Shown here: piece by piece, positions 1 to 64,000 of the stretch
Layout of the letters: each line of letters begins with the position of its first letter
How positions within the stretch are numbered: position 1 is the stretch's first letter
Source of the DNA: Verrucomicrobiota bacterium
GTDB lineage: Bacteria > Verrucomicrobiota > Verrucomicrobiia > Methylacidiphilales > UBA1321
NCBI GenBank assembly: GCA_013285645.1
Contig: JABDHJ010000002.1
Span: 1-64,000 of the forward strand
Direction: 5' to 3'
DNA length: 64,000 nucleotides
Translations under genes and position numbers: made by a program
Notes under the pieces: model-generated
The model's input: the letters and a program-made list of their open reading frames with translations, nothing else
Told to the model about the DNA's origin: nothing
The model's database searches: none

Positions 1-1
1 C

Positions 2-118
2 TCTGCGGGGCATCCGCCCTACGAGTCGATCCTCCTGTGGCTCGACGAGGCGCGGGGCCAGGGATTGATTGATGATGATGTGACCTTGCTGCGATTCGCT
101 ACCCAACGCTATGGATGA
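2..118 (+). CDS. C-terminal end of a truncated (window-edge) CDS, ...SAGHPPYESILLWLDEARGQGLIDDDVTLLRFATQRYG*; possibly a PP2C/SpoIIE-like phosphatase
   Basis: Open frame from the window edge to TGA at 116-118; the 'IDDDVTLL' C-terminus resembles PP2C/SpoIIE ends, but the fragment is too short to be sure. Confidence 0.4.
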   Translation, partial: SAGHPPYESILLWLDEARGQGLIDDDVTLLRFATQRYG

Positions 119-666
119 CCTTGGCTGGATGGTGCTTAACTTGCTGTTTGCCGTGCCTGCTTTTATCGTCCTGGTTATAATCATCTTTAGAAGGCGTTGG
201 TAGTTGAGAAGTGCGCAACATCTTCATTTGAGCCAGACGAATCGTTTGATTTGTCTTCATCAAAAGGCTCGGAACACAATCATTTTGGCGGCCCATTTTT
301 AACCACTAATGACCCATGGTCATTATTTCTTGACTCAACGCCGATAGTGATGGATTATGGTCTAATGACTCACGGTCAACTAGAGTCTCCAATGACGGAT
401 AAATGTGGCGCAAAAGCTTCCAAAGGAAGGAGGAGGCTTCGCGGTTGCGGGGGCTCGTTTTCGGTCGTTCCTAACGCCTGCTTCCTTCTTGCTCTTTTCC
501 CGTTTCCTCTGTCTGCGCCTCAACCCAGCTCCGAAAAGGACACCCTATGACATCGATCTTCCGGCGTCGTTTCGCGCCGCTACCAGAATTCGTCTTGTCC
601 GTTGTGGCCATGGATTTCGTCCGCACTCCGTCGCCTGATCAATCAACCCATTAATTCCTAAAACCT

Positions 667-1083
667 ATGCCAATCGATGCAAAAGACCTTTCCCAAGAAC
701 CACCACGCAGTCCACGCACAGTCTTGGGCGGATACGTTTTGGTCGCCCGAATGCTCGACAAAGCTCGGGCTGAGCTTTGCGGAACAGCAAGTCAGTACCT
801 TTTCAACTGCGGGCTCGATCATATCTTCCTTACGTATAAGGGCATTACGGCCGAAGAGGTGCAAGCGCTTCTAGCCTCAGGGTTGACGGACGAAGAAGTT
901 CTCAAGTGGATCGACAGCAACGGCAAGCCAAGAACGGCTGAGGAGATAAGGGCCTGGTCAAACTCTCTTCTGGAGGATAAGGCCCACTTTTTTAATCACC
1001 TCGAAACGGACGATCAAGCCTTGTTGACGAAGCGAAGCTCAAGTTCTTCGCATGCTCCCAAAGGCGGGAAAAGCGATTGGTAA
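667..1083 (+). CDS. DUF5069 domain-containing protein
   Basis: 'DLSQEPPRSPRTVLGGYVLVARMLDKARAEL...' matches the remembered DUF5069 N-terminus. Confidence 0.75.
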   Translation: MPIDAKDLSQEPPRSPRTVLGGYVLVARMLDKARAELCGTASQYLFNCGLDHIFLTYKGITAEEVQALLASGLTDEEVLKWIDSNGKPRTAEEIRAWSNSLLEDKAHFFNHLETDDQALLTKRSSSSSHAPKGGKSDW

Positions 1084-1093
1084 GCAGAGAAGT

Positions 1094-1678
1094 ATGCCCA
1101 TGTTGACCGATACCTCCCAGCGCATTCTTGATGCCGCGACTCGCGTATTTGCACGCGAAGGCGTTTGTGGCGCAACGACCCGGGAAATCGCCCGACTGGC
1201 TGGGGTAAATGAAGTGACTCTCTTTCGTCACTTTAAGAACAAGGCTGAGCTTCTGTACCAGGTCGTCATGAGATTGTCCGGGCAGTATGAGAGTGTTTTC
1301 GAGGGTGCGCCCATGGAGACAACGGAGGACTTGCGCCGCACGGTCGAGGCCCATGTCGCCATGTACATGCGGAGGTTAACCGCGAACGAGGAATTCGTGC
1401 GGACATTTTATGGTGAGTGGAAACGGTATCCCGAGCTTTGCCGGTGTCTCTTTGTGGAATCGTCAAGGCAGGTTCGCCAAAAGTTTATCCATTACCTGCT
1501 CGCGGTGCAGAAGAAGGGGTTGATCCGGGACGATCTTGACGTTACCACGGCCGCCGATGCCCTGATCGGTATGCTTTTGGTAGGCGTCCTGCGTCGTCCC
1601 TTCACCGATCCCGAATATTCCAATCCGCGTTTTTCCGGGACATGCCTCGAACTCTTTCTCAGAGGTATCGCACCATGA
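1094..1678 (+). CDS. TetR/AcrR family transcriptional regulator
   Basis: N-terminal HTH 'RILDAATRVFAREGVCGATTREIARLAGVNEVTLFRHFKNKAEL'; the ORF track starts at 1052 but an internal Met (MPMLTDTS) is a better start; ATGA overlap with the next gene. Confidence 0.85.
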   Translation: MPMLTDTSQRILDAATRVFAREGVCGATTREIARLAGVNEVTLFRHFKNKAELLYQVVMRLSGQYESVFEGAPMETTEDLRRTVEAHVAMYMRRLTANEEFVRTFYGEWKRYPELCRCLFVESSRQVRQKFIHYLLAVQKKGLIRDDLDVTTAADALIGMLLVGVLRRPFTDPEYSNPRFSGTCLELFLRGIAP

Positions 1679-3330
1679 GTACTGATGCCATGGCTTCTGA
1701 GGTGGGGACGCCTGCGCCTTTTGTGCCGAAGCTATCGAAGCTGGCCCAGAGGGCGAAAGAGCAGGGCTGGTTAAAGTGGGCGATTGTCGTGGCGGTGTCT
1801 TTTGCGGCGCTATTGCAGGTGATCGACACCAGCATCGTCAACGTCGCGCTGCCCTATATGCAGGGCAATCTCGGCACCACCTTGACGGAGATCGGCTGGG
1901 TTTCGACCAGTTACTCGATTGCCAATGTTATTGTGATTCCCCTATCGGCATGGCTCGGTCTGCGCTTCGGCAAGAAGCGGTATTTCATTTTTTCGGTAAT
2001 CACTTTCGTTTTGGCGTCGGTCATGTGCGGTTTTGCCAACAGCCTGCCCATGTTGATCCTGGGACGGGTGATCCAGGGGTTTGGTGGCGGAGGTCTCCTG
2101 GCCCCTGCGCAGGCATTAATTTTTCAGGCAGTACCACGCGAGGACCAGGGCAAAGCATCCACGGTATTCACCATTTGTGTGATTGTGGGACCTGCCATCG
2201 GTCCAGTGTTGGGAGGCTATCTGACGGATAACTACGGCTGGCCTTGGATCTTTTACATCAACGTACCCTTGGGAATTCTGGCCCTGTATCTGTGTTCGAC
2301 GTTTTTGGTGCCGGACGATCCAAGCAGCCGCGAGGACCATAGAAACGACAAAATCGATTGGTGGGGCATATTTTTTCTCTCGTTAGGTCTCGGTACGTTT
2401 CAGACCATGTTGGAGCAGGGCCAGGAGGATGATTGGTTCTCGTCTCCCTTCATCCAGCGCATGGCGTTTTTGAGCGTTGTCGGAATCGTTTGCTTCATCT
2501 GGCAAGAATTGCGTGTAGCAAAACCAGCCGTTGATTTGCGCGTGTTGCGCTACCGCTCTGTTTCCTTAGGCAGCATCATTTCCATTGCCCTGGGCATGGG
2601 ACTTTATGGGACGGTGTTTGTCGTCCCCGTATTCGTCCAAAATGTGCTGCATTTCACTGCGACCGAAACCGGCGTCATGCTGATTCCCGGGGCGTTGGCC
2701 TCTGCGGCAGCCTCGTTTGCCCTAGCTCCCTTGGGAAAGGTATTTTCTCCGCGAATGCTGATTGCAGTCGGCTGCTTAATGACGATCGGCGTCATGGTTG
2801 CCTTGATGGGAATCAATCCCGATACAGGTTACGATCAGTTTTTTTGGCCACTCATCTGGCGCGGCTTCGGCTCCGTCGTCATGTTCATTCCGTTATCCAT
2901 CGCCACATTGGGCGCGCTGCCCAAGCAAGATATTGACGCAGCCTCCGGCTTTTTCGGACTCACTCGCCAGCTGGGAGGAAGTATCGGTATCGCGGGGATC
3001 ACTACCCTGGTTGCGAAGCAGCAGTTTGTTCATCGCTCACAAATCATCGGCAATATTTCTGATCTGAATTCCGCGGTTGGGGAACGATTGGCTGGCGGCA
3101 CCGCTTTCTTCAGCGCCTCATCCGGCGACCCGGTTGCGGTGCACAAACAGGCACTTACGCTCCTTGATCAAGCCGTTGATTTCCAGGCCCTGCTGTTGAG
3201 TTATCGGGACGTTTTCTACTTCGTGGCCTTCGTTTTCATTCTGATGATGCCATTGATTTTCTTCCTCGGAAAAAACCCCAAAATCCACCTCTGCGATCCC
3301 AATTTCAGAGTGATCCGCTTTAGCTTATGA
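1675..3330 (+). CDS. DHA2-family drug efflux MFS transporter (EmrB/QacA-like)
   Basis: 14-TM style MFS with 'QVIDTSIVNVALPYMQGNLGTTLTEIGWVSTSY'; start by ATGA overlap with the TetR gene. Confidence 0.9.
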   Translation: MSTDAMASEVGTPAPFVPKLSKLAQRAKEQGWLKWAIVVAVSFAALLQVIDTSIVNVALPYMQGNLGTTLTEIGWVSTSYSIANVIVIPLSAWLGLRFGKKRYFIFSVITFVLASVMCGFANSLPMLILGRVIQGFGGGGLLAPAQALIFQAVPREDQGKASTVFTICVIVGPAIGPVLGGYLTDNYGWPWIFYINVPLGILALYLCSTFLVPDDPSSREDHRNDKIDWWGIFFLSLGLGTFQTMLEQGQEDDWFSSPFIQRMAFLSVVGIVCFIWQELRVAKPAVDLRVLRYRSVSLGSIISIALGMGLYGTVFVVPVFVQNVLHFTATETGVMLIPGALASAAASFALAPLGKVFSPRMLIAVGCLMTIGVMVALMGINPDTGYDQFFWPLIWRGFGSVVMFIPLSIATLGALPKQDIDAASGFFGLTRQLGGSIGIAGITTLVAKQQFVHRSQIIGNISDLNSAVGERLAGGTAFFSASSGDPVAVHKQALTLLDQAVDFQALLLSYRDVFYFVAFVFILMMPLIFFLGKNPKIHLCDPNFRVIRFSL

Positions 3331-4259
3331 GTACCCATACCAACAACGTCGATATAACACACGAGAGGCCGCACCTCCATGCAGTCCCCAAAGATAAAAA
3401 ACTAAAATCGCTGACTCAGCGTTTCAAGAAACCAGCCCTGATCGTGGCCGGGATCATAACCGCCATCGTGGTTGCCTATTACGCCTACGATTCCTTCACG
3501 CATGAAGAAACCGACGATGCCTATGTCACCGGCCATCTGCATAACGTTTCATCGCGCGTAACTGGGGTGGTTACGGATGTGTTGGTCGATGATAACCAAC
3601 GCGTGAAGAGCGGAGATGTTTTGGTAAAACTCGATCCTTCGGACTACGCGGCCCTTGGTCTCGCGGCAAAAGCCACTTTCCAGAAAGCCCAGGCTGATCT
3701 GGATCGTGAGGAACCGCTGGTCACCGTGCATGCTTTTTCCGAGCAGGATGTCGAGGCTGCTCGGAGTACACGTGACGTCAACCTGGCAGAGATGAAGTTG
3801 GCCCAGCTTCAGGTGGATTACGCAACGATTCGCGCTCCCGCGGACGGATACGTTGGCCGTAAGAATGTGGAGGTTGGGAATCGACTCTCTCAAGGCGAAA
3901 CATTAATGGTGGTCGTCGAACCCGATTTGTGGGTGGTCGCCAATTTCAAGGAAACTCAACTGGCCCACATGCAGTTCGGGCAGCCAGTAAATATTTCGAT
4001 CGATTCGATCCCTGGCAAAGTATTCAAGGGAACCGTCAATAGCTTCTCACCCGCCACCGGAAACGAATTCGCCCTCCTTCCCGCCGATAACTCGACCGGT
4101 AATTTCACGAAGATCGTGCAACGGGTGCCGGTAAAGATCGTGTTCGATCCTGACTCCGTGCGAGGGTACGAAACGCGAATTCGAGCGGGAGAATCCGCCA
4201 TAGTGAAGGTCTCGTTGACGAACCCCGAGGAAAAAACGGGGACTCTGAGCCTGAAGTAA
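3327..4259 (+). CDS. HlyD/EmrA family membrane fusion protein
   Basis: 'TDDAYVTGHLHNVSSRVTGVVTDVLVDDNQRVKSGDVLVKLDPSDY' biotinyl-lipoyl-like domain; ATGA overlap with the MFS gene. Confidence 0.9.
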   Translation: MSTHTNNVDITHERPHLHAVPKDKKLKSLTQRFKKPALIVAGIITAIVVAYYAYDSFTHEETDDAYVTGHLHNVSSRVTGVVTDVLVDDNQRVKSGDVLVKLDPSDYAALGLAAKATFQKAQADLDREEPLVTVHAFSEQDVEAARSTRDVNLAEMKLAQLQVDYATIRAPADGYVGRKNVEVGNRLSQGETLMVVVEPDLWVVANFKETQLAHMQFGQPVNISIDSIPGKVFKGTVNSFSPATGNEFALLPADNSTGNFTKIVQRVPVKIVFDPDSVRGYETRIRAGESAIVKVSLTNPEEKTGTLSLK

Positions 4260-4504
4260 GCCTCTTAAAAAGTGAGCTTATGGGTGAACTGGACGAGGTG
4301 GCAAAAGCTGGCTACGAGTTGATCGTCTCCAAGGTCTGATTATTGCCGTTGAGATCGAATGTGTTGGTCAACCGGCTAGCCCGCTTGATCAAGACCTGAT
4401 CGACAAGCATGGATTGACAGCGAGGGGCGAAATCCGAATAATCAGCGTCCCTTGAATGGCGTGGTGTCGGATCGGTAACGACCTGCTCTGCGCCTTTCTC
4501 TTCT

Positions 4505-4577
4505 TGCCGCTTGGCGCAATTGGTAGCGCAGACGCCTCTGGAGCGTAAGGTTCATGGTTCGAGCCCATGAGCGGCAG
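4505..4577 (+). tRNA. tRNA-Gln (anticodon CTG)
   Basis: Hand-folded cloverleaf: acceptor TGCCGCT/AGCGGCA, D-arm GCGC/GCGC, anticodon loop CTCTGGA, T-arm CATGG TTCGAGC CCATG, discriminator G; one mismatch (G-A) at the top of the anticodon stem. Confidence 0.75.
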
Positions 4578-4747
4578 CTCTCTTTATGAATTCCTAAGGA
4601 GTTTCAATGATTGTCATTCTGGGCGTGATTGGCGATTAGTTAGGTCGTCACCCAGAGATAAAAAGACCTTTTCCACAAAAAGTCGCATTCTGAAACTAAT
4701 CCTTTGAGTTGCGCTCGGCAGGCAACTATGTCCCTGATAACAAGGAG

Positions 4748-4819
4748 CTCCGGGGGTAGGGCTCGAACCTACGACCAATCGGTTAACAGCCGACCGCTCT
4801 ACCACTGAGCTACCCCGGA
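4748..4819 (-). tRNA. tRNA-Asn (anticodon GTT)
   Basis: Reverse complement TCCGGGGTAGCTCAGTGGTAGAGCGGTCGGCTGTTAACCGATTGGTCGTAGGTTCGAGCCCTACCCCCGGAG folds as a standard cloverleaf. Confidence 0.95.
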
Positions 4820-4982
4820 AAAGTAGTGGAAGGGTGAGTAAATCATGTCTGGTGGGCGGAATCAACCCTTTTGCAAGGATAAAGCCTCAGTTCCTTTCAC
4901 CACTGACCATCTAGAAGCATTTTCCTCTACTACTCGACAAGGAAATGCTTCCACTCGGCGATACCGCTGCTTCCAAGGAAGC

Positions 4983-5351
4983 TTATGGCCGTGGCAGCGG
5001 GCATCTGACTTCTACGGAGATCGCGTCCGGGGCAAGACATTGGAACGCCAAGTTGTGGCTAACCTCAGTCAAATCGAAATTGATCGTTACACCGTCGCTC
5101 TTGATGCGTTGATAAAGTTCGCGGACTTGACGTTCTTCTTTCAGCACAAATCCAATATGAAAGTCCGGTGGATAGACTGGCGGGGGAGAGTTGTGCAGAT
5201 TGCTCAGGCCGAAGTAAAATCCGCTTTCGTCTTCCAGGATGGCAATTGCGCCTGTTCTTTCGAAAGCGCAGCGCAAGCCAAAGTACGTTTCAAAGAACTC
5301 GCGGGCGGCAGGGATGTTGGAGACTTGGAGATCGATGTGATTGAGAATCAT
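4983..5351 (-). CDS. VOC family protein (glyoxalase/bleomycin resistance-like)
   Basis: 'MILNHIDLQVSNIPAAREFFETYFGLRCAF...' VOC N-terminus. Confidence 0.85.
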   Translation of the reverse strand: MILNHIDLQVSNIPAAREFFETYFGLRCAFERTGAIAILEDESGFYFGLSNLHNSPPPVYPPDFHIGFVLKEERQVRELYQRIKSDGVTINFDLTEVSHNLAFQCLAPDAISVEVRCPLPRP

Positions 5352-5383
5352 ATTTTTATTATTTTATGGACGGTGAAAGGGAC

Positions 5384-5845
5384 TTAAGCCTGTGAAGTAG
5401 TGGTAGGGGCCTGATTTTGTCTAATCTTTGGCAGCATGAAGCCCGCAAGGATGAGCCAGATAAAACTTGGAAATCGCGTAAGCGGAATCAGGAATATTGC
5501 CTGAGGGATCAATAGAGCGAGACTGCTCAATTCTCCCATGACTGCCAAGATAAGGTCGAACACCACAAGCCATTTGGGAAGGGCCTTCAAAAATGCCGCC
5601 GTGATGGATAGTCCCGCGATCAAAAGTCCCATGGGCACGGAAAACCCGACGCCACCAAAAGCAAACGCCAGATAGTACAAGGAGGGGGTTACGCCTGTAT
5701 CCTGCGCAATTCCAGGACAGGTCATGACCCAAAGCACCAGCGCGGAAGAGATGATGCCGAATGCCGCCGCGAATCCACCAAATAGAGCGATATGCGTTCC
5801 CGCGGCGCGAACGCCGAGAAAATGATGACTGGACAATCCGTTCAA
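5384..5845 (-). CDS. small multi-pass membrane protein of unknown function
   Basis: About four hydrophobic segments over 153 aa; plausible start and stop. Confidence 0.6.
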   Translation of the reverse strand: MNGLSSHHFLGVRAAGTHIALFGGFAAAFGIISSALVLWVMTCPGIAQDTGVTPSLYYLAFAFGGVGFSVPMGLLIAGLSITAAFLKALPKWLVVFDLILAVMGELSSLALLIPQAIFLIPLTRFPSFIWLILAGFMLPKIRQNQAPTTTSQA

Positions 5846-5920
5846 TGGGGATATGCCACGAACGATTCCGCAGATTATCTTCGATACTGGAATTGCCTGA
5901 ATTCTGTCCTAATCTGATTC

Positions 5921-6586
5921 ATGCGCCTGCTCTTGGTTGAGGATTCGTCTCGTTTGCGTCGATCGCTTACGCTGGGCCTGAAACGGGCCGGGTACACTGT
6001 GGACGAATCCGGCGATGGGAAGGAAGGATTCTGGAAGGCTGAAAACGGCAAATATGATCTTCTCGTCCTCGACATCATGCTTCCTGGCATGGACGGGCTG
6101 GAAATCCTCACGGCCTTGAGAGCCAAGAATATCAGAACCCACGTGCTCTTCCTGACCGCCCGGGATACTGTGGAAGATCGGGTGAAGGGACTTCAGGCAG
6201 GAGCCGACGATTATCTTGTCAAACCTTTTGCCCTGGCGGAGTTGCTGGCTCGAGTGCAGGCCCTTTGCCGCCGAAGCTACGATCATAAATCATCTCGCCT
6301 CGAAGTGGAGGATCTGGTCGTCGAGTTGAATACGCTCCATGCAACGGTATCCGGCCAGACACTCAAGCTGCTTCCCCGTGAATTCCGCATCCTGCAACTT
6401 CTTATGCTCCGACGCGGCCAAGTGATCTCCCGCTCCGAAATCGAGGAACATGTCTATGCTGATAGCCAGGAGCTCATGAGCAACGCCGTGGAATCAGCGG
6501 TCTCCCAATTACGGAAGAAACTCACGCAAGCAGGGAGCACCGTCCAAATCCAGACCAAGCGTGGATTCGGTTATTTGCTGACGTGA
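5921..6586 (+). CDS. OmpR/PhoB-family response regulator
   Basis: Receiver 'MRLLLVEDSSRLRRSL...LLVLDIMLPGMDGLEIL...VKPFALAELLARV' plus winged-helix C-terminus. Confidence 0.93.
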   Translation: MRLLLVEDSSRLRRSLTLGLKRAGYTVDESGDGKEGFWKAENGKYDLLVLDIMLPGMDGLEILTALRAKNIRTHVLFLTARDTVEDRVKGLQAGADDYLVKPFALAELLARVQALCRRSYDHKSSRLEVEDLVVELNTLHATVSGQTLKLLPREFRILQLLMLRRGQVISRSEIEEHVYADSQELMSNAVESAVSQLRKKLTQAGSTVQIQTKRGFGYLLT

Positions 6587-6693
6587 CCGAGGGGCCTTAG
6601 AGGCAAAAAGTAACGGCGAATATCTATCTGCCGTAAGGTTCCGGTAAGGAAGCAGTCCCTAGAACTAGGTGATGGGTACATGCCCAAGCCAGA

Positions 6694-8127
6694 ATGCGTT
6701 TCATCCCCACCAACTCCATTCGTCTTCGCTTGGCAGCGGCATTGTTTCTGGGCTTTATAGTCCTTCTGAGTCTCGCGTCCGTTTCAATTTATTTCGTCTC
6801 CAAGCGCATTCTTGAGGAGGATTTCAACGCGAGACTGTTTGCCAAGGCACAGGCCGCAGTCGCCTCCATCTCGCAAAAGGGATCCTGGCTCGACGTCGAT
6901 TGGACCGAACTCCCCCAGGAACTCAATCCACAAAAGCACTCCCAGGACGCCATTCAGCTGATCGATGGTGACGGGCATCCCGTTCTGAAGGACTCGCCGG
7001 TCGTTGCGTCTCCCACCGCTTCAACCCAGGGTATTTATCAAGATTTGGTCTTGCCGGAGCTCGGGCATGCCCGGATTCTGTCACTTTCTTTCCTGCCACA
7101 CGTTGAGAGGAAGGATTTGGCTGTGACTCCGCCAGAGTTGCGAAAGAATTGCGTCCTGGCCGTAGCGAGCAGTCGGAGATCCCTGGACCATTCTCTCCAC
7201 AAACTGGTGGTTATTCTCGCCTTAATGACCGGGGTGACGTCGCTTTTGAGCCTGGCGCTGGTCTGGTTGGTCGTGAAGCAAGGCTTGCGTCCGCTGGACC
7301 GCCTTGGTTCGGCAATGGCGCGGGTTGAAGTGGAATCACTGGGTCAACAGATTTCCCTGAACGATCTGCCGGAAGAGTTGACGCCTATCGCCGACAAATT
7401 AAACGATCTGCTGCGCCGCCTGGATGTTTCCTTTGCCCGCGAGCGCCGGTTCAGCGCGGATGTTTCCCACGAGCTGCGAACGCCTGTCGCGGAGTTGAAG
7501 ACCCTTTCCGAGGTGATGCTCCAGGACGAAAAGCATTCTCCCGAAGTTCAGCGGGCTTTCGAAGATGCCAGGGATATTGCCGGACAAATGGAAGCCTTGG
7601 TGACCGTGCTGCTGGAAATGGTGCGCCAGGAAGCGGGATGTACTCCCCTGGCTTTATCCGATGTTGATCTCGAGTCCCAAGCTCAGCTGGCATTGAAAAA
7701 GTACGAAGCGAAAGCGGCTCAACGGGACCTTCGCCTGAGGATGCTTCCCCCCAAGAAAGCCATCACGCTTAACACCGAGCCCCGCCTGCTGGCAATGGTC
7801 CTCGCCAATCTTCTCGACAATGCGATTGAATATTCACCGGCAGGCAGCGTGGTCGATCTTGAGTTTCAATCCGAAAAGGAGTTTCCGTACCTGATCATCT
7901 CCAATCCGGCGGAGAAATTGGCGCCTGCCGATCTTCCCCATGTTTTCGAGCGCTTTTGGCGTAAAGATTCCGCCCGGGGAGAATCGAATCATTTTGGAAT
8001 AGGCTTGTCCCTAACGCAGGCGCTCTGCCAGCGTCTGGGCATTCGACTTACTGTTTCCATGGACAAGGGGAACGTTATCCGTTTCTGGCTTTATTTTTCA
8101 ACCAAAGAAACCACTCCACTATTATGA
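6694..8127 (+). CDS. sensor histidine kinase
   Basis: HAMP-like region, 'FSADVSHELRTPVAELKTLSEV' H-box, N-box 'NLLDNAIEYSP'. Confidence 0.92.
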   Translation: MRFIPTNSIRLRLAAALFLGFIVLLSLASVSIYFVSKRILEEDFNARLFAKAQAAVASISQKGSWLDVDWTELPQELNPQKHSQDAIQLIDGDGHPVLKDSPVVASPTASTQGIYQDLVLPELGHARILSLSFLPHVERKDLAVTPPELRKNCVLAVASSRRSLDHSLHKLVVILALMTGVTSLLSLALVWLVVKQGLRPLDRLGSAMARVEVESLGQQISLNDLPEELTPIADKLNDLLRRLDVSFARERRFSADVSHELRTPVAELKTLSEVMLQDEKHSPEVQRAFEDARDIAGQMEALVTVLLEMVRQEAGCTPLALSDVDLESQAQLALKKYEAKAAQRDLRLRMLPPKKAITLNTEPRLLAMVLANLLDNAIEYSPAGSVVDLEFQSEKEFPYLIISNPAEKLAPADLPHVFERFWRKDSARGESNHFGIGLSLTQALCQRLGIRLTVSMDKGNVIRFWLYFSTKETTPLL

Positions 8128-8933
8128 ATCAATCTATCAAGGAAATCGCCAGTAAAGTCCCTGAAGTCACACTGCTGTTCTGGATCATTAAGATCCTGGC
8201 AACCACTCTGGGAGAAACGGGCGGTGACGCCGTCTCCATGACCATGAACCTGGGCTATGCCGTCGCCAGTATTATCTTCATCGGGATATTTCTTGTTGCC
8301 GTCTTTGCCCAGATCATGGCCAAGAAGTTCCATCGATTTCTCTATTGGGCGGTCATCGTCGCGACGACAACGGCTGGAACGACCATGGCCGATTTTGCGG
8401 ACCGCTCGCTCGGCATCGGCTATCCCGGCGGAGCCTCGATCCTCTTTATCCTGCTGATGCTGTCTCTTGGCATTTGGTATTGGTGGGAGGGATCCATCGC
8501 AGTCGAGACGGTCACAACTCCCCGCGTGGAACTCTTTTATTGGCTGGCCATCATGTTCTCACAAACGCTGGGCACGGCTCTCGGTGACTGGATGGCCGAT
8601 ACCGCAGGCCTCGGCTATGACGGAGGGGCACTTATCTTCTCGGTCGGTTTGGCACTCATCGCCTTTCTCTACTATAAAACAAAGGCCTCACACGTCCTCT
8701 TGTTCTGGGCCGCTTTTATCCTGACACGACCACTGGGAGCCACGGTGGGTGACTTTCTCGACAAACCCGTCGAGCATGGAGGCTTGGCCATCGGTCGTTT
8801 CACTGCCTCAGCCATTCTCACCATCCTGATGATCGCCTGCATCCTGCTCTTTCCGCAAAAGGCGGGCCGCCATCCGGGAAAAAAATCCAAGTCCATCGAT
8901 CTGCAAGAAACAGAAACCACCCCAACCATATGA
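8124..8933 (+). CDS. COG4705-like membrane protein with internal repeats
   Basis: Four repeats of 'LG.T.GD....GLGYxGGA' type; overlaps the kinase stop by 4 nt. Confidence 0.75.
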   Translation: MNQSIKEIASKVPEVTLLFWIIKILATTLGETGGDAVSMTMNLGYAVASIIFIGIFLVAVFAQIMAKKFHRFLYWAVIVATTTAGTTMADFADRSLGIGYPGGASILFILLMLSLGIWYWWEGSIAVETVTTPRVELFYWLAIMFSQTLGTALGDWMADTAGLGYDGGALIFSVGLALIAFLYYKTKASHVLLFWAAFILTRPLGATVGDFLDKPVEHGGLAIGRFTASAILTILMIACILLFPQKAGRHPGKKSKSIDLQETETTPTI

Positions 8934-9910
8934 AAACCAAACTCCTCACCTCGTTAACCTGCTGTGTCTTTTTAGTCATGCTTCAGCCGCTCATGGCGGC
9001 TGATGCGCTCATCCCCCAGTCACCTGTGGAAGTGACCGGTACGCAAGGGAAATTCGACTTCATCAAAGTCGACTCGACCAAGAACCGTCTCCTTGCCTGT
9101 CATACGGCGAACGGGTCGCTGGACGTGATTGATGTGACCACATCAAAACTGATCAAAAGCATTCCGACAGGGGCAGCTCAAGGCGTGGCCGTTGATGACA
9201 AAGGCGGACGCTATTTTGTCAGCGTGAGCAAGCCGCCGAAAATGGTCATCATCGATTCGACCAAACTGGAAGTGATCGGCGAAGTGCCGCTCACCGATCC
9301 GGCGGACGTCATGGCCTATAATTCGGATTTGGATAGAGCCTTTGTCTGTAACGATGAAAAGCCAGAGCTCTGGGTAATCGATCCCGCCGCGAAAACTATT
9401 GTGGCAACGCTGAACATGCCTGGACAAGGAATGGAAGATTTAGGTTTCGATGACAAGGGCGCGTATGTTTATCAATGCCTAAAGGATTCCAACGAACTCG
9501 CTCAAATCGATGCCAAAGGACAGAAGGTCATCACGAATTGGTCGACGGCACCCGCCGAGAAGCCGCACGGGATGGCGATCGTTCCCGGTAGTAACTCCGC
9601 CCTGGTGGTCGGGGGAAACGGCAAACTGGTTCTCATGGACCTGAGTTCGGGAAAGGTACTGGCCTCCTGCGACGTCTCGCAAAAGGTGGACGAGATTGCG
9701 TATGATCCCGGTGTGCAGCGCGTTTACTGCGCCAGCGGCCTGGGTACTATTTCTGTGGTCGGACTCGATCAAAACAAACTCACTACCTTGGATCCTCTGC
9801 CAAGCTCACCTGGAGCCCATAGCATCGCGGTTGATCCCAAGACCCACACGGTTTGGATCGCCTTTGCCAAAGACAGCAAAGCATATGTACAGGCTTTTGT
9901 CAGCAAGTAG
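8930..9910 (+). CDS. secreted YncE-like beta-propeller repeat protein
   Basis: Signal peptide 'MKTKLLTSLTCCVFLVMLQPLMAA' and repeated 'VIDVTTSKLIKSIPTG' blades; ATGA overlap with the preceding gene. Confidence 0.8.
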   Translation: MKTKLLTSLTCCVFLVMLQPLMAADALIPQSPVEVTGTQGKFDFIKVDSTKNRLLACHTANGSLDVIDVTTSKLIKSIPTGAAQGVAVDDKGGRYFVSVSKPPKMVIIDSTKLEVIGEVPLTDPADVMAYNSDLDRAFVCNDEKPELWVIDPAAKTIVATLNMPGQGMEDLGFDDKGAYVYQCLKDSNELAQIDAKGQKVITNWSTAPAEKPHGMAIVPGSNSALVVGGNGKLVLMDLSSGKVLASCDVSQKVDEIAYDPGVQRVYCASGLGTISVVGLDQNKLTTLDPLPSSPGAHSIAVDPKTHTVWIAFAKDSKAYVQAFVSK

Positions 9911-9953
9911 CTTTCGAAGCAAAGTCTGCCCTTTTTACGGCCCTATGAGCCAC

Positions 9954-9990
9954 GAATCAAGGACCATTCTAAGAAAATGGTCCTCGATTC
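9954..9990. terminator. bidirectional hairpin terminator between convergent genes
   Basis: GAATCAAGGACCATT-CTAAGAA-AATGGTCCTCGATTC: 15-bp stem with one mismatch and a 7-nt loop, between convergent CDSs. Confidence 0.75.
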
Positions 9991-10091
9991 TTATTCGCGA
10001 CAATCATGATCAAGGTGATCAGGGGCGCGATGATAAAGGGCAGGCACAGAAGGGCCGCGACAAGATCGTCCATGGTTCTTTTTGGGTTCGG

Positions 10092-10871
10092 CTACCAAGG
10101 CACAGTACCGTTTTCATCGAAGTAGCCGCAGGTGGGGCCGTCTGCCGGAAGGGTCGCGAGGCGAATGGCGATCTCAGCACCTTGGGTTGGCGTCCTTGGT
10201 CCGCTGTGACCGTTGAGATCCGTGGCGCAATAGCCGGGATCGGCCGCGTTCACTTTGATCGGAGTGTCTTTCAGCTCCTTGGCAAAGGCGACCGTCACGC
10301 CATTCACTGCTGTCTTTGAGGAGCAATAAGCGAGGGCATTGATGGCACTATAGCCCCAGGTTGGATCGCTTCTTTGCGTCAGAGAGCCCAATCCGCTGGA
10401 CATGTTCACAATGCGTCCCGCTTGCGATTTACACAACAAAGGCAGGAAAGCTTTCGTTACAGTGAAAACACCGAAGACATTGGTCTCGTAGGTTTGACGC
10501 AACATGACCAACTCGATCTGGCTCGGAGGAATCACCTCAGGTTCGCCCGCCTTATTAAGCCGCCGCTCATTCACGATTCCGGCGTTGTTGACCAGGATAT
10601 CGAGTGCGCCAGAGACGTTCTCTACATGCAGTGCGGCAGCCTCAACGGATTGAGGGTCTGTCACGTCCAGGGGAACGCTATCGACCGAGAGTCCTGCCTT
10701 TTTGAGCGAGGCAGCTGCAGCTGCAATTCGCCCTGAATCGCGTCCTGCCATCCAGACGAATATTCCTGCCTCGGCCAAGATCCGGCTGATTTCAAATCCG
10801 ATTCCTTTGTTGGCTCCCGTGACTAGGGCAACCGGGGACGGTATAAGCTGACGATAAGAAGAGATGTCCAT
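10092..10871 (-). CDS. SDR family oxidoreductase
   Basis: 'VALVTGANKGIGFEISRILAEAG', 'NNAGI', 'YSAINALAYCSSKTAV'; start taken at MDISSYRQL, since the longer ORF runs into the upstream gene. Confidence 0.88.
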   Translation of the reverse strand: MDISSYRQLIPSPVALVTGANKGIGFEISRILAEAGIFVWMAGRDSGRIAAAAASLKKAGLSVDSVPLDVTDPQSVEAAALHVENVSGALDILVNNAGIVNERRLNKAGEPEVIPPSQIELVMLRQTYETNVFGVFTVTKAFLPLLCKSQAGRIVNMSSGLGSLTQRSDPTWGYSAINALAYCSSKTAVNGVTVAFAKELKDTPIKVNAADPGYCATDLNGHSGPRTPTQGAEIAIRLATLPADGPTCGYFDENGTVPW

Positions 10872-10884
10872 AATGCTTGATGTT

Positions 10885-12084
10885 TTATTTTTCGAACTGA
10901 ATGAGCACGATTTCGGAATTGGTTCCGATTCGTAAGGGAGGTCCCCATGTGCCGACGCCATAGCTCGTGTAAACTTGGAGGTTTTTGAGGCGACTGAGCC
11001 CGTGAGCAGCGCGACCGTAGATTCGTGAGACCAGCAGGTTCCATGGCCACATTTGGCCACCATGAGTGTGACCGGAAAGTTGAAGGGAAATGCCTGCCTC
11101 CTCAGCTACGGACAGATTGATGGGGCGATGAGCGAGAAGAACGTTGGACTGCCGGCGATCAATCTGGATCTGTTTTAGAATGCTGCGCAACTCGGTTGGA
11201 TTCCCCGCTTCAAAATCATGGAGCCCGACAAGTTGCAGACCATCGAGAGTCACCTTCTCGTTGTTTAGTACCTGGATACCAACGCGTGTGGCCGGATCCA
11301 GATAAAGGTTTCTCTCGGCAAACTCGTCGTGGTTACCGGTGACGTAAAAGATTCCCTGGGGCGCAGAGTATTCCCGCCACGGGGCAACAAGTTGATCAAG
11401 GCCCAGAGTCGGTCCATCGAACATGTCGCCGCTGATGAAAACGACGTTGGGTTTAACCGAACAAAGTTTGGCAATGACCCGGCGAAGAAAGGCCTGTCCG
11501 GACAAAGGCCCGAGATGAAGATCCGTGACCAAGGCCGCCGTGCGTCCCTGCCAAGCTTCTGGCAGATTGGGGAGTTTGACCGTGACTCGAGAAACGCGAA
11601 TCAATGTGGCATTGATCAGTCCGTAAACGGTTGCTGCCAGAGCCATACTGAAGAGAACTGCCGCAACGGAAAAACGAGGCAATGAGGCTCCCGTGATCCA
11701 ATAGACCCCGGCCACCATCCAGCAAGCCACAGACGCGAAGAACGCAAAATTCAGTGCTCCCATCCACACGGCGGAAAGAGCGTAAATGCCTCGAAGCGCT
11801 GGATGGTTATACTTGAAACGCAGGACCGTCGCCGGAATGAAGACCACGGCCAGCGCACCCGGGAGGGCTTGCCACGCGATCCATCCGGGCAAATCGAAGA
11901 AGTAGCTCCAGGTCCAGCAAACCAAGGCATTCGCCGATAATAAAATCGCCGCTACGATGGAAACGAAACGGATCAATTCCTTCAGCGTGAACATGGGAAC
12001 GACTTCTGCGGACTGCACGGGAGGCGCGGCCGAGGACACGTTCTCTTCCTCAATATTGGGGACGGGCATGGTTGAAAGGTGCAT
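10885..12084 (-). CDS. metallophosphoesterase, membrane-anchored (YkuE/YaeI-like)
   Basis: 'ALVTDLHLG', 'VFISGDMFDG', 'VTGNHDEF', 'LSGHTHGGQMWPW' calcineurin-like motifs; N-terminal TM segments. Confidence 0.9.
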   Translation of the reverse strand: MHLSTMPVPNIEEENVSSAAPPVQSAEVVPMFTLKELIRFVSIVAAILLSANALVCWTWSYFFDLPGWIAWQALPGALAVVFIPATVLRFKYNHPALRGIYALSAVWMGALNFAFFASVACWMVAGVYWITGASLPRFSVAAVLFSMALAATVYGLINATLIRVSRVTVKLPNLPEAWQGRTAALVTDLHLGPLSGQAFLRRVIAKLCSVKPNVVFISGDMFDGPTLGLDQLVAPWREYSAPQGIFYVTGNHDEFAERNLYLDPATRVGIQVLNNEKVTLDGLQLVGLHDFEAGNPTELRSILKQIQIDRRQSNVLLAHRPINLSVAEEAGISLQLSGHTHGGQMWPWNLLVSRIYGRAAHGLSRLKNLQVYTSYGVGTWGPPLRIGTNSEIVLIQFEK

Positions 12085-12089
12085 CGACT

Positions 12090-12866
12090 TTAAGCCTTTG
12101 TCGCAACCTGATTGGGGAGCGAGAGCTGGCTAAGCATTTGCAGGGCCTTGTCGTAATTGCCGGTTGCTTCGGCAAAGCGCAGGAACTTCACGCGCTCCAC
12201 GTTGATCTCTGCCGGTGTGGGCTTCGTCTTCAGGATTTGCATCGTCTCCGCGATAAAATCCTCTACGGACATCATGCGCGGATCTTCCGTGGTGCGACCG
12301 GGAGTGAGATCCGTTGCCACTGCGGGCGGAATGATTTCAATCACCTCGACGGGCGTGCCTTTGAGATGAACTCGCAGTGACTCCGTATAGGAGTGAAGTG
12401 CGGCCTTGGTCGCCGAATAGGTTGGTGTGCTCGGAAAAGGAACGAACGCCAGTCCCGAGGAAACATTGATGATCGCAGCGCTCGATTGCTTTTGGAGATG
12501 AGGCACAAGCGCACCCGTCAGGCGAATCGGGCCGAGCAGATTAGTGGTGATGATGTCTTCGGCGTCCTGGATGTTCGGTGCCTTCAGGTCTTCGCCTCGC
12601 ATGATGCCTGCATTGTTGATCAGGACATTGAGCGCGGGATGGAACTCGATCATTTCCTCCACAAACGACTCGATGGAGTAAGCATCGTCGATATCGAGGG
12701 TGACGTGAGCCATGCCCGGATTGGCATCCGTAACTTCGGTCAGAGCACTTTGCCGCCGGCCAGCGATGATGACTTTGTTGCCAAGAGCATGAAAGGCTTC
12801 GGCGAGGCCCCGGCCAATGCCGGATCCACCGCCCGTAATGAGAATAGTATTGTTGGTGAGTTTCAT
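12090..12866 (-). CDS. SDR family oxidoreductase (DltE-like)
   Basis: 'MKLTNNTILITGGGSGIGRGLAEAFHALGN', 'NNAGIM', 'YSATKAALHSYTESLRVHL'. Confidence 0.88.
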   Translation of the reverse strand: MKLTNNTILITGGGSGIGRGLAEAFHALGNKVIIAGRRQSALTEVTDANPGMAHVTLDIDDAYSIESFVEEMIEFHPALNVLINNAGIMRGEDLKAPNIQDAEDIITTNLLGPIRLTGALVPHLQKQSSAAIINVSSGLAFVPFPSTPTYSATKAALHSYTESLRVHLKGTPVEVIEIIPPAVATDLTPGRTTEDPRMMSVEDFIAETMQILKTKPTPAEINVERVKFLRFAEATGNYDKALQMLSQLSLPNQVATKA

Positions 12867-12880
12867 AGTAGTAATCGGCT

Positions 12881-13756
12881 TTAGAATTTGGCTTGGTCGA
12901 GATCGGAAATCAGCCCCGGCCCGGTCGGATTCCAGCCCAGTTTCTTCCTCGTCTTTTCGCTTGAGGCCGCAAGGTCGGAACTGGCGAACATGGTCAGCCA
13001 TCCAAAATGTGCCACAGCTTCTTCCGGCGACAAGGAGACCACTGGAACCTTCAAGCCGCGACCGATGGCTTCGGCAATATCCCGCATCGGCACGCCTTCT
13101 TCGGCCACTGCGTGATATTTTGCACCCGCTTCATGTTTCTCCAGCGCCAGCCGGTAAAGATGGGCGACATCGGACACGTGCGCCGCTGCCCAGCGGTTGC
13201 GTCCTTCCGCCACATAAGCCGACAGGCCTTTCTCGCGCGCCACGGCGATCAGATAGGTGACGAGCCCTTGCTTGATTGGGTCATGAACTTGGGGAAGGCG
13301 CATGACCGAAGCGCTGACGCCCTTCAACGCCAGGGCCGTCTGTTCCGAAACCCGGGGGAGCGGATAATCGGACGGCACCACATAGTCTTCCGTCGCCAAC
13401 TGCCCAGGCTTAGCCAGTCCGGCTACACCAGACGTGACGATGAGGGGCCGGTCGGAACCGGCGAGCACAGAACCCAAGGCTTCGATGGCTTTTTTGTCGA
13501 TTTCACAAACTTCCTTGAACTTGGAAAAATCATGAACGAACCCAGCGTGAATAACGCCATCCGACTGGGCCGCTCCGCTGCGCAGGCTTTCCAAGTCTTC
13601 CAGATCGCCCCGATGCACCCCGGCACCAGCGGCAGTCAGGGCCCTGGCCCCTGCATCCGAGCGGGAAAGACCCAGCACTTGGTGGCCTGCGCCGATCAAT
13701 TCTTTAACAAGGGCTGTGCCGATAAAACCCGTGGCTCCCGTTAGAAATACGTTCAT
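12881..13756 (-). CDS. NAD-dependent epimerase/extended SDR family protein
   Basis: 'MNVFLTGATGFIGTALVKELIGAGHQVLGLSRSD'; start chosen at the Rossmann motif. Confidence 0.87.
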   Translation of the reverse strand: MNVFLTGATGFIGTALVKELIGAGHQVLGLSRSDAGARALTAAGAGVHRGDLEDLESLRSGAAQSDGVIHAGFVHDFSKFKEVCEIDKKAIEALGSVLAGSDRPLIVTSGVAGLAKPGQLATEDYVVPSDYPLPRVSEQTALALKGVSASVMRLPQVHDPIKQGLVTYLIAVAREKGLSAYVAEGRNRWAAAHVSDVAHLYRLALEKHEAGAKYHAVAEEGVPMRDIAEAIGRGLKVPVVSLSPEEAVAHFGWLTMFASSDLAASSEKTRKKLGWNPTGPGLISDLDQAKF

Positions 13757-13828
13757 GTTGAACTCCTTTCGGCCGGATGACCCTGACCGTTGTGTTGTTT
13801 GAGCAAGATCACTTGCATGACCGGATGA

Positions 13829-14515
13829 ATGCAGGACAATGTATGCAGTGGACACTATGTTGTCAATGGAAACATGCTGCAATTTATCCGCCAACCGTGT
13901 AAGGTGTTGAAAGTGAAAGCGTCTCCCCGCCCCTATCATCATGGAAATTTGCGCGAATCTCTGCTCAAGGCAGCCGAGAAAGCGCTGGAAACTGGCGGAG
14001 CCCAAAGCATCTCACTACGGGAGCTCAGTCGCGAGCTAGGCGTCAGTCACACCTCGCCGCGCCGACACTTCCCCGATAAACAGGCGCTGCTCGATGCCCT
14101 GGCCCTGCGTGGCTTCGAACGGTTCGATGATGCCTTCGTCCAAGCTTCCAAGCAACGCGGACAGAGCTTCAAGGTACGCTTGACCAAACTGGCTCGCGCC
14201 TATGTCAGCTTTGCCCTGAAGCATCCCGCCTTGCTCAGCTTGATGTTCGAGGCCAAACACCGGCCCGATGCGCCCCGTGAATTGCTCGAAGCCAGCGAGA
14301 AAACCTTTTCCCGTGTCCCGGCCACCTTTGCGGAAGCCCAGGCCGCAGGCGAGGTCGTCCCCGGCGATCCGGGCCGCCTTTCCATTGTCGTCTTCTCATC
14401 TCTCCTGGGTCTCGTCTCCATTTCCACCGACGGCAAGTTCAAGGGCGTGTCCTTGGACTATCTGACCGGCGAAATCATCGAGCGGATGATCCTGGGCTTC
14501 CTGCCTCGCCCCTGA
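13829..14515 (+). CDS. TetR/AcrR family transcriptional regulator
   Basis: 'YHHGNLRESLLKAAEKALETGGAQSISLRELSRELGVSHTSPRRHFPDKQAL'; divergent from the SDR gene it may control. Confidence 0.87.
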   Translation: MQDNVCSGHYVVNGNMLQFIRQPCKVLKVKASPRPYHHGNLRESLLKAAEKALETGGAQSISLRELSRELGVSHTSPRRHFPDKQALLDALALRGFERFDDAFVQASKQRGQSFKVRLTKLARAYVSFALKHPALLSLMFEAKHRPDAPRELLEASEKTFSRVPATFAEAQAAGEVVPGDPGRLSIVVFSSLLGLVSISTDGKFKGVSLDYLTGEIIERMILGFLPRP

Positions 14516-14680
14516 ATTGGTATGGACGCCAAAGATTTAGCGACAGGTGAGAATTCGAGTAAAACGGTCGATCAGAAGGATATTAAGAAAGCTCTCTCCT
14601 CTAGAAAGTGGTATAGTTTTCGATCAAAACAGGACGGCCTTCAGTTTTAAGTCGCTGTCTTCAAAAGACTTGAAGAAGTG

Positions 14681-14705
14681 AGCGGGTGGCGAGGCTCGAA
14701 CTCGC
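14681..14705 (-). repeat. tRNA 3'-end remnant (Gly-like T-arm plus acceptor), putative att-like scar
   Basis: Reverse complement GCGAGTTCGAGCCTCGCCACCCGCT = T-arm GCGAG-TTCGAGC-CTCGC plus CACCCGC-T; no complete cloverleaf found. Confidence 0.55.
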
Positions 14706-15136
14706 GAACTCAAACCCACAGGGGAGCATTACGGAATTAGCTGTAGCTACAACACCCTCAAACGTTCTCAACGCTATAAACACCGTCAGATTGTTGTTAC
14801 TTTTGTTGGCACCTATATTTGCATCTGGATATTGAGGGATATCGGAACAAGGAAGGCGGATGCGATTTCGACTTGCTAGAGCTTCAGAGCAAATTTATGA
14901 CAGAATTTCTCATGCCCTACTTCACAGAAGTTCGCGGGCCTCTTGCTGTCTTAAAAAATCCCCTTCTGCAGCCTCCCGACCTGTCAATCGAACACGATCG
15001 ACCAAAAGGAAAAATCCGGTTTTGATCACGCTTATCGCTTTCCCGGAATGCAGCGGGCGCTTCAGGTGGTCGGACGCCTTATCGCAGGGTCCTTTCCGGC
15101 AACAAGGAGTGCCGCTGGTTTGGCTGTAAACACGAG

Positions 15137-17170
15137 TCAGTCCTTTTTGTCGACCCTGCCAGGCTCGACTGTACCGTCATCGTGACTATCGATGCGTTCC
15201 TCCTTAAGGCGATGAAAGAACAGGACGAGATCGTTCCAACAACCGATGGTGAACCATACCGTGGTGATAATTGAGATGGCGAGAGGTAGGTAGATGCCGG
15301 TAATCAGCCAGTAATTGGCCCAGGCAATATTGGACCATGGATGGATTAAATACCAAGCGCTCCCAATTACGAAGATACCAAACCAGAAGATGCTCCAAAA
15401 AAAGATGCTGAGGGTAACCCAGCGATCAGGCCCGGAGAAGTGCTCATCGATGCCCACGAGATTGTGGAGATGAAAACGGCTTTTGACCGGTCTCGTGATC
15501 ACGACCTCGTTCGTAGCCTCAGGCTCCACGGCGTAACGGCCTCTATGTAGAAGACGATCCATGTCGTGCGGTTCGCGGCAGGTCAGGAGCGACACAGCGA
15601 TGTATCCAATCAGGGCCGCAAGTGTCGCATAGAAGCCGATTTCGGTGCCATTGATCGGCAATTGAGGGCCCAGATGATTCAGGAGATATTGTGACCAGGT
15701 CGAGGAAGTGATTCCCCAGAAATCCGTCAGGCTGTGACAGAGGCTGACACATGCCTGTTGCCGCAGGAGAATACCGCCGGTCGAAAGCAGCGAACCGAGG
15801 GCCAGGCCGGTCCATGCACCAGCGGTCGTACCCCGATTCCAGTAGAGGCCGCCGATAATGGCCGCTCCCGCGCCGCCCACGAAGATGGCCGTGGTGACGT
15901 TGAACCACATCGGAAGATATTCGGTTTGCGTGAAAAGAGCACCGAAGACAAAGGCAAACAAGGCCACCCCAATAATCGAGAGACGCAGGAGAATGATATG
16001 GGTGCGGGTGCTCAGTGGCTTCTTGCAAAGCGGAAGCACGACATCCTGGGCGAAGATGCTCCCCCATGAATGAAGGTGTTGGCCGTCGCCGCCGAAGATA
16101 CCCATCAGGACGACCGAAACCAGAAGGCCCTTGATGCCAATGGGAAGAATCGCGGCGAGGCCGATGGGCAACCGCATTTGCTCGCCTGTTTGGGGATCGG
16201 CGATGGTGGCGAGGCGATGTTGAATCATGGCCTGTCCCTCCGGTTGATGCAGGTAATTCATTGCGGTTACGGCGAGGAGAAGCATCGAGGTGCTAAGCGC
16301 AAAGCCGCGCCATCGGCCCAAAATAAAACCCATGCGCGATTCGTGGGGGGACGCGGCCGCCGAATTGAAACCCTGGTTGTTTTGCCACGCCATCGTCCCG
16401 TAGGCCCCTGTGATAATTGTCATGAGAACGTACCAGAGATTAAAGTCCTTGGCTGCGAAAGTATCGAAAGGATTGACCATCGATTGGCCGGGTGGATACG
16501 CGAGGAGCATGTCGCGGGTCTGATGCCAGTCAAAAACGATGACCAAAAATACACCGATAATGACGTAAAAAAGTTGCGAAATCATGCCTTGGATACAGTC
16601 GGCGATCATGACGGTGATCTGGCCGCCGGTGATCGCAATCAATGTAGTGATCGTCAGGAAACAACCCATCAGCATGAGATAGGTCGGAATTGCGAATGAA
16701 AAGAGATGTAGAGTCTGAGGCATATCCAAAAAATGGACCATGAATTTGCCTCCGATCACGGGAATGACTCCAAAGTTGAGGATGCCGGCGACAAAGCCGA
16801 GCATGCCGGTGGCGAGGCGAAATTTGCGGCTGTAACGCATCTCGAAAAACTGAGCGAGGGTGAGCGCGCGCGTCTGACGGTAGCGATATGTCACAAAGCC
16901 GCTGATCGCCAGGATCAGTCCCACCGGTCCTGCGAGTTGTCCCCACCACGTCACGGAAAAGCCCCCCTGGCTGAACCATTCAAACATGGCCACATAGCCG
17001 ATGGCCCCAGCCCCCATTTCGCTTCGGGCAGTTGAGAGAAGATAACGGCCTGCGAGACGTCCTCCTGACATGAAATCGGCCACGCTTTTTAGATAGCGAT
17101 TCGCATATAAAGTAACACTGGCGACAATGAGTACAGGAATGGCGACGATCAACCAGTCGATAAGATGCAT
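15137..17170 (-). CDS. sodium:solute symporter family (SSS) transporter
   Basis: Many TM segments; 'RYLLSTARSEMGAGAIGYVAMFEWF', 'ALTLAQFFEMRYSRKFR' typical of SSS proteins. Confidence 0.85.
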   Translation of the reverse strand: MHLIDWLIVAIPVLIVASVTLYANRYLKSVADFMSGGRLAGRYLLSTARSEMGAGAIGYVAMFEWFSQGGFSVTWWGQLAGPVGLILAISGFVTYRYRQTRALTLAQFFEMRYSRKFRLATGMLGFVAGILNFGVIPVIGGKFMVHFLDMPQTLHLFSFAIPTYLMLMGCFLTITTLIAITGGQITVMIADCIQGMISQLFYVIIGVFLVIVFDWHQTRDMLLAYPPGQSMVNPFDTFAAKDFNLWYVLMTIITGAYGTMAWQNNQGFNSAAASPHESRMGFILGRWRGFALSTSMLLLAVTAMNYLHQPEGQAMIQHRLATIADPQTGEQMRLPIGLAAILPIGIKGLLVSVVLMGIFGGDGQHLHSWGSIFAQDVVLPLCKKPLSTRTHIILLRLSIIGVALFAFVFGALFTQTEYLPMWFNVTTAIFVGGAGAAIIGGLYWNRGTTAGAWTGLALGSLLSTGGILLRQQACVSLCHSLTDFWGITSSTWSQYLLNHLGPQLPINGTEIGFYATLAALIGYIAVSLLTCREPHDMDRLLHRGRYAVEPEATNEVVITRPVKSRFHLHNLVGIDEHFSGPDRWVTLSIFFWSIFWFGIFVIGSAWYLIHPWSNIAWANYWLITGIYLPLAISIITTVWFTIGCWNDLVLFFHRLKEERIDSHDDGTVEPGRVDKKD

Positions 17171-17254
17171 GGATTTAGGCGAATTCTCCGGAAAAAAATG
17201 ACATCATGCAGACGGAGAACACAAAAGTGGCAATCGCATTTACAGAATGTTGAG

Positions 17255-20200
17255 TTATTTAAATATTAGATTATAGGCGATTTGCAGGCTCCCTTGGGTT
17301 TCTGTTAAAGTGATTTGTAGATCGGCAGTTTTGCACTTAATCAGCCAGACAACTGTGCTGGTCTCGAAGGCGTTTGACGTAAGTAGTTTTTTGATAGGTT
17401 CGCCGAATTGCTGTTGATACGCGGCTACTGCTTCAGACAAAGCGGGAGGTTGCGTAAAATTGGCGACGATTTTGCTTAACCGGGAGTTTTGAAATTCGAC
17501 TTCGATATTAGCCGGAGCGTTTAGAATAACCTCGGCCTCATAGATAACGATGGAACTGTTCGGATTCGGGGGCAGTTCAGGCCCACCAATGCTGGTTCTT
17601 ACGAAATTACTCTCGCGTAAAATCTGATGGACGGTGGCATAATCGTCGCCCCATTTGACTCCAGGCAACGGATTCCAAACCTCAGTTAAAGCGTGGTTGC
17701 TCGCAGTATTGTCGGTATTGCGAACGGAAGTAGTCGTAGGTTCGGTTGGCAAAGCGGGTTCTTCTGGTTTGGGAACTGCTGCCATGCCTCCGTAACTAGA
17801 CACGTTTAGCACGCTCATAAATAAGTCCTTGCTTCCATTCCATGATAACTCGTTTGCGCTTTCACTTCGCTCAAGCACTTTACGCAAGGCAAAATCATAA
17901 CCTTCCAAAAGGTAGGTAAAGTTCGTCGGGAACCAAAGATCGTACTTCACCGGATCAACCAAAATGGGCGCTCGACCGTAAGAACGAATTGCGAGGATCT
18001 GATCCAGCGGGGAGACGAATCCGCCCGAAGCCCGGGCGATGGAGGTGTCCATATCAAAATTCGTATTATGGGCATTATCGACCGCCGCAATAAAAATCTT
18101 CTTGGAAGGGATCGCTCCCTCCAACGGTCGCCCATCGGCACTGACCATGGCAAAACTGATGAATGGCTGGTTAAAATCTCCAACCAGAATTCCGTCGTGG
18201 AACTGATAACGACCGCCGGTTTTTCCTACATAGGCATGGACTAATGGCGCATCGATGATCATTCGTTGGCGATCAGGATCGTAGGTAACCGTTCGATCCA
18301 TGGTATCCTCAGCGCCCATCGGGCGGTCGACCTGCATACCCCCCGTCGGCTCTCCAGTGAAGGAGATAACGCTGCCCTGCGTGAAGGTGTCGGCGCGTTG
18401 ATCGATGCCGTTAAAATGTTCGTAGCTAAAAATGGCGTCGTTCGCCAATTGGTAAACAACAGGTGATTTCGCCGGAGGGATGGCACCTTCCAAAAAAATG
18501 CGTCCAGCAATCGCAATCGTCGAACCCATGACCGGATCGAAGGCAAAGTGAGTCCCCGACCAGTAATCCTGCTTACTGATATATTGAAGCGACCCGGCAA
18601 GATACATTTCCACCGGCGTGCGATCAGAATTGCGTTCGTTGGGTGCATGATAAAAATGAAAAAAGACTCCATCCCAATCCTGTCGACCAGCCAGTGCGGC
18701 TACCCTTAGCGGAAATTCTCCTCGGAACGGATTCGTGTTTCCCGAGTTAGTTTCATAGACTAGGGTGGCTTTGTCTTTAACCGTATGATTTTCGAAAACG
18801 TACATTGATGGCGGTCCGGTCAAACTGGATGTCAACGCCCATTGATAGTTACTGATGGAAACGGTATCTCCCGACAGGGCATCGGCAGCGAGCCAGGGGA
18901 TGCTTGGGGTGAATTGTGTGTCGAAGACGAAGGGGATGACATTCACCCCCACCCCCGCCGGGGCCTGAGAACGGCAAAATTCGTGAAAATCCCGGTTAAA
19001 CATCACCACGAGGTCAACTATGAAGTGGACATAATCGTCCCGGCGCGCCTTGGGGAAGCTATTCCGCTCGTTGAGTGTGGGACCAAGATGAACGACACCG
19101 TGGTCTAGAGATTCATCGTTACCCAGTGTCCCCCAAGCTTGCTTGAGCCCGGTATCGTTATGATAGCGAGTCTTAAGCCATGCGTTCCATTTTGTCCGCA
19201 GTTCGGCACGAAAAAAAACCGGCCAGTTGTCCAACTCGTTCTGCAAAGCTTTCATAACGAAACCGTTCTCATTCTGGACTTCCCAGACGGCGACAGCCTC
19301 CTCCTCGGCGTAGCGCTTTCCCGTGTAGGGATTAACATGGTTGAGAAAGGCGGTCGCGTTGGCCTTAAACACCTTTTGCGTCCGATCATCGAAGTAAAGC
19401 AGTAACCCGTCGATCATTCCCGGTCGCTTGTACTTGCCTAGAAGGGTGTGGATTCCTTCTTTCCATTGCGGCCAATCGGCTCCTCCGGCGATAAAGGAAT
19501 CGTCCTGCACTAGCCCGTTAAGATTATCGTTAACCGGAGGGGAACCACCCAATCCTCCTGCAACCCAAATAAAGAATCCCTGTTTCTTTAACTCTGCGAA
19601 AAAGCGATCGTATTGATCCATAAAAGAACCGTCGCCCATCTTGCTTTGAGGGGGGACGCCGGTTTTGATGGATGCATCATTCCAAAAATCCTTAGGCCCC
19701 CAGAGGCGAATGGCGTTGAAACCGACTTTTCTGAGACGGGCCACCATATCGAGGTTCGGCGAATCATTTCGGTTGAGCCCCCAAAGACGCAATCGCTGAT
19801 CTCCATAGTAGAGTTTGCCATTCTTGACTTGCGCATACACTCCGATCGTCGGCTTCACCGGATTATCAAAAATGTCGGCTTGCGAATACTTTTTGAAAAC
19901 GATGGTCAGGAGAAAATCACGTTCCGATTCCGGCATCAGATCCATTTTAGGAACATCTACTCCACCGTCTGCCATCAGCAATATTCCATAATCTGGCCAT
20001 ACACCCGTGATCCATTTTTGTAGAAGTTGGGCAAAAGCTACACGAGTTTCGTGAGGAGTTTCCACATCTTGTCCATTCAGACTTAGATAGCCCAGCGCCT
20101 GCGCCTGGTAATCCGTGCCCGATTGAATTGCACCTCCCTGATAATCCCGCAACATCCGGTAGATAGATATTTTTACGTTCTTCGGAACAACCCCATCGAC

Positions 20201-20542
20201 CTTGAGTTGAAGTGCCGCTTCCTGAAGATCTTCCGGCTTCACAAGTATTCGTCGCAGTAGCGGTAGGTCGGCGTGGATAATTAATTTTCCATCCAACGAT
20301 CCGCCAAGAACTAATCGAGGTGTTGCAGCTTTCGTCCCGTTGAGCGGAGCAGAAGCAGTTTGATTTATTCCATCGAGAGGCAAAGACTGCGAGGCCAATA
20401 AGGGAATCGTGAGCGTTACGGTCGAGTCTTGAGACGAATCCAGAAAGTTTTGTCCGGGTGCCACCGAGTTAAAAAATCCTCCCACTAACCCTACACCCAG
20501 GACTAGACATGCGAGATGATTGCGATGTGTCGGGTAATTCAT
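17255..20542 (-). CDS. large secreted GH5-like (TIM-barrel) glycoside hydrolase candidate
   Basis: Signal-like N-terminus; 'YGDQRLRLWGLNRNDSPNLDMVARLRKVGFNAIRLWG', 'AVWEVQNENGFVMKAL' (acid/base Glu context). Confidence 0.65.
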   Translation of the reverse strand: MNYPTHRNHLACLVLGVGLVGGFFNSVAPGQNFLDSSQDSTVTLTIPLLASQSLPLDGINQTASAPLNGTKAATPRLVLGGSLDGKLIIHADLPLLRRILVKPEDLQEAALQLKVDGVVPKNVKISIYRMLRDYQGGAIQSGTDYQAQALGYLSLNGQDVETPHETRVAFAQLLQKWITGVWPDYGILLMADGGVDVPKMDLMPESERDFLLTIVFKKYSQADIFDNPVKPTIGVYAQVKNGKLYYGDQRLRLWGLNRNDSPNLDMVARLRKVGFNAIRLWGPKDFWNDASIKTGVPPQSKMGDGSFMDQYDRFFAELKKQGFFIWVAGGLGGSPPVNDNLNGLVQDDSFIAGGADWPQWKEGIHTLLGKYKRPGMIDGLLLYFDDRTQKVFKANATAFLNHVNPYTGKRYAEEEAVAVWEVQNENGFVMKALQNELDNWPVFFRAELRTKWNAWLKTRYHNDTGLKQAWGTLGNDESLDHGVVHLGPTLNERNSFPKARRDDYVHFIVDLVVMFNRDFHEFCRSQAPAGVGVNVIPFVFDTQFTPSIPWLAADALSGDTVSISNYQWALTSSLTGPPSMYVFENHTVKDKATLVYETNSGNTNPFRGEFPLRVAALAGRQDWDGVFFHFYHAPNERNSDRTPVEMYLAGSLQYISKQDYWSGTHFAFDPVMGSTIAIAGRIFLEGAIPPAKSPVVYQLANDAIFSYEHFNGIDQRADTFTQGSVISFTGEPTGGMQVDRPMGAEDTMDRTVTYDPDRQRMIIDAPLVHAYVGKTGGRYQFHDGILVGDFNQPFISFAMVSADGRPLEGAIPSKKIFIAAVDNAHNTNFDMDTSIARASGGFVSPLDQILAIRSYGRAPILVDPVKYDLWFPTNFTYLLEGYDFALRKVLERSESANELSWNGSKDLFMSVLNVSSYGGMAAVPKPEEPALPTEPTTTSVRNTDNTASNHALTEVWNPLPGVKWGDDYATVHQILRESNFVRTSIGGPELPPNPNSSIVIYEAEVILNAPANIEVEFQNSRLSKIVANFTQPPALSEAVAAYQQQFGEPIKKLLTSNAFETSTVVWLIKCKTADLQITLTETQGSLQIAYNLIFK

Positions 20543-20612
20543 ACGCTAAATGTCCTGGTGCGCTTTCCCTCTGTTAACCCGCCTTCGAGTCCCGACCGTA
20601 TGGCCAAATAAC

Positions 20613-20855
20613 TCATTTTGCGGAAGACGCCTCAAGAAGAAGCAACATAGTCCGTTCGCGCCACAGGCCAGCCGTGATGCTTCCTCCCAAAAACGCCACT
20701 CGAACTTCTTCGGCACGGGAAATCTTGGCGAAGAAATTAGGGAGACCGTCGCGGGTATTTAATTCCACAGCGAGTGAGGCTGCCGCCCACGTCCACTGCA
20801 TTGAGATAAGTAGAATTATCCCCGTCCTGAACCAGTGTGTCGTGACGATTGCCAT
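20613..20855 (-). pseudogene. N-terminal remnant of an SGNH/GDSL hydrolase
   Basis: 'EEVRVAFLGGSITAGLWRERTMLLLLEASSAK*' is the SGNH block I region followed by premature termination. Confidence 0.55.
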
Positions 20856-20872
20856 TTTCCTCGAGCTTCACG

Positions 20873-23161
20873 CTATGCATAGACTCCTATACCGAATACC
20901 GCTGCGGGACACGGGCCGTTCATGCGCTGAATACGCAGGACCAAACAACGGAGGGAGACTGGTTTCTCCAGCATCACCTCGCATCGCGCCAGATAATTTC
21001 CGGTCACTTTTGCCAACACCGCTCCCGCTTCTGTTTCCAGCTGAAAATCACTCGCCGTAAAAGGCATGGCTCTGTCCGGGTGCCAGAGCATGACTGACTC
21101 CATCGTATGGTCCCAGTCCGGATCCAAATCGATCACAACTCGGGTAATTTTCTGAGGTGTCGGCCATGTCATCGACAAGGTGGGAGCCAGGTCGGTCGGG
21201 TCAGCCACCCAGGCGTTGACAGTGGAAGTTGGCCGATAAATGCCGTTGCCAATTTGTTGGGCTGAAAAAGGGGCGATGGGAGCAGAAAGACCAAGAGCGA
21301 AGTTGTGCCCTGCAGGGCGTCGGCGGGGAGACCAAAGCTCAAACTCATCTACGCCGATATCACTGGTTCGTGCGGTATTGCCCGCCTGGTCGACTCCTCC
21401 CTGTGCGTGGTGATTAAAGAGTGTGAGAATACCGGTAACGCGTTGCGCGGTGCAGCGGATTTCCACATCTGCGTTGGCGAGAAAGACATAGTAGCCATAT
21501 TGAGCTTCTTTAAGCGCGCTGGAGCAGGAGATGGTAATCTCTTGCTCCTTGCCGGGTTGGAGAACATGGCTGGATTCTGTCAGGACTTGCTCAGGCGTAT
21601 AGTTGTGGACATCAGCACTCGTCATGAAGCGAGTCTTCAATGTCACGGCCTTATTAGCTCGAACGCGGAAGGTGGCACTCGGTACCGGGCCTGCCGCCAA
21701 CGGGAGCATTTGCGCCGAACCTTGCTTCAAGGAAATCCATTCTCCATCGGCGGGAAATTCTCGAATCACATACTCCGACGAAGCCGAGATGCTAGCTTGA
21801 AGTGCAACATCGTCTGGGTCTGCGTGTCTCAGGCCTCGTATATGCTGTCCCCCGCGAAGTAGTGTGCGTTGCAACGTTTTGAGATTCTCACCACGGCTGA
21901 GATCAGCCGGACGTAGTTTCTTCTGCGCGCATATCGCTGCCGCCACGCCAGCGGCTTGTCCGCAGTAGCCAAGTGATGCCATATTGCGCAAGGATCCGAA
22001 GGAAACGTGAGAACAACTTAGGATGCGACCGGCGAGGAAGAGATTCGAAATATTACGGCTGTACATGGTGCGATAAGGCACTGGGTAAGGACCCTTAGCG
22101 TGATAATGCGTGCAGGGAATCAGCTCACTGTAAATTCCATCTGCCGGGTGAAGATCCAGAGCCCAACCACCATACGCGACGTCATCCTCATGTTGACGCT
22201 GACGCACGACGTCTTGCTGATTGAGCATGTAATCTCCCTCAAAACGACGGCTTTCGCGTTTGCCGGGGATCGTGCCAACCCATTCGAGGGTTAAATTCGC
22301 CGCTTCTGGAAATTTTCCCGAATTTTTGAAATAATTCCAAACGCCATAAACTACTTTCCATAGCTCCCATTTGATTTTAGACGTTTCAAAAACGGTATCG
22401 AGACGTCCGCCGAACTCAATCCACCAAAGTTTGCAGCCAGACTCCTCAAGCTTAAAATCGCGATATCGTGGGATAACTTTTTCAATATCCTTGAGCGCAT
22501 AACTGGGCGGAACAAAAGGCACGGGTCGACCAGCATCTTTCGAGTAGAAGTAAATCGAATGTCCAAGGAGCTCTCCAAAGGCTTTGTCTGGAGCAAACGC
22601 CTCTCCAAACTCGTCCTTACCTTCAGCTCCGATACGAAACGCCGCTCCCGCCAGAAAACCCAAAATACCATCGCCCGAAGCGTCACAGAAAAGGCCCGCC
22701 TTCAGTTCATAGAATGTCTGGTTTTGGCTGTTGAAAGCGCAGGCGGCGGAGATGGAGTCCGCCTCTCCCTTTTCGATGCTGTAAACGGCAGTATCTAGAA
22801 GAAGGGTCAGGTTCGATTCCGCCAAGACCATGTCGAGAAACACGGTATCCAGGAGATGAGCGTTTCCGCCGTGATTCCGGTAGATATTGTGCATCAGAAT
22901 TTCGTTCATCACACCGCTTTCGCGAGCCCATCGATTGTTATTATAGCCGTGCGAAGTCGCACCGTTCATCCAAAGTCGAACTTCGCTTGAAGCGTTGCCC
23001 CCCAGCACTGGGCGGTCTTGCACGAGAATCACGGAAGCGCCTTCGCGAGCCGCCGTAATGGCGAAACAAACACCGGCGACACCGCCTCCAACTACCACGA
23101 TATCGGCGGTGAGAATTTCAGTGGGCAGTTCGCGCTGGGTTTGAGGAGGGAAGTTTTGCAT
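20873..23161 (-). CDS. FAD-dependent oxidoreductase
   Basis: 'ILTADIVVVGGGVAGVCFAITAAREGASVILVQDRPVLGGNASSEVR'. Confidence 0.88.
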   Translation of the reverse strand: MQNFPPQTQRELPTEILTADIVVVGGGVAGVCFAITAAREGASVILVQDRPVLGGNASSEVRLWMNGATSHGYNNNRWARESGVMNEILMHNIYRNHGGNAHLLDTVFLDMVLAESNLTLLLDTAVYSIEKGEADSISAACAFNSQNQTFYELKAGLFCDASGDGILGFLAGAAFRIGAEGKDEFGEAFAPDKAFGELLGHSIYFYSKDAGRPVPFVPPSYALKDIEKVIPRYRDFKLEESGCKLWWIEFGGRLDTVFETSKIKWELWKVVYGVWNYFKNSGKFPEAANLTLEWVGTIPGKRESRRFEGDYMLNQQDVVRQRQHEDDVAYGGWALDLHPADGIYSELIPCTHYHAKGPYPVPYRTMYSRNISNLFLAGRILSCSHVSFGSLRNMASLGYCGQAAGVAAAICAQKKLRPADLSRGENLKTLQRTLLRGGQHIRGLRHADPDDVALQASISASSEYVIREFPADGEWISLKQGSAQMLPLAAGPVPSATFRVRANKAVTLKTRFMTSADVHNYTPEQVLTESSHVLQPGKEQEITISCSSALKEAQYGYYVFLANADVEIRCTAQRVTGILTLFNHHAQGGVDQAGNTARTSDIGVDEFELWSPRRRPAGHNFALGLSAPIAPFSAQQIGNGIYRPTSTVNAWVADPTDLAPTLSMTWPTPQKITRVVIDLDPDWDHTMESVMLWHPDRAMPFTASDFQLETEAGAVLAKVTGNYLARCEVMLEKPVSLRCLVLRIQRMNGPCPAAVFGIGVYA

Positions 23162-23395
23162 GACGAGTAGATTGATTCTGAAATTATTAACTTCTTAATC
23201 GGTGACTATCTCAGAAAATTATGAATTATTGAGATGCCACGGCAGGTGATTTCCGATTGGTGGCTCTGGCGTAACAACGCCGGGTTAAGCAACCGCTCCG
23301 CGCGAGATATTTTCCAATCTCCGTGTGCTTATGCTCGCTGATCATTATTTATGGAAGCTGTACTGGATTCATTATTTGGGCCAACAAAAGGTGAC

Positions 23396-23408
23396 TGTTA
23401 ATGTAACA
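23396..23408. promoter_or_regulatory. LacI-type operator candidate TGTTA-ATG-TAACA
   Basis: Exact 5-bp arms, same spacing as four other copies in the cluster; upstream of the FAD oxidoreductase gene. Confidence 0.6.
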
Positions 23409-23578
23409 ATTTCTCCATGCCGAGGGCGGGTTGGAAATCGATTCCGATTACTGACGCTCTTCGCTGCGCTTGAGTGACGAACTCATGAGAAGCAAGCGGC
23501 TTTTATGGGAGTCTAAGAACTTGCTGAAAAAGGCGTTCACGAACTCAAACGCTTGCTGAGGCAGATTGGTCCGGAGGA

Positions 23579-24361
23579 TCAGGCTTTGGGGCTAGCTTGG
23601 GTTTTTCGGCGCAACTCGCGGGGACAGCAGTTAAAATGGCGTCGCACGGCTTTATTGAAGGCATGGAGATCGGCAAATCCTACGTCGAAAGCTATGCTCT
23701 TGATTGGTGTCGACGATTTTTGGAGCAAATGGCGGGCTTTAGTCATCCGTCTCTCCAAGATGTAGCCCTTCACCGTTTGCGACAGTGCGGCGCGAAATAG
23801 CCGGGTGAGGTGATTGTGGGAAAGCTCAGCCTCCCGGGCGAGTGACTCGACCAGCAGCGGTTCGTGGAGTCGCAATTCGATTCGACGAATGGTTTCGGTC
23901 ACGGCGGCGTGGACTTTTTTTCGACGGCCCTGATCGTGTTTATCGACCGCGCTCCAGAGAAGATCCCATAAACGGACTTCGGCCCGCAAAGGTTGGGTGG
24001 GGAACATTCCGGCGGCTTCTTCAAAGAGGCGGTAGCAATGAGAGAACTCATGCCCGGTGTCCTGCAACGCGGGTACCGTCCAGATTGGACCGGAGGCAGG
24101 AAGCTTGAAATGGGCGAAAAGGTGCTCGGAATGGCCTTGAAACCGGTAGACGAGGTCAGCGTTGGGCGGGACAACGCTGAGATCCCCCGGCTTGATGTCA
24201 AGTTCGACTCCGTTGATTGAAAAACGGGCATGATAGCAGTAAAGATGAAGGCACCAGAGTCCTTGAAGATGGTAGCTTTCAGTTGGAAGCCGGCCATGGA
24301 CACCGCGCCCGATCATCTGCAAGCGAGGTCTCTGTTCGAGCGGCAATTTAAAAGTCAACAT
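23579..24361 (-). CDS. AraC family transcriptional regulator
   Basis: C-terminal double HTH 'LAREAELSHNHLTRLFRAALSQTVKGYILERRMTKARHLLQ...IAFDVGFADLHAFNKAVRRHF'. Confidence 0.9.
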   Translation of the reverse strand: MLTFKLPLEQRPRLQMIGRGVHGRLPTESYHLQGLWCLHLYCYHARFSINGVELDIKPGDLSVVPPNADLVYRFQGHSEHLFAHFKLPASGPIWTVPALQDTGHEFSHCYRLFEEAAGMFPTQPLRAEVRLWDLLWSAVDKHDQGRRKKVHAAVTETIRRIELRLHEPLLVESLAREAELSHNHLTRLFRAALSQTVKGYILERRMTKARHLLQKSSTPIKSIAFDVGFADLHAFNKAVRRHFNCCPRELRRKTQASPKA

Positions 24362-24454
24362 GATGGGGCGTCCTGAAAGCCATGGTGAATTTTTACCACA
24401 AATGATGAATTCGGGCCATTTCTAAAAATTAGCCCTCCTGATATCTTCGAAGCC

Positions 24455-25372
24455 ATGAACACGACTCAGGAAATCAATCCTCAATTGCTGGAGACCTTGA
24501 TCCCGGAAATGCCTGTGATCAATACAGGCTCTCTTACGGCGGAACAAAGAGCCTTCTATGACCGGGAAGGTTATCTGGTCTTACCTTCCCTCCTATCTCA
24601 CGATGAACTGAAGCCAGTCCGCGAAGCTCTTGAACAAAAAGTCTCTGAAATCGCTGAATCCCTACGCGCCGACGGGTTGATTACAGACAAGCGAGAGAAC
24701 GATCCCTTCGAGACGCGCCTAGTCAATCTCTTCAAGAAATTGACCGAGGCCGATTTTCTAAAATATGGGCGAAGCTGGCGTGATCTTTATCCGGGTTATT
24801 TTCATCTGATGTCCAACTCCAAAATTCTTGATGCCGTCGAGTCGCTCATCGGCAGCGAGATTTTTGCTAACCCGGTCTATAACGCCAGGCCGAAAGTACC
24901 CGGCGTTGCGGCAGGCGCGGTGCCCTGGCACCAGGATCGCTCTTACTGGCCTTCTGCAAACTGGAATCCGGTGATTACGGTTTGGATTCCGCTCGTAGAC
25001 ACCAATAAAGTGAACGGATGCCTTCACGTTTGGCCGCGCACCCATAAAACGCGCCTTGTCGAATATCACAGTGAGACCCATACAGGCACCGGCTATACCG
25101 AAATCGATCTGAAGGAAGAGGCAGATCGCCACGCCGTGGCGTTGCCAGTGAAAGCGGGCTCAGCAATTCTTTTTAACGATCGGTGCATTCACATGTCGAC
25201 GCCGAACAAATCGGACCATGTTCGTTGGAGCGTCGATCTCCGTTACCAGCCGACGGGCCAGGAGCGGATGAATCAGTATGGCGTCGGTTTTCTGGCCCGG
25301 AGCCGGGCATTCCCCAACCGGGTGGCTACTTTGGAAGACTGGCAGGCAGGACGTGACGAACATGAAGTGTAA
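24455..25372 (+). CDS. phytanoyl-CoA dioxygenase (PhyH) family protein
   Basis: 'YDREGYLVLPSLLS', 'PWHQDRSYWP', 'VNGCLHVWPRTHK' metal/2OG motifs. Confidence 0.88.
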   Translation: MNTTQEINPQLLETLIPEMPVINTGSLTAEQRAFYDREGYLVLPSLLSHDELKPVREALEQKVSEIAESLRADGLITDKRENDPFETRLVNLFKKLTEADFLKYGRSWRDLYPGYFHLMSNSKILDAVESLIGSEIFANPVYNARPKVPGVAAGAVPWHQDRSYWPSANWNPVITVWIPLVDTNKVNGCLHVWPRTHKTRLVEYHSETHTGTGYTEIDLKEEADRHAVALPVKAGSAILFNDRCIHMSTPNKSDHVRWSVDLRYQPTGQERMNQYGVGFLARSRAFPNRVATLEDWQAGRDEHEV

Positions 25373-25409
25373 CTGACGATCAACATCAGCGACTAGCCCG
25401 CGGTACACT

Positions 25410-26453
25410 TCACGCCGATGGAAAACTAAGCCCGTCGCGCCAGGAACCCTCGATCATGATTGTCTGGGGATGATCGGGCAGCCCGAATTCCCGGCGCTGC
25501 AACTCGCTTAGAACCAAGTCAACTGTGTGGGATCCGAGGATGTCGTAATGTTGATCGATGCCGGCGAATTCGGGCGTCTCGGTCGCAACATCCAAACACA
25601 CAAGGCGAAAGCGACCGCGCTTGAAATGATCATGTATCCAACGGGCCTCATCCAGAAAGCTGCAGATAACAACGTCCGGCTTCGTTTGTTTGAGCCATGT
25701 CAAAAAACGGCGCTCTTCCCAATTGGTGTAGCGATGGACTTGACTTGCAAGGTCTGCTATCACGCCGGTCTGATTGGCCAGAAACGAAGCGACATACGTC
25801 CCCTGAGTGCGCGCATTCATGAGAGAAGAGATAATAAATCCGATTCTTTTTCCTCCCTGCTTCCGGATCTTTCGCAAGGCAAGGATCATGGCCATGTAGT
25901 GATGATGCTGCACCCGGTTGATGCGTGGTTTCCAAAGCGAGCTTCCCACGGCTGCAACTGCGTAGCGACTCCAAGTGAGCCGAATGTGGCCGTGCGGTTG
26001 ACTGACAGTGGGACCGATAATCAACCCGCGAATATTTCGCATCCGAAACATCTTCTCCAACCGGGAAAAACTCGATGTCTTTTCCTTCAGCCAAATGATC
26101 TCGGGATGGTAGCCAAAATCAGTGGCCCGCTTCACCGAGCCTTCGTAAAAACGGCTCATGAACACGTTATTCTCGGAAAAGGGATGGAGAAGATAGGCTA
26201 AGGTTTCTCGATAAGTCGGCGATGATCTCCGCACAAAGGCGCCCATCACCGATGTGATCCTTGGGTCAGGTTCATAGCCCAACTTTTGGGCGGTCTCTAA
26301 AATGCGTGCTCGCAATTCAGGCCGTACGGAGGCATTTTTCTTGAATGCGCGGCTCACAGTCATGGATGACACGCCGACCACTTCTGCAACTTGTCTCAGG
26401 GAGTGACGATACTGCGGGGCTCGTGAGGCCTTGGCATTTGCAACATGCTCCAT
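25410..26453 (-). CDS. LacI family transcriptional regulator
   Basis: 'SLRQVAEVVGVSSMTVSRAFKKNASVRPELRARILETAQKLGYEPDPRIT' HTH plus periplasmic-binding-like domain. Confidence 0.92.
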   Translation of the reverse strand: MEHVANAKASRAPQYRHSLRQVAEVVGVSSMTVSRAFKKNASVRPELRARILETAQKLGYEPDPRITSVMGAFVRRSSPTYRETLAYLLHPFSENNVFMSRFYEGSVKRATDFGYHPEIIWLKEKTSSFSRLEKMFRMRNIRGLIIGPTVSQPHGHIRLTWSRYAVAAVGSSLWKPRINRVQHHHYMAMILALRKIRKQGGKRIGFIISSLMNARTQGTYVASFLANQTGVIADLASQVHRYTNWEERRFLTWLKQTKPDVVICSFLDEARWIHDHFKRGRFRLVCLDVATETPEFAGIDQHYDILGSHTVDLVLSELQRREFGLPDHPQTIMIEGSWRDGLSFPSA

Positions 26454-26481
26454 AGGTGGAAGTTAAGAATATCTCTGCGAA

Positions 26482-26494
26482 TGTTACAATAACA
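26482..26494. promoter_or_regulatory. LacI-type operator candidate TGTTA-CAA-TAACA, upstream of the lacI-family gene
   Basis: Same inverted repeat, about 30 bp upstream of the LacI start codon; also upstream of the pilin cassette. Confidence 0.65.
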
Positions 26495-26545
26495 ATCGAA
26501 TGTCATTTGAATAAAAGCAGCTTAAGCGGTTTCATGGTATCAGCG

Positions 26546-26638
26546 ATGAAGCCCGTCCAATTGCAAACTCTTACGGTCGATTTATGCATTATCGGCGCAG
26601 GAATTTCAGGGCTTATCGCCCACCGCGCGAATGTTTGA
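26546..26638 (+). pseudogene. N-terminal remnant of an FAD-dependent oxidoreductase
   Basis: 'MKPVQLQTLTVDLCIIGAGISGLIAHRANV*': intact dinucleotide-binding start followed by a stop. Confidence 0.5.
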
Positions 26639-26653
26639 AATTCGAGCCTCCTA

Positions 26654-27343
26654 ATGAATTTTGAAACCAAGAATCGATTGAACCCTTTCCCTTCTACAAT
26701 TCCCGCAAGGCGCACGGCTGGTTCACCGTTATACCGGGGTGCCTCCAAGGCCTGCCGTGGTTTTAGCCTGATCGAGATTCTCATGGTCATCAGCATCATG
26801 GCGATACTTGTTTCGGTGGGAGCTCCTTCATTTCTCAGCAGCTATCGGGCCTCAGGTTTGACTGATGCCGGAAATCAGCTCGACAATGTTGCCACGCTGG
26901 CGAGAGAAAATGCCATCAGTCATAACGCTCGAACGGCCGTAGTTCTGATGACAACTGATCCATACGATTCGACCCTCTCCGGGAGAGCATTTAGCGTCTG
27001 GCAGATGCAGAGTGATCAAACTTGGACCCAGTCAAGCCGCTGGCAATTTCTACCGGCCAGTAGTAAGGCCTACGACGACCCGACTGCTACGGTCACAGGG
27101 TTTCCCGCGCCATTGCCGACGATTACTATACAGGGCAACCCCTTGCCGGCGGCAGACTACTCAGCTTTTATTTTCAATCCAGATGGCAGCATGTACACGG
27201 GGCCTTCCACCACAACGCGGATCGCCTCGGTTGAGTATAAAGGTGACCCCGCTCCGGTCGGATCCGTTAACACTTCTCTCAAAAATTACTACGATCTCGT
27301 CTTCAGTTCTGATACGGGGGCCATTCATGTTGTCCGGCGTTGA
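26654..27343 (+). CDS. Verru_Chthon cassette protein D-like (prepilin-type N-terminal domain)
   Basis: 'GFSLIEILMVISIMAILVSVGAPSFLSSYRASGLTDAGNQLDNVATLARENAI'. Confidence 0.82.
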   Translation: MNFETKNRLNPFPSTIPARRTAGSPLYRGASKACRGFSLIEILMVISIMAILVSVGAPSFLSSYRASGLTDAGNQLDNVATLARENAISHNARTAVVLMTTDPYDSTLSGRAFSVWQMQSDQTWTQSSRWQFLPASSKAYDDPTATVTGFPAPLPTITIQGNPLPAADYSAFIFNPDGSMYTGPSTTTRIASVEYKGDPAPVGSVNTSLKNYYDLVFSSDTGAIHVVRR

Positions 27344-27803
27344 ACGAAGCATCTGCGGTCGTGCTTGCGTGCGACCCCAAGCTTTTACCTTGGTCGAAGT
27401 TGCTATTGCTTTGGCGGTAGTTTCCTTTGCTCTCATTGCACTGATCGGACTTATTTCAGTGAGCCTGCAATCGAGTAAGAGCGCCAACCACGATACGGAA
27501 ATTGCTCTGGCGTCCCAATATGCCCTCTCGACCTTGTGCACGAATAGCTTCGCAAATCTGGTCAACCTCCAGCCAGTAACAAATTACTTCGACTATCAGG
27601 GATCTCCGACTAGTTCCTCCAGCACCTCAGATCCAGCGGTGTTTAGTTGCATTACCCAAACGAGCACTAACCTGGCTCCATTTTCCTGGGCGAACCAAAA
27701 CACCAACTTCGTAGCCGTCGAGCTCACCTTCACTTGGCCAGGACAAACCAATATCATCGGGAATAATGCAAAAGTTATCTGGACCTCGATATCGGCCTAT
27801 TAG
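27327..27803 (+). CDS. Verru_Chthon cassette protein B-like (prepilin-type)
   Basis: 'AFTLVEVAIALAVVSFALIALIGLISVSLQSSKSANHDTEIALASQYALS'; internal ATG of the longer ORF, overlaps D. Confidence 0.82.
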   Translation: MLSGVERSICGRACVRPQAFTLVEVAIALAVVSFALIALIGLISVSLQSSKSANHDTEIALASQYALSTLCTNSFANLVNLQPVTNYFDYQGSPTSSSSTSDPAVFSCITQTSTNLAPFSWANQNTNFVAVELTFTWPGQTNIIGNNAKVIWTSISAY

Positions 27804-28641
27804 AAAGGAGGGACGGCATTCTTTCACGCTGGTGGAACTTCTGGTGGCCATCGCCATCTTTAGCATCCTACTCGTGGTGCTTCTGCAAATAGTGACGCAG
27901 ACTACCAAGGTATGGCAGCAAGTCAGTGGAGATAGCGCCAGTCGCCAGAACGCCCGGCTTCTGCTGCAGTTAATGAGGAGAGACTTGGAGAATGCGGTTT
28001 TTTCCATCGGATCAACGAATAACCTGCAGTTTCAGATGAATCCCGCGTCTCTAAATGGCAGCGGCTATCTTAATCCTTCTGCCGCTTTCTGGCAGACCGC
28101 AGTTTCGGGATCGACCGCGATAAATGGGGACATTCAGGACGTCGGATATTTCATTAATTGGGTTCCCGATTCTACAGGAGTCGTTCACGGGACTCTCTGC
28201 CGGATCCAGGTAGCCCGACCGAGCTTCAACTCAGCCACGCCGTTCCTTACGATCACACCATCCTTGCTGGCCACCAACGCTCCAGGCCTTGCGAACACAG
28301 ATTTGACCAGTCCCAACGCCTTCCATGGTCTGTTAGCCGATGGCGTGGTGGGACTCTGGATGACTCTTTACTCGAGCAACATGAATGTTATTTCCGCTTC
28401 GTCCTCCTACAATTCCGCTTCCACCGGCGCCGCTCAACCGGCCTACGCCGATATCGGAATCGTCATGTTGAATCCCGGCGTGGCCAAGCGGATAACAACC
28501 TCCAACCTTACCTCGATTACGGGTCTATATAGCAATCCCGGCTGCACAAACGCCGCCTCTTTTGTCAGCCTGCTTTCTCCCACTTTTCAGGCAGGCGCGC
28601 GCTCCTTCACCACGCGCGTCCAAATAAAGAATGTTCCATAA
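27766..28641 (+). CDS. Verru_Chthon cassette protein C-like (prepilin-type)
   Basis: 'SFTLVELLVAIAIFSILLVVLLQIVTQTTKVWQQVSGDSASRQNARLLLQLMRRDLENAV'. Confidence 0.85.
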   Translation: MQKLSGPRYRPIRKEGRHSFTLVELLVAIAIFSILLVVLLQIVTQTTKVWQQVSGDSASRQNARLLLQLMRRDLENAVFSIGSTNNLQFQMNPASLNGSGYLNPSAAFWQTAVSGSTAINGDIQDVGYFINWVPDSTGVVHGTLCRIQVARPSFNSATPFLTITPSLLATNAPGLANTDLTSPNAFHGLLADGVVGLWMTLYSSNMNVISASSSYNSASTGAAQPAYADIGIVMLNPGVAKRITTSNLTSITGLYSNPGCTNAASFVSLLSPTFQAGARSFTTRVQIKNVP

Positions 28642-28644
28642 TAC

Positions 28645-31242
28645 ATGAAAAGTCCGCTCCTCACCGGAAATCCCTCTGCCCGGAACAGGGCGGCGGTCTT
28701 GGTTATTGTCCTGGGTTTCCTTGTCTTTTTGAGTCTCATCATCGTCAGTCTCACACTCGCCCTGCAAATGGAAAGTCAGGCGGCCCACTACTATGCGGCA
28801 CGAGGCTCGGCCGATCTGCTGGCGGAGCAAGGAATCGAATTTGCACGTGCGGCCTTGATCACCGCCGAACAGCCCACCAACGCCTGGGCCACGGCCCCCG
28901 GTCGAATTTATTATTGGCCGACCAACTCCACTCCCGCCTCGGGTGTGGCCATGGATCTTTCTTCGGGTCCGACCAATGCAGCGGCAAGTGGTGTCTATCT
29001 TCCACCTGATCTTAATCACCTGGTTTCAGCGGAGGACTCCATGACGGCCATTACCGGCGAGAGTAACTCGGCACCAATGAATGTGGGCTGGATTTATGTG
29101 CACCAATCCGGAGCCCAGGAGACCAATCAAGTCCCCGCCATTAATACTGTAGATCCCATCATCGGCAGGTTCGCTTATTGGACTGACGATGAGAGCTCCC
29201 GCATCGACCTCAACACTGCCGACGCCACGGCGGGTAATACGAATTCTCTTAATCATCCCAGCCGCATCGATCTTAGCAGCCTGTTGGGAGTCAACTTCGC
29301 TCAGGAAATCTATACGAATGCCCTGGTTTCGTCTTTCAATTCTCCCGATGACGTCCGGCGGCTCGATCCCGGTCTCTCCTCCATGATCTCCACCAATCGC
29401 TTTTCCCTGACCCATTATGCCTACAGCCAAAATCTGAATCCGTGGGGCCAGCCTAAAATCATCCTCACGACCAAGCAAAGCTTGGCGGGGATCGGTAATA
29501 CAAATTTCTTGAATTTTTTGACCAGTCCAACGGCTGATCCCGGACTTGTCGGGAACTGTACTTTGAGCGGCAGTACGAAGAGCGTGGCGGCCGAGGTGAA
29601 TCTTATCAGCAGTTATCTGACCAATAACTGGCCCGGATTCGGAGCCAATTCCTTTATCCAGAAATATGGTGCGTCATCCCAGACCCAGGCTGCAAACGAG
29701 ATGGCGCTCAACATCATCGACTATGTCCGCAGTGTGGAATCGACCAATGTGCTCTGCGAACCGATTCGGGGAAACCTGACCTCAACCACGTTGGATCAAA
29801 GCTCCGCTGGAACGGGATCCTTGTCGGGCCTCTTTGGAACGAGTCGGCATCCACTTATTACCGAGGTCGCCTGCTGGATCGAACCAACCCGTACTTTCCC
29901 TACTACTGCTTCACCCGCTGGCTATAGAGCCTATGTCTCGGTTGAACTCTATCTGCCCCCCGGATATGGAGTCAGCTCCGTTTCAATTCCGGGCAATCAG
30001 GTCGCCACATTGGTTCTCCAGGAGGGAGCCCTATCTGACAGCGTAGTTATTTCCTCTTCCCCGCCCACCCCTACGCCAACCACGGCGACGACGCTGCCTG
30101 TCGCATGGGTATCTTCCGGAGCTCCGGGTGGCGTCCTCTCTGCTGGAAATTTCTGCGTGGTGACGGTTGAGTACAACGCCGGCGGAAATCCTGCATCGGT
30201 TTCATTTCCCACTAACATATATCCGGGCCGGGTTTCCTTTAAGGATTCTGGAGGGGGCCTATGGGAGGTTGCTCCAGTTGGTTTCAACTTCGGCACGGTT
30301 CCCGGCCCCGGGCTTTCAATCATCATCAACAATGTTGCCTGGTCTACCGCCCCCGCCCCAGGTTTCGTGCTGGAGATCAACGATCCGCGCGTAAACAAAA
30401 ATGCCAGCGATTGGACCCTTGAATCAAGCGATGTCATGGGTAGCCAGCCCATACCCTGGCTGAAGACCGTAACGACCACTCCTCCAGTCCCTCCACAGGA
30501 CACCATTTCTACGACGTCCACCACTCCAAGCACGAATAGTCTCTATTTTCCCGCGCCCGGCGGCACCGTCCAGTCAGTGGCCGATTTAGGCTATATCACG
30601 ACGGGGGTAAACCTTTCAACCAATGGCGTCCCTTGGCGAAGCGTGCGCCTGCAACCAACTCCTGCGGCCCAAAGGACATCGGCATCGGTGCCTGACTGGG
30701 TGCTGCTCGATCTCTTCCAAGCTCCCTTCAGCACGAACCGCCCGGATATTTACCAGCCCGAAACCAATAGCGCAGACGGGATGATAAGCATCGCAGGGCA
30801 GGTGAATATCAATTCGGGCAATACTCCTTTCCCGGGTAACCCGAACATCGTCCGGACGGCGCCCCTCGTTGCCCTTCTTCAAAATGCCACAAATTTGGTG
30901 ACCGCCTCCACTGCCGGTTCTGCCGCCACCAACGTCGGGCTCATGACCATGGCGGCGAATGGGACGAATTACGGTGCGCCGGTCTTCTTCTCACCCGCCG
31001 AATTGGCCGAAGTCCAGGGAATTGCCGACGGTGGAGAGGCCTCCGAATCTAATTTGAGGGGCTTGGTCGATCTCTCTACGGTGCACGGCTCCACATTCCG
31101 GGTTTTCAGCGTGGGCCAGACCCTGACGCAAACGCCCGCAGGCATACTGACGATCCAATCCGAGCAATACAAAGAAGCGATCATTCGCCAGGACAGCCTC
31201 ACTCGTCACGTGACCGTTCTTTGGAAAAACATCTCGGAGTAA
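28645..31242 (+). CDS. Verru_Chthon cassette protein A-like (large PilX/GspK-like component)
   Basis: 'RAAVLVIVLGFLVFLSLIIVSLTLALQMESQAAHYYAARGSADLLAEQGIEFARAAL'; fourth gene of the cassette. Confidence 0.85.
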   Translation: MKSPLLTGNPSARNRAAVLVIVLGFLVFLSLIIVSLTLALQMESQAAHYYAARGSADLLAEQGIEFARAALITAEQPTNAWATAPGRIYYWPTNSTPASGVAMDLSSGPTNAAASGVYLPPDLNHLVSAEDSMTAITGESNSAPMNVGWIYVHQSGAQETNQVPAINTVDPIIGRFAYWTDDESSRIDLNTADATAGNTNSLNHPSRIDLSSLLGVNFAQEIYTNALVSSFNSPDDVRRLDPGLSSMISTNRFSLTHYAYSQNLNPWGQPKIILTTKQSLAGIGNTNFLNFLTSPTADPGLVGNCTLSGSTKSVAAEVNLISSYLTNNWPGFGANSFIQKYGASSQTQAANEMALNIIDYVRSVESTNVLCEPIRGNLTSTTLDQSSAGTGSLSGLFGTSRHPLITEVACWIEPTRTFPTTASPAGYRAYVSVELYLPPGYGVSSVSIPGNQVATLVLQEGALSDSVVISSSPPTPTPTTATTLPVAWVSSGAPGGVLSAGNFCVVTVEYNAGGNPASVSFPTNIYPGRVSFKDSGGGLWEVAPVGFNFGTVPGPGLSIIINNVAWSTAPAPGFVLEINDPRVNKNASDWTLESSDVMGSQPIPWLKTVTTTPPVPPQDTISTTSTTPSTNSLYFPAPGGTVQSVADLGYITTGVNLSTNGVPWRSVRLQPTPAAQRTSASVPDWVLLDLFQAPFSTNRPDIYQPETNSADGMISIAGQVNINSGNTPFPGNPNIVRTAPLVALLQNATNLVTASTAGSAATNVGLMTMAANGTNYGAPVFFSPAELAEVQGIADGGEASESNLRGLVDLSTVHGSTFRVFSVGQTLTQTPAGILTIQSEQYKEAIIRQDSLTRHVTVLWKNISE

Positions 31243-31307
31243 AGGAGCCCCACATGCATTCTTCCGCAACTTGCCACGTCAGAGCGAACGAGACTCGCAC
31301 AACCGAT

Positions 31308-31320
31308 TGTTACATTAACA
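31308..31320. promoter_or_regulatory. LacI-type operator candidate TGTTA-CAT-TAACA
   Basis: Exact inverted repeat 114-126 bp upstream of the PEP-CTERM gene start. Confidence 0.65.
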
Positions 31321-31433
31321 TGCGTATTTTTGTTGGTGTAAGTTAAAAATATGCAATGTTGGCCAATAACAGAAAAGGCAATGAGAGTAATGACTGTTTC
31401 CTGCCGGCTTCAATAACCGACCCTATTTTGAAA

Positions 31434-33032
31434 ATGAAAATTATGAAGAAACTCGCTGTACTGGTCAGTCTGCTGATCGCAGGATTTGTCACCGCCCCTT
31501 TTGCCCAAGCTACGCCATCAGCTCCATATACTTGGAATGTCGCTTCGGGTACGAGTACTTGGAATACGGCTGGAAATTGGACCGGCGGCATTCCCGCCTC
31601 CAGCGCCGAAACCAGTTTGACCTTCAACAGCGGTTCTTCAACCTACACGTCAAACGATAATTTAGGCGGCACGCTCATCTTGAACCAAATGAACTTTGGT
31701 GGAAGCGGTACGTCGGCGGTTACCATCGGTACCAGCGGTAGTGGTGGAAATCTCAATTTTGAAACGGATAGCGAGAGCGATTTGCCCACCATCGTCGATA
31801 CGTCTGCCGCCAATTTCACTGACTCCATATCTGCTACCATCACGAACTCTCTTACGGTCACCAATAGCGGCGGAGCCACTCTAACTCTGTCGGGCACCCT
31901 TACCAATAATGGAGGGATTACGTTCAGCGGTACCGGTGCGCACGATCTCACCGATGTAATTAGCCTGAATAGTTCTAATACAGTTTCAACCACCAGCGGT
32001 ATTGCCTTGACCGGTGGCGTTCTCCTCACGGGCCGAAACGCCCAATTCACCGGTTCGGGAGCATTCAACCTGTCGGGTGGGGAACTCGCCTCTAACGAAG
32101 CTGTGGGCGTAACCCCTTTCACAGTCACAAACGCGTTGACCATAAGCGGCACCGTTCAGTTCGGCGACAGTAACCATGCTTCGGTGGGGGCATCCAGTGT
32201 CACCCTCGACGATGGATCAACTTTGGTGGCCGGAAGTGCAACGTCTACCAGCGGCGCCTATGTTTTGCAGACTGGCACCAGCGGAGTCACATTCTCGGCC
32301 AATAGCGGAGTAACCCTGACGAACAATGCCACCATAAGCGGCAGCAATAACGTCATTTATGGTGGTTCCGGAAACATTCTCCTCAATGCTGGCACTACCA
32401 ATACTTATTCCGGCACTACGACCGTCAATTCAGGCGTAACGGTGACTCTCCACAGTCCAAATAATAACCATGTTGCGATTTCAGGAAGCGGCCTCACTAT
32501 TAATGGAGGCACTGTCAATCAGATTGCGGCGACGAACCAAATTGCGACCACTGCCTCCCTAACGCTTGAAAATGGTGGCGCTTATTCTTTGAGCGGTCTT
32601 ACCGCCAACACGAACTTTCAAACCGTCGCTAGCCTTACGATCGGCTCTGGATCCAGTGACATCACCGACAGTTTAACCTTTGCGTTGCCAACTACGGGTG
32701 GTACCACCAATGCGTTTTTGAAAGATACCGGGTCATTGACCTTCAATTCGACCTCGGCGGTCATTAATGTTTCAGGAGCAACGGTGTCAGGCACCTACGA
32801 GTTGCTTTCTGTGGCGGGACTCGGCGCAAGTTCTCTCGCTGATTTTACGATCAATCCGGCGGATGTCGGCTATACCTTGTTTGCTCCGGTAGGTGGCACC
32901 ACTCTTGACGTCATCTTTGCAGCACCGGAACCCGGTACATGGGCTCTCATGCTCGGTGGCTTGACCCTTCTGGCGCTAGTTCAGAGGTCGCGCCGTAAAC
33001 GTAATGCGCCGAACACTTCGACTTTGTCCTGA
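31434..33032 (+). CDS. PEP-CTERM sorting domain protein with autotransporter-associated beta-strand repeats
   Basis: Signal peptide 'MKKLAVLVSLLIAGFVTAPFAQA', 'TWNTAGNWTGGIP', 'NTYSGTTTVNSG', C-terminal 'APEPGTWALMLGGLTLLALVQRSRRKR'. Confidence 0.9.
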   Translation: MKIMKKLAVLVSLLIAGFVTAPFAQATPSAPYTWNVASGTSTWNTAGNWTGGIPASSAETSLTFNSGSSTYTSNDNLGGTLILNQMNFGGSGTSAVTIGTSGSGGNLNFETDSESDLPTIVDTSAANFTDSISATITNSLTVTNSGGATLTLSGTLTNNGGITFSGTGAHDLTDVISLNSSNTVSTTSGIALTGGVLLTGRNAQFTGSGAFNLSGGELASNEAVGVTPFTVTNALTISGTVQFGDSNHASVGASSVTLDDGSTLVAGSATSTSGAYVLQTGTSGVTFSANSGVTLTNNATISGSNNVIYGGSGNILLNAGTTNTYSGTTTVNSGVTVTLHSPNNNHVAISGSGLTINGGTVNQIAATNQIATTASLTLENGGAYSLSGLTANTNFQTVASLTIGSGSSDITDSLTFALPTTGGTTNAFLKDTGSLTFNSTSAVINVSGATVSGTYELLSVAGLGASSLADFTINPADVGYTLFAPVGGTTLDVIFAAPEPGTWALMLGGLTLLALVQRSRRKRNAPNTSTLS

Positions 33033-33142
33033 TTATCCAACCTCTCCAAAGTGAAGCGGCACTAGCTTGCTTCAGAAAATAGGAGCGGCATTCACACTTG
33101 AAAGAACTGACAGCACAGCCGTCCTCCAATACCCCCTAGCCC

Positions 33143-34645
33143 GTGTCATCCATCCAAATTACGCCCTCATGGCAAAGCCAAGGCACACCCCTGCGACACA
33201 CGTGGGCTGGCTTGGGAAACATTGATCAATTTCGCTGGTTTGTCCGCAAGGACTGCCTGGATCAACTCAAACTTGCTCACGATGAACTTGGCTTACGCCA
33301 TGTCCGGGCTGTTGGCATGTTTGACGATGAACTCAGGGTGCTTTGCGTCGATCCTACCAAATGGCGGGATAAAGAACGGAAATCGATTCCGCGCACTAAC
33401 TGGCAGATCGTCGATTATGCCATCGAGTCGCTGCTGGAAATCGGCATTAAGCCGATGTTCACGACTTGTTTTACCCCAAGCGCATTGGCCTCGGGGACAC
33501 GGACGGTTTTCTCCACGAAGGGAAATATCACTCTGCCCAAAGACTATGCGGAATGGGAGCGATTCGTCGCGGATTCTGCGCGTCACGCAATCCATCGTTT
33601 CGGCCTAGAGGAAGTTCGAAGCTGGTATTTTGAGGTTTGGAATGAGCCCAATCTTCAGGATTTTTTTGCCGGAACCCAAAAAGATTTATTCGAACTCTGG
33701 CAACGCACCTATTCTGGACTCAAATCAGTCGACTCAGGATTACGTATCGGCGGCCCCTCAACTGCCCGAAGCGAATGGATTCGTGAAACCATCGACTGGA
33801 CCCGCAAAAATGATTGCGAACCCGACTATATAATCAGCCATTGCTATAATAACGACTCCGCCTTTGGAGCTCTTTCTCCTTTTGCCGGACCTCAGGAGGA
33901 CAAGTCGAACACTTCACCCAATTTCACGAGCGGAGTGGTGCGGGGATGCCGCGCCATCTTGAAGGAATTCGATTATCGGGGCGAACTCCACTTCAACGAA
34001 TGGGGGCGCACCTGGCATCCATGCGATTTTCAAAGAGAGAGCGAAAATGAGGCGGCGTTCATTGCAAAGACCATGGCTGAAGTTTCGCAGGAGGCAGATT
34101 ATTTTGCCTATTGGTGCCTTTCCGATATTTATGATCAGGTCGGTTATGGCGCGGAAACTTTTCACGGTAACTACGGAATGATGAATCTCCAAGGCATCCG
34201 CAAGCCGTCATGGCACGCCCATTCGCTGCTGAGAAAGTTGGGATCGACTCAAGTCGAAGCCCAAATCATCGGCCAGGAAGGTCTTCTTAACGTCCTCGCC
34301 ACATCGGGAGAGGATGCCTTCCATCTCCTCGTCCACGACTACCGTTACGATGCTGTTCTGACCGAGTCTGCCCAACTGCGCGTTGCTTTGCCTTCCGATT
34401 TGGGAGAGACACCCCAACTGCATCTCTGGCGTGTCGGAGCTTCCGAAAACAATGCGCCAGCTCTCTGGCGTCAAATGGGCTCTCCCGCTTATTTGCGCCG
34501 CGAGGAGAAACTGGCGTTAGTCGAGGCCAGTCATCTTCAGGAAAGCCTCGGGGCTGTTCGCATTGAACGCGGTCCGAGCGGCCTTGAAGCTGTCTTTGAA
34601 AGTCCGCGACCAGGTGTCGCTCTTTTAGAAATGGCCCGAATTTAG
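33143..34645 (+). CDS. GH39-family glycoside hydrolase (beta-xylosidase-like)
   Basis: 'HTWAGLGNIDQFRWFVRKDCLDQLKLAHDELGLRHVRAVGMFDDELRV', 'WYFEVWNEPNLQDFF'; GTG start. Confidence 0.85.
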   Translation: MSSIQITPSWQSQGTPLRHTWAGLGNIDQFRWFVRKDCLDQLKLAHDELGLRHVRAVGMFDDELRVLCVDPTKWRDKERKSIPRTNWQIVDYAIESLLEIGIKPMFTTCFTPSALASGTRTVFSTKGNITLPKDYAEWERFVADSARHAIHRFGLEEVRSWYFEVWNEPNLQDFFAGTQKDLFELWQRTYSGLKSVDSGLRIGGPSTARSEWIRETIDWTRKNDCEPDYIISHCYNNDSAFGALSPFAGPQEDKSNTSPNFTSGVVRGCRAILKEFDYRGELHFNEWGRTWHPCDFQRESENEAAFIAKTMAEVSQEADYFAYWCLSDIYDQVGYGAETFHGNYGMMNLQGIRKPSWHAHSLLRKLGSTQVEAQIIGQEGLLNVLATSGEDAFHLLVHDYRYDAVLTESAQLRVALPSDLGETPQLHLWRVGASENNAPALWRQMGSPAYLRREEKLALVEASHLQESLGAVRIERGPSGLEAVFESPRPGVALLEMARI

Positions 34646-34701
34646 CGGCTTAGCGGAACAGTTTTTTGGAGAAACTTTCCGCCGGATTCGTTGTCCGAGT
34701 T

Positions 34702-34860
34702 CTACGGCTTGGCTCCGACCTCGGCCTTGACTTCGGCCAAGCGCGCGAGGAAATCTGGCTTCGTTAGCAACTCGCGCGCAACTTCGCGGACATCCCTCTC
34801 ACCTTCCTGGCTGTCCGTCGTATAGTGCACGCCCATGACAACGCGGCTCTGCGCAATCCG
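34702..34860 (-). pseudogene. C-terminal remnant of a PAP2-type acid phosphatase
   Basis: Minus strand translates as RIAQSRVVMGVHYTTDSQEGERDVREVARELLTKPDFLARLAEVKAEVGAKP*; 'SRVVMGVHYxTD' is the PAP2 C-terminal motif, and an in-frame stop lies immediately upstream. Confidence 0.65.
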
Positions 34861-34934
34861 CTAGTAAGCGGTGAGTGAAGCACCATGAGTTCAAGGTTTC
34901 CTAATTGGATTGGAGGCTTCTTTACTGAGTCCGC

Positions 34935-36218
34935 TCAAACAGGGCGTAACTCGGCAACGCGAACAACAAGCTGAGTTCCATAGGAGTATGGGGTGAATGC
35001 TATTAAAAGATCCTCGTTTTCAACCGTCGGATTCATAAGTAAAATCTCGTCGTTATCGATCCAACGGGCGGACTCGATTTTTTCGGGCAGGCCCTTTAGC
35101 TGGCGAGAGCCAGCTAATCCATTGTTCACCGTGACGTGATCATTGCCCTTAATTGCCAGGTTAAAGGCAAAATAGTAGTAGCTGCGTCCGACTTGGAGAA
35201 TAAAATCACGTCCGCTGCAGGAAGTGCCGTCTACTGGTCGACCTTCCCTGAGAATGGTATCGTAACGAGCCGTCCAGTCGCCCACCCGGCGCAAGGCGGC
35301 ATTTTCGTACTGGGGAATTCCACCCTGAGCTGTCGGCCCGACATTTAGTAAATAGTTTGCGCCCACTTTTCTTGAAAGGCAGAGATTTTCGATTATCTGT
35401 CTCGGCGAAAGATAAGCAAAGTCATCGGCGCCAACTCCCCAATGCGCGTTCATGGTCTGACACATTTCCCGGGCCAGATATTTCTGACTTCCACGCTGAT
35501 CAGGCATAGTGGGAAGGCCCTGCTCAAACGTCATGATATCGACTTCAGGATGGCCTTTGCCTCCCTGGGCATCGAGACCGGTATTATTGATAATCATGGC
35601 TTCGGGTTGAAACTTGCGGATGAGTGCGTAAAGGCGGTCCTCCTTCCAGTCGGCCTCGGGGTGAGCCCAATTTCCATCGAACCAAAGACCTCCAATCGGC
35701 CCGTAATTTCTGCATAGCAACTCAATCGATGCGTGGAAATAATCGAGGTACTCGGCGAACTGAGGCCCCCCATCGCGCGGAGGCCACTTGAGATCTTTCC
35801 ACCACTGCCAATCGATCGTGGTATGATACAAAAAGGGAACAATATCTTCAGCCCGACAGGCTTCCACGAACTCGGCCACCAAATCACGTCCTGCTGGAGA
35901 ATGAAGTGCATCAAACTTCGATAGTCCGCGGGTATCGTAAAGGGAAAACCCTTCATGATGTCGCGTCGTGAGAGTGATATACCGCATGCCTGCCGCCCGC
36001 GCCAGACGCGCCCAAGCCCGCGCATCGAAGTCCTCCGCAGTAAAGGTCTCTTTGAGTTGATTGTATTGTTCTGCCTGCATCTGCCTATGCAGCATGACCC
36101 ACTCCCCGGCCCCCAGCTGTGAATAAAGTCCCCAGTGGAGAAACATTCCAAAACCAAGCTTTTCGAACCGAGCGATGCGGGAGAGAGGTGGAGGAACAAT
36201 AAGTTGAGCCGTTTCCAT
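34935..36218 (-). CDS. alpha-L-fucosidase (GH29)
   Basis: 'RFEKLGFGMFLHWGLYSQLGAGEWV', 'AGMRYITLTTRHHEGFSLYDT', 'GGLWFDGNW', 'GANYLLNVGPTAQG'. Confidence 0.93.
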   Translation of the reverse strand: METAQLIVPPPLSRIARFEKLGFGMFLHWGLYSQLGAGEWVMLHRQMQAEQYNQLKETFTAEDFDARAWARLARAAGMRYITLTTRHHEGFSLYDTRGLSKFDALHSPAGRDLVAEFVEACRAEDIVPFLYHTTIDWQWWKDLKWPPRDGGPQFAEYLDYFHASIELLCRNYGPIGGLWFDGNWAHPEADWKEDRLYALIRKFQPEAMIINNTGLDAQGGKGHPEVDIMTFEQGLPTMPDQRGSQKYLAREMCQTMNAHWGVGADDFAYLSPRQIIENLCLSRKVGANYLLNVGPTAQGGIPQYENAALRRVGDWTARYDTILREGRPVDGTSCSGRDFILQVGRSYYYFAFNLAIKGNDHVTVNNGLAGSRQLKGLPEKIESARWIDNDEILLMNPTVENEDLLIAFTPYSYGTQLVVRVAELRPV

Positions 36219-36284
36219 ATTAAATCGTCCTCGAATCTCACCGACTTACGGTGTGGCAAGCAAGTTTAAATCCAACGGAGTGAG

Positions 36285-36297
36285 TGTTAATGTAACA
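36285..36297. promoter_or_regulatory. LacI-type operator candidate TGTTA-ATG-TAACA
   Basis: 67-79 bp upstream of the GH29 start. Confidence 0.65.
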
Positions 36298-36353
36298 ATT
36301 CCGTTTTCTGAGGCGGCTCTTTCCTCAAGACTGGTAAAAAATTTGATGGACCA

Positions 36354-36366
36354 TGTTACATTAACA
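36354..36366. promoter_or_regulatory. LacI-type operator candidate TGTTA-CAT-TAACA
   Basis: Second copy in the divergent GH29/pectate-lyase-like intergenic region, 69 bp from the other copy. Confidence 0.65.
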
Positions 36367-36398
36367 GACGCAATCTACTGGCCCCGGTTGGCTTTAGG

Positions 36399-38396
36399 AT
36401 GGGAGTTTGGGCCGACAAAGTCTCTGTCATCCCCCCCATTCTTATGCGCAAAGCTCTTTCCTTCTTTAATTATTCGATAGTCATCTTCCTATTGGCCGTC
36501 ATTCCTGTCTCGGCCTTTGGAGCCGTCCTGGCCACCGAAGTCCAGTTTCCTACGGACGCACCCGTCTGGAATGTTCGTGATTACGGTGCCAAGGGAGATG
36601 GAGTTTCCGACGATACCCAGGCTTTCCAGGCGGCTATCGCGAGCGCCTTGGACGCGCCCGGTCGATACGGTCGCGGCGGTGCAAGTCAAATTGTCTATGT
36701 CCCCAACGGCACTTATAAAATAACCGATACGCTCCAAAATATAATTCCCAATAACGGGAAACCGATCTGGCACGAGGGCTTTTATCTTCAGGGCCAAAGC
36801 GAGGCAGGCGCGGTTCTCCTTTTGCCCAATAGCTGCCCGGGATTCACCGATCCTGCCAAGCCAAAGCCGGTCATTCAGACAAAATCCCAGAACGGTGCTG
36901 TCGATGCGGCCTTCCGGCACTACGTTCGAAACCTGACGGTCGATATCGGCACGGGAAACTCAGGAGCGATCGGCATTGATTTTTTGGCCAACAATCGGGG
37001 TGGTCTTTATCATGTCACCATACAGTCGAGCGATCCCAACAAAATTGGAGTCAGCGGAGTCGCCATGGATGCGAGATATCCCGGCCCCGCCCTCCTCAAA
37101 TACGTTACAATCCGAGGATTTAACACCGGCATCTCGATGAACAATGTCTCCGAGTACGGCATGACTTTCGAGCATATTACTCTTCAGGATCAACTTGAGA
37201 CGGGCGTGTACCTCGGAGCTAATTCGGCGGTCATTCGCGAGTTGAACAGCACCAATAGCGTCCCGGTCGTTACCAATATACGCGGACACTTGGTGATATT
37301 AAATGGCACGTTTACTGGCGGCGTTGCCACGGCAACCGCCATCGACATGCGGGGCGCCGGACAGATTTATTGTCGAAATATCACTAGTAGTGGCTATGGA
37401 TCCGTCATCAACGAAAACGGTGGAAAGAACGTCCCAGGCAACGGCGCCATCCCTGTGACTATTGCAGAATACGTGTCATCCGGGCCTTATAAGGCATTTC
37501 CGAACAACAGCGATACCTCGTTAAATTTGCCGGTCAAGGAGACTCCTGACTTTAACTCCCTGGATATGACGCAATGGGCAAATGCCGCCCCGACCAAAGG
37601 TTTGCCCGATTGTCTTTCGTCTATTCAAGCGGCCATTGATTCGGGCAAGCCGATCGTCTATCTGCCATCGGGCACTTATTCGATTTCCAATACGATTATT
37701 CTCCGAGGGAGCGTCAAAAAGTTCATTGGCTTGTGCGCAGTCCTGCTTCCCACTCACGATTTCCCCAAAAACGCCCCATTGATTCAGTTCGATGGAGGCA
37801 CAGAGGATTTCACTATCATCCAGGATATCGCACTTGTCGGTAATGCGGTTGATTCCCATGAAAAGATTGCTACCGGAATCATGAATAACAGTGCCAAAAC
37901 CCTGGTGATTTCCAACTGCGATGTCGAAACCTATGACAACACTGCCACTGGTGTCGGTGACTTGTTTCTCGAAAACACCATCGGACCTATTCTTAACATC
38001 GACTTTCCTCAGCATGTCTGGGCACGACAGTTAAATATCGAAGGCAGCTCGGGTGCTCATATCACGAATAACGGGGGAACCCTCTGGCTTCTCGGTTATA
38101 AAACTGAAGGTTCACATCCGGCGGTAGAAGGGAACCTTCACACCCTTTTGGTCAATAACGGCGGAACTGTCGAATTGACCGGAGGCTTTTTCTACCCGAC
38201 TGGGAAATTTGCCCCAACCGTTCCCATGATCATCAATAAGGAAGGATCCATCAGCCTCAACTACAAAAAGGACGATGTAACCTCCCTCAATTATCCCGTT
38301 CAAATTGAAGATATCGAGTCAGGTGTTACGGTAGACTACCCTGCCACGAGCCTTCCCGGAGGCAACGATTGCCCGCTTTATAGCGGCCATCATTAG
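36399..38396 (+). CDS. secreted pectate-lyase-superfamily/GH55-like beta-helix protein
   Basis: 'WNVRDYGAKGDGVSDDTQAFQAAIASAL' and 'IVYVPNGTYKITDTL', repeated 'GKPIVYLPSGTYSISNTIIL'. Confidence 0.85.
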   Translation: MGVWADKVSVIPPILMRKALSFFNYSIVIFLLAVIPVSAFGAVLATEVQFPTDAPVWNVRDYGAKGDGVSDDTQAFQAAIASALDAPGRYGRGGASQIVYVPNGTYKITDTLQNIIPNNGKPIWHEGFYLQGQSEAGAVLLLPNSCPGFTDPAKPKPVIQTKSQNGAVDAAFRHYVRNLTVDIGTGNSGAIGIDFLANNRGGLYHVTIQSSDPNKIGVSGVAMDARYPGPALLKYVTIRGFNTGISMNNVSEYGMTFEHITLQDQLETGVYLGANSAVIRELNSTNSVPVVTNIRGHLVILNGTFTGGVATATAIDMRGAGQIYCRNITSSGYGSVINENGGKNVPGNGAIPVTIAEYVSSGPYKAFPNNSDTSLNLPVKETPDFNSLDMTQWANAAPTKGLPDCLSSIQAAIDSGKPIVYLPSGTYSISNTIILRGSVKKFIGLCAVLLPTHDFPKNAPLIQFDGGTEDFTIIQDIALVGNAVDSHEKIATGIMNNSAKTLVISNCDVETYDNTATGVGDLFLENTIGPILNIDFPQHVWARQLNIEGSSGAHITNNGGTLWLLGYKTEGSHPAVEGNLHTLLVNNGGTVELTGGFFYPTGKFAPTVPMIINKEGSISLNYKKDDVTSLNYPVQIEDIESGVTVDYPATSLPGGNDCPLYSGHH

Positions 38397-38457
38397 GGAA
38401 TCGAAAATTCAAAGGCTGAACCGCTCGAAAATAGGAGCTTGGGCTTGTGATCCCTTT

Positions 38458-38482
38458 GAGCTTTCCGATCGCTCGAAAGCTC
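38458..38482. terminator. hairpin between convergent genes
   Basis: GAGCTTTC-CGATCGCTC-GAAAGCTC, perfect 8-bp inverted repeat. Confidence 0.4.
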
Positions 38483-38576
38483 CTGAATATCTATCCAGAT
38501 TGAATGACCTGAAGAAATGCCTCGAGCATTGGAAAAGCACATCTGTCCTTTAACGACTCGATACGTGAACGGCCTC

Positions 38577-39497
38577 TCAGTCGATTGTCGCTGGGCTTGC
38601 ACGGGACAGGCGCCGACTAGAATAAGCAGACCGAAAATCACTGGGGGAACAATTGAACCGTCGGCGGAAATTTCGCGAAAAGTGGAGAGAGTCCAAATAC
38701 CCTACCGTAGCAGCAACCGACTTGATGGATGAGGTGGAAGAAAGGAGCAATTCAACCGCCCGATTCATGCGACAGGTGTCAATATACCGATGCGGTGAAG
38801 GTAATTTGAACTGCTTGAAGATACGGCAAATATAACTGCGATCCAGATGCACCGCCTGGCCTAGCGTCTCAAGATTGTGAATCTCGGAACAATTCCTTTC
38901 GATAAAATGGCGGCACCGCTCGACATGATCGTGCAATTGAACGGACAGCTGGGGCACCTGCGCGGCGACCTCCGTTGTCTTGATTAAAATGAGATTGAGA
39001 TAAGCCGCGCAAACGGCCTGACGATTTGGGAGGTTCTTTCTTCCCGCCGCGATCAATTGCTCGCAAAGACCAGCCAGATGGTCCATCTCCGAAATACGGC
39101 GAATTTCCCCCGGCGCAAGAATTCCGGAATGAAATATTTTTTTGGCATTTCCAAAAAACTCGATGAAATACTTGAGCATGGGCGCTGTGGGATCAGTCCG
39201 AATCATCACCGGCATTCCGGGGCCGTAGAGAAAAATGTGGCCGGGCAAAAGCTGGTGTGATTCGCCATCCAGAACCAGTTTTCCCCGTCCACCGACCACG
39301 AGTTCCAGCGTGAAACACGGAAAATTATTCCGTTCAATGAGATAGTCAGGCAGGCAGCGCTCCCGTCCCGCACCAGCTACGCGAACTTGCCTGCTCGCAT
39401 AAACCGATGGCTCCAAATAACAAATCGCCTCGTCGGTCACCTGGGTGCTGGTCGGCGGAATAACAATGCGTTCAAGTCTGTCCATAAATAAAACCAT
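38577..39497 (-). CDS. AraC family transcriptional regulator
   Basis: Cupin-like N-terminus and '[70 protein letters not shown]'. Confidence 0.9.
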
Positions 39498-39608
39498 CTA
39501 ATAGAGCTATTCCGTCTTTCATTGCGGACGATAGTATCCATGTATCCGGCAATTCTGTCTATTCCTCTTGTAGCTGTTGCACCGTATATAATTGCACACC
39601 CAACTTAT

Positions 39609-41210
39609 ATGAAGAAACCCATCTACCTCGTCGCCAGCGGAGATCTTCGCCTTACCGCCAATCAAAAATGTCAGGATGCCCAAGCTGCCTTGGAAAAGGA
39701 TCTGATCACGGCCATTGAAAAGGAAGGCTACACGGTCAAACGCGCCCACCCCTACGACAAGACGAAGCAGCACGGATTCATCGATAGTCAGAAATACGGC
39801 ATGGAAGTTTTCCGAAATATACCAGCCAATGCTCCATTGATCGTCGCCGAAGCCGTCTGGCAATACAGTCACCATCTCTTGGCGGGACTGACGACCCATC
39901 GGGGGCCCATTCTTACCGTCGCCAATTGGAGCGGCACGTGGCCCGGTCTCGTCGGCATGCTTAATCTTAATGGTTCACTGACCAAGGCCGGGATCAACTA
40001 CAGCACCCTCTGGAGCGAAGACTTTACCGACGCTCTTTTTCTGAAGGGCCTTCGGTCTTGGCTCAAGACCGGAAAGGTCAAGCACGATACCTCGCACGTC
40101 AAAGCCATCAAGAAAGTCAAAGTTCCCTCGGCAGCAGCGAAAATCGGCCGCGCCTTTGCTCAATGCCTCAAGCGCGACAAGCTCATCATGGGCGTTTTCG
40201 ATGAAGGCTGCATGGGCATGTTCAACGCCATTATCCCGGATGAACTTCTCCACCCGACCGGTGTCTTCAAGGAGCGACTCAGCCAATCCTCACTTTACGC
40301 AAAGATGCAAACGGTCAAGGATGCCGAGGCCCGCGCGGTCTACCAGTGGCTGTTGGCTCGTGGAATGACTTTTCAACTCGGAACCGACGAGGTGACGGAG
40401 CTGACCGAAGCGCAGGTCCTCCAACAATGTAAGATGTATATTGCTGCCGTGCGGATTGCGGCGGAGTTTGGCGCGGAGACAATCGGTATTCAATACCAGC
40501 AGGGACTCAAGGATCTTGCCCCAGCGTCCGATCTCGTTGAGGGTCTGCTCAACAACGTGCAACGCCCTCCGGTTTATGCCGAGGCGACGGGCAAGGAGCT
40601 TTTCAAGGGTGAAGCACTTCCTCATTTCAATGAGGTCGATGAGTGCGCTGGACTCGACGGTGTCATCACCTACAAACTCTGGCGCGAACTCGGCTATGCG
40701 CCGGAAAATACGCTCCACGATATTCGCTGGGGTCGGCAGTACAAGGACAAGGAACTTGATGCCTATGTCTGGGTATTCCTTATCTCCGGGGCAGCACCGC
40801 CGGAACATTTCATCGGCGGATTCAAAGGTACTTCGAGCGAACGCCAGCCTTCGATGTACTTCAAACTTGGCGGAGGTACCGTCAAAGGCATCAGCAAACC
40901 CGGCTGGATCGTCTGGAGCCGTGTATTCGTGGAAGACGGCAAGCTCAAGTTCGACACCGGCCTGGCCGAAGTCGTCAAATTGCCCAAGGTGGAAACGGAC
41001 GATCGCTGGAACCTCACAACTTCGCAGTGGCCCATCATGCATGCGGTATTGCAAGGGATATCGCGCGATCAAATGATGGCCCGTCATAAAAGCAACCACA
41101 TCCAGGTCGTCTACGCACCGGACAAGGCCGGGGCCAAGCATGGCCTCTTTGTCAAAGCCGCCGCGATGGCAGAACTGGGATTGGATGTTTCCGTTTGCGG
41201 AAAAGTATAA
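39609..41210 (+). CDS. L-fucose isomerase-related protein
   Basis: '[41 protein letters not shown]...', overall organisation like fucose isomerase-family proteins; adjacent to the GH29 cluster. Confidence 0.7.
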
Positions 41211-41331
41211 ACCAAATTTTCACAAAAACTTTGCCCTGAAACCTCGTTAATTTAATGAATAATCTGGATGCGACATCCGCTGGATGTTGAGCGACAAATA
41301 AAAATGGATAGCCGATAACGAGTGGAAGGGG

Positions 41332-41769
41332 ATGATCTTGATTGGTTATTACCTAGGCGCGCGAATAGGGGATAGCTCGCAGATGAGGTGGAGTTGCGTT
41401 GATTTTGAAGCTTCCACCATCACGTTTCGCCAACAGAAGAAAAAGCAGGGATCGAAAGCGAAGCCGGTTACGACGGTGCTAATGCCGGAACTCAGGGATT
41501 ACCTGATGACTCAACGGCAGGCTCGTAAAGTTGGCGAATTTGTACTTCCCAATTTGGCGAAGGAACCGGTTACGACGCGTGAAATTTGCCTGTACGAGAG
41601 ACCTTGGGTCGAAGAGGAGCCTAACTGGGCTCCGAGCTCCTTTGTGGAGAGAATAAGGCGTTGGTTCTCTGACACGGCAAATGGAAGTCTCCATAGGAGT
41701 GATCAGCCGCTCGAGCCTTTGCTTTTCCAGTCTCCATACAAGCTTGTTCTGCCCCGTGATAGCCTCTAA
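41332..41769 (+). pseudogene. truncated tyrosine recombinase/integrase
   Basis: 'MILIGYYLGARIGDSSQMRWSCVDFEASTITFRQQKKKQGSKAKPVTTVLMPEL' = catalytic Arg-I block; lacks the HxxR and Tyr end and the N-terminus. Confidence 0.7.
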
Positions 41770-42170
41770 GCAGGGAAGTGTTGTTGGATACAGAAGTACT
41801 TCTTGAGTGTTCGTGGAGACAAAAATGAAGGGGCTTACTGCGTCTGCTTCAGCCAGAAGCCGGATAACGAAAAGACGCTCCATTTACCCTTTGTTTTTCT
41901 CCAAATGCGGCCATCTAGTGGGCAGCGACAGAGTTGTTTTGGAGTTTTCATACCTACAGGGTGTCAACAGAAGCCGCAGGGGTGTTGCGTTTGGCCTCAA
42001 ATAAAATGAAATTTTTATTCTGACGCGGATGATTGGGCTCGATATCCTAATTGGGCTTTCGGACATTAACCGTGCCTTTTTCGCGACCTTTCCTTCGAAG
42101 GAAATAGCGGTTACTTCAGAAATGTAGTAGGTGCGAATCCAATGCGATGCAACTCGCACGGTGGATATAA

Positions 42171-42214
42171 ACGCAAAAAATTGCGTATTTATTGCTATTG
42201 GCGCTTAAATATGC
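42171..42214. promoter_or_regulatory. HipB operator-like inverted repeats
   Basis: ACGCAA-AAAA-TTGCGT (42171-42186), and GCGTATTTA (42183-42191) / TAAATATGC (42206-42214), directly upstream of hipB. Confidence 0.5.
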
Positions 42215-42226
42215 AATATTTTGCAC

Positions 42227-42511
42227 ATGGCTGTCTCATCTCATCTGCGTAGCTTGGCTGACCGCGTTCGCAAGGAACGCGAGATCCAAAAGTTAACCCA
42301 GCGGGAGGTAGCCCGTCGGGCGCAAATGTCGCTGCGATCTTACCAAGACTTCGAGTCGACCGGAAACATAGCCCTCAAAAAGCTGGCGGCCGTACTTTAT
42401 GTTCTAGGCCGGGAGAATGATTTGAGCGGGCTGGTTTCGGCACAGCCGAGCTACTCCTCGCTGGATGAGTTTGAGAAGAGCCGACCGGTGGGAGCCGGCA
42501 ATCGGCCATGA
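42227..42511 (+). CDS. hipB: HipB-like XRE antitoxin
   Basis: 'LADRVRKEREIQKLTQREVARRAQMSLRSYQDFESTGNIALKKLAAVLYVL'; ATGA overlap with hipA. Confidence 0.8.
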   Translation: MAVSSHLRSLADRVRKEREIQKLTQREVARRAQMSLRSYQDFESTGNIALKKLAAVLYVLGRENDLSGLVSAQPSYSSLDEFEKSRPVGAGNRP

Positions 42512-43755
42512 AGAGAGTCACCGTTCGCTATCACGGGCAGGACGTGGGTGAGATCGGCACCAATGGCCGTGACACTCTCTTCTTTTACAGTGGAGCTTGG
42601 CTCCAGTCGGGTATCGAACTTTCCCCCCGCCTGATGCAATTGCGTCGAGAACCCTATCCAGGTAACGATCCCGACTTTTATCGATTGCCTCCACTTCTTG
42701 CCGATTCACTACCCGATCGCTATGCCCGGCAAGTGATGAAGGCCTGGTTTGAAAAACACCAGGGTGCGGGTTACGTACCAACACCCGTGGAGCAACTGGC
42801 CTATGTGGGCGAACGCGGACTGGGAGCACTGACCTATCATCCCAGTGTCGATGACTTCCCCAAGGCGCTTCTCCGTAACCTGGACCTGAGGCAACAGGAA
42901 AAATTGGCCCAGTCCCGGCTCGCGAAGCCCAGCGCCAAGTTCATTGAGCAAATGCGCCAGGGAGTTGGCTCCGTGGGCGGCCGCTATCCCAAGATTATCT
43001 GTGCCGAGAATCCGAAGACAGGTGAACTTTACGAAGACGATCCTCGCTTGGAAGGAAGCTTTCGGCGCTGGATCATCAAATTTTTCCAAGAGGAGACTCC
43101 TTATGGCTGCCAGACTGAATGGGCCTTTGCGCAAATGGCTCGTAAGTCGGGCATTGTCGTCCCAGAAACGCGACTTTTTCAGAGCATGGAAGGCCGTTCC
43201 CGGCGGATTCATTTCGGCATCGAACGTTTTGACTGGATCGGTGGCGAGCGGGTTCATGTTGCTTCCTTGGCCGCGCTGACCGGTCGACCTTCATCTGACA
43301 CTTCATTTGATTACCGGGACTTCCTCTCCTTTACCCTCGAATTGACCCGAGATCTCCAGGAGGTCGCGGAAGTGTTTCGCCGGATGGTCTTCAACATCGC
43401 CGTGGGCAATGCGGACGATCATACCAAGAACCACGCCTACCGCTATCGGAACGGGCGCTGGACCTTGTCCCCAGCTTACGATGTCACCTTTTGCCCGGGA
43501 ACTCCCGGAGCGCCAACCGTACGCGCCATGCCGGTTGGTGGGACGGGATTGGACATCACCCGGAATCAGGTTCTGGAACTGGGCGATGAAGCCAGCCTCA
43601 AGAAATCGAGCTGTCGCACGATCATTAACGAAGTGTGCCAGACTTTATCCAAGGCCGATACCTACTTGGAAGCCGCCAGAATTCCGAAGGCACAACGCAA
43701 GCGGTTACTCGATTATTTCATCGAGACGATCGGACACTTATCGTCCCTTAAATGA
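42508..43755 (+). CDS. hipA: HipA-family serine/threonine kinase toxin
   Basis: 'VTVRYHGQDVGEIG', 'NIAVGNADDHTKNHAYRYRNGRWTLSPAYDVTF' kinase motifs. Confidence 0.93.
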   Translation: MKRVTVRYHGQDVGEIGTNGRDTLFFYSGAWLQSGIELSPRLMQLRREPYPGNDPDFYRLPPLLADSLPDRYARQVMKAWFEKHQGAGYVPTPVEQLAYVGERGLGALTYHPSVDDFPKALLRNLDLRQQEKLAQSRLAKPSAKFIEQMRQGVGSVGGRYPKIICAENPKTGELYEDDPRLEGSFRRWIIKFFQEETPYGCQTEWAFAQMARKSGIVVPETRLFQSMEGRSRRIHFGIERFDWIGGERVHVASLAALTGRPSSDTSFDYRDFLSFTLELTRDLQEVAEVFRRMVFNIAVGNADDHTKNHAYRYRNGRWTLSPAYDVTFCPGTPGAPTVRAMPVGGTGLDITRNQVLELGDEASLKKSSCRTIINEVCQTLSKADTYLEAARIPKAQRKRLLDYFIETIGHLSSLK

Positions 43756-44203
43756 CATAACTAGCCTTTCCTTGGATTGATTGGTCATCCTCGACCAAGC
43801 TTGGATCTTCGCCGCATCCACAGAACCTTTCATTCCTGGGAGCAGGCTAATATGTGAATTGCCAGTAACACGGAAATTGCCGTCGATGAGGGCCGTAAGC
43901 AGCAGTACAATCGGTCTGGTGAGTATGTTGTCCATAGTTCTTCTGCGTCTGTGGACTTATAAATCACCCTTTTCAAGCTAAGCGCCGCCACCGCACCGTA
44001 AGAAAAATTTCCAATAAGATGTGTCCGCATGCGCTATACTTCTTTTAGCACCTCCTGAACCCTGAACAGTTAAACATGAACCTGGCTCTTTCAAAACATA
44101 TCCCCTTGGAAGGAAGCCGCTATAATCCGGAAGCGAATTCAGCAACCCCTTCGCGTCTATTTCGGCATGGCGACCGCTTGGTCTCACAAAACGAAAGAAA
44201 GCC

Positions 44204-44659
44204 ATGCTTCACAATCATGCTTCCGCTGTTGCTGGCGGACACGAAGCTCCCGAACTGATCCGTATCCTCACCAGCCAACCCGATGGTCCGTTGCGAAACC
44301 AACTGCTCAAGACAATCCAGCAGGAGGAGACTATTCGGTCGTTATCATGGGACGTTATTGAGGAGGAGGTCGCCCTCTTGGCACGTGGCGCTCCTGCCTT
44401 CATCCGTCCACCAAAACCGGGAGAACGGTGTCCCCACACCGGCTTGAGTCGGACCGGCCTGATGGAGTTGATCACTCCGTGCTCTCGGAACGATCATCAA
44501 CCGCCAGTGAAAGCTATCCTCAAACGCAGTCATCCACTCGCAAAGCGAGGCGTCTGGTATGTTCCTGCGCGGAACCTTTTCCGCTACCTTCTCATGCAAG
44601 GCGAATGCTCACGCGAGAATTTCCTGGCCATGCGTGAAGCGAGGAAAAAAGCGGACTAA
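44204..44659 (+). CDS. hypothetical protein
   Basis: 151-aa ORF with plausible codon usage; no family recognised. Confidence 0.4.
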   Translation: MLHNHASAVAGGHEAPELIRILTSQPDGPLRNQLLKTIQQEETIRSLSWDVIEEEVALLARGAPAFIRPPKPGERCPHTGLSRTGLMELITPCSRNDHQPPVKAILKRSHPLAKRGVWYVPARNLFRYLLMQGECSRENFLAMREARKKAD

Positions 44660-44860
44660 CAACTCGCCTTTGCTTGGGAAAAAATAGTGACGTTTCGTCT
44701 GCGTAAAAGGTACGCAGGCGGAACCTGCTTACGATTACAAAGCGAGAAACACGTCTGCGTCATTGCCAGGCATCGACGGTGGTTTTAGTAGTCTTTTAGC
44801 AATTTGGACCAAGCCCGAGGTCCAAAATCCCACTTAACCTGTTGTGACAGAGAGAAGGGG

Positions 44861-44885
44861 AGCGGGTGACGAGACTCGAATTCGT
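44861..44885 (-). repeat. second tRNA-Gly-like 3'-end remnant, putative att site beside the integrase
   Basis: Reverse complement ACGAATTCGAGTCTCGTCACCCGCT: T-arm-like plus CACCCGC-T; near-identical to the 14681 copy, 82 bp before the integrase gene. Confidence 0.55.
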
Positions 44886-44966
44886 TACCGCTACCTCTGG
44901 TGGGATGGCTCCCACCCATACGGTGCCAACTAGCTGCCACCGATTCCGGGAAGTTCCGGTAAAATC

Positions 44967-46160
44967 ATGTTCGTGGCACGCAGAGGGAATCCATATCGAG
45001 CACCGAAGGTATACAAGGCCCACAAGCCTCTGGCGGATGGTCGTGTCTTGACCCAGTGGGTTGTTGATATGCGCCTGCATGACGGCAAGCGTCGTCGTCT
45101 CTTTTTCGATTCTGAATCCGAGGCCAACATTGCGGCCAAAGTCGAGACAAACAAACTCGCCAATGAGGGGCTCCGCGCCTCTCAAATAGAACCAGGGCTA
45201 CGAGAGGAAGCCATCAAGTGCAAAGACCTCCTAAACGGGCTTGGAGCGACCCTTGAGGATGCTGTCAGGTTCTTTCTGGCCAATCGTCCCACTACCGACA
45301 TGAAAACGCTGGAGGATGCCATCGAACACTTTATTTCTAGCCGTAGAGCCAAGGTGAATCGTTCCCGCTCAGTGGCAACGTATAAAGGACATCTAAAGGC
45401 GTTCAAAGCTGAAAAATACGGACGCGTACAAATCCATGAAATTACGACGCAAAAGATCGAAATTTATTTTGAATCTCAGAAATTCGCTGCGAAAACGAGA
45501 AATAACCACCTCGGGACATTGAAAACGTTTTTCTTGTACTGCACCAAACGAGGGTGGTGTCCGCGAAATCCGGCTGAACCACTGGAAAAAGCGAAGATTC
45601 CTCGTAAGCGTCCCGTTGTCTTTACCCCTGCCGAGGCACGAGCCCTAATGACAGCCGCCTTCACGCACTATCTGGATACGCTGGCAATCATAGCCATCGG
45701 TCTGTTTTCCGGGGTGCGCTCCTGCGAATTGATGAAATTGGAAGTACACATGATCAAGGTTGTCCAACGAGTCATCGACATTCCGGCGGAGATCAGCAAA
45801 ACCGGTCAGAGACGCCTAGTGCCGATATCCGACAACCTTGCGGCATGGCTGGCGCTGGCCCAGTTGCCTAAAGAGGGAAAGATCTTTGCACATGGGCAAA
45901 ATGCTTTTTACAAAAATTATGTAGCGATACGTGCCGCAGCCGATGTGCAAAAGAAAGCCAACGGAATGAGGCATAGCTTTGCTACCTATCATCTTGCTCG
46001 TCACTCAAACGCAGGACTGACCTCGCGGGCCTGTGGCCACAGTATCGCTATTCTCGTACGAGACTATGATGCCGTGGCAACGCAAGAGGAAGGCGAAGCA
46101 TATGCATCCATCTTCCCTGATGAGGAAAGTAAGGTCATCCAGATGGCAGCGGTCGCCTGA
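44967..46160 (+). CDS. tyrosine-type site-specific integrase
   Basis: SAM-like domain 'RSVATYKGHLKAFKAEKYGRVQIHEITTQKIEIYFE', catalytic 'GLFSGVRSCELMKL', 'GMRHSFATYHLA'. Confidence 0.88.
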   Translation: MFVARRGNPYRAPKVYKAHKPLADGRVLTQWVVDMRLHDGKRRRLFFDSESEANIAAKVETNKLANEGLRASQIEPGLREEAIKCKDLLNGLGATLEDAVRFFLANRPTTDMKTLEDAIEHFISSRRAKVNRSRSVATYKGHLKAFKAEKYGRVQIHEITTQKIEIYFESQKFAAKTRNNHLGTLKTFFLYCTKRGWCPRNPAEPLEKAKIPRKRPVVFTPAEARALMTAAFTHYLDTLAIIAIGLFSGVRSCELMKLEVHMIKVVQRVIDIPAEISKTGQRRLVPISDNLAAWLALAQLPKEGKIFAHGQNAFYKNYVAIRAAADVQKKANGMRHSFATYHLARHSNAGLTSRACGHSIAILVRDYDAVATQEEGEAYASIFPDEESKVIQMAAVA

Positions 46161-46261
46161 CAAGAGGTGGGTTATGCCTGGTCAACGGGTAATAAGTCAC
46201 GAAAGGTCAGGCAATGCAAAATAGGGCCAACAGAATTTAAAGCAGGCCTCATACTGAAGGC

Positions 46262-46450
46262 ATGACCCAAATTGAACCAATGGTGCCCGAGGCCGAGCTT
46301 CGGAGCATTTATCCTGTCTCCAAACGCACCTTAATCAGATGGAATAAAAGAGGCTGTCCCTCCCGGCTTATTAATGGGCGGCGGCTTTACAAGCCGAGCG
46401 CGGTCGAGAAGTGGCTCCGGCAATTTGACCAAGGAAATTGGGTCGAGTAA
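46262..46450 (+). CDS. excisionase-like helix-turn-helix protein
   Basis: 62 aa, 'LRSIYPVSKRTLIRWNKRGCPSRLINGRRLYKPSAVEKWLRQF' HTH_17/AlpA-like. Confidence 0.65.
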   Translation: MTQIEPMVPEAELRSIYPVSKRTLIRWNKRGCPSRLINGRRLYKPSAVEKWLRQFDQGNWVE

Positions 46451-46469
46451 TTCGAACTTCAATTTGGCT

Positions 46470-48401
46470 ATGGAAACTCACCTTCATCCTGTTACGGCTA
46501 CCACGCTTGATTTACTCGCCGTAGTCGAGCGCCAGACCGGGCGAAGATTCCTTGGCGGCCATCATCGGCAGGAGCTGGTTACTGCATGGTTTGATGGCGA
46601 GAAACACTCTTGGTTCAGCAGTCGTCCTTTCCCTCAAGGCACGGACAGTCTCCCCCCATCTAGGCGGTTGGGGTCCGAACTGCCCGACAATGAATGCTTT
46701 CTCAGGTTCGATCTTGAACTGCCCTGCCACTCCGCGATACCTACGGACGCAGACATCAGCGCCGCCGTCGCACAGGCATTAAGTTTGGGGGCATTGGGTG
46801 CTGTCCACACCCCGCGAGGATTGCACGTCTATGTTTTAGCCAGCCGTCCGCTATCTTACACCAATGGTGAGGTGCGGCATTTCCTTCAGGCACTCTGGCC
46901 AAAGAATATGGCTCTTAAAGTCTGTTCGGCCTCATGGTCGCGAAATAATTGGTCGCGTTATGTGCCGGAATTGATTTTCTTCCGACCAACGGCCCGCATT
47001 GACGTTGACAGCATTTTCTTGGTGGCTCCCGTGCCTACGGAATCCCCTACTGCGGCGTCCAAATCGAATCGTCGGGAATTTAAAGCCACGCACTCTTCGG
47101 AGCCTGAAAAGCACGAGGAGTTTAGTCAGATAGTGGGTTCGCTTCTGCGGGCGCATAGTCGTGAAGAAATAATCCCGCGTTTGGTCCACCACTCGGTCGC
47201 AGAACTCGATGCGGCGATCATTCGTACTAAGATCGACCCCAACTACAAGATCAATGGTATCAATACAACCGGTCGGACGCATGCTTGGTTCAAGGGAAAA
47301 GCCAAGCAGCGTAAATATTGGAGTGAGGATCGTACGCAGGTTGGGTTGGTGGGACTTCACTCATCGTCACGTCAAATTCAATTGGATGGTAGTATAAGTG
47401 CGAATTTTGGCCATTCGGTACAGAAGTTTTGGAACCTATACGCCCGACGTTACCGCGCCGCTGACGATTACGACCGGATTCACCTCCGCCATGAGGCGAT
47501 AGGTACAGCCCTCCTCTGGTTTGAGAATTCACCCAAGGCGGAGCCGTTTCGTCGGTGGTTCCAACAGCAGTTTCCCGGCAAAGACGAACGCGGCGCACCT
47601 CACTGGTGGATGGCCGCCCACGAAGACCTCGGGTTTCTTTTCGACGAGTATGGCCCTGCTGGTACTGGGCGGGGCCTCGTCGCCAAAAAGTGCAAGCGGC
47701 AGGTTCTTAAGGTGCTCGCGCTGTCATCGCGCAATACGCCTCAGATCGCTAAAGAGCTTCACTATTCAGAACGTCAGGTGCGTCGATGTCTACGGCAACT
47801 CGAATCGGAAGGCCTCGTTCACAGCGCTGGAGAGGATTGCCACAAGCTTTGGAATCTGACCAAAGCTGCTGACCAAGACGGGGCAAATGCAGAGGCTGAG
47901 ACCCCTGACATACATGGGAATCCCGTTGAGGGTTACCATGCTAATTGTCTTCCCCGCGCAGGGCGCGATAAGGCTGCCGTGGGTGCGAAGATGGTCGAGC
48001 TACCCCGTAAGCGATCCCTGAAGGGTATGACTCAGGGCCAGAAAAATACTGAGAAGCGCCGGAGAACCTATGTGAATGAGGTTCGGGGTCTAAAAGCTCA
48101 GCTTCGTCCCGTTGATCTGACCCGATTGCTTACACTTCCGTTGCCGCACTTTGAGTTTTGGTCGGTGCGGATGGAAGATTTCCGCCAGGAATGGGGAGAG
48201 TACTGCCGTTGGCGTTGGGTCAAAACCAGTCCTAGCAGAAGGGTGCCAGAGTTTAACGAATGGCTCAGCACACAGCGAGAAAAGGTCTACACCACGTTGC
48301 CAAAACAGCGGTATAGCATGGGGACTTCCCAAGGAGAATTGTCGATAAAAAAGACGAAATTATCAAAGATCGTTTCAATACTTTGCGACGTACCTTTCTA
48401 G
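46470..48401 (+). CDS. large replication/primase-like protein with C-terminal winged helix
   Basis: Follows int/xis; N-terminal 'ECFLRFDLEL...GALGAVHTPRGLHVYVLA' suggests an AEP-like fold; 'ALSSRNTPQIAKELHYSERQVRRCLRQLESEGLVHS' wHTH; start at internal ATG. Confidence 0.5.
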   Translation: METHLHPVTATTLDLLAVVERQTGRRFLGGHHRQELVTAWFDGEKHSWFSSRPFPQGTDSLPPSRRLGSELPDNECFLRFDLELPCHSAIPTDADISAAVAQALSLGALGAVHTPRGLHVYVLASRPLSYTNGEVRHFLQALWPKNMALKVCSASWSRNNWSRYVPELIFFRPTARIDVDSIFLVAPVPTESPTAASKSNRREFKATHSSEPEKHEEFSQIVGSLLRAHSREEIIPRLVHHSVAELDAAIIRTKIDPNYKINGINTTGRTHAWFKGKAKQRKYWSEDRTQVGLVGLHSSSRQIQLDGSISANFGHSVQKFWNLYARRYRAADDYDRIHLRHEAIGTALLWFENSPKAEPFRRWFQQQFPGKDERGAPHWWMAAHEDLGFLFDEYGPAGTGRGLVAKKCKRQVLKVLALSSRNTPQIAKELHYSERQVRRCLRQLESEGLVHSAGEDCHKLWNLTKAADQDGANAEAETPDIHGNPVEGYHANCLPRAGRDKAAVGAKMVELPRKRSLKGMTQGQKNTEKRRRTYVNEVRGLKAQLRPVDLTRLLTLPLPHFEFWSVRMEDFRQEWGEYCRWRWVKTSPSRRVPEFNEWLSTQREKVYTTLPKQRYSMGTSQGELSIKKTKLSKIVSILCDVPF

Positions 48402-48463
48402 TAAAAAAAACAAACGAAAGTGAAAACAACTGATAAAATAAAACTCAGAACTGGAGAAATTCT

Positions 48464-48844
48464 ATGACAAAAAAATCAAAAGCTCGAAGAGATTGCTGGA
48501 TACAACTCAATAAATGCTGGGGCAATTTTGACGAGGACGGAGTCGAAATTCGTTACCTTTGGACTGCTGATGGGGGATATCTAGCGGACGCCTACGCCGT
48601 TTTTTCTGTTAGCACTGAAAATGGTCTATGGCTCGTTAGCCGCTGGGGACGCACTGACGAGTGCGATGCACCCATTAATTACTGCGTTTATGACGTCGAT
48701 TCTGTCGATCCAGATTTACGTTCCGAAGCGCCTTCTTCATCTTACTGCACTTGCGAGGGGTTTCGGTTTCGTCCTCACTGCAATTGCCGTCATCTCGACA
48801 TGGTTGAGCTTGCAAAAGCCTCGGGTGAGTTTTATATGGCCTAG
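48464..48844 (+). CDS. small protein with SWIM-type zinc-finger motif
   Basis: C-terminal CTCEGFRFRPHCNCRHL fits CxC...CxH. Confidence 0.55.
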   Translation: MTKKSKARRDCWIQLNKCWGNFDEDGVEIRYLWTADGGYLADAYAVFSVSTENGLWLVSRWGRTDECDAPINYCVYDVDSVDPDLRSEAPSSSYCTCEGFRFRPHCNCRHLDMVELAKASGEFYMA

Positions 48845-48910
48845 ACGGACGCTCCAGTAGTCGCAGGTTTTCATTTTGCCTTCTTTTCCTGACCTTCTCG
48901 GATTCTCGTT

Positions 48911-48978
48911 GTTGGGAGATAACCGGACGATATTTTTGCCGGACGGCAGTCCGTTCTTGCGGACGACATGACATGCTG
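48911..48978. other. candidate oriT
   Basis: CGGAC-GGCA-GTCCG hairpin (48940-48953) flanked by repeated GGACG elements, immediately upstream of the mob genes. Confidence 0.4.
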
Positions 48979-48992
48979 GCATTAAAATTGGG

Positions 48993-49274
48993 GTGAAACA
49001 AAATACCAAGTCTTCGGTGGTAATAAACCGCCTTGACGAAGTGGGCTGCCTTCCACTTCCCGTTCAGGTTCATCAAAAAATCAACGACATTTTTAGCGCA
49101 GCGCTTCGCAAAGCCGAGGTTGAGCTGGCAGCGGAGATGTTTGATAAAAAAAGCGTTACACGCATTTTTCGTGAGGTGATGTGCCCCGCGACGCGGGGAG
49201 ATGTACTGCCAGCCGAGGTCCCGCCACCGCTGCCGAATTCTGGTACGAGTGAAGGCGGTGGAGGTGCCGCATGA
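48993..49274 (+). CDS. hypothetical protein, first gene of the mob operon
   Basis: ORF ends in an ATGA overlap with the next ORF. Confidence 0.45.
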   Translation: MKQNTKSSVVINRLDEVGCLPLPVQVHQKINDIFSAALRKAEVELAAEMFDKKSVTRIFREVMCPATRGDVLPAEVPPPLPNSGTSEGGGGAA

Positions 49275-49699
49275 CGCCTCGCGTCATTATGCCAAGGGTG
49301 TCGGGAAATGCGAAAGCATGTCCTGACCAAGGTGGTGTTTGCGACTCTGCGGAAGCAGGGTCGGCAAAACACCAATCTTGCCCCTCTGCTGCATTCCCTC
49401 GGCGGCGTCGCTCCACCATGGAGTGCCGCCTGCGTCTGCGCCTCCCTGCATCTCAAGCGCGAGACTGGATGGCCATGCCACCTACTCTACGCGCACATGT
49501 CTTTACTTCGGTGCTCAACGCGGCCACGACAGGGCTTGACCTTCAGCGGCTCGTGATCGCCGAACGGGAATTGCATCGCGTGGGAGTAAGTCTCAATCAA
49601 GCCCTCGCACGCGCCCACCGGCACCATAACGCTGTCGATGCTGATAGTATCAACGCCGCAGTGACGCTGATCGAATCACTACGTGGAGGGCAAGCATGA
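49271..49699 (+). CDS. MobC-like mobilization protein (C-terminal part convincing; start uncertain)
   Basis: '...LVIAERELHRVGVSLNQALARAHRHHNAVDADSINAAVTLIESL' resembles MobC; overlaps the relaxase start by ATGA. Confidence 0.5.
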   Translation: MTPRVIMPRVSGNAKACPDQGGVCDSAEAGSAKHQSCPSAAFPRRRRSTMECRLRLRLPASQARDWMAMPPTLRAHVFTSVLNAATTGLDLQRLVIAERELHRVGVSLNQALARAHRHHNAVDADSINAAVTLIESLRGGQA

Positions 49700-50520
49700 A
49701 CACCCCGCCGTTGATTTGTAAGTTAATCAAAGCCGGTCAACAGGCTACCCTGCTCGTCCGCTACATTGTAAGCAAGGCGACGAAGCTGCTGGCTGACCTC
49801 GGCTACGGTGAAGTCGAGATAGAGCGCGACGACTGGCGCTGGGCCGGTGACCAACTCCGTGCTGATCATGCGGATTCTCGGGCCAGCGAAGTTCGGCATG
49901 TTGTTTTTTCGGGTTCACACCACCTTCCCGTTGAAGCGCAACAGGTGCTTCACCTCGCTGCACTCGATTGGCTTGCTACCTACGCGCCTGCTCGTCGTTG
50001 GATAATGGGATTTCAGCGGCACAATGGCGTCGAGCATCTCCATGTCGCTGTCGCCAACGTCGGTGAAGACGGCACGCCACTCGATCTTGACCCCTACAAG
50101 GTGCTCGACATGGCGGCGATGAAATTCACCACTCATGCGGTTTCCGCCAAGGGCCGTGGCGTCGGCCAGGGCACCGGAAAGGTTTACTCGAAGCCGCGTA
50201 AATCGAGCGCCCGCGATCTCGCCGAAGCCCTCGCACCCGATCTCAAGGCTGGCACGGTGCTTGATCGTTTGGTTCTAAGGCATCCGGGAGTGGGCGCTCC
50301 GCGCTACCGCAAGGATGGCTCTCTCATCAGTTTTGAGTTCGACGGTAAGCGCATCAGGTTGGCCACCGTCGATGGTTTTACTAAGCAGAAATCTCAATCG
50401 AAAGGAGGTGAAAAATATGATGGACGTATTACATCTTGCGGACAGAGACATGACCGCAATATTCGACGTAAGCGGCACCGGTTGGGCGTTGTGGGACAAC
50501 AGCTACCCCGAATCCACTGA
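49696..50520 (+). CDS. MobA/VirD2-like relaxase
   Basis: 'ATLLVRYIVSK' candidate catalytic Tyr and 'NGVEHLHVAVANVGEDGTPLDL' HUH-type HxH...N motif. Confidence 0.7.
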   Translation: MNTPPLICKLIKAGQQATLLVRYIVSKATKLLADLGYGEVEIERDDWRWAGDQLRADHADSRASEVRHVVFSGSHHLPVEAQQVLHLAALDWLATYAPARRWIMGFQRHNGVEHLHVAVANVGEDGTPLDLDPYKVLDMAAMKFTTHAVSAKGRGVGQGTGKVYSKPRKSSARDLAEALAPDLKAGTVLDRLVLRHPGVGAPRYRKDGSLISFEFDGKRIRLATVDGFTKQKSQSKGGEKYDGRITSCGQRHDRNIRRKRHRLGVVGQQLPRIH

Positions 50521-50770
50521 CGGTCGCATGTATCCCCCGAGCCAAGAAAAGTGCCTTGGTATACTGGCCGAGGATGGACGGTATTTCGCTGTAAGGCTGG
50601 TCTATGGCGACAACCTCCATGCCCTAGCTGAACAAGCGATGAAAGACCCTCACATGCGGATCGCGCGTGAGTTCAGGGAGGCGCGTCAGCCCGGCCCTGA
50701 TGACGGGTATGAGGGGCTGTTCGGCGCTGCCCCGGTAATAAAGCCGCCCAGCCAAGGGCGGACTCTCTAA
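50417..50770 (+). CDS. hypothetical protein overlapping the relaxase 3' end
   Basis: Strong SD AAAGGAGGTGA before ATGATG; 117 aa with sensible composition. Confidence 0.55.
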   Translation: MMDVLHLADRDMTAIFDVSGTGWALWDNSYPESTDGRMYPPSQEKCLGILAEDGRYFAVRLVYGDNLHALAEQAMKDPHMRIAREFREARQPGPDDGYEGLFGAAPVIKPPSQGRTL

Positions 50771-50790
50771 GGATCAGAGGGATTTTCTTT

Positions 50791-50819
50791 AGCCTGCCGG
50801 GACTTCCTCCCGGTGGGCT
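50791..50819. terminator. hairpin between the mob operon and the convergent cargo operon
   Basis: AGCC-TG-CCGGGA-CTTCC-TCCCGG-TG-GGCT stem-loop with a symmetric internal TG/TG loop. Confidence 0.5.
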
Positions 50820-50869
50820 ATCGAAGATTTATAACTGTCGTCTTGATTCTTGGCCTGACATTAGACTCC

Positions 50870-52606
50870 TTACACTTCATCTAGGCTGGATAAAATGTCA
50901 GCTAGGGCGCTCAATTCCTTCTTCAATTTGAGCCGGTCAGCTTTCGCCCATTTTTCGAGAGGCGTTTTTTGAATTTTCGCGTGCCAGTAATGTGAAATGG
51001 CCTTGACGTGATTGGACAGGCCGCGAATGCCAGGGACTTTCTTCCCGGCTGATTCCGTCCTTTCCTCTGGGGCGGGCAGTATGCCGCAAGCGATGTAGGC
51101 CAGCCGCAAGGTGGTGATTTCGCCAGCATTTATCACATGTGAGAATTTCTCGGCTAAGCTCATGTAGCGATAGGCTGTCGCGGCGGAAATTTTCGTGCAT
51201 TGCTCTGCCAGCCAAGTTCCGAAACCGCCATGTTTGATGCGCTCGTTAGCCGCAAGAAGTCGAAAGCCTGACTCCATCGCGCACTCGACCGCGTTGGCGG
51301 CAATCTCCCTGGCTTCACTGGCCTTGGTTACCGCCTGGAGGTGGTAGTCCTCAATCTCGCCCGCAAGCTTTGAAAGTGAATGATCTTGCAATGATTTCAT
51401 TTTTTGTTCGGCTGAAACCGCCAGCGACACCAGCTCTACTACGAACGAAGTTCCGGTCGATCCCAACTTGTAAAACGCTTCCGGGATTCCTCGAAGTTGA
51501 AGGTCTTTGGGCCACTCGTCCCAGTTACCACCATGGCTGTCGCTCAAGTCGAGAGGTTGGCCGTTTTCAACCGGGCATTTGCCAAGCTGCTTCACAAAAA
51601 GCGCCGTGCCGGTTTTCGCGCAGTCATCGCGAATGGACCTGGCCCAACCGAGGTCGAATGGTTTCGCTGATGGGCCACTTTCACCACCTACGATGCACCA
51701 ATCGATGCCCTCTAGGTTCAAGTTGATCGACTCCCAAAGTGGCTCGACGCTGACGCCTTTATATTTTGATCGAACCTTTTTCAACTTCTCGACCCGGTTC
51801 ACCGTGCTGCGAGAAGTAACGCTTGTCATCGCCACTAGATTGTCGGGCCACTCGACGTTATGCCTGTGTAGTTGGTTTGAGAAATGGGCCATTTTTCCCG
51901 GCCTCTTCGTAAGCCATAACCAGACGTGCCGAGACCCCTTAATGCTTTGGGCGACATCGATGATCTCACGTTTTAGAAACGCAAAGTTATAATTATCCTC
52001 TGTGTCGGGTTCATGGTTCCTTTTTGGATCTTTGCTTAGCGCATCACCCATGTCAGAGACAAAAATCAAACGGGGTAGGCCATTAAGCCAGGTTTTATGA
52101 ATCGGCGGTATTACCTTGCCAGATTTGGTTTTCCTGGACCTTCCTATTCTGGGCTTGCCCTTCAGATCAGTCGCCCTGGCTAGGTCGTGACACTTCGCCG
52201 CAAACTCAGTTACTGTTTCAAACGCGGGCGCGTAGCCTTTATTTCCTCCCCGCACCAAGTGCAGCCTCCCGGCATAACATTTAAAAGGTTCCTTATAAGC
52301 ACCCGTGATTTTCGAAATTACGGATTTGGGATTGGCGGCGCTTTTAATCGAAGCCGGAAGGCCTGCGAAAATGATTTTGATGATAGCGTCCTGATGCTTC
52401 CAGAGTTCAGTTGCGGGGTAATCCTTCATGGCATCGGCCACGATCATTTTGAAACTCGAAGACGGAGATTCTGGAAATTGCGCCTGCAACTCCTTAACCA
52501 CTCCGAGTTGCAACCCTTTGTTGGTGGGCCACAACTCACACCCGTCGCATCCCATTATCGGATTTACGGTGGAATCGCACCACTGAATCGGGGTCGTGTG
52601 GGCCAT
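50870..52606 (-). CDS. DUF5131 (phage Gp37/Gp68-like) protein with C-terminal DUF3102-like region
   Basis: 'IQWCDSTVNPIMGCDGCELW...KCYAGRLHLVRGG', 'WLWLTKRPGKMA', 'DWCIVGGESGPSAKPFDLGWARSIRDDCAKTGTALFVKQLG'; C-terminal 'GFRLLAANERIKHGGFGTWLAEQCTKISAATAYRYMSLAE'. Confidence 0.8.
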   Translation of the reverse strand: MAHTTPIQWCDSTVNPIMGCDGCELWPTNKGLQLGVVKELQAQFPESPSSSFKMIVADAMKDYPATELWKHQDAIIKIIFAGLPASIKSAANPKSVISKITGAYKEPFKCYAGRLHLVRGGNKGYAPAFETVTEFAAKCHDLARATDLKGKPRIGRSRKTKSGKVIPPIHKTWLNGLPRLIFVSDMGDALSKDPKRNHEPDTEDNYNFAFLKREIIDVAQSIKGSRHVWLWLTKRPGKMAHFSNQLHRHNVEWPDNLVAMTSVTSRSTVNRVEKLKKVRSKYKGVSVEPLWESINLNLEGIDWCIVGGESGPSAKPFDLGWARSIRDDCAKTGTALFVKQLGKCPVENGQPLDLSDSHGGNWDEWPKDLQLRGIPEAFYKLGSTGTSFVVELVSLAVSAEQKMKSLQDHSLSKLAGEIEDYHLQAVTKASEAREIAANAVECAMESGFRLLAANERIKHGGFGTWLAEQCTKISAATAYRYMSLAEKFSHVINAGEITTLRLAYIACGILPAPEERTESAGKKVPGIRGLSNHVKAISHYWHAKIQKTPLEKWAKADRLKLKKELSALADILSSLDEV

Positions 52607-52703
52607 AGCGCGAAAGTCTAAGAAGCCTGCTCGACAATGTCACCATCACGATTACATGAGCCTCCTCCTGTCAACGGCTGTCCCATTACTTTTGATCTTG
52701 AGT

Positions 52704-53375
52704 TTAGCCCCAATAGGTTTTTTCGCCGGGACTTCTCTCTCCTTCGATCCAGATGTCCGACAAATCCAAAAAGAAGTGCTCGTAATCCGGCTCTCCGGGC
52801 TTTCCTGGAATCAAAAATGGACCGCTGAGTCGATAATTGCCAAACTCCTTCCTCGCGGCAGCTTGACCAATAATGCAACGATTACCTTCACCAGCTTTAC
52901 TGATTCGGGCGGCGTAATTGATTGGGCCGCCTACGAGAAGGCGGTGTTCATTTAACAGCCTGCTTTCGATTGTGGACACGTCCATTCTTCCAAACTCGAC
53001 GGCAATTTTTATTGATGGGCCACCGGGAGAAAATGCCCAGTCATCTGGAAAACGGGATTGCCCAAGTGAAATATATTCGCACATCCGATCCGTATCTTTC
53101 GCAATGCCAAAACATGCCTTCGCCGCGCTCTCACCGTCTGGAAGAATCCCAAGAATAGCATCTCCCATAAAACCGACCACTTCGCCACCTTCGATTTCTA
53201 TTTCTCCAATTGCACCTGCCAAAGCATCTCGTGTGAATTGAGCAATTGAGTCGTTTACCGTTTCGGCAGAGCTCACCATACCACTGAAGCCATTCAAATC
53301 CACGATCATCGCAAAAGCCTCAATTTGTCCTATTTTCGGAAGAAGCATTCCAGGCTTGATGGGTCTCTTTTTCAT
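52704..53375 (-). CDS. class III adenylate/guanylate-cyclase-type nucleotide cyclase
   Basis: 'FAMIVDLNGFSGMV' (metal Asp), 'GGEVVGFMGDAILGIL' (second metal Asp), 'LLVGGPINYAARISKAGEG' (N-x3-R transition-state block). Confidence 0.82.
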   Translation of the reverse strand: MKKRPIKPGMLLPKIGQIEAFAMIVDLNGFSGMVSSAETVNDSIAQFTRDALAGAIGEIEIEGGEVVGFMGDAILGILPDGESAAKACFGIAKDTDRMCEYISLGQSRFPDDWAFSPGGPSIKIAVEFGRMDVSTIESRLLNEHRLLVGGPINYAARISKAGEGNRCIIGQAAARKEFGNYRLSGPFLIPGKPGEPDYEHFFLDLSDIWIEGERSPGEKTYWG

Positions 53376-53821
53376 GGAAGTTTTTCGCTCTTTCCCACGA
53401 TCACTTGAAACTGTTCGTTTGTTACAGACATTACGGCGAGCCGTGGTTGGTGGATGAGAGCTAGACTCATCAATCGCACGTCCGTCTTGATTTTATCCAG
53501 CGGCACTGGTTGCGCAAAAGTTTTTACTGGGATGAAATCACAGGTCAGCCACTTTGGATCGGCACTCGTCGGATCAGGGTAAGCTTCGCGGGCGACTTGC
53601 ATGACGCCGACGACAGCCAATTCCTTCTGGCTATGGTAAAAGAGAACTGTATCGCCACACAGCATTTCCGAGAGGTGTTTTCGAGCTGCGGGACTGCGAA
53701 CACCGCGCAAGGTGAATATCCCTCGCCTCACAATGTCCGTCCAAGAGGTGCGGAACGGAGCAAATTTAACCAACCAATGGCCAGAATTCGAGCTTGCGTT
53801 CATAACCGTTTCCGACGACAT
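53372..53821 (-). CDS. EVE domain-containing protein
   Basis: 'HWLVKFAPFRTSWTDIVRRGIFTLRGVRSPAARKHLSEMLCGDTVLFYHSQKELAVVGVMQVAREAYPDPTSADPKW'; overlaps the cyclase start by 4 nt. Confidence 0.87.
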   Translation of the reverse strand: MSSETVMNASSNSGHWLVKFAPFRTSWTDIVRRGIFTLRGVRSPAARKHLSEMLCGDTVLFYHSQKELAVVGVMQVAREAYPDPTSADPKWLTCDFIPVKTFAQPVPLDKIKTDVRLMSLALIHQPRLAVMSVTNEQFQVIVGKSEKLP

Positions 53822-53855
53822 TCCAGTAACTCAATTACCATGCGTGATAGGAGCT

Positions 53856-53879
53856 CGGGCTCCGCTTAGGCGGGGCCCG
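53856..53879. terminator. strong GC-rich hairpin inside the cargo operon
   Basis: CGGGC-T-CCGC-TTAG-GCGG-G-GCCCG, fully paired allowing one G-U; no T-run seen. Confidence 0.45.
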
Positions 53880-53881
53880 CA

Positions 53882-54472
53882 CTATTTTCGGCGGCGTTCA
53901 TAGCGACTCTCTAGGTCGCGCCTCTTACCCTCAAAGCTCGAAATGAAAGCAGTGATAAGCATAAAAATGTCACCTCTTTCCTTCTTCTGTCGCTCCAATA
54001 TCACGACGTAGTCATATTTTTTCAACCAAACGTAGGTGCGCACCACAGTCCCCCCACCACGTGTGCTTTCCTCATCACAATCCCAGGCCGTGACCTCGGA
54101 ATCGGCTTCGTAGTCAAGAATGGGTTTCGCCCAAGGCAACCTGCCCGCACGCTCTGGATCAGGGTAGCGTTCCTTCATATCATGACGGGTCGATCGGTTA
54201 TAGACCCACTCATAGCGGGTCACTAAATGCCAAAAGGCCTCTTCGAATTGGTACTTATCTTCGCGTTCAATGCGCCGGTTGTGCCAAATTGGTAATGTAC
54301 GAAAACGTGGATACCCTTGCTTGAAATCTCGCTCGAAGATAATATAAAGCGCCCTTATAAACGTATCCCAGTTGTCGTTATACGGGACATGAGGTGGCAA
54401 CCAACTGGGTCTTGCTAGAGCCACTGGAGGTGCGGCGGGCGACGCTGGTGCTGGAATCGGTTTCTTACTCAT
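53882..54472 (-). CDS. small hypothetical protein, possibly a BECR-fold nuclease
   Basis: 'TYVWLKKYDYVVILERQKKERGDIFMLITAF' resembles C-terminal motifs of phage-type BECR nucleases; ATGA overlap with the methylase gene. Confidence 0.55.
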   Translation of the reverse strand: MSKKPIPAPASPAAPPVALARPSWLPPHVPYNDNWDTFIRALYIIFERDFKQGYPRFRTLPIWHNRRIEREDKYQFEEAFWHLVTRYEWVYNRSTRHDMKERYPDPERAGRLPWAKPILDYEADSEVTAWDCDEESTRGGGTVVRTYVWLKKYDYVVILERQKKERGDIFMLITAFISSFEGKRRDLESRYERRRK

Positions 54473-57400
54473 AAGAGCAGAGCGTCACACGTTTCCACGG
54501 TCATTTTGGTCTCACCGGGAGGGCTGTTCCCAGCAAGTGAAAAATCTAGTTTTTCTTCCAGCAATGACACCAAAGCCTGTTTCGCAGGTGAGGTCTTATC
54601 CGACTTAACTCGGCGGGCATAACCCACAGCACCCAGCAAGAGATCGGCTACCTGCATCAGGCGAATTTCATGACTGCGGACATGTTGTAAAGTCGGCTTT
54701 TCTTCGGGCTTGAGTGAAGGACTGTTGGCCTCAAGCAAGCGCTGCAATTCACGAAGTTTCTCCCTACCGCGCGTGTCCTTCATATCGAGGAAGGCCCGGT
54801 ACAGATTTTCTGGTTCCATTGCCCCGCGTAGGAGGTAGTAATACAGCACGTAGTAAATGTGTTCCTGCTTTTCCTCCGGCACGCGAGCGTATTCGCGCTG
54901 TTTGTCCGGCAATACGAGCGCACGGAACGAAACGTCTTTGGCGGCTATGAACCATTCCAGCACCGCCTGATAAAAATCAAGTTTACCAGGACTGACCTTC
55001 GTCCACTTGAATTCGAAGTGTCTGGGGAAATCGTAGTGTAGGCAAAGGGCAGTAAGTTCGGTGTTGAGGCCATGAGCTCGGTCTGCTGGGCACGACAGAA
55101 GTCCCATGAGCATGATTGGCTCCTTGTCGCGGGGAAGATGACGACTTTCGTCACAATAGAGATGGAGTGTGGCGCGAGCAGCGAGATGCTCCTCCGTCTT
55201 GCCTTGTTTGACTGCCAAATTGCGGCGCTGAGCAGCAGCTAATATAGGATAACGCCTGGCATACCAGTCTTCGACTTCCCGAATGTCTGCTTCATTCAAC
55301 CCGTAGGCATCATACACAAGCCGATCTATTTCCAACTGCTCGTTGCTGGCATAATCGTAAGATGGATTAGCACGCTGGGTTGAAATTATTTTTTTTACAA
55401 GTGCGCCAAGAGTAGCTGAGAGATCCACCGGAACAATCAACTCACGAATATTGTCTGATTGCGTACTGACAGTGTGATTCTGGATAGCCTTAATCCACAT
55501 TTTAGCCACCTTTGAACACATTACTCCGAGAAGAGGGTGAAGAAGGCCTTCCGGAGGAATAAGTCTGCTGCCCTTGACATCGAATACACCTGCTCCACTC
55601 AATCGAATGGTTGGTGAATAAACGCCGACATCTGACCATGTCAGCCCAGGAACAAAGTAGTAATCTGGATTTCTAAAAATACCCGCTGGGGTCGTAAGAA
55701 AGTGGGGTTTGTTGGGGGGCACTGGCTTTCCCTTAGCGCGAAATACTTCGGCCATAGTTCGGGTCGCGATTGCATCGACGGCCCACTCGCTCCAATCAAT
55801 GAAGTAGTTTGTTGGCACCCAATAGTTGGGCATCCAACCTTCGTCGCTCTCAGATTCTCCTCCTTTATCATAAGGCACAATATAGCGACCGCCAAAGTAG
55901 CGGTCAGAATTCCGATTATTTTTTGAGATGCCGTGTTCGATGACAGACTGACGTAACTCCTCGTTAGAGCTTATCCGCTCAAAATCGGTGTCTGTAAGCA
56001 AGAACTGTAGATAGTCCTTAATAGATCGATACGAGCCATGTGCGTGGGGATTCTGAAAAAGGTATGAGTCGTTGTCGCCTGTTTGCAGACCAACTTTTAC
56101 ATCCGCACAATCACCGAGTTTCAGCAGTTGTACGACACGGCCATTAAACTGGACGTTACGGATAACCGCTGATCTACCCCCAATAGTCCCGGGTTTGACT
56201 GGCGCGGTTGTGTCATTCATCAAGGCAAACAACTTTGGCGAAGCGATGAAGAAGGGTAAGTTGGCGTTTGTGCTAACGAGCGACTGGCGGTAGTGATAAA
56301 TGGCATAGGTCCGATTCGTCACATTTTGACGGCGTGCAAAACCCTCGGTCTGATAAAGCAAATGCAGAAAGCGTTCGTATTGGTCATGAATGGAGACGTT
56401 GGTGAGGTCCGCCATTTGACAAGTGTGGTCTGCTGCCGCAGTGCCGCGTTGGCAGAGAATTACAGCGCAGTTCACAACGGCCTTAAAGGTGTCACCCGAC
56501 ACACGGACCATTTTGTGGACCCTATGCTCCAGCATTTGTTCGCGCAAAGGCCGGTGCGTCTTTATCGTCATAAACGTGTCGCTGACGATGTATGACAGCA
56601 CTCCATTCTCCGCGAGAGGGCAATGTCGCTGACGTGAACCAAGAAAACGAGCTATGAACGCTCCATAGGGATCCTTCGATCCAAGTGCTAGGACAGTCTG
56701 GACTTCATCAGGAATCTTTGTGCCGCCGTAAGGTGGGTTGCCTATCACGATATGGAAGGGGGCACTATTGCGGATATCACCATCGTTGATGAGTTCGGGA
56801 AAAAATGTTTCGACGTTAAAAAAGGGCGCAGCCAAGGTGGCGTGCTTGAACCATTCTGCAATCCAAAGTGAATCCTGTTCCTGGCGGATCGTGCGCCGGT
56901 CATGTTCACTAATGCCAGTGGGTTTGATACCTTTAGTTTGCTCAGCGAAACCCGGATATAGAGTTGCCAATTCTCGGCCAATTTGCGCAGCAATCTGGTC
57001 GCGGCGTAAGCGTGTAGTTAGGGGTTGGTAATATTCCTCTCTCGCGGCGCGCAGATTTGCCAGCACGGGACCTGACAGCATTCCATGTTCAGAATCGCGT
57101 AGCGTGTTACAACACAGCAGATTGGTTTCGAGGTTTGGCAATGCTTGGAGACCATAGTTGTGGGCGCGGTCTTCGGGATGTACGTCCTGTTCGATGACCA
57201 GTGTCAGGAAGAATCGAAGTTTGGCAATTAGCGATGCGAGCGGCTGGATATCGAGTCCGTAAAGATTCTTCTGAATCAGACCGAGCTTGCGGAGATAGTT
57301 ATAACTTTTGCCCTCCATGCCGCGAGCTGCGTCTGAGCGGATAGCTGCTGGTAAACGAGCAAGGAGGCGTTGTTTCCAGCGTTCGTTATCTTTATCAACT

Positions 57401-59166
57401 CGCGCAAGCAATTCGACCATCCGGTGCAACATTCCCATTGGGAAAGCTCCTGAACCGCAAGCTGGGTCGAGCACGCGCACAGCGTCGAGAGCCTCTACTA
57501 CTTTATCGGCGATGGGTGAAAAATCGACATCATCTGGCAATTCGTAACAAAGGCGCGATAGAAGCTGAGTGTCTTCGCGTGATGCGCTGCTTTGCTCGAA
57601 ACGGGTGCGGAGATGCAAGTGCAAGGCTTCATTGACCATGTAATCGACGATACGACGCGGGGTGTAATATGAACCGGATGCTTTCCGGGCGCTTTCAGCA
57701 GCTGCTTCGTCGTCAGGGTCAATTTCAGCAAGTAGATTTTCAAAAACTAGGCCGAGGAGTTCGGGGTCAAGCGCCACATCTTCTTCGAGTGGCGTGTTTT
57801 CCGCAACGGTGAAGCGATAGCGGTCAAAGATGCGATTGATGCCTTCGACAGTGCGCTGACTTTGGCGTCGTCCTGTTCCGATAGTGATGCTGAAACCATC
57901 TTCGCGTCGGGCATAAAATAATTTATTCGGAATGCGAAACGCGCCGTCTTCAATAGTGTCAGAGGCGTTATCCTCGGTAAGTTTGTCAAATAGCCCGCCG
58001 TTGAGATAAGGAATGCGGTCAAAAAAATCGTAATTAAAATCCTCGGGAAGATGGCTTTTGCCCAAGTAGGCTAATTTTTTTAACTCGGCTGTGGCGACAG
58101 TCTGGTCAGCGCTAGCTTCCGGGCCGGATTTGCGCCGTTGGTTCATCGGCTGGTTAAGCGCTTGAAAGAATATGTTCTGCAATATTCCGCGATAATATTG
58201 GGTGCCACTGAGGAAACGGCGATCGTCCTCGCCCCGAGTGAGTACACGGCGACGGTCAGCAATGTCATATAGCTCCAGCAACTCTGCCGGAATTAGACCC
58301 ATCTCCTTCAGAAACCACGCGAACAGCAAGCGGCAGATCAGGCGCACGGTGAATTCCTGGGTGGCACGGGCCCGGTGCTTCGGGTCATCGGTCACATGAT
58401 CAGGCAGTCGGGCCAGTTTGATTTCTGAAATGGCCCAACTAAACCAGTCCACGAGTTCGCGGTAAAACCGCTGGTTGAGTTCCTGGGTGGAGAGGATTTT
58501 CTGCCAGGCGTCATCTAGTTGTGCAAACGTACTGATTATCCCCGCTTCTTCGCGGAGCCGGTGAAGCGAAAAACGCTCAAGCAGTTCCAGATGTGCCCGG
58601 TGTGGCTGGCGACAGTCTATGTCGCGAATGAGCGAAACACGGGTAAGCACATCGCGCGTGCCATCGCGAAGGTTCTTGCGACGATTGATGATTGCAAGCG
58701 AAACAGATGTGCCATGTCGGAATAGCACAAGCACAGGCATGGGCACGAGCCGATTAAGCGCGCGTGTAATATTAGATAATTCCGTTCGCGTAGGCGCTTC
58801 GCCGGATGCTGGTGTCGTCAAATCCACAGCGAAGAACACGTAAGACTTAATTTCTTTGGAGTCGAAGGCTGTAGAATCCTCAAGCAGTAAACCCTGCTGA
58901 CCGTTGGCGGCGAGTTCCGGACCAGCGATTTGAAAGAGGAAATCGATGGAGCGCCAGCGAGATAGCAAAGCGTTTTGCTCGGTTAATGAACCCTTGGGAT
59001 CGAGTAGACGCTGTAATTCAACCACCGAATGAATGGCAAGTCTGCGCGGGCTGTGATAACCGAGGGTTTGAAAGAGTGATAGAGCTCCCGCCTCAATATC
59101 GCCCTCGGCGAGCACCCCAAGGCGAGTAACAATTTCAGAACGAAGATTGGTGGCGTTGGCGGGCAT
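54469..59166 (-). CDS. Eco57I-like N6-adenine DNA methylase fused to a C-terminal DUF3800 domain
   Basis: 'VLDPACGSGAFPMGMLHRM', 'FHIVIGNPPYGG'; C-terminal 'LHLYCDESRH...FEFKWTKV...YYVLYYYLLRGAM...LDMKDTRG...VRSHEIRLMQVADLLLGAVGYARR'. Confidence 0.88.
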   Translation of the reverse strand: MPANATNLRSEIVTRLGVLAEGDIEAGALSLFQTLGYHSPRRLAIHSVVELQRLLDPKGSLTEQNALLSRWRSIDFLFQIAGPELAANGQQGLLLEDSTAFDSKEIKSYVFFAVDLTTPASGEAPTRTELSNITRALNRLVPMPVLVLFRHGTSVSLAIINRRKNLRDGTRDVLTRVSLIRDIDCRQPHRAHLELLERFSLHRLREEAGIISTFAQLDDAWQKILSTQELNQRFYRELVDWFSWAISEIKLARLPDHVTDDPKHRARATQEFTVRLICRLLFAWFLKEMGLIPAELLELYDIADRRRVLTRGEDDRRFLSGTQYYRGILQNIFFQALNQPMNQRRKSGPEASADQTVATAELKKLAYLGKSHLPEDFNYDFFDRIPYLNGGLFDKLTEDNASDTIEDGAFRIPNKLFYARREDGFSITIGTGRRQSQRTVEGINRIFDRYRFTVAENTPLEEDVALDPELLGLVFENLLAEIDPDDEAAAESARKASGSYYTPRRIVDYMVNEALHLHLRTRFEQSSASREDTQLLSRLCYELPDDVDFSPIADKVVEALDAVRVLDPACGSGAFPMGMLHRMVELLARVDKDNERWKQRLLARLPAAIRSDAARGMEGKSYNYLRKLGLIQKNLYGLDIQPLASLIAKLRFFLTLVIEQDVHPEDRAHNYGLQALPNLETNLLCCNTLRDSEHGMLSGPVLANLRAAREEYYQPLTTRLRRDQIAAQIGRELATLYPGFAEQTKGIKPTGISEHDRRTIRQEQDSLWIAEWFKHATLAAPFFNVETFFPELINDGDIRNSAPFHIVIGNPPYGGTKIPDEVQTVLALGSKDPYGAFIARFLGSRQRHCPLAENGVLSYIVSDTFMTIKTHRPLREQMLEHRVHKMVRVSGDTFKAVVNCAVILCQRGTAAADHTCQMADLTNVSIHDQYERFLHLLYQTEGFARRQNVTNRTYAIYHYRQSLVSTNANLPFFIASPKLFALMNDTTAPVKPGTIGGRSAVIRNVQFNGRVVQLLKLGDCADVKVGLQTGDNDSYLFQNPHAHGSYRSIKDYLQFLLTDTDFERISSNEELRQSVIEHGISKNNRNSDRYFGGRYIVPYDKGGESESDEGWMPNYWVPTNYFIDWSEWAVDAIATRTMAEVFRAKGKPVPPNKPHFLTTPAGIFRNPDYYFVPGLTWSDVGVYSPTIRLSGAGVFDVKGSRLIPPEGLLHPLLGVMCSKVAKMWIKAIQNHTVSTQSDNIRELIVPVDLSATLGALVKKIISTQRANPSYDYASNEQLEIDRLVYDAYGLNEADIREVEDWYARRYPILAAAQRRNLAVKQGKTEEHLAARATLHLYCDESRHLPRDKEPIMLMGLLSCPADRAHGLNTELTALCLHYDFPRHFEFKWTKVSPGKLDFYQAVLEWFIAAKDVSFRALVLPDKQREYARVPEEKQEHIYYVLYYYLLRGAMEPENLYRAFLDMKDTRGREKLRELQRLLEANSPSLKPEEKPTLQHVRSHEIRLMQVADLLLGAVGYARRVKSDKTSPAKQALVSLLEEKLDFSLAGNSPPGETKMTVETCDALLL

Positions 59167-59171
59167 TTTGG

Positions 59172-62100
59172 TTAAGCAGGCTTATGAATTACCAGCCATG
59201 TAATGAGTTCGAAGTCGTCCGGTTCATTCGCTTTGGGCTGGTAATCTGGAAGGATAAAATCTCGTCCCGTTTGCAAACCAGCAGCGGCGCGTTTTTGGAA
59301 AGTCTTGGCAATGGAATCAACGGCAGCAGCGAGGAGTTTGTTATAGAGGCCCATATCGGTGCCGTTATTAGTCTCGGCGTCAAACAATTGGCAGAGCTTT
59401 TCGTATGCAGTCGGCTTATCACTGCATAGCAGGCGATAGATTTCAAGAACCTGTTTGGGTTGCGCAAATGAGAAACGCACCATCCCGTCATCGCGAACGT
59501 AAACAAGGTAGTAGGGCTGAAGTGGGTTAACAGTGTCGCCACTTCTCGCCTCGGCTTTTTGCATTAAACAAAAAACAACGCCAGGCGCGATCACCTGATG
59601 GTCCGGGTGGGGCGGCACAACGGCGTAAAGACCAAGAGGAGCATCTCCAAGCAATTTGCGGTTGGCCTCGATGTATTTGCTCAATTCGATACGGAAGTCA
59701 TCAAGGGTAAATTCGTTCAGGGCTAAGCTCTCGCTGAAATCCTCAAGATCAAGGACTTCCTCGCGCAGTCGAAGAAGCTGTTTGTCGCGGTAGCGCATGT
59801 CCTCGTGGATAATTTCTTCGATCTCCTCGTTCTTTAAAATGTTGTCCTCGAAGGTGGCGGCGATGTCCACGAGCGCCATGCGGGCTTCGACCCGGTTCTT
59901 GAGGTTGACGTATTTGTCCAGATCCTTGGTGGGCCAGAAATTCACTAGCTGGACGGTATGATTGACGCTGCCGATACGGTCGATGCGGCCAAAACGTTGG
60001 ATAATGCGAACGGGGTTCCAGTGGATGTCATAATTGACGAGGTAGTCACAGTCCTGAAGGTTTTGACCTTCGGAAATACAGTCGGTGGCAATGAGTAGAT
60101 CAATCTCGCCGTTCTGCGGCATGGCTGGCATCTTGTCCCGGTTTTTTGAGCGTGGGGAAAAGTTGGTGAGTATCTGGTTGTAGTCGGTTTTCCCCAATGT
60201 AGCGCGATTGTCACCGCTGCCTGCAACGAGTGCGATGTGAATACCCAAATCCTTTTGTGCCCAGGAATAAAGCGAGTCGAACAGATAGTTGGCCGTGTCA
60301 GCAAACGCGGTGAAGACGAGAACTTTCTTGTTAGATTCTCCACGTTTGTTGGTGGTCGGATTTTTCACCTTCCGCTGGATGAGGTCTTTTAACTCTTTGA
60401 GCTTTGCATCGCGTTCCGGTGTGACCGCTTCGGCAGAGGAGTGAAGCAAGCTAAGTTGCTGCTTGTCCTTCTGGAGGTCTTTGAGCCAATCGTCGAGGCG
60501 AAGATGTTCCATGCGATATTTGAACTTGCCGCCCACCTCCGTGGGATCGTCCTCGTCGCCTTCTGCTTCTGGCAGTTCAAGATTCAACTCCAGTTCTTCG
60601 GCTTCGGGATTTTGATTGGGAGTCGATTGGTAATTCCTAATCTTTCGCTCTAGGTCTTCGATCTTTCCAATTGTTCGAGCCATCGTAATTTCAAACGATT
60701 CCACGGAACTTTCGAGGCGTTTGAGAAAGTTGACCTTCATCATTCCGACAAGGAACTTTTCGCGGTCAGCCTGGCTAAATGGGTCTCGGGCGTGAGTCTG
60801 GTAAATAGGCAATAGCTTGGCCTCTTCCCTCAGGTAGCGGGATGGGGCAAAAAGCGACAATTTATAGCCACCTATTTCGTCATTCAGTTTGTCGTAGCCA
60901 AGAAAGCGATTTTGAAGGTCGATTTCCGCGTAAATGGAGTCGGGTTTCAGGCGCTCAGGGAATCCCCCCATGGCGGCAATGCTGCTCTTGTAGTACCGGA
61001 GAATGTGTTTTCTTGAGCGGGCTATGGTCAGCTCGTCCAGCAAAGTGAAAAATGCAGAGCTAAGTTTTTCGAGCAACTCTTTGGTTTTCCTTTCGCCGGA
61101 CTGTTTTTTCGCCCAGTGGGTGAAGGTTTTTTGGGCGGTCGCTAAAGTTTCCTTCAAGCTGCTGATGCCGATGGAATCCTTGAATGCGCCGTCTTCGCCT
61201 TCTGTAAGAAAATAAATCTGGTTGCGGAGGTCGCGGAGGTCGTTGTTAACAGGTGTGGCGGATAGCAGGAGGACTTTGGTTCTGACGCCACCTTTGATGA
61301 TTTCATCCATCAATCGCTGGTAGCGGCTTTTGCGAATGACATTACCCTCCTCGTCTCGTTTGCCTGGAGTGTTATTGCGGAAGTTGTGGGACTCATCGAT
61401 AACCACGAGGTCAAAATTACCCCAGTTGAATGTTTCGAGATTGATGCCGTTGGCTACGCCGGATTCGCGGCTCAAATCGGTGTGGGAAAGCACGTCAAAC
61501 CGGAAGCGATCTTTGATGAATGAGTTGAGAGCGTCGTTGTTGCGATAGATAAGCCAGTTTTCACTGAGCTTCTTCGGGCAAAGAACAAGCACCCTTTCAT
61601 TTTTCAACTCAAAGTATTTGATGACGGCTAGCGCCTCGAAGGTTTTGCCTAAGCCTACACTGTCCGCGAGGATGCAACCGTTGTGCTTGAGGATTTTGTT
61701 GATTGCGCCTTTGACGCCGTCGCGCTGGAACTCAAAAAGGGCTTTCCAAATCTCTGTATCGACAATCTTGATATTCTGGTCGAGCAGACCGCCCTTCTCC
61801 TGCTCGGCAAGGAAGTTTTCAAAAATGTGGAACAACGTCTTGTAATAAATGAATTCCGGTGCGTGGTTTTGGTAAAGCTGGTCGAGGTATTGGAGAACCT
61901 CTGCCTTCACGTCTTCGACTACAGCCGCGTCATTCCAGAGTTCATCAAACCATGCCTTGAGATCTTTCCGATCCCGTGTGCTGTCTACTTCGAGGTTGAG
62001 TTCGATGTTATTATTGCTGGCTCCCATGCCGAGTCCACGCACGGTGAAATTGGAACTACCCAGGATGGCTTCCTCCACGGCTCCATTGGCAATGTGATAC

Positions 62101-62477
62101 ATCTTGCCGTGTAGCAACTGAGCGTGACGAACAGAACGGATGTTCACCTTTTGACGGAACCATTCGGCGCATTCACGAGCTACGCGCTTTTGTTGAAGGC
62201 GATTTGCTAATTGGAGGCCGTTGCCATCAAGGATGAACGCCTTCTTTTCAGTCCTTTCTGGGTCCAAGGAGGATATGAAGCGGGGTTCCCCAAAGAGAAA
62301 GTCGAGATGCTCAATCTGATCGAGCTTGTCCTTAAGTGCTTCGTAGGCGTAAATCGTGAAATAAGCAGAGACCACTGACAGCCGGGAGCCGGTCTGCACC
62401 TTGGCTTTGAGGAAATCAGCGACGTTACCACGGCGATGGTTATCCCTGATGCCGGAATTGTTGGGCTGGGTTGCCAT
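59172..62477 (-). CDS. PLD-like nuclease domain plus SNF2/SF2 helicase
   Basis: N-terminal 'LLHGKMYHIANGAVEEAILGSSNFTVRGLG'; 'LADSVGLGKTFEALAV', 'VVIDESHNFRN', 'LIATDCISEGQNLQDCDYLVNYDIHWNPVRIIQRFGRIDRIGS'. Confidence 0.9.
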   Translation of the reverse strand: MATQPNNSGIRDNHRRGNVADFLKAKVQTGSRLSVVSAYFTIYAYEALKDKLDQIEHLDFLFGEPRFISSLDPERTEKKAFILDGNGLQLANRLQQKRVARECAEWFRQKVNIRSVRHAQLLHGKMYHIANGAVEEAILGSSNFTVRGLGMGASNNNIELNLEVDSTRDRKDLKAWFDELWNDAAVVEDVKAEVLQYLDQLYQNHAPEFIYYKTLFHIFENFLAEQEKGGLLDQNIKIVDTEIWKALFEFQRDGVKGAINKILKHNGCILADSVGLGKTFEALAVIKYFELKNERVLVLCPKKLSENWLIYRNNDALNSFIKDRFRFDVLSHTDLSRESGVANGINLETFNWGNFDLVVIDESHNFRNNTPGKRDEEGNVIRKSRYQRLMDEIIKGGVRTKVLLLSATPVNNDLRDLRNQIYFLTEGEDGAFKDSIGISSLKETLATAQKTFTHWAKKQSGERKTKELLEKLSSAFFTLLDELTIARSRKHILRYYKSSIAAMGGFPERLKPDSIYAEIDLQNRFLGYDKLNDEIGGYKLSLFAPSRYLREEAKLLPIYQTHARDPFSQADREKFLVGMMKVNFLKRLESSVESFEITMARTIGKIEDLERKIRNYQSTPNQNPEAEELELNLELPEAEGDEDDPTEVGGKFKYRMEHLRLDDWLKDLQKDKQQLSLLHSSAEAVTPERDAKLKELKDLIQRKVKNPTTNKRGESNKKVLVFTAFADTANYLFDSLYSWAQKDLGIHIALVAGSGDNRATLGKTDYNQILTNFSPRSKNRDKMPAMPQNGEIDLLIATDCISEGQNLQDCDYLVNYDIHWNPVRIIQRFGRIDRIGSVNHTVQLVNFWPTKDLDKYVNLKNRVEARMALVDIAATFEDNILKNEEIEEIIHEDMRYRDKQLLRLREEVLDLEDFSESLALNEFTLDDFRIELSKYIEANRKLLGDAPLGLYAVVPPHPDHQVIAPGVVFCLMQKAEARSGDTVNPLQPYYLVYVRDDGMVRFSFAQPKQVLEIYRLLCSDKPTAYEKLCQLFDAETNNGTDMGLYNKLLAAAVDSIAKTFQKRAAAGLQTGRDFILPDYQPKANEPDDFELITWLVIHKPA

Positions 62478-62928
62478 GGGCCTCCAGCATGGTGCAGAAC
62501 TTCATCCGTCAGTTCAAACTGATTGATCGTCATTTTCTCAGTGGCGTTTTGGAGGTCTGTTTGCTGGGCGATAAAAATGAACCCTTCAAAAGCCACTCAG
62601 GGTTCATTCTTCCCCGGCATGGACGATGCCGGTTCCGCCAGAGGCATCCTGACGTGACAGGTTAGCGGGCGGGAGATGAGGGCGACCGACGCCAGTACAT
62701 TACGCGGCAGGCGTGGACATGGTCGAGTGGACACCACCGGGAGCCATGCCAGCCGAACGAATGACGGCGGAGATGACGCCCCACGACCGGGAGCGATCTG
62801 GCGCGGTCAGGTGCTCGGCGCGACGAATGCGCCCACGGCAAGTATTGGTCGCTCGGTGGGGGGGCCGCGAGGATGCGGCAGTGGGCCGCTTGGTCGCGGC
62901 GGGGGGAGCACTACTTCCAATGAGAGAT

Positions 62929-63786
62929 CTATCGATAGAGGAAGCTGCGGTCTCCATTCTTTTTGCGCCATCTCTCATATCCATAAAGGTCCGGGCCGCC
63001 CAGATTTATCACGTACTCAACCCCGAAAATCGCAATCACAGCATAAAATTCGCCCCGCACTCCCACTATCGGCTTAACCGGGTCTTCAATCCAAAGAAGG
63101 TTCCATTCATGCAGCATCTGGAATCGTGGATAGAGGTTGTCTGAAAAAGCAAAATCAGCCGGATAAATCCGACGAATGACGACGGGCCAGACGACGCCCG
63201 GGCGACCTTGACGAACATAAGTGCGTATATCGTCGAGTTCGACCTTGTTAACGATTTCTTCATTCCATTTCGGATCATCCATGCCTCTTTGCGCAAGAAT
63301 TTCCAATCCGATCTTTGCGATAAAACGGGATGTTTCGTAGCCAGTTGGAGGAAGCTCGGCAGCAGGAAGGTAGAGGCTTCCCGACTTCTGAGTGCGCAGG
63401 GTCTCAATAAATCGGGCTTCATCTTCTCCCGGGGCTGCCGAAACGCTGAAACTACTATCGTCTTCTCGACGAAGATGTATTTTGGAGCGGCTTGCAGGGT
63501 GCAGGCCCACACCGGGGGTATAGAGGTCTCTCTTGTTTTGAATTCCCATCTCGAAACGGGAATTTTGCCCATACGAAGACTCCAAAAACGGAGCCTCGAC
63601 CTTTCTGGCTAGATAATTGTTACATGCGTCGCAAACCCAACCCGGCGCAAGGATGTGTTCTTTATTCCCCAGCGACTCAGGGATTATATGTTCCTTCGAT
63701 TGACTGGCATCGGAGGGGCACTTGCAGAAAATGCATTTCATAACCGAAAGCTTCTCTCCAGAGTATGCGATTATTCCAGCGTTCAT
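62929..63786 (-). CDS. HNH endonuclease-like protein
   Basis: 'MKCIFCKCPSDASQSKEHIIPESLGNKEHILAPGWVCDACNNYLA' CxxC...EHIIP...CxxCNN; start may be at 63741. Confidence 0.8.
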   Translation of the reverse strand: MNAGIIAYSGEKLSVMKCIFCKCPSDASQSKEHIIPESLGNKEHILAPGWVCDACNNYLARKVEAPFLESSYGQNSRFEMGIQNKRDLYTPGVGLHPASRSKIHLRREDDSSFSVSAAPGEDEARFIETLRTQKSGSLYLPAAELPPTGYETSRFIAKIGLEILAQRGMDDPKWNEEIVNKVELDDIRTYVRQGRPGVVWPVVIRRIYPADFAFSDNLYPRFQMLHEWNLLWIEDPVKPIVGVRGEFYAVIAIFGVEYVINLGGPDLYGYERWRKKNGDRSFLYR

Positions 63787-64000
63787 AATAATTACCAGCT
63801 AGAAACCAGCACTAGGGAACGCGTAATTTGCCTAAGTGGACGGCAGGTTTTATCTGGAGCCTCCCGACGCTTAGATATAGGGTTCACGACCATGGTGACA
63901 CCGGAGGCTAAACCGCAGTGCTCGGTTACCGCGTTGCCTTGGCCCTCGACCGATCTAGCGCCGGTCATGGCCCTGCACGGAGCAAACTCTAAAACGCTCG

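Follow-up and report, generated by a model that had tools for sequence, protein, structure and literature searches.

An RlfA-type DUF3800 domain fused to an adenine methylase, and the recurrent placement of rlfAB in restriction-modification operons

What does a DUF3800 domain do at the end of a DNA methylase? One protein encoded in the window—the whole 64,000-nucleotide stretch of Verrucomicrobiota DNA analyzed here—carries such a tail, and the original prediction was that the fusion may supply the nuclease of a single-polypeptide methylase–nuclease working with the PLD-SNF2 translocase. We asked whether the joint protein is genuine, to which family its tail belongs, and how that family relates to restriction-modification (RM) systems. 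Loci used for comparison are given by L numbers.

A conserved methylase–RlfA fusion

The two domains lie in one open frame, as predicted, and both exceed their Pfam cut-offs: Eco57I covers aa 633–889 (57.5 bits; cut-off 25.3) and DUF3800 (PF12686) covers aa 1335–1516 (40.8 bits; curated cut-off 21). The motifs DPACGSG and IGNPPY and all of the DUF3800 motifs named in that prediction were found in the protein sequence (Table 1). The domain had been placed at 54469–55173, an interval that includes the stop codon and a few more codons than the domain proper. The PADLOC model PDC-M04A matches the tail far more strongly than Pfam DUF3800 does (aa 1333–1557; E 3e-62). For the methylase part, the closest solved structures are BREX PglX/BrxX and BseCI.

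Table 1. Features of the fusion locus (window coordinates)
Feature	Position	Strand	Basis
EVE-domain protein (modified-base reader family), 149 aa	53372..53821	(-)	Pfam EVE E 6e-32
RlfB homologue (PDC-M04B), 196 aa	53882..54472	(-)	PADLOC E 2e-35; PHROG 16230 'replication protein' E 2e-8
Methylase–RlfA fusion protein P0001, 1565 aa	54469..59166	(-)	Open frame; Pfam/PADLOC; architecture conserved in L006–L010, L039, L056, L103
RlfA-type DUF3800 domain (PDC-M04A), predicted RNase HII-like fold; candidate catalytic D1339, E1340, E1385, D1461, D1508	54496..55170	(-)	Profiles, alignments, predicted structure
Eco57I/PglX-like N6-adenine methylase part and C-terminal linker, aa 1–1324	55195..59166	(-)	Pfam Eco57I; PglX/type IIG PADLOC models
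Methylase motif IV NPPY, aa 810–813	56728..56739	(-)	Sequence; invariant in alignment A6
Methylase motif I DPACGSG, aa 567–573	57448..57468	(-)	Sequence; alignment A6, invariant except C at aa 570
PLD nuclease–SNF2 translocase P0002, 1101 aa	59172..62477	(-)	Pfam PLDc_2, SNF2, Helicase_C; PADLOC C3a139 'HKD+Snf2' E 3e-137

A linker of ~30 aa joins the methylase end to the DUF3800 start. Between the methylase end and CDES there is no ATG and one in-frame TTG, the latter without an obvious ribosome-binding site. The linker, WYARRYPxLAxAQRRNLAxKQGKTEEQL, is common to the window, L006, L007, L008, L009, L010, and L039; L056 has a shorter one, and L103 also carries the fusion. The combination of methylase and DUF3800 is found in at least eight independent assemblies (L006 and L101 are one contig and were counted once). 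The window comes from a fragmented, 66% complete genome assembly, but an assembly or frame-fusion artifact is already refuted, because independent assemblies encode the same fusion, most with the same linker: the fusion is a real, conserved joint protein.

How often the fusion arose is a separate matter. When 34 RlfA domains were placed on a tree, nine fused tails grouped together in a single supported clade; the fused tail of L056 is sister to the unfused RlfA of L107 in a separate sister branch. Because of that grouping, the fused state needs two changes on the tree, which leaves one common origin of the fusion uncertain. The closest tail to that of the window comes from L039 (82%), a viral-collection contig on which PLD-SNF2, the fusion, and rlfB are accompanied by a partial EVE frame. 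Two further observations concern the methylases. On the L006 contig, two more large methylases related to the fusion protein (1349 and 1506 aa; 1647–5696 and 15856–20376, plus strand) flank the fused system. In L052, an insertion sequence with a DDE_3 transposase (9529–10626, minus strand) sits at the methylase end and splits the methylase from the RlfA part.

The RlfA domain and its partner RlfB

The fusion tail belongs to one DUF3800 subfamily, that of phage P1 RlfA and the PADLOC candidate PDC-M04A. P1 RlfA itself matches PDC-M04A at 1e-95, and the window tail is 32% identical to P1 RlfA over its length; relatives in phage records comprise the RlfA proteins of P1, P7, and phages related to them (32% identity), plus two others. 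An AlphaFold model of the domain, built on 42 sequences, reached pLDDT 92.3 and pTM 0.91. Against the PDB, its Foldseek ranks 1–21 are all RNase H2, HII, or HIII (best E 5e-5; probability 1.00 for ranks 1–20 and 0.98 for rank 21) at modest query TM-scores of 0.37–0.48, which bears out the RNase H fold anticipated for the tail. The acidic residues at CDES and LDxKD proved conserved as well, with a third acidic site at Q-x2-D besides: D1339 and E1340 (CDES), E1385, K1387, D1461, K1463, and D1508 are invariant in both RlfA alignments, one partial slice excepted, and all candidate catalytic carboxylates (DE..E..D..D) are retained. The DE pair resembles the RNase HII motif DEAGRG. From the modeled fold and these residues, we infer that RlfA is a putative RNase HII-like nuclease. 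Searching solved structures by sequence with P0001, RlfA, and RlfB returned nothing useful.

The predicted fold agrees with published accounts that give DUF3800 an RNase H fold showing a catalytic rearrangement (PMC10910872, PMC12669027). The accessory proteins of CRISPR V-A2/VI-F treated there share DUF3800, the RNase H fold, and attachment to a defense system; in contrast to the window protein, they are TPR-DUF3800 proteins beside Cas12a2, and the passages on them mention neither a methylase nor RlfB (PMC10910872, PMC12669027). No Rfam DUF3800-associated RNA motif was found near the window locus or the stand-alone pairs, where only tRNAs were detected.

In the window, the RlfA-type DUF3800 is followed directly by rlfB, and the two genes overlap by 4 bases (ATGA). 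Because rlfB adjoins in the window, in P1, and in viral contigs (rlfA then rlfB in 49 of 54), the tail makes up one half of a fixed two-gene module whose other half is RlfB. The earlier description of DUF3800 proteins as usually stand-alone holds for the family and overlooks this pairing of the RlfA subfamily. P1 and the window share both protein families, their order, and overlapping genes, and a direct comparison of the two RlfB proteins gives 26% identity (E 2e-10); the PHROG matched by the window protein (Table 1) is also the one to which P1 RlfB belongs. The P1 genes, however, are separate, lie after repL, and have no adjacent RM gene, whereas the window RlfA is fused to a methylase. Likewise, the window proteins match both the A and B models of PDC-M04 strongly, but the A component is here a methylase tail.

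RlfB offers fewer handles. Its AlphaFold model is confident (pLDDT 94.8), it matches no Pfam family, and its fold finds no confident match in the PDB. The second-ranked hit, toxin chain 7vd7_A (probability 0.51, E 0.16), was too weak to use, and a BECR/RelE-type RNase, considered from the conserved H82 and R108, was set aside. Its one clear structural relative is an uncharacterized viral model. PADLOC lists the rlfA–rlfB pair as candidate defense (PDC-M04); a literature search found no anti-phage test of rlfAB/PDC-M04 and no experimental report on PDC-M04. In P1, rlfA and rlfB were scored non-essential for phage growth (PMC10695390), which is consistent with an accessory role and argues little for a necessary one in replication. 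Separately, L055 encodes a 216-aa protein (8478–9128, minus strand) between hsdS and hsdR in which the first ~80 RlfA residues are joined in frame to RlfB, an internal deletion keeping the frame.

Restriction-modification loci with and without rlfAB

The window locus is an RM system composed of a PLD-SNF2 translocase-nuclease and an adenine methylase. The PLD-SNF2 gene lies upstream of the fusion gene and the EVE gene downstream of rlfB; across fused loci, EVE directly follows rlfB in nine of ten. The PLD residues H123 and K125 (HxK), the GSSN motif, and E159 are invariant in eight aligned PLD-SNF2 sequences, and the protein is likely the restriction subunit. Hma/DUF499-type systems (PMC7641849, PMC12839542) have a comparable make-up: a PLD nuclease and SWI2/SNF2 joined in one protein, together with a methylase and a stand-alone EVE protein. 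The window differs in its RlfA-fused methylase and the presence of RlfB, and no DUF499-type protein was seen among the neighbors examined. Membership in BREX and in DISARM was rejected, as the 66% complete source genome yielded no match to PglZ and none to PF09369 (DrmB, MZB/DUF1998-type).

Close relatives of this core pair lack the module. Among 388 genomes surveyed, 48 carry P0002 relatives at E 1e-100 or better, and neither RlfA nor RlfB was detected in 18 of the closest PLD-SNF2 loci (52–68% identity). In 14 of these 18, a methylase relative stands beside the PLD-SNF2 gene with sequence present on both sides; three others end inside the methylase (contig or stretch end), and one has no recognized methylase relative. 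Because the 14 informative loci hold close PLD-SNF2/methylase relatives without RlfA and RlfB, RlfA is dispensable for the core pair and is an add-on rather than a required part.

Elsewhere, rlfAB often has a modification gene on one side and a restriction gene on the other. Of 20 stand-alone rlfA genes, 9 have a type-I-type gene (Pfam N6_Mtase or Methylase_S) no more than 8 kb away, where 0.35 would be expected (P 1e-11), under a test that assumes random placement and leaves defense islands and relatedness uncorrected. The order hsdM-hsdS-rlfA-rlfB-hsdR occurs in L098, L131, and L132 and, with extra genes, in L051 and L046. The placement of rlfAB between hsdS and hsdR is found in Verrucomicrobiota genomes (L046, L051, L098, L099) and likewise in the viral contigs L131 and L132. 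A Phyllobacterium plasmid is annotated as hsdS-hsdM-GIY-YIG-hsdS-DUF3800-hypothetical(RlfB)-hsdR. Other RM types are represented too: in L045, rlfAB is flanked by a type III Mod and by a Res that contains ResIII and RE_endonuc domains; in L053, it follows a type III Mod and precedes a ResIII protein; in L048, it comes after a type ISP-like methylase; and in L044, it is near a PLD helicase. L107 holds the unfused version of the window system, with PLD-SNF2, a YhcG nuclease, an Eco57I/TaqI_C methylase, RlfA, and RlfB. Among other DUF3800 subfamilies, run as a control, 3 of 11 were near type I genes (P 2e-4; L027 G290:C13, L034 G159:C3, L037 G015:C179), so the linkage may extend beyond RlfA. In an incomplete literature search, we found no paper tying DUF3800 or rlfAB to RM systems.

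The association has limits. No RM gene accompanies rlfA at L047, L050, L054, L058, L063, or most viral contigs; because many phages and plasmids carry rlfAB without an adjacent RM gene, coupling is not obligatory in cis. In viral contigs of at least 20 kb, rlfA lies within 5 kb of an end in 22 of 34 (9.8 expected), as would be expected for prophage cargo, although contig trimming could contribute.

A possible accessory effector and its rivals

On the basis of the computed fusion, fold, residue conservation, pairing, and RM linkage, we propose that rlfAB is a portable RM-linked accessory effector, with rlfA here fused to the methylase of a PLD-SNF2 RM system; we give this reading an even chance of being right. 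In this model, an RM system of PLD-SNF2 translocase-nuclease and adenine methylase would have acquired rlfA and rlfB as a two-gene module and joined the former to its methylase, and the effector would be coupled to the RM complex both physically and genetically. RlfA would be a nuclease of the RNase HII-like type, and RlfB, the small protein that constantly accompanies it, would regulate or complete it. The RM proteins may keep RlfA silent while modification and restriction function, and a phage that blocks or evades restriction may thereby release it to act on RNA or RNA:DNA hybrids in a PrrC-like manner. RlfA's nuclease activity, substrate, silencing, and trigger are all putative.

This proposal draws on the homology of RlfA and RlfB to the P1 pair, the constancy of the pair, its RM linkage, and its insertion in RM operons, together with the fold and residues, the PrrC precedent, P1 non-essentiality, PADLOC candidate status, and end-enrichment in viral contigs. 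The ribonuclease PrrC is linked to a type I RM system, which keeps it silent and also mediates its activation (PMC2610378). PrrC is encoded as a latent accessory ribonuclease within the EcoprrI RM locus (PMC2610378), and stand-alone rlfAB is likewise inserted in RM operons (hsdS-rlfAB-hsdR, Mod-rlfAB-Res), several pairs lying between hsdS and hsdR. PrrC, by contrast, has an ABC ATPase part, whereas RlfA has an RNase HII-like predicted fold and no homology to PrrC; the distribution of rlfAB extends to type III and other RM operons, and its latency is presumptive. Counting against an effector role are the many phages and plasmids with rlfAB and no RM gene beside it, a covalent methylase fusion that does not need a release mechanism, and an RlfB without a recognized fold or catalytic family.

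More tentatively, rlfAB could be a general guard effector, an RNase HII-fold nuclease with RlfB as a new partner fold. At least four RM classes, as well as phages such as P1, would have recruited it; the RM complex would keep it silent, and it would be set free once a phage blocks or evades restriction. If so, P1's two orphan genes would gain a function, PrrC would have a second, unrelated counterpart, and the window would hold its covalent form. The analysis ties the P1 rlfA–rlfB pair, which had lacked an explanation in this textbook phage, to recurrent insertion in several RM operon types; RlfA has a concrete predicted fold and candidate active site, and a natural fusion ties it to a methylase. 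The role of rlfAB becomes testable in E. coli through P1 mutants and cloned RM operons.

A somewhat unlikely competitor dispenses with the latent toxin state: RlfA would be a second, constitutive restriction nuclease, guided by the methylase to unmethylated sites and nicking DNA, R-loops, or RNA:DNA hybrids on invading DNA beside the PLD nuclease. Fusion to a target-recognizing subunit, the RNase HII-like predicted fold, and an EVE reader in the same operon would all suit such a function. It leaves RlfB unexplained, however, and sits poorly with the presence of the pair in type I and III operons already equipped with an endonuclease and with related PLD-SNF2/methylase pairs that manage without RlfA.

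We regard as unlikely the view that rlfAB is replication or recombination cargo of phage origin, found near RM genes for no other reason than that defense islands and prophages accumulate both, with a fusion that is neutral or aids expression. The P1 annotation 'possibly associated with lytic replication' and the phages carrying rlfAB without RM speak for it; the recurring slot within RM operons, the conserved fused architecture and linker, the intact catalytic residues, and the non-essentiality of P1 rlfA and rlfB (PMC10695390) speak against it.

The original prediction itself, a type IIG-like single chain with the DUF3800 tail as endonuclease and PLD-SNF2 as translocase only, now appears very improbable. 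A nuclease-fold domain does share a chain with a methylase that resembles type IIG and PglX models, but the separate PLD-SNF2 protein has an intact, invariant nuclease motif, its close relatives lack both RlfA and RlfB, and RlfA ordinarily has a gene to itself, together with a partner of its own. That the tail supplies the nuclease is also unsupported by type I and III operons, where the pair accompanies an HsdR or Res already present.

Several neighboring genes were noted in passing. In the window, a 223-aa protein with weak Pycsar cyclase matches (52704–53375, minus strand; PADLOC PycC, E 1.6e-7) overlaps the EVE gene by 4 bases; BLAST did not find it at the other fused loci examined. A 578-aa protein (50870–52606, minus strand) contains DUF5131 (E 1e-35) and DUF3102, with DUF5131 relatives also in L006 and L016. 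An HNH_5 endonuclease gene (62929–63786, minus strand) lies upstream of the PLD-SNF2 gene. Just before the defense genes, a HipA-like protein and a tyrosine integrase (42508–43755 and 44967–46160, plus strand) suggest an integrated island, and a 145-aa ORF (41332–41769, plus strand) holds phage-integrase and Prok-E2_A segments in one frame, perhaps a remnant fusion. The slot between the PLD-SNF2 and methylase genes holds a YhcG (DUF1016) PDDEXK nuclease gene in L008 (8949–9989) and L107 (2238–3410) and a Fic protein in L056 (3774–4820).
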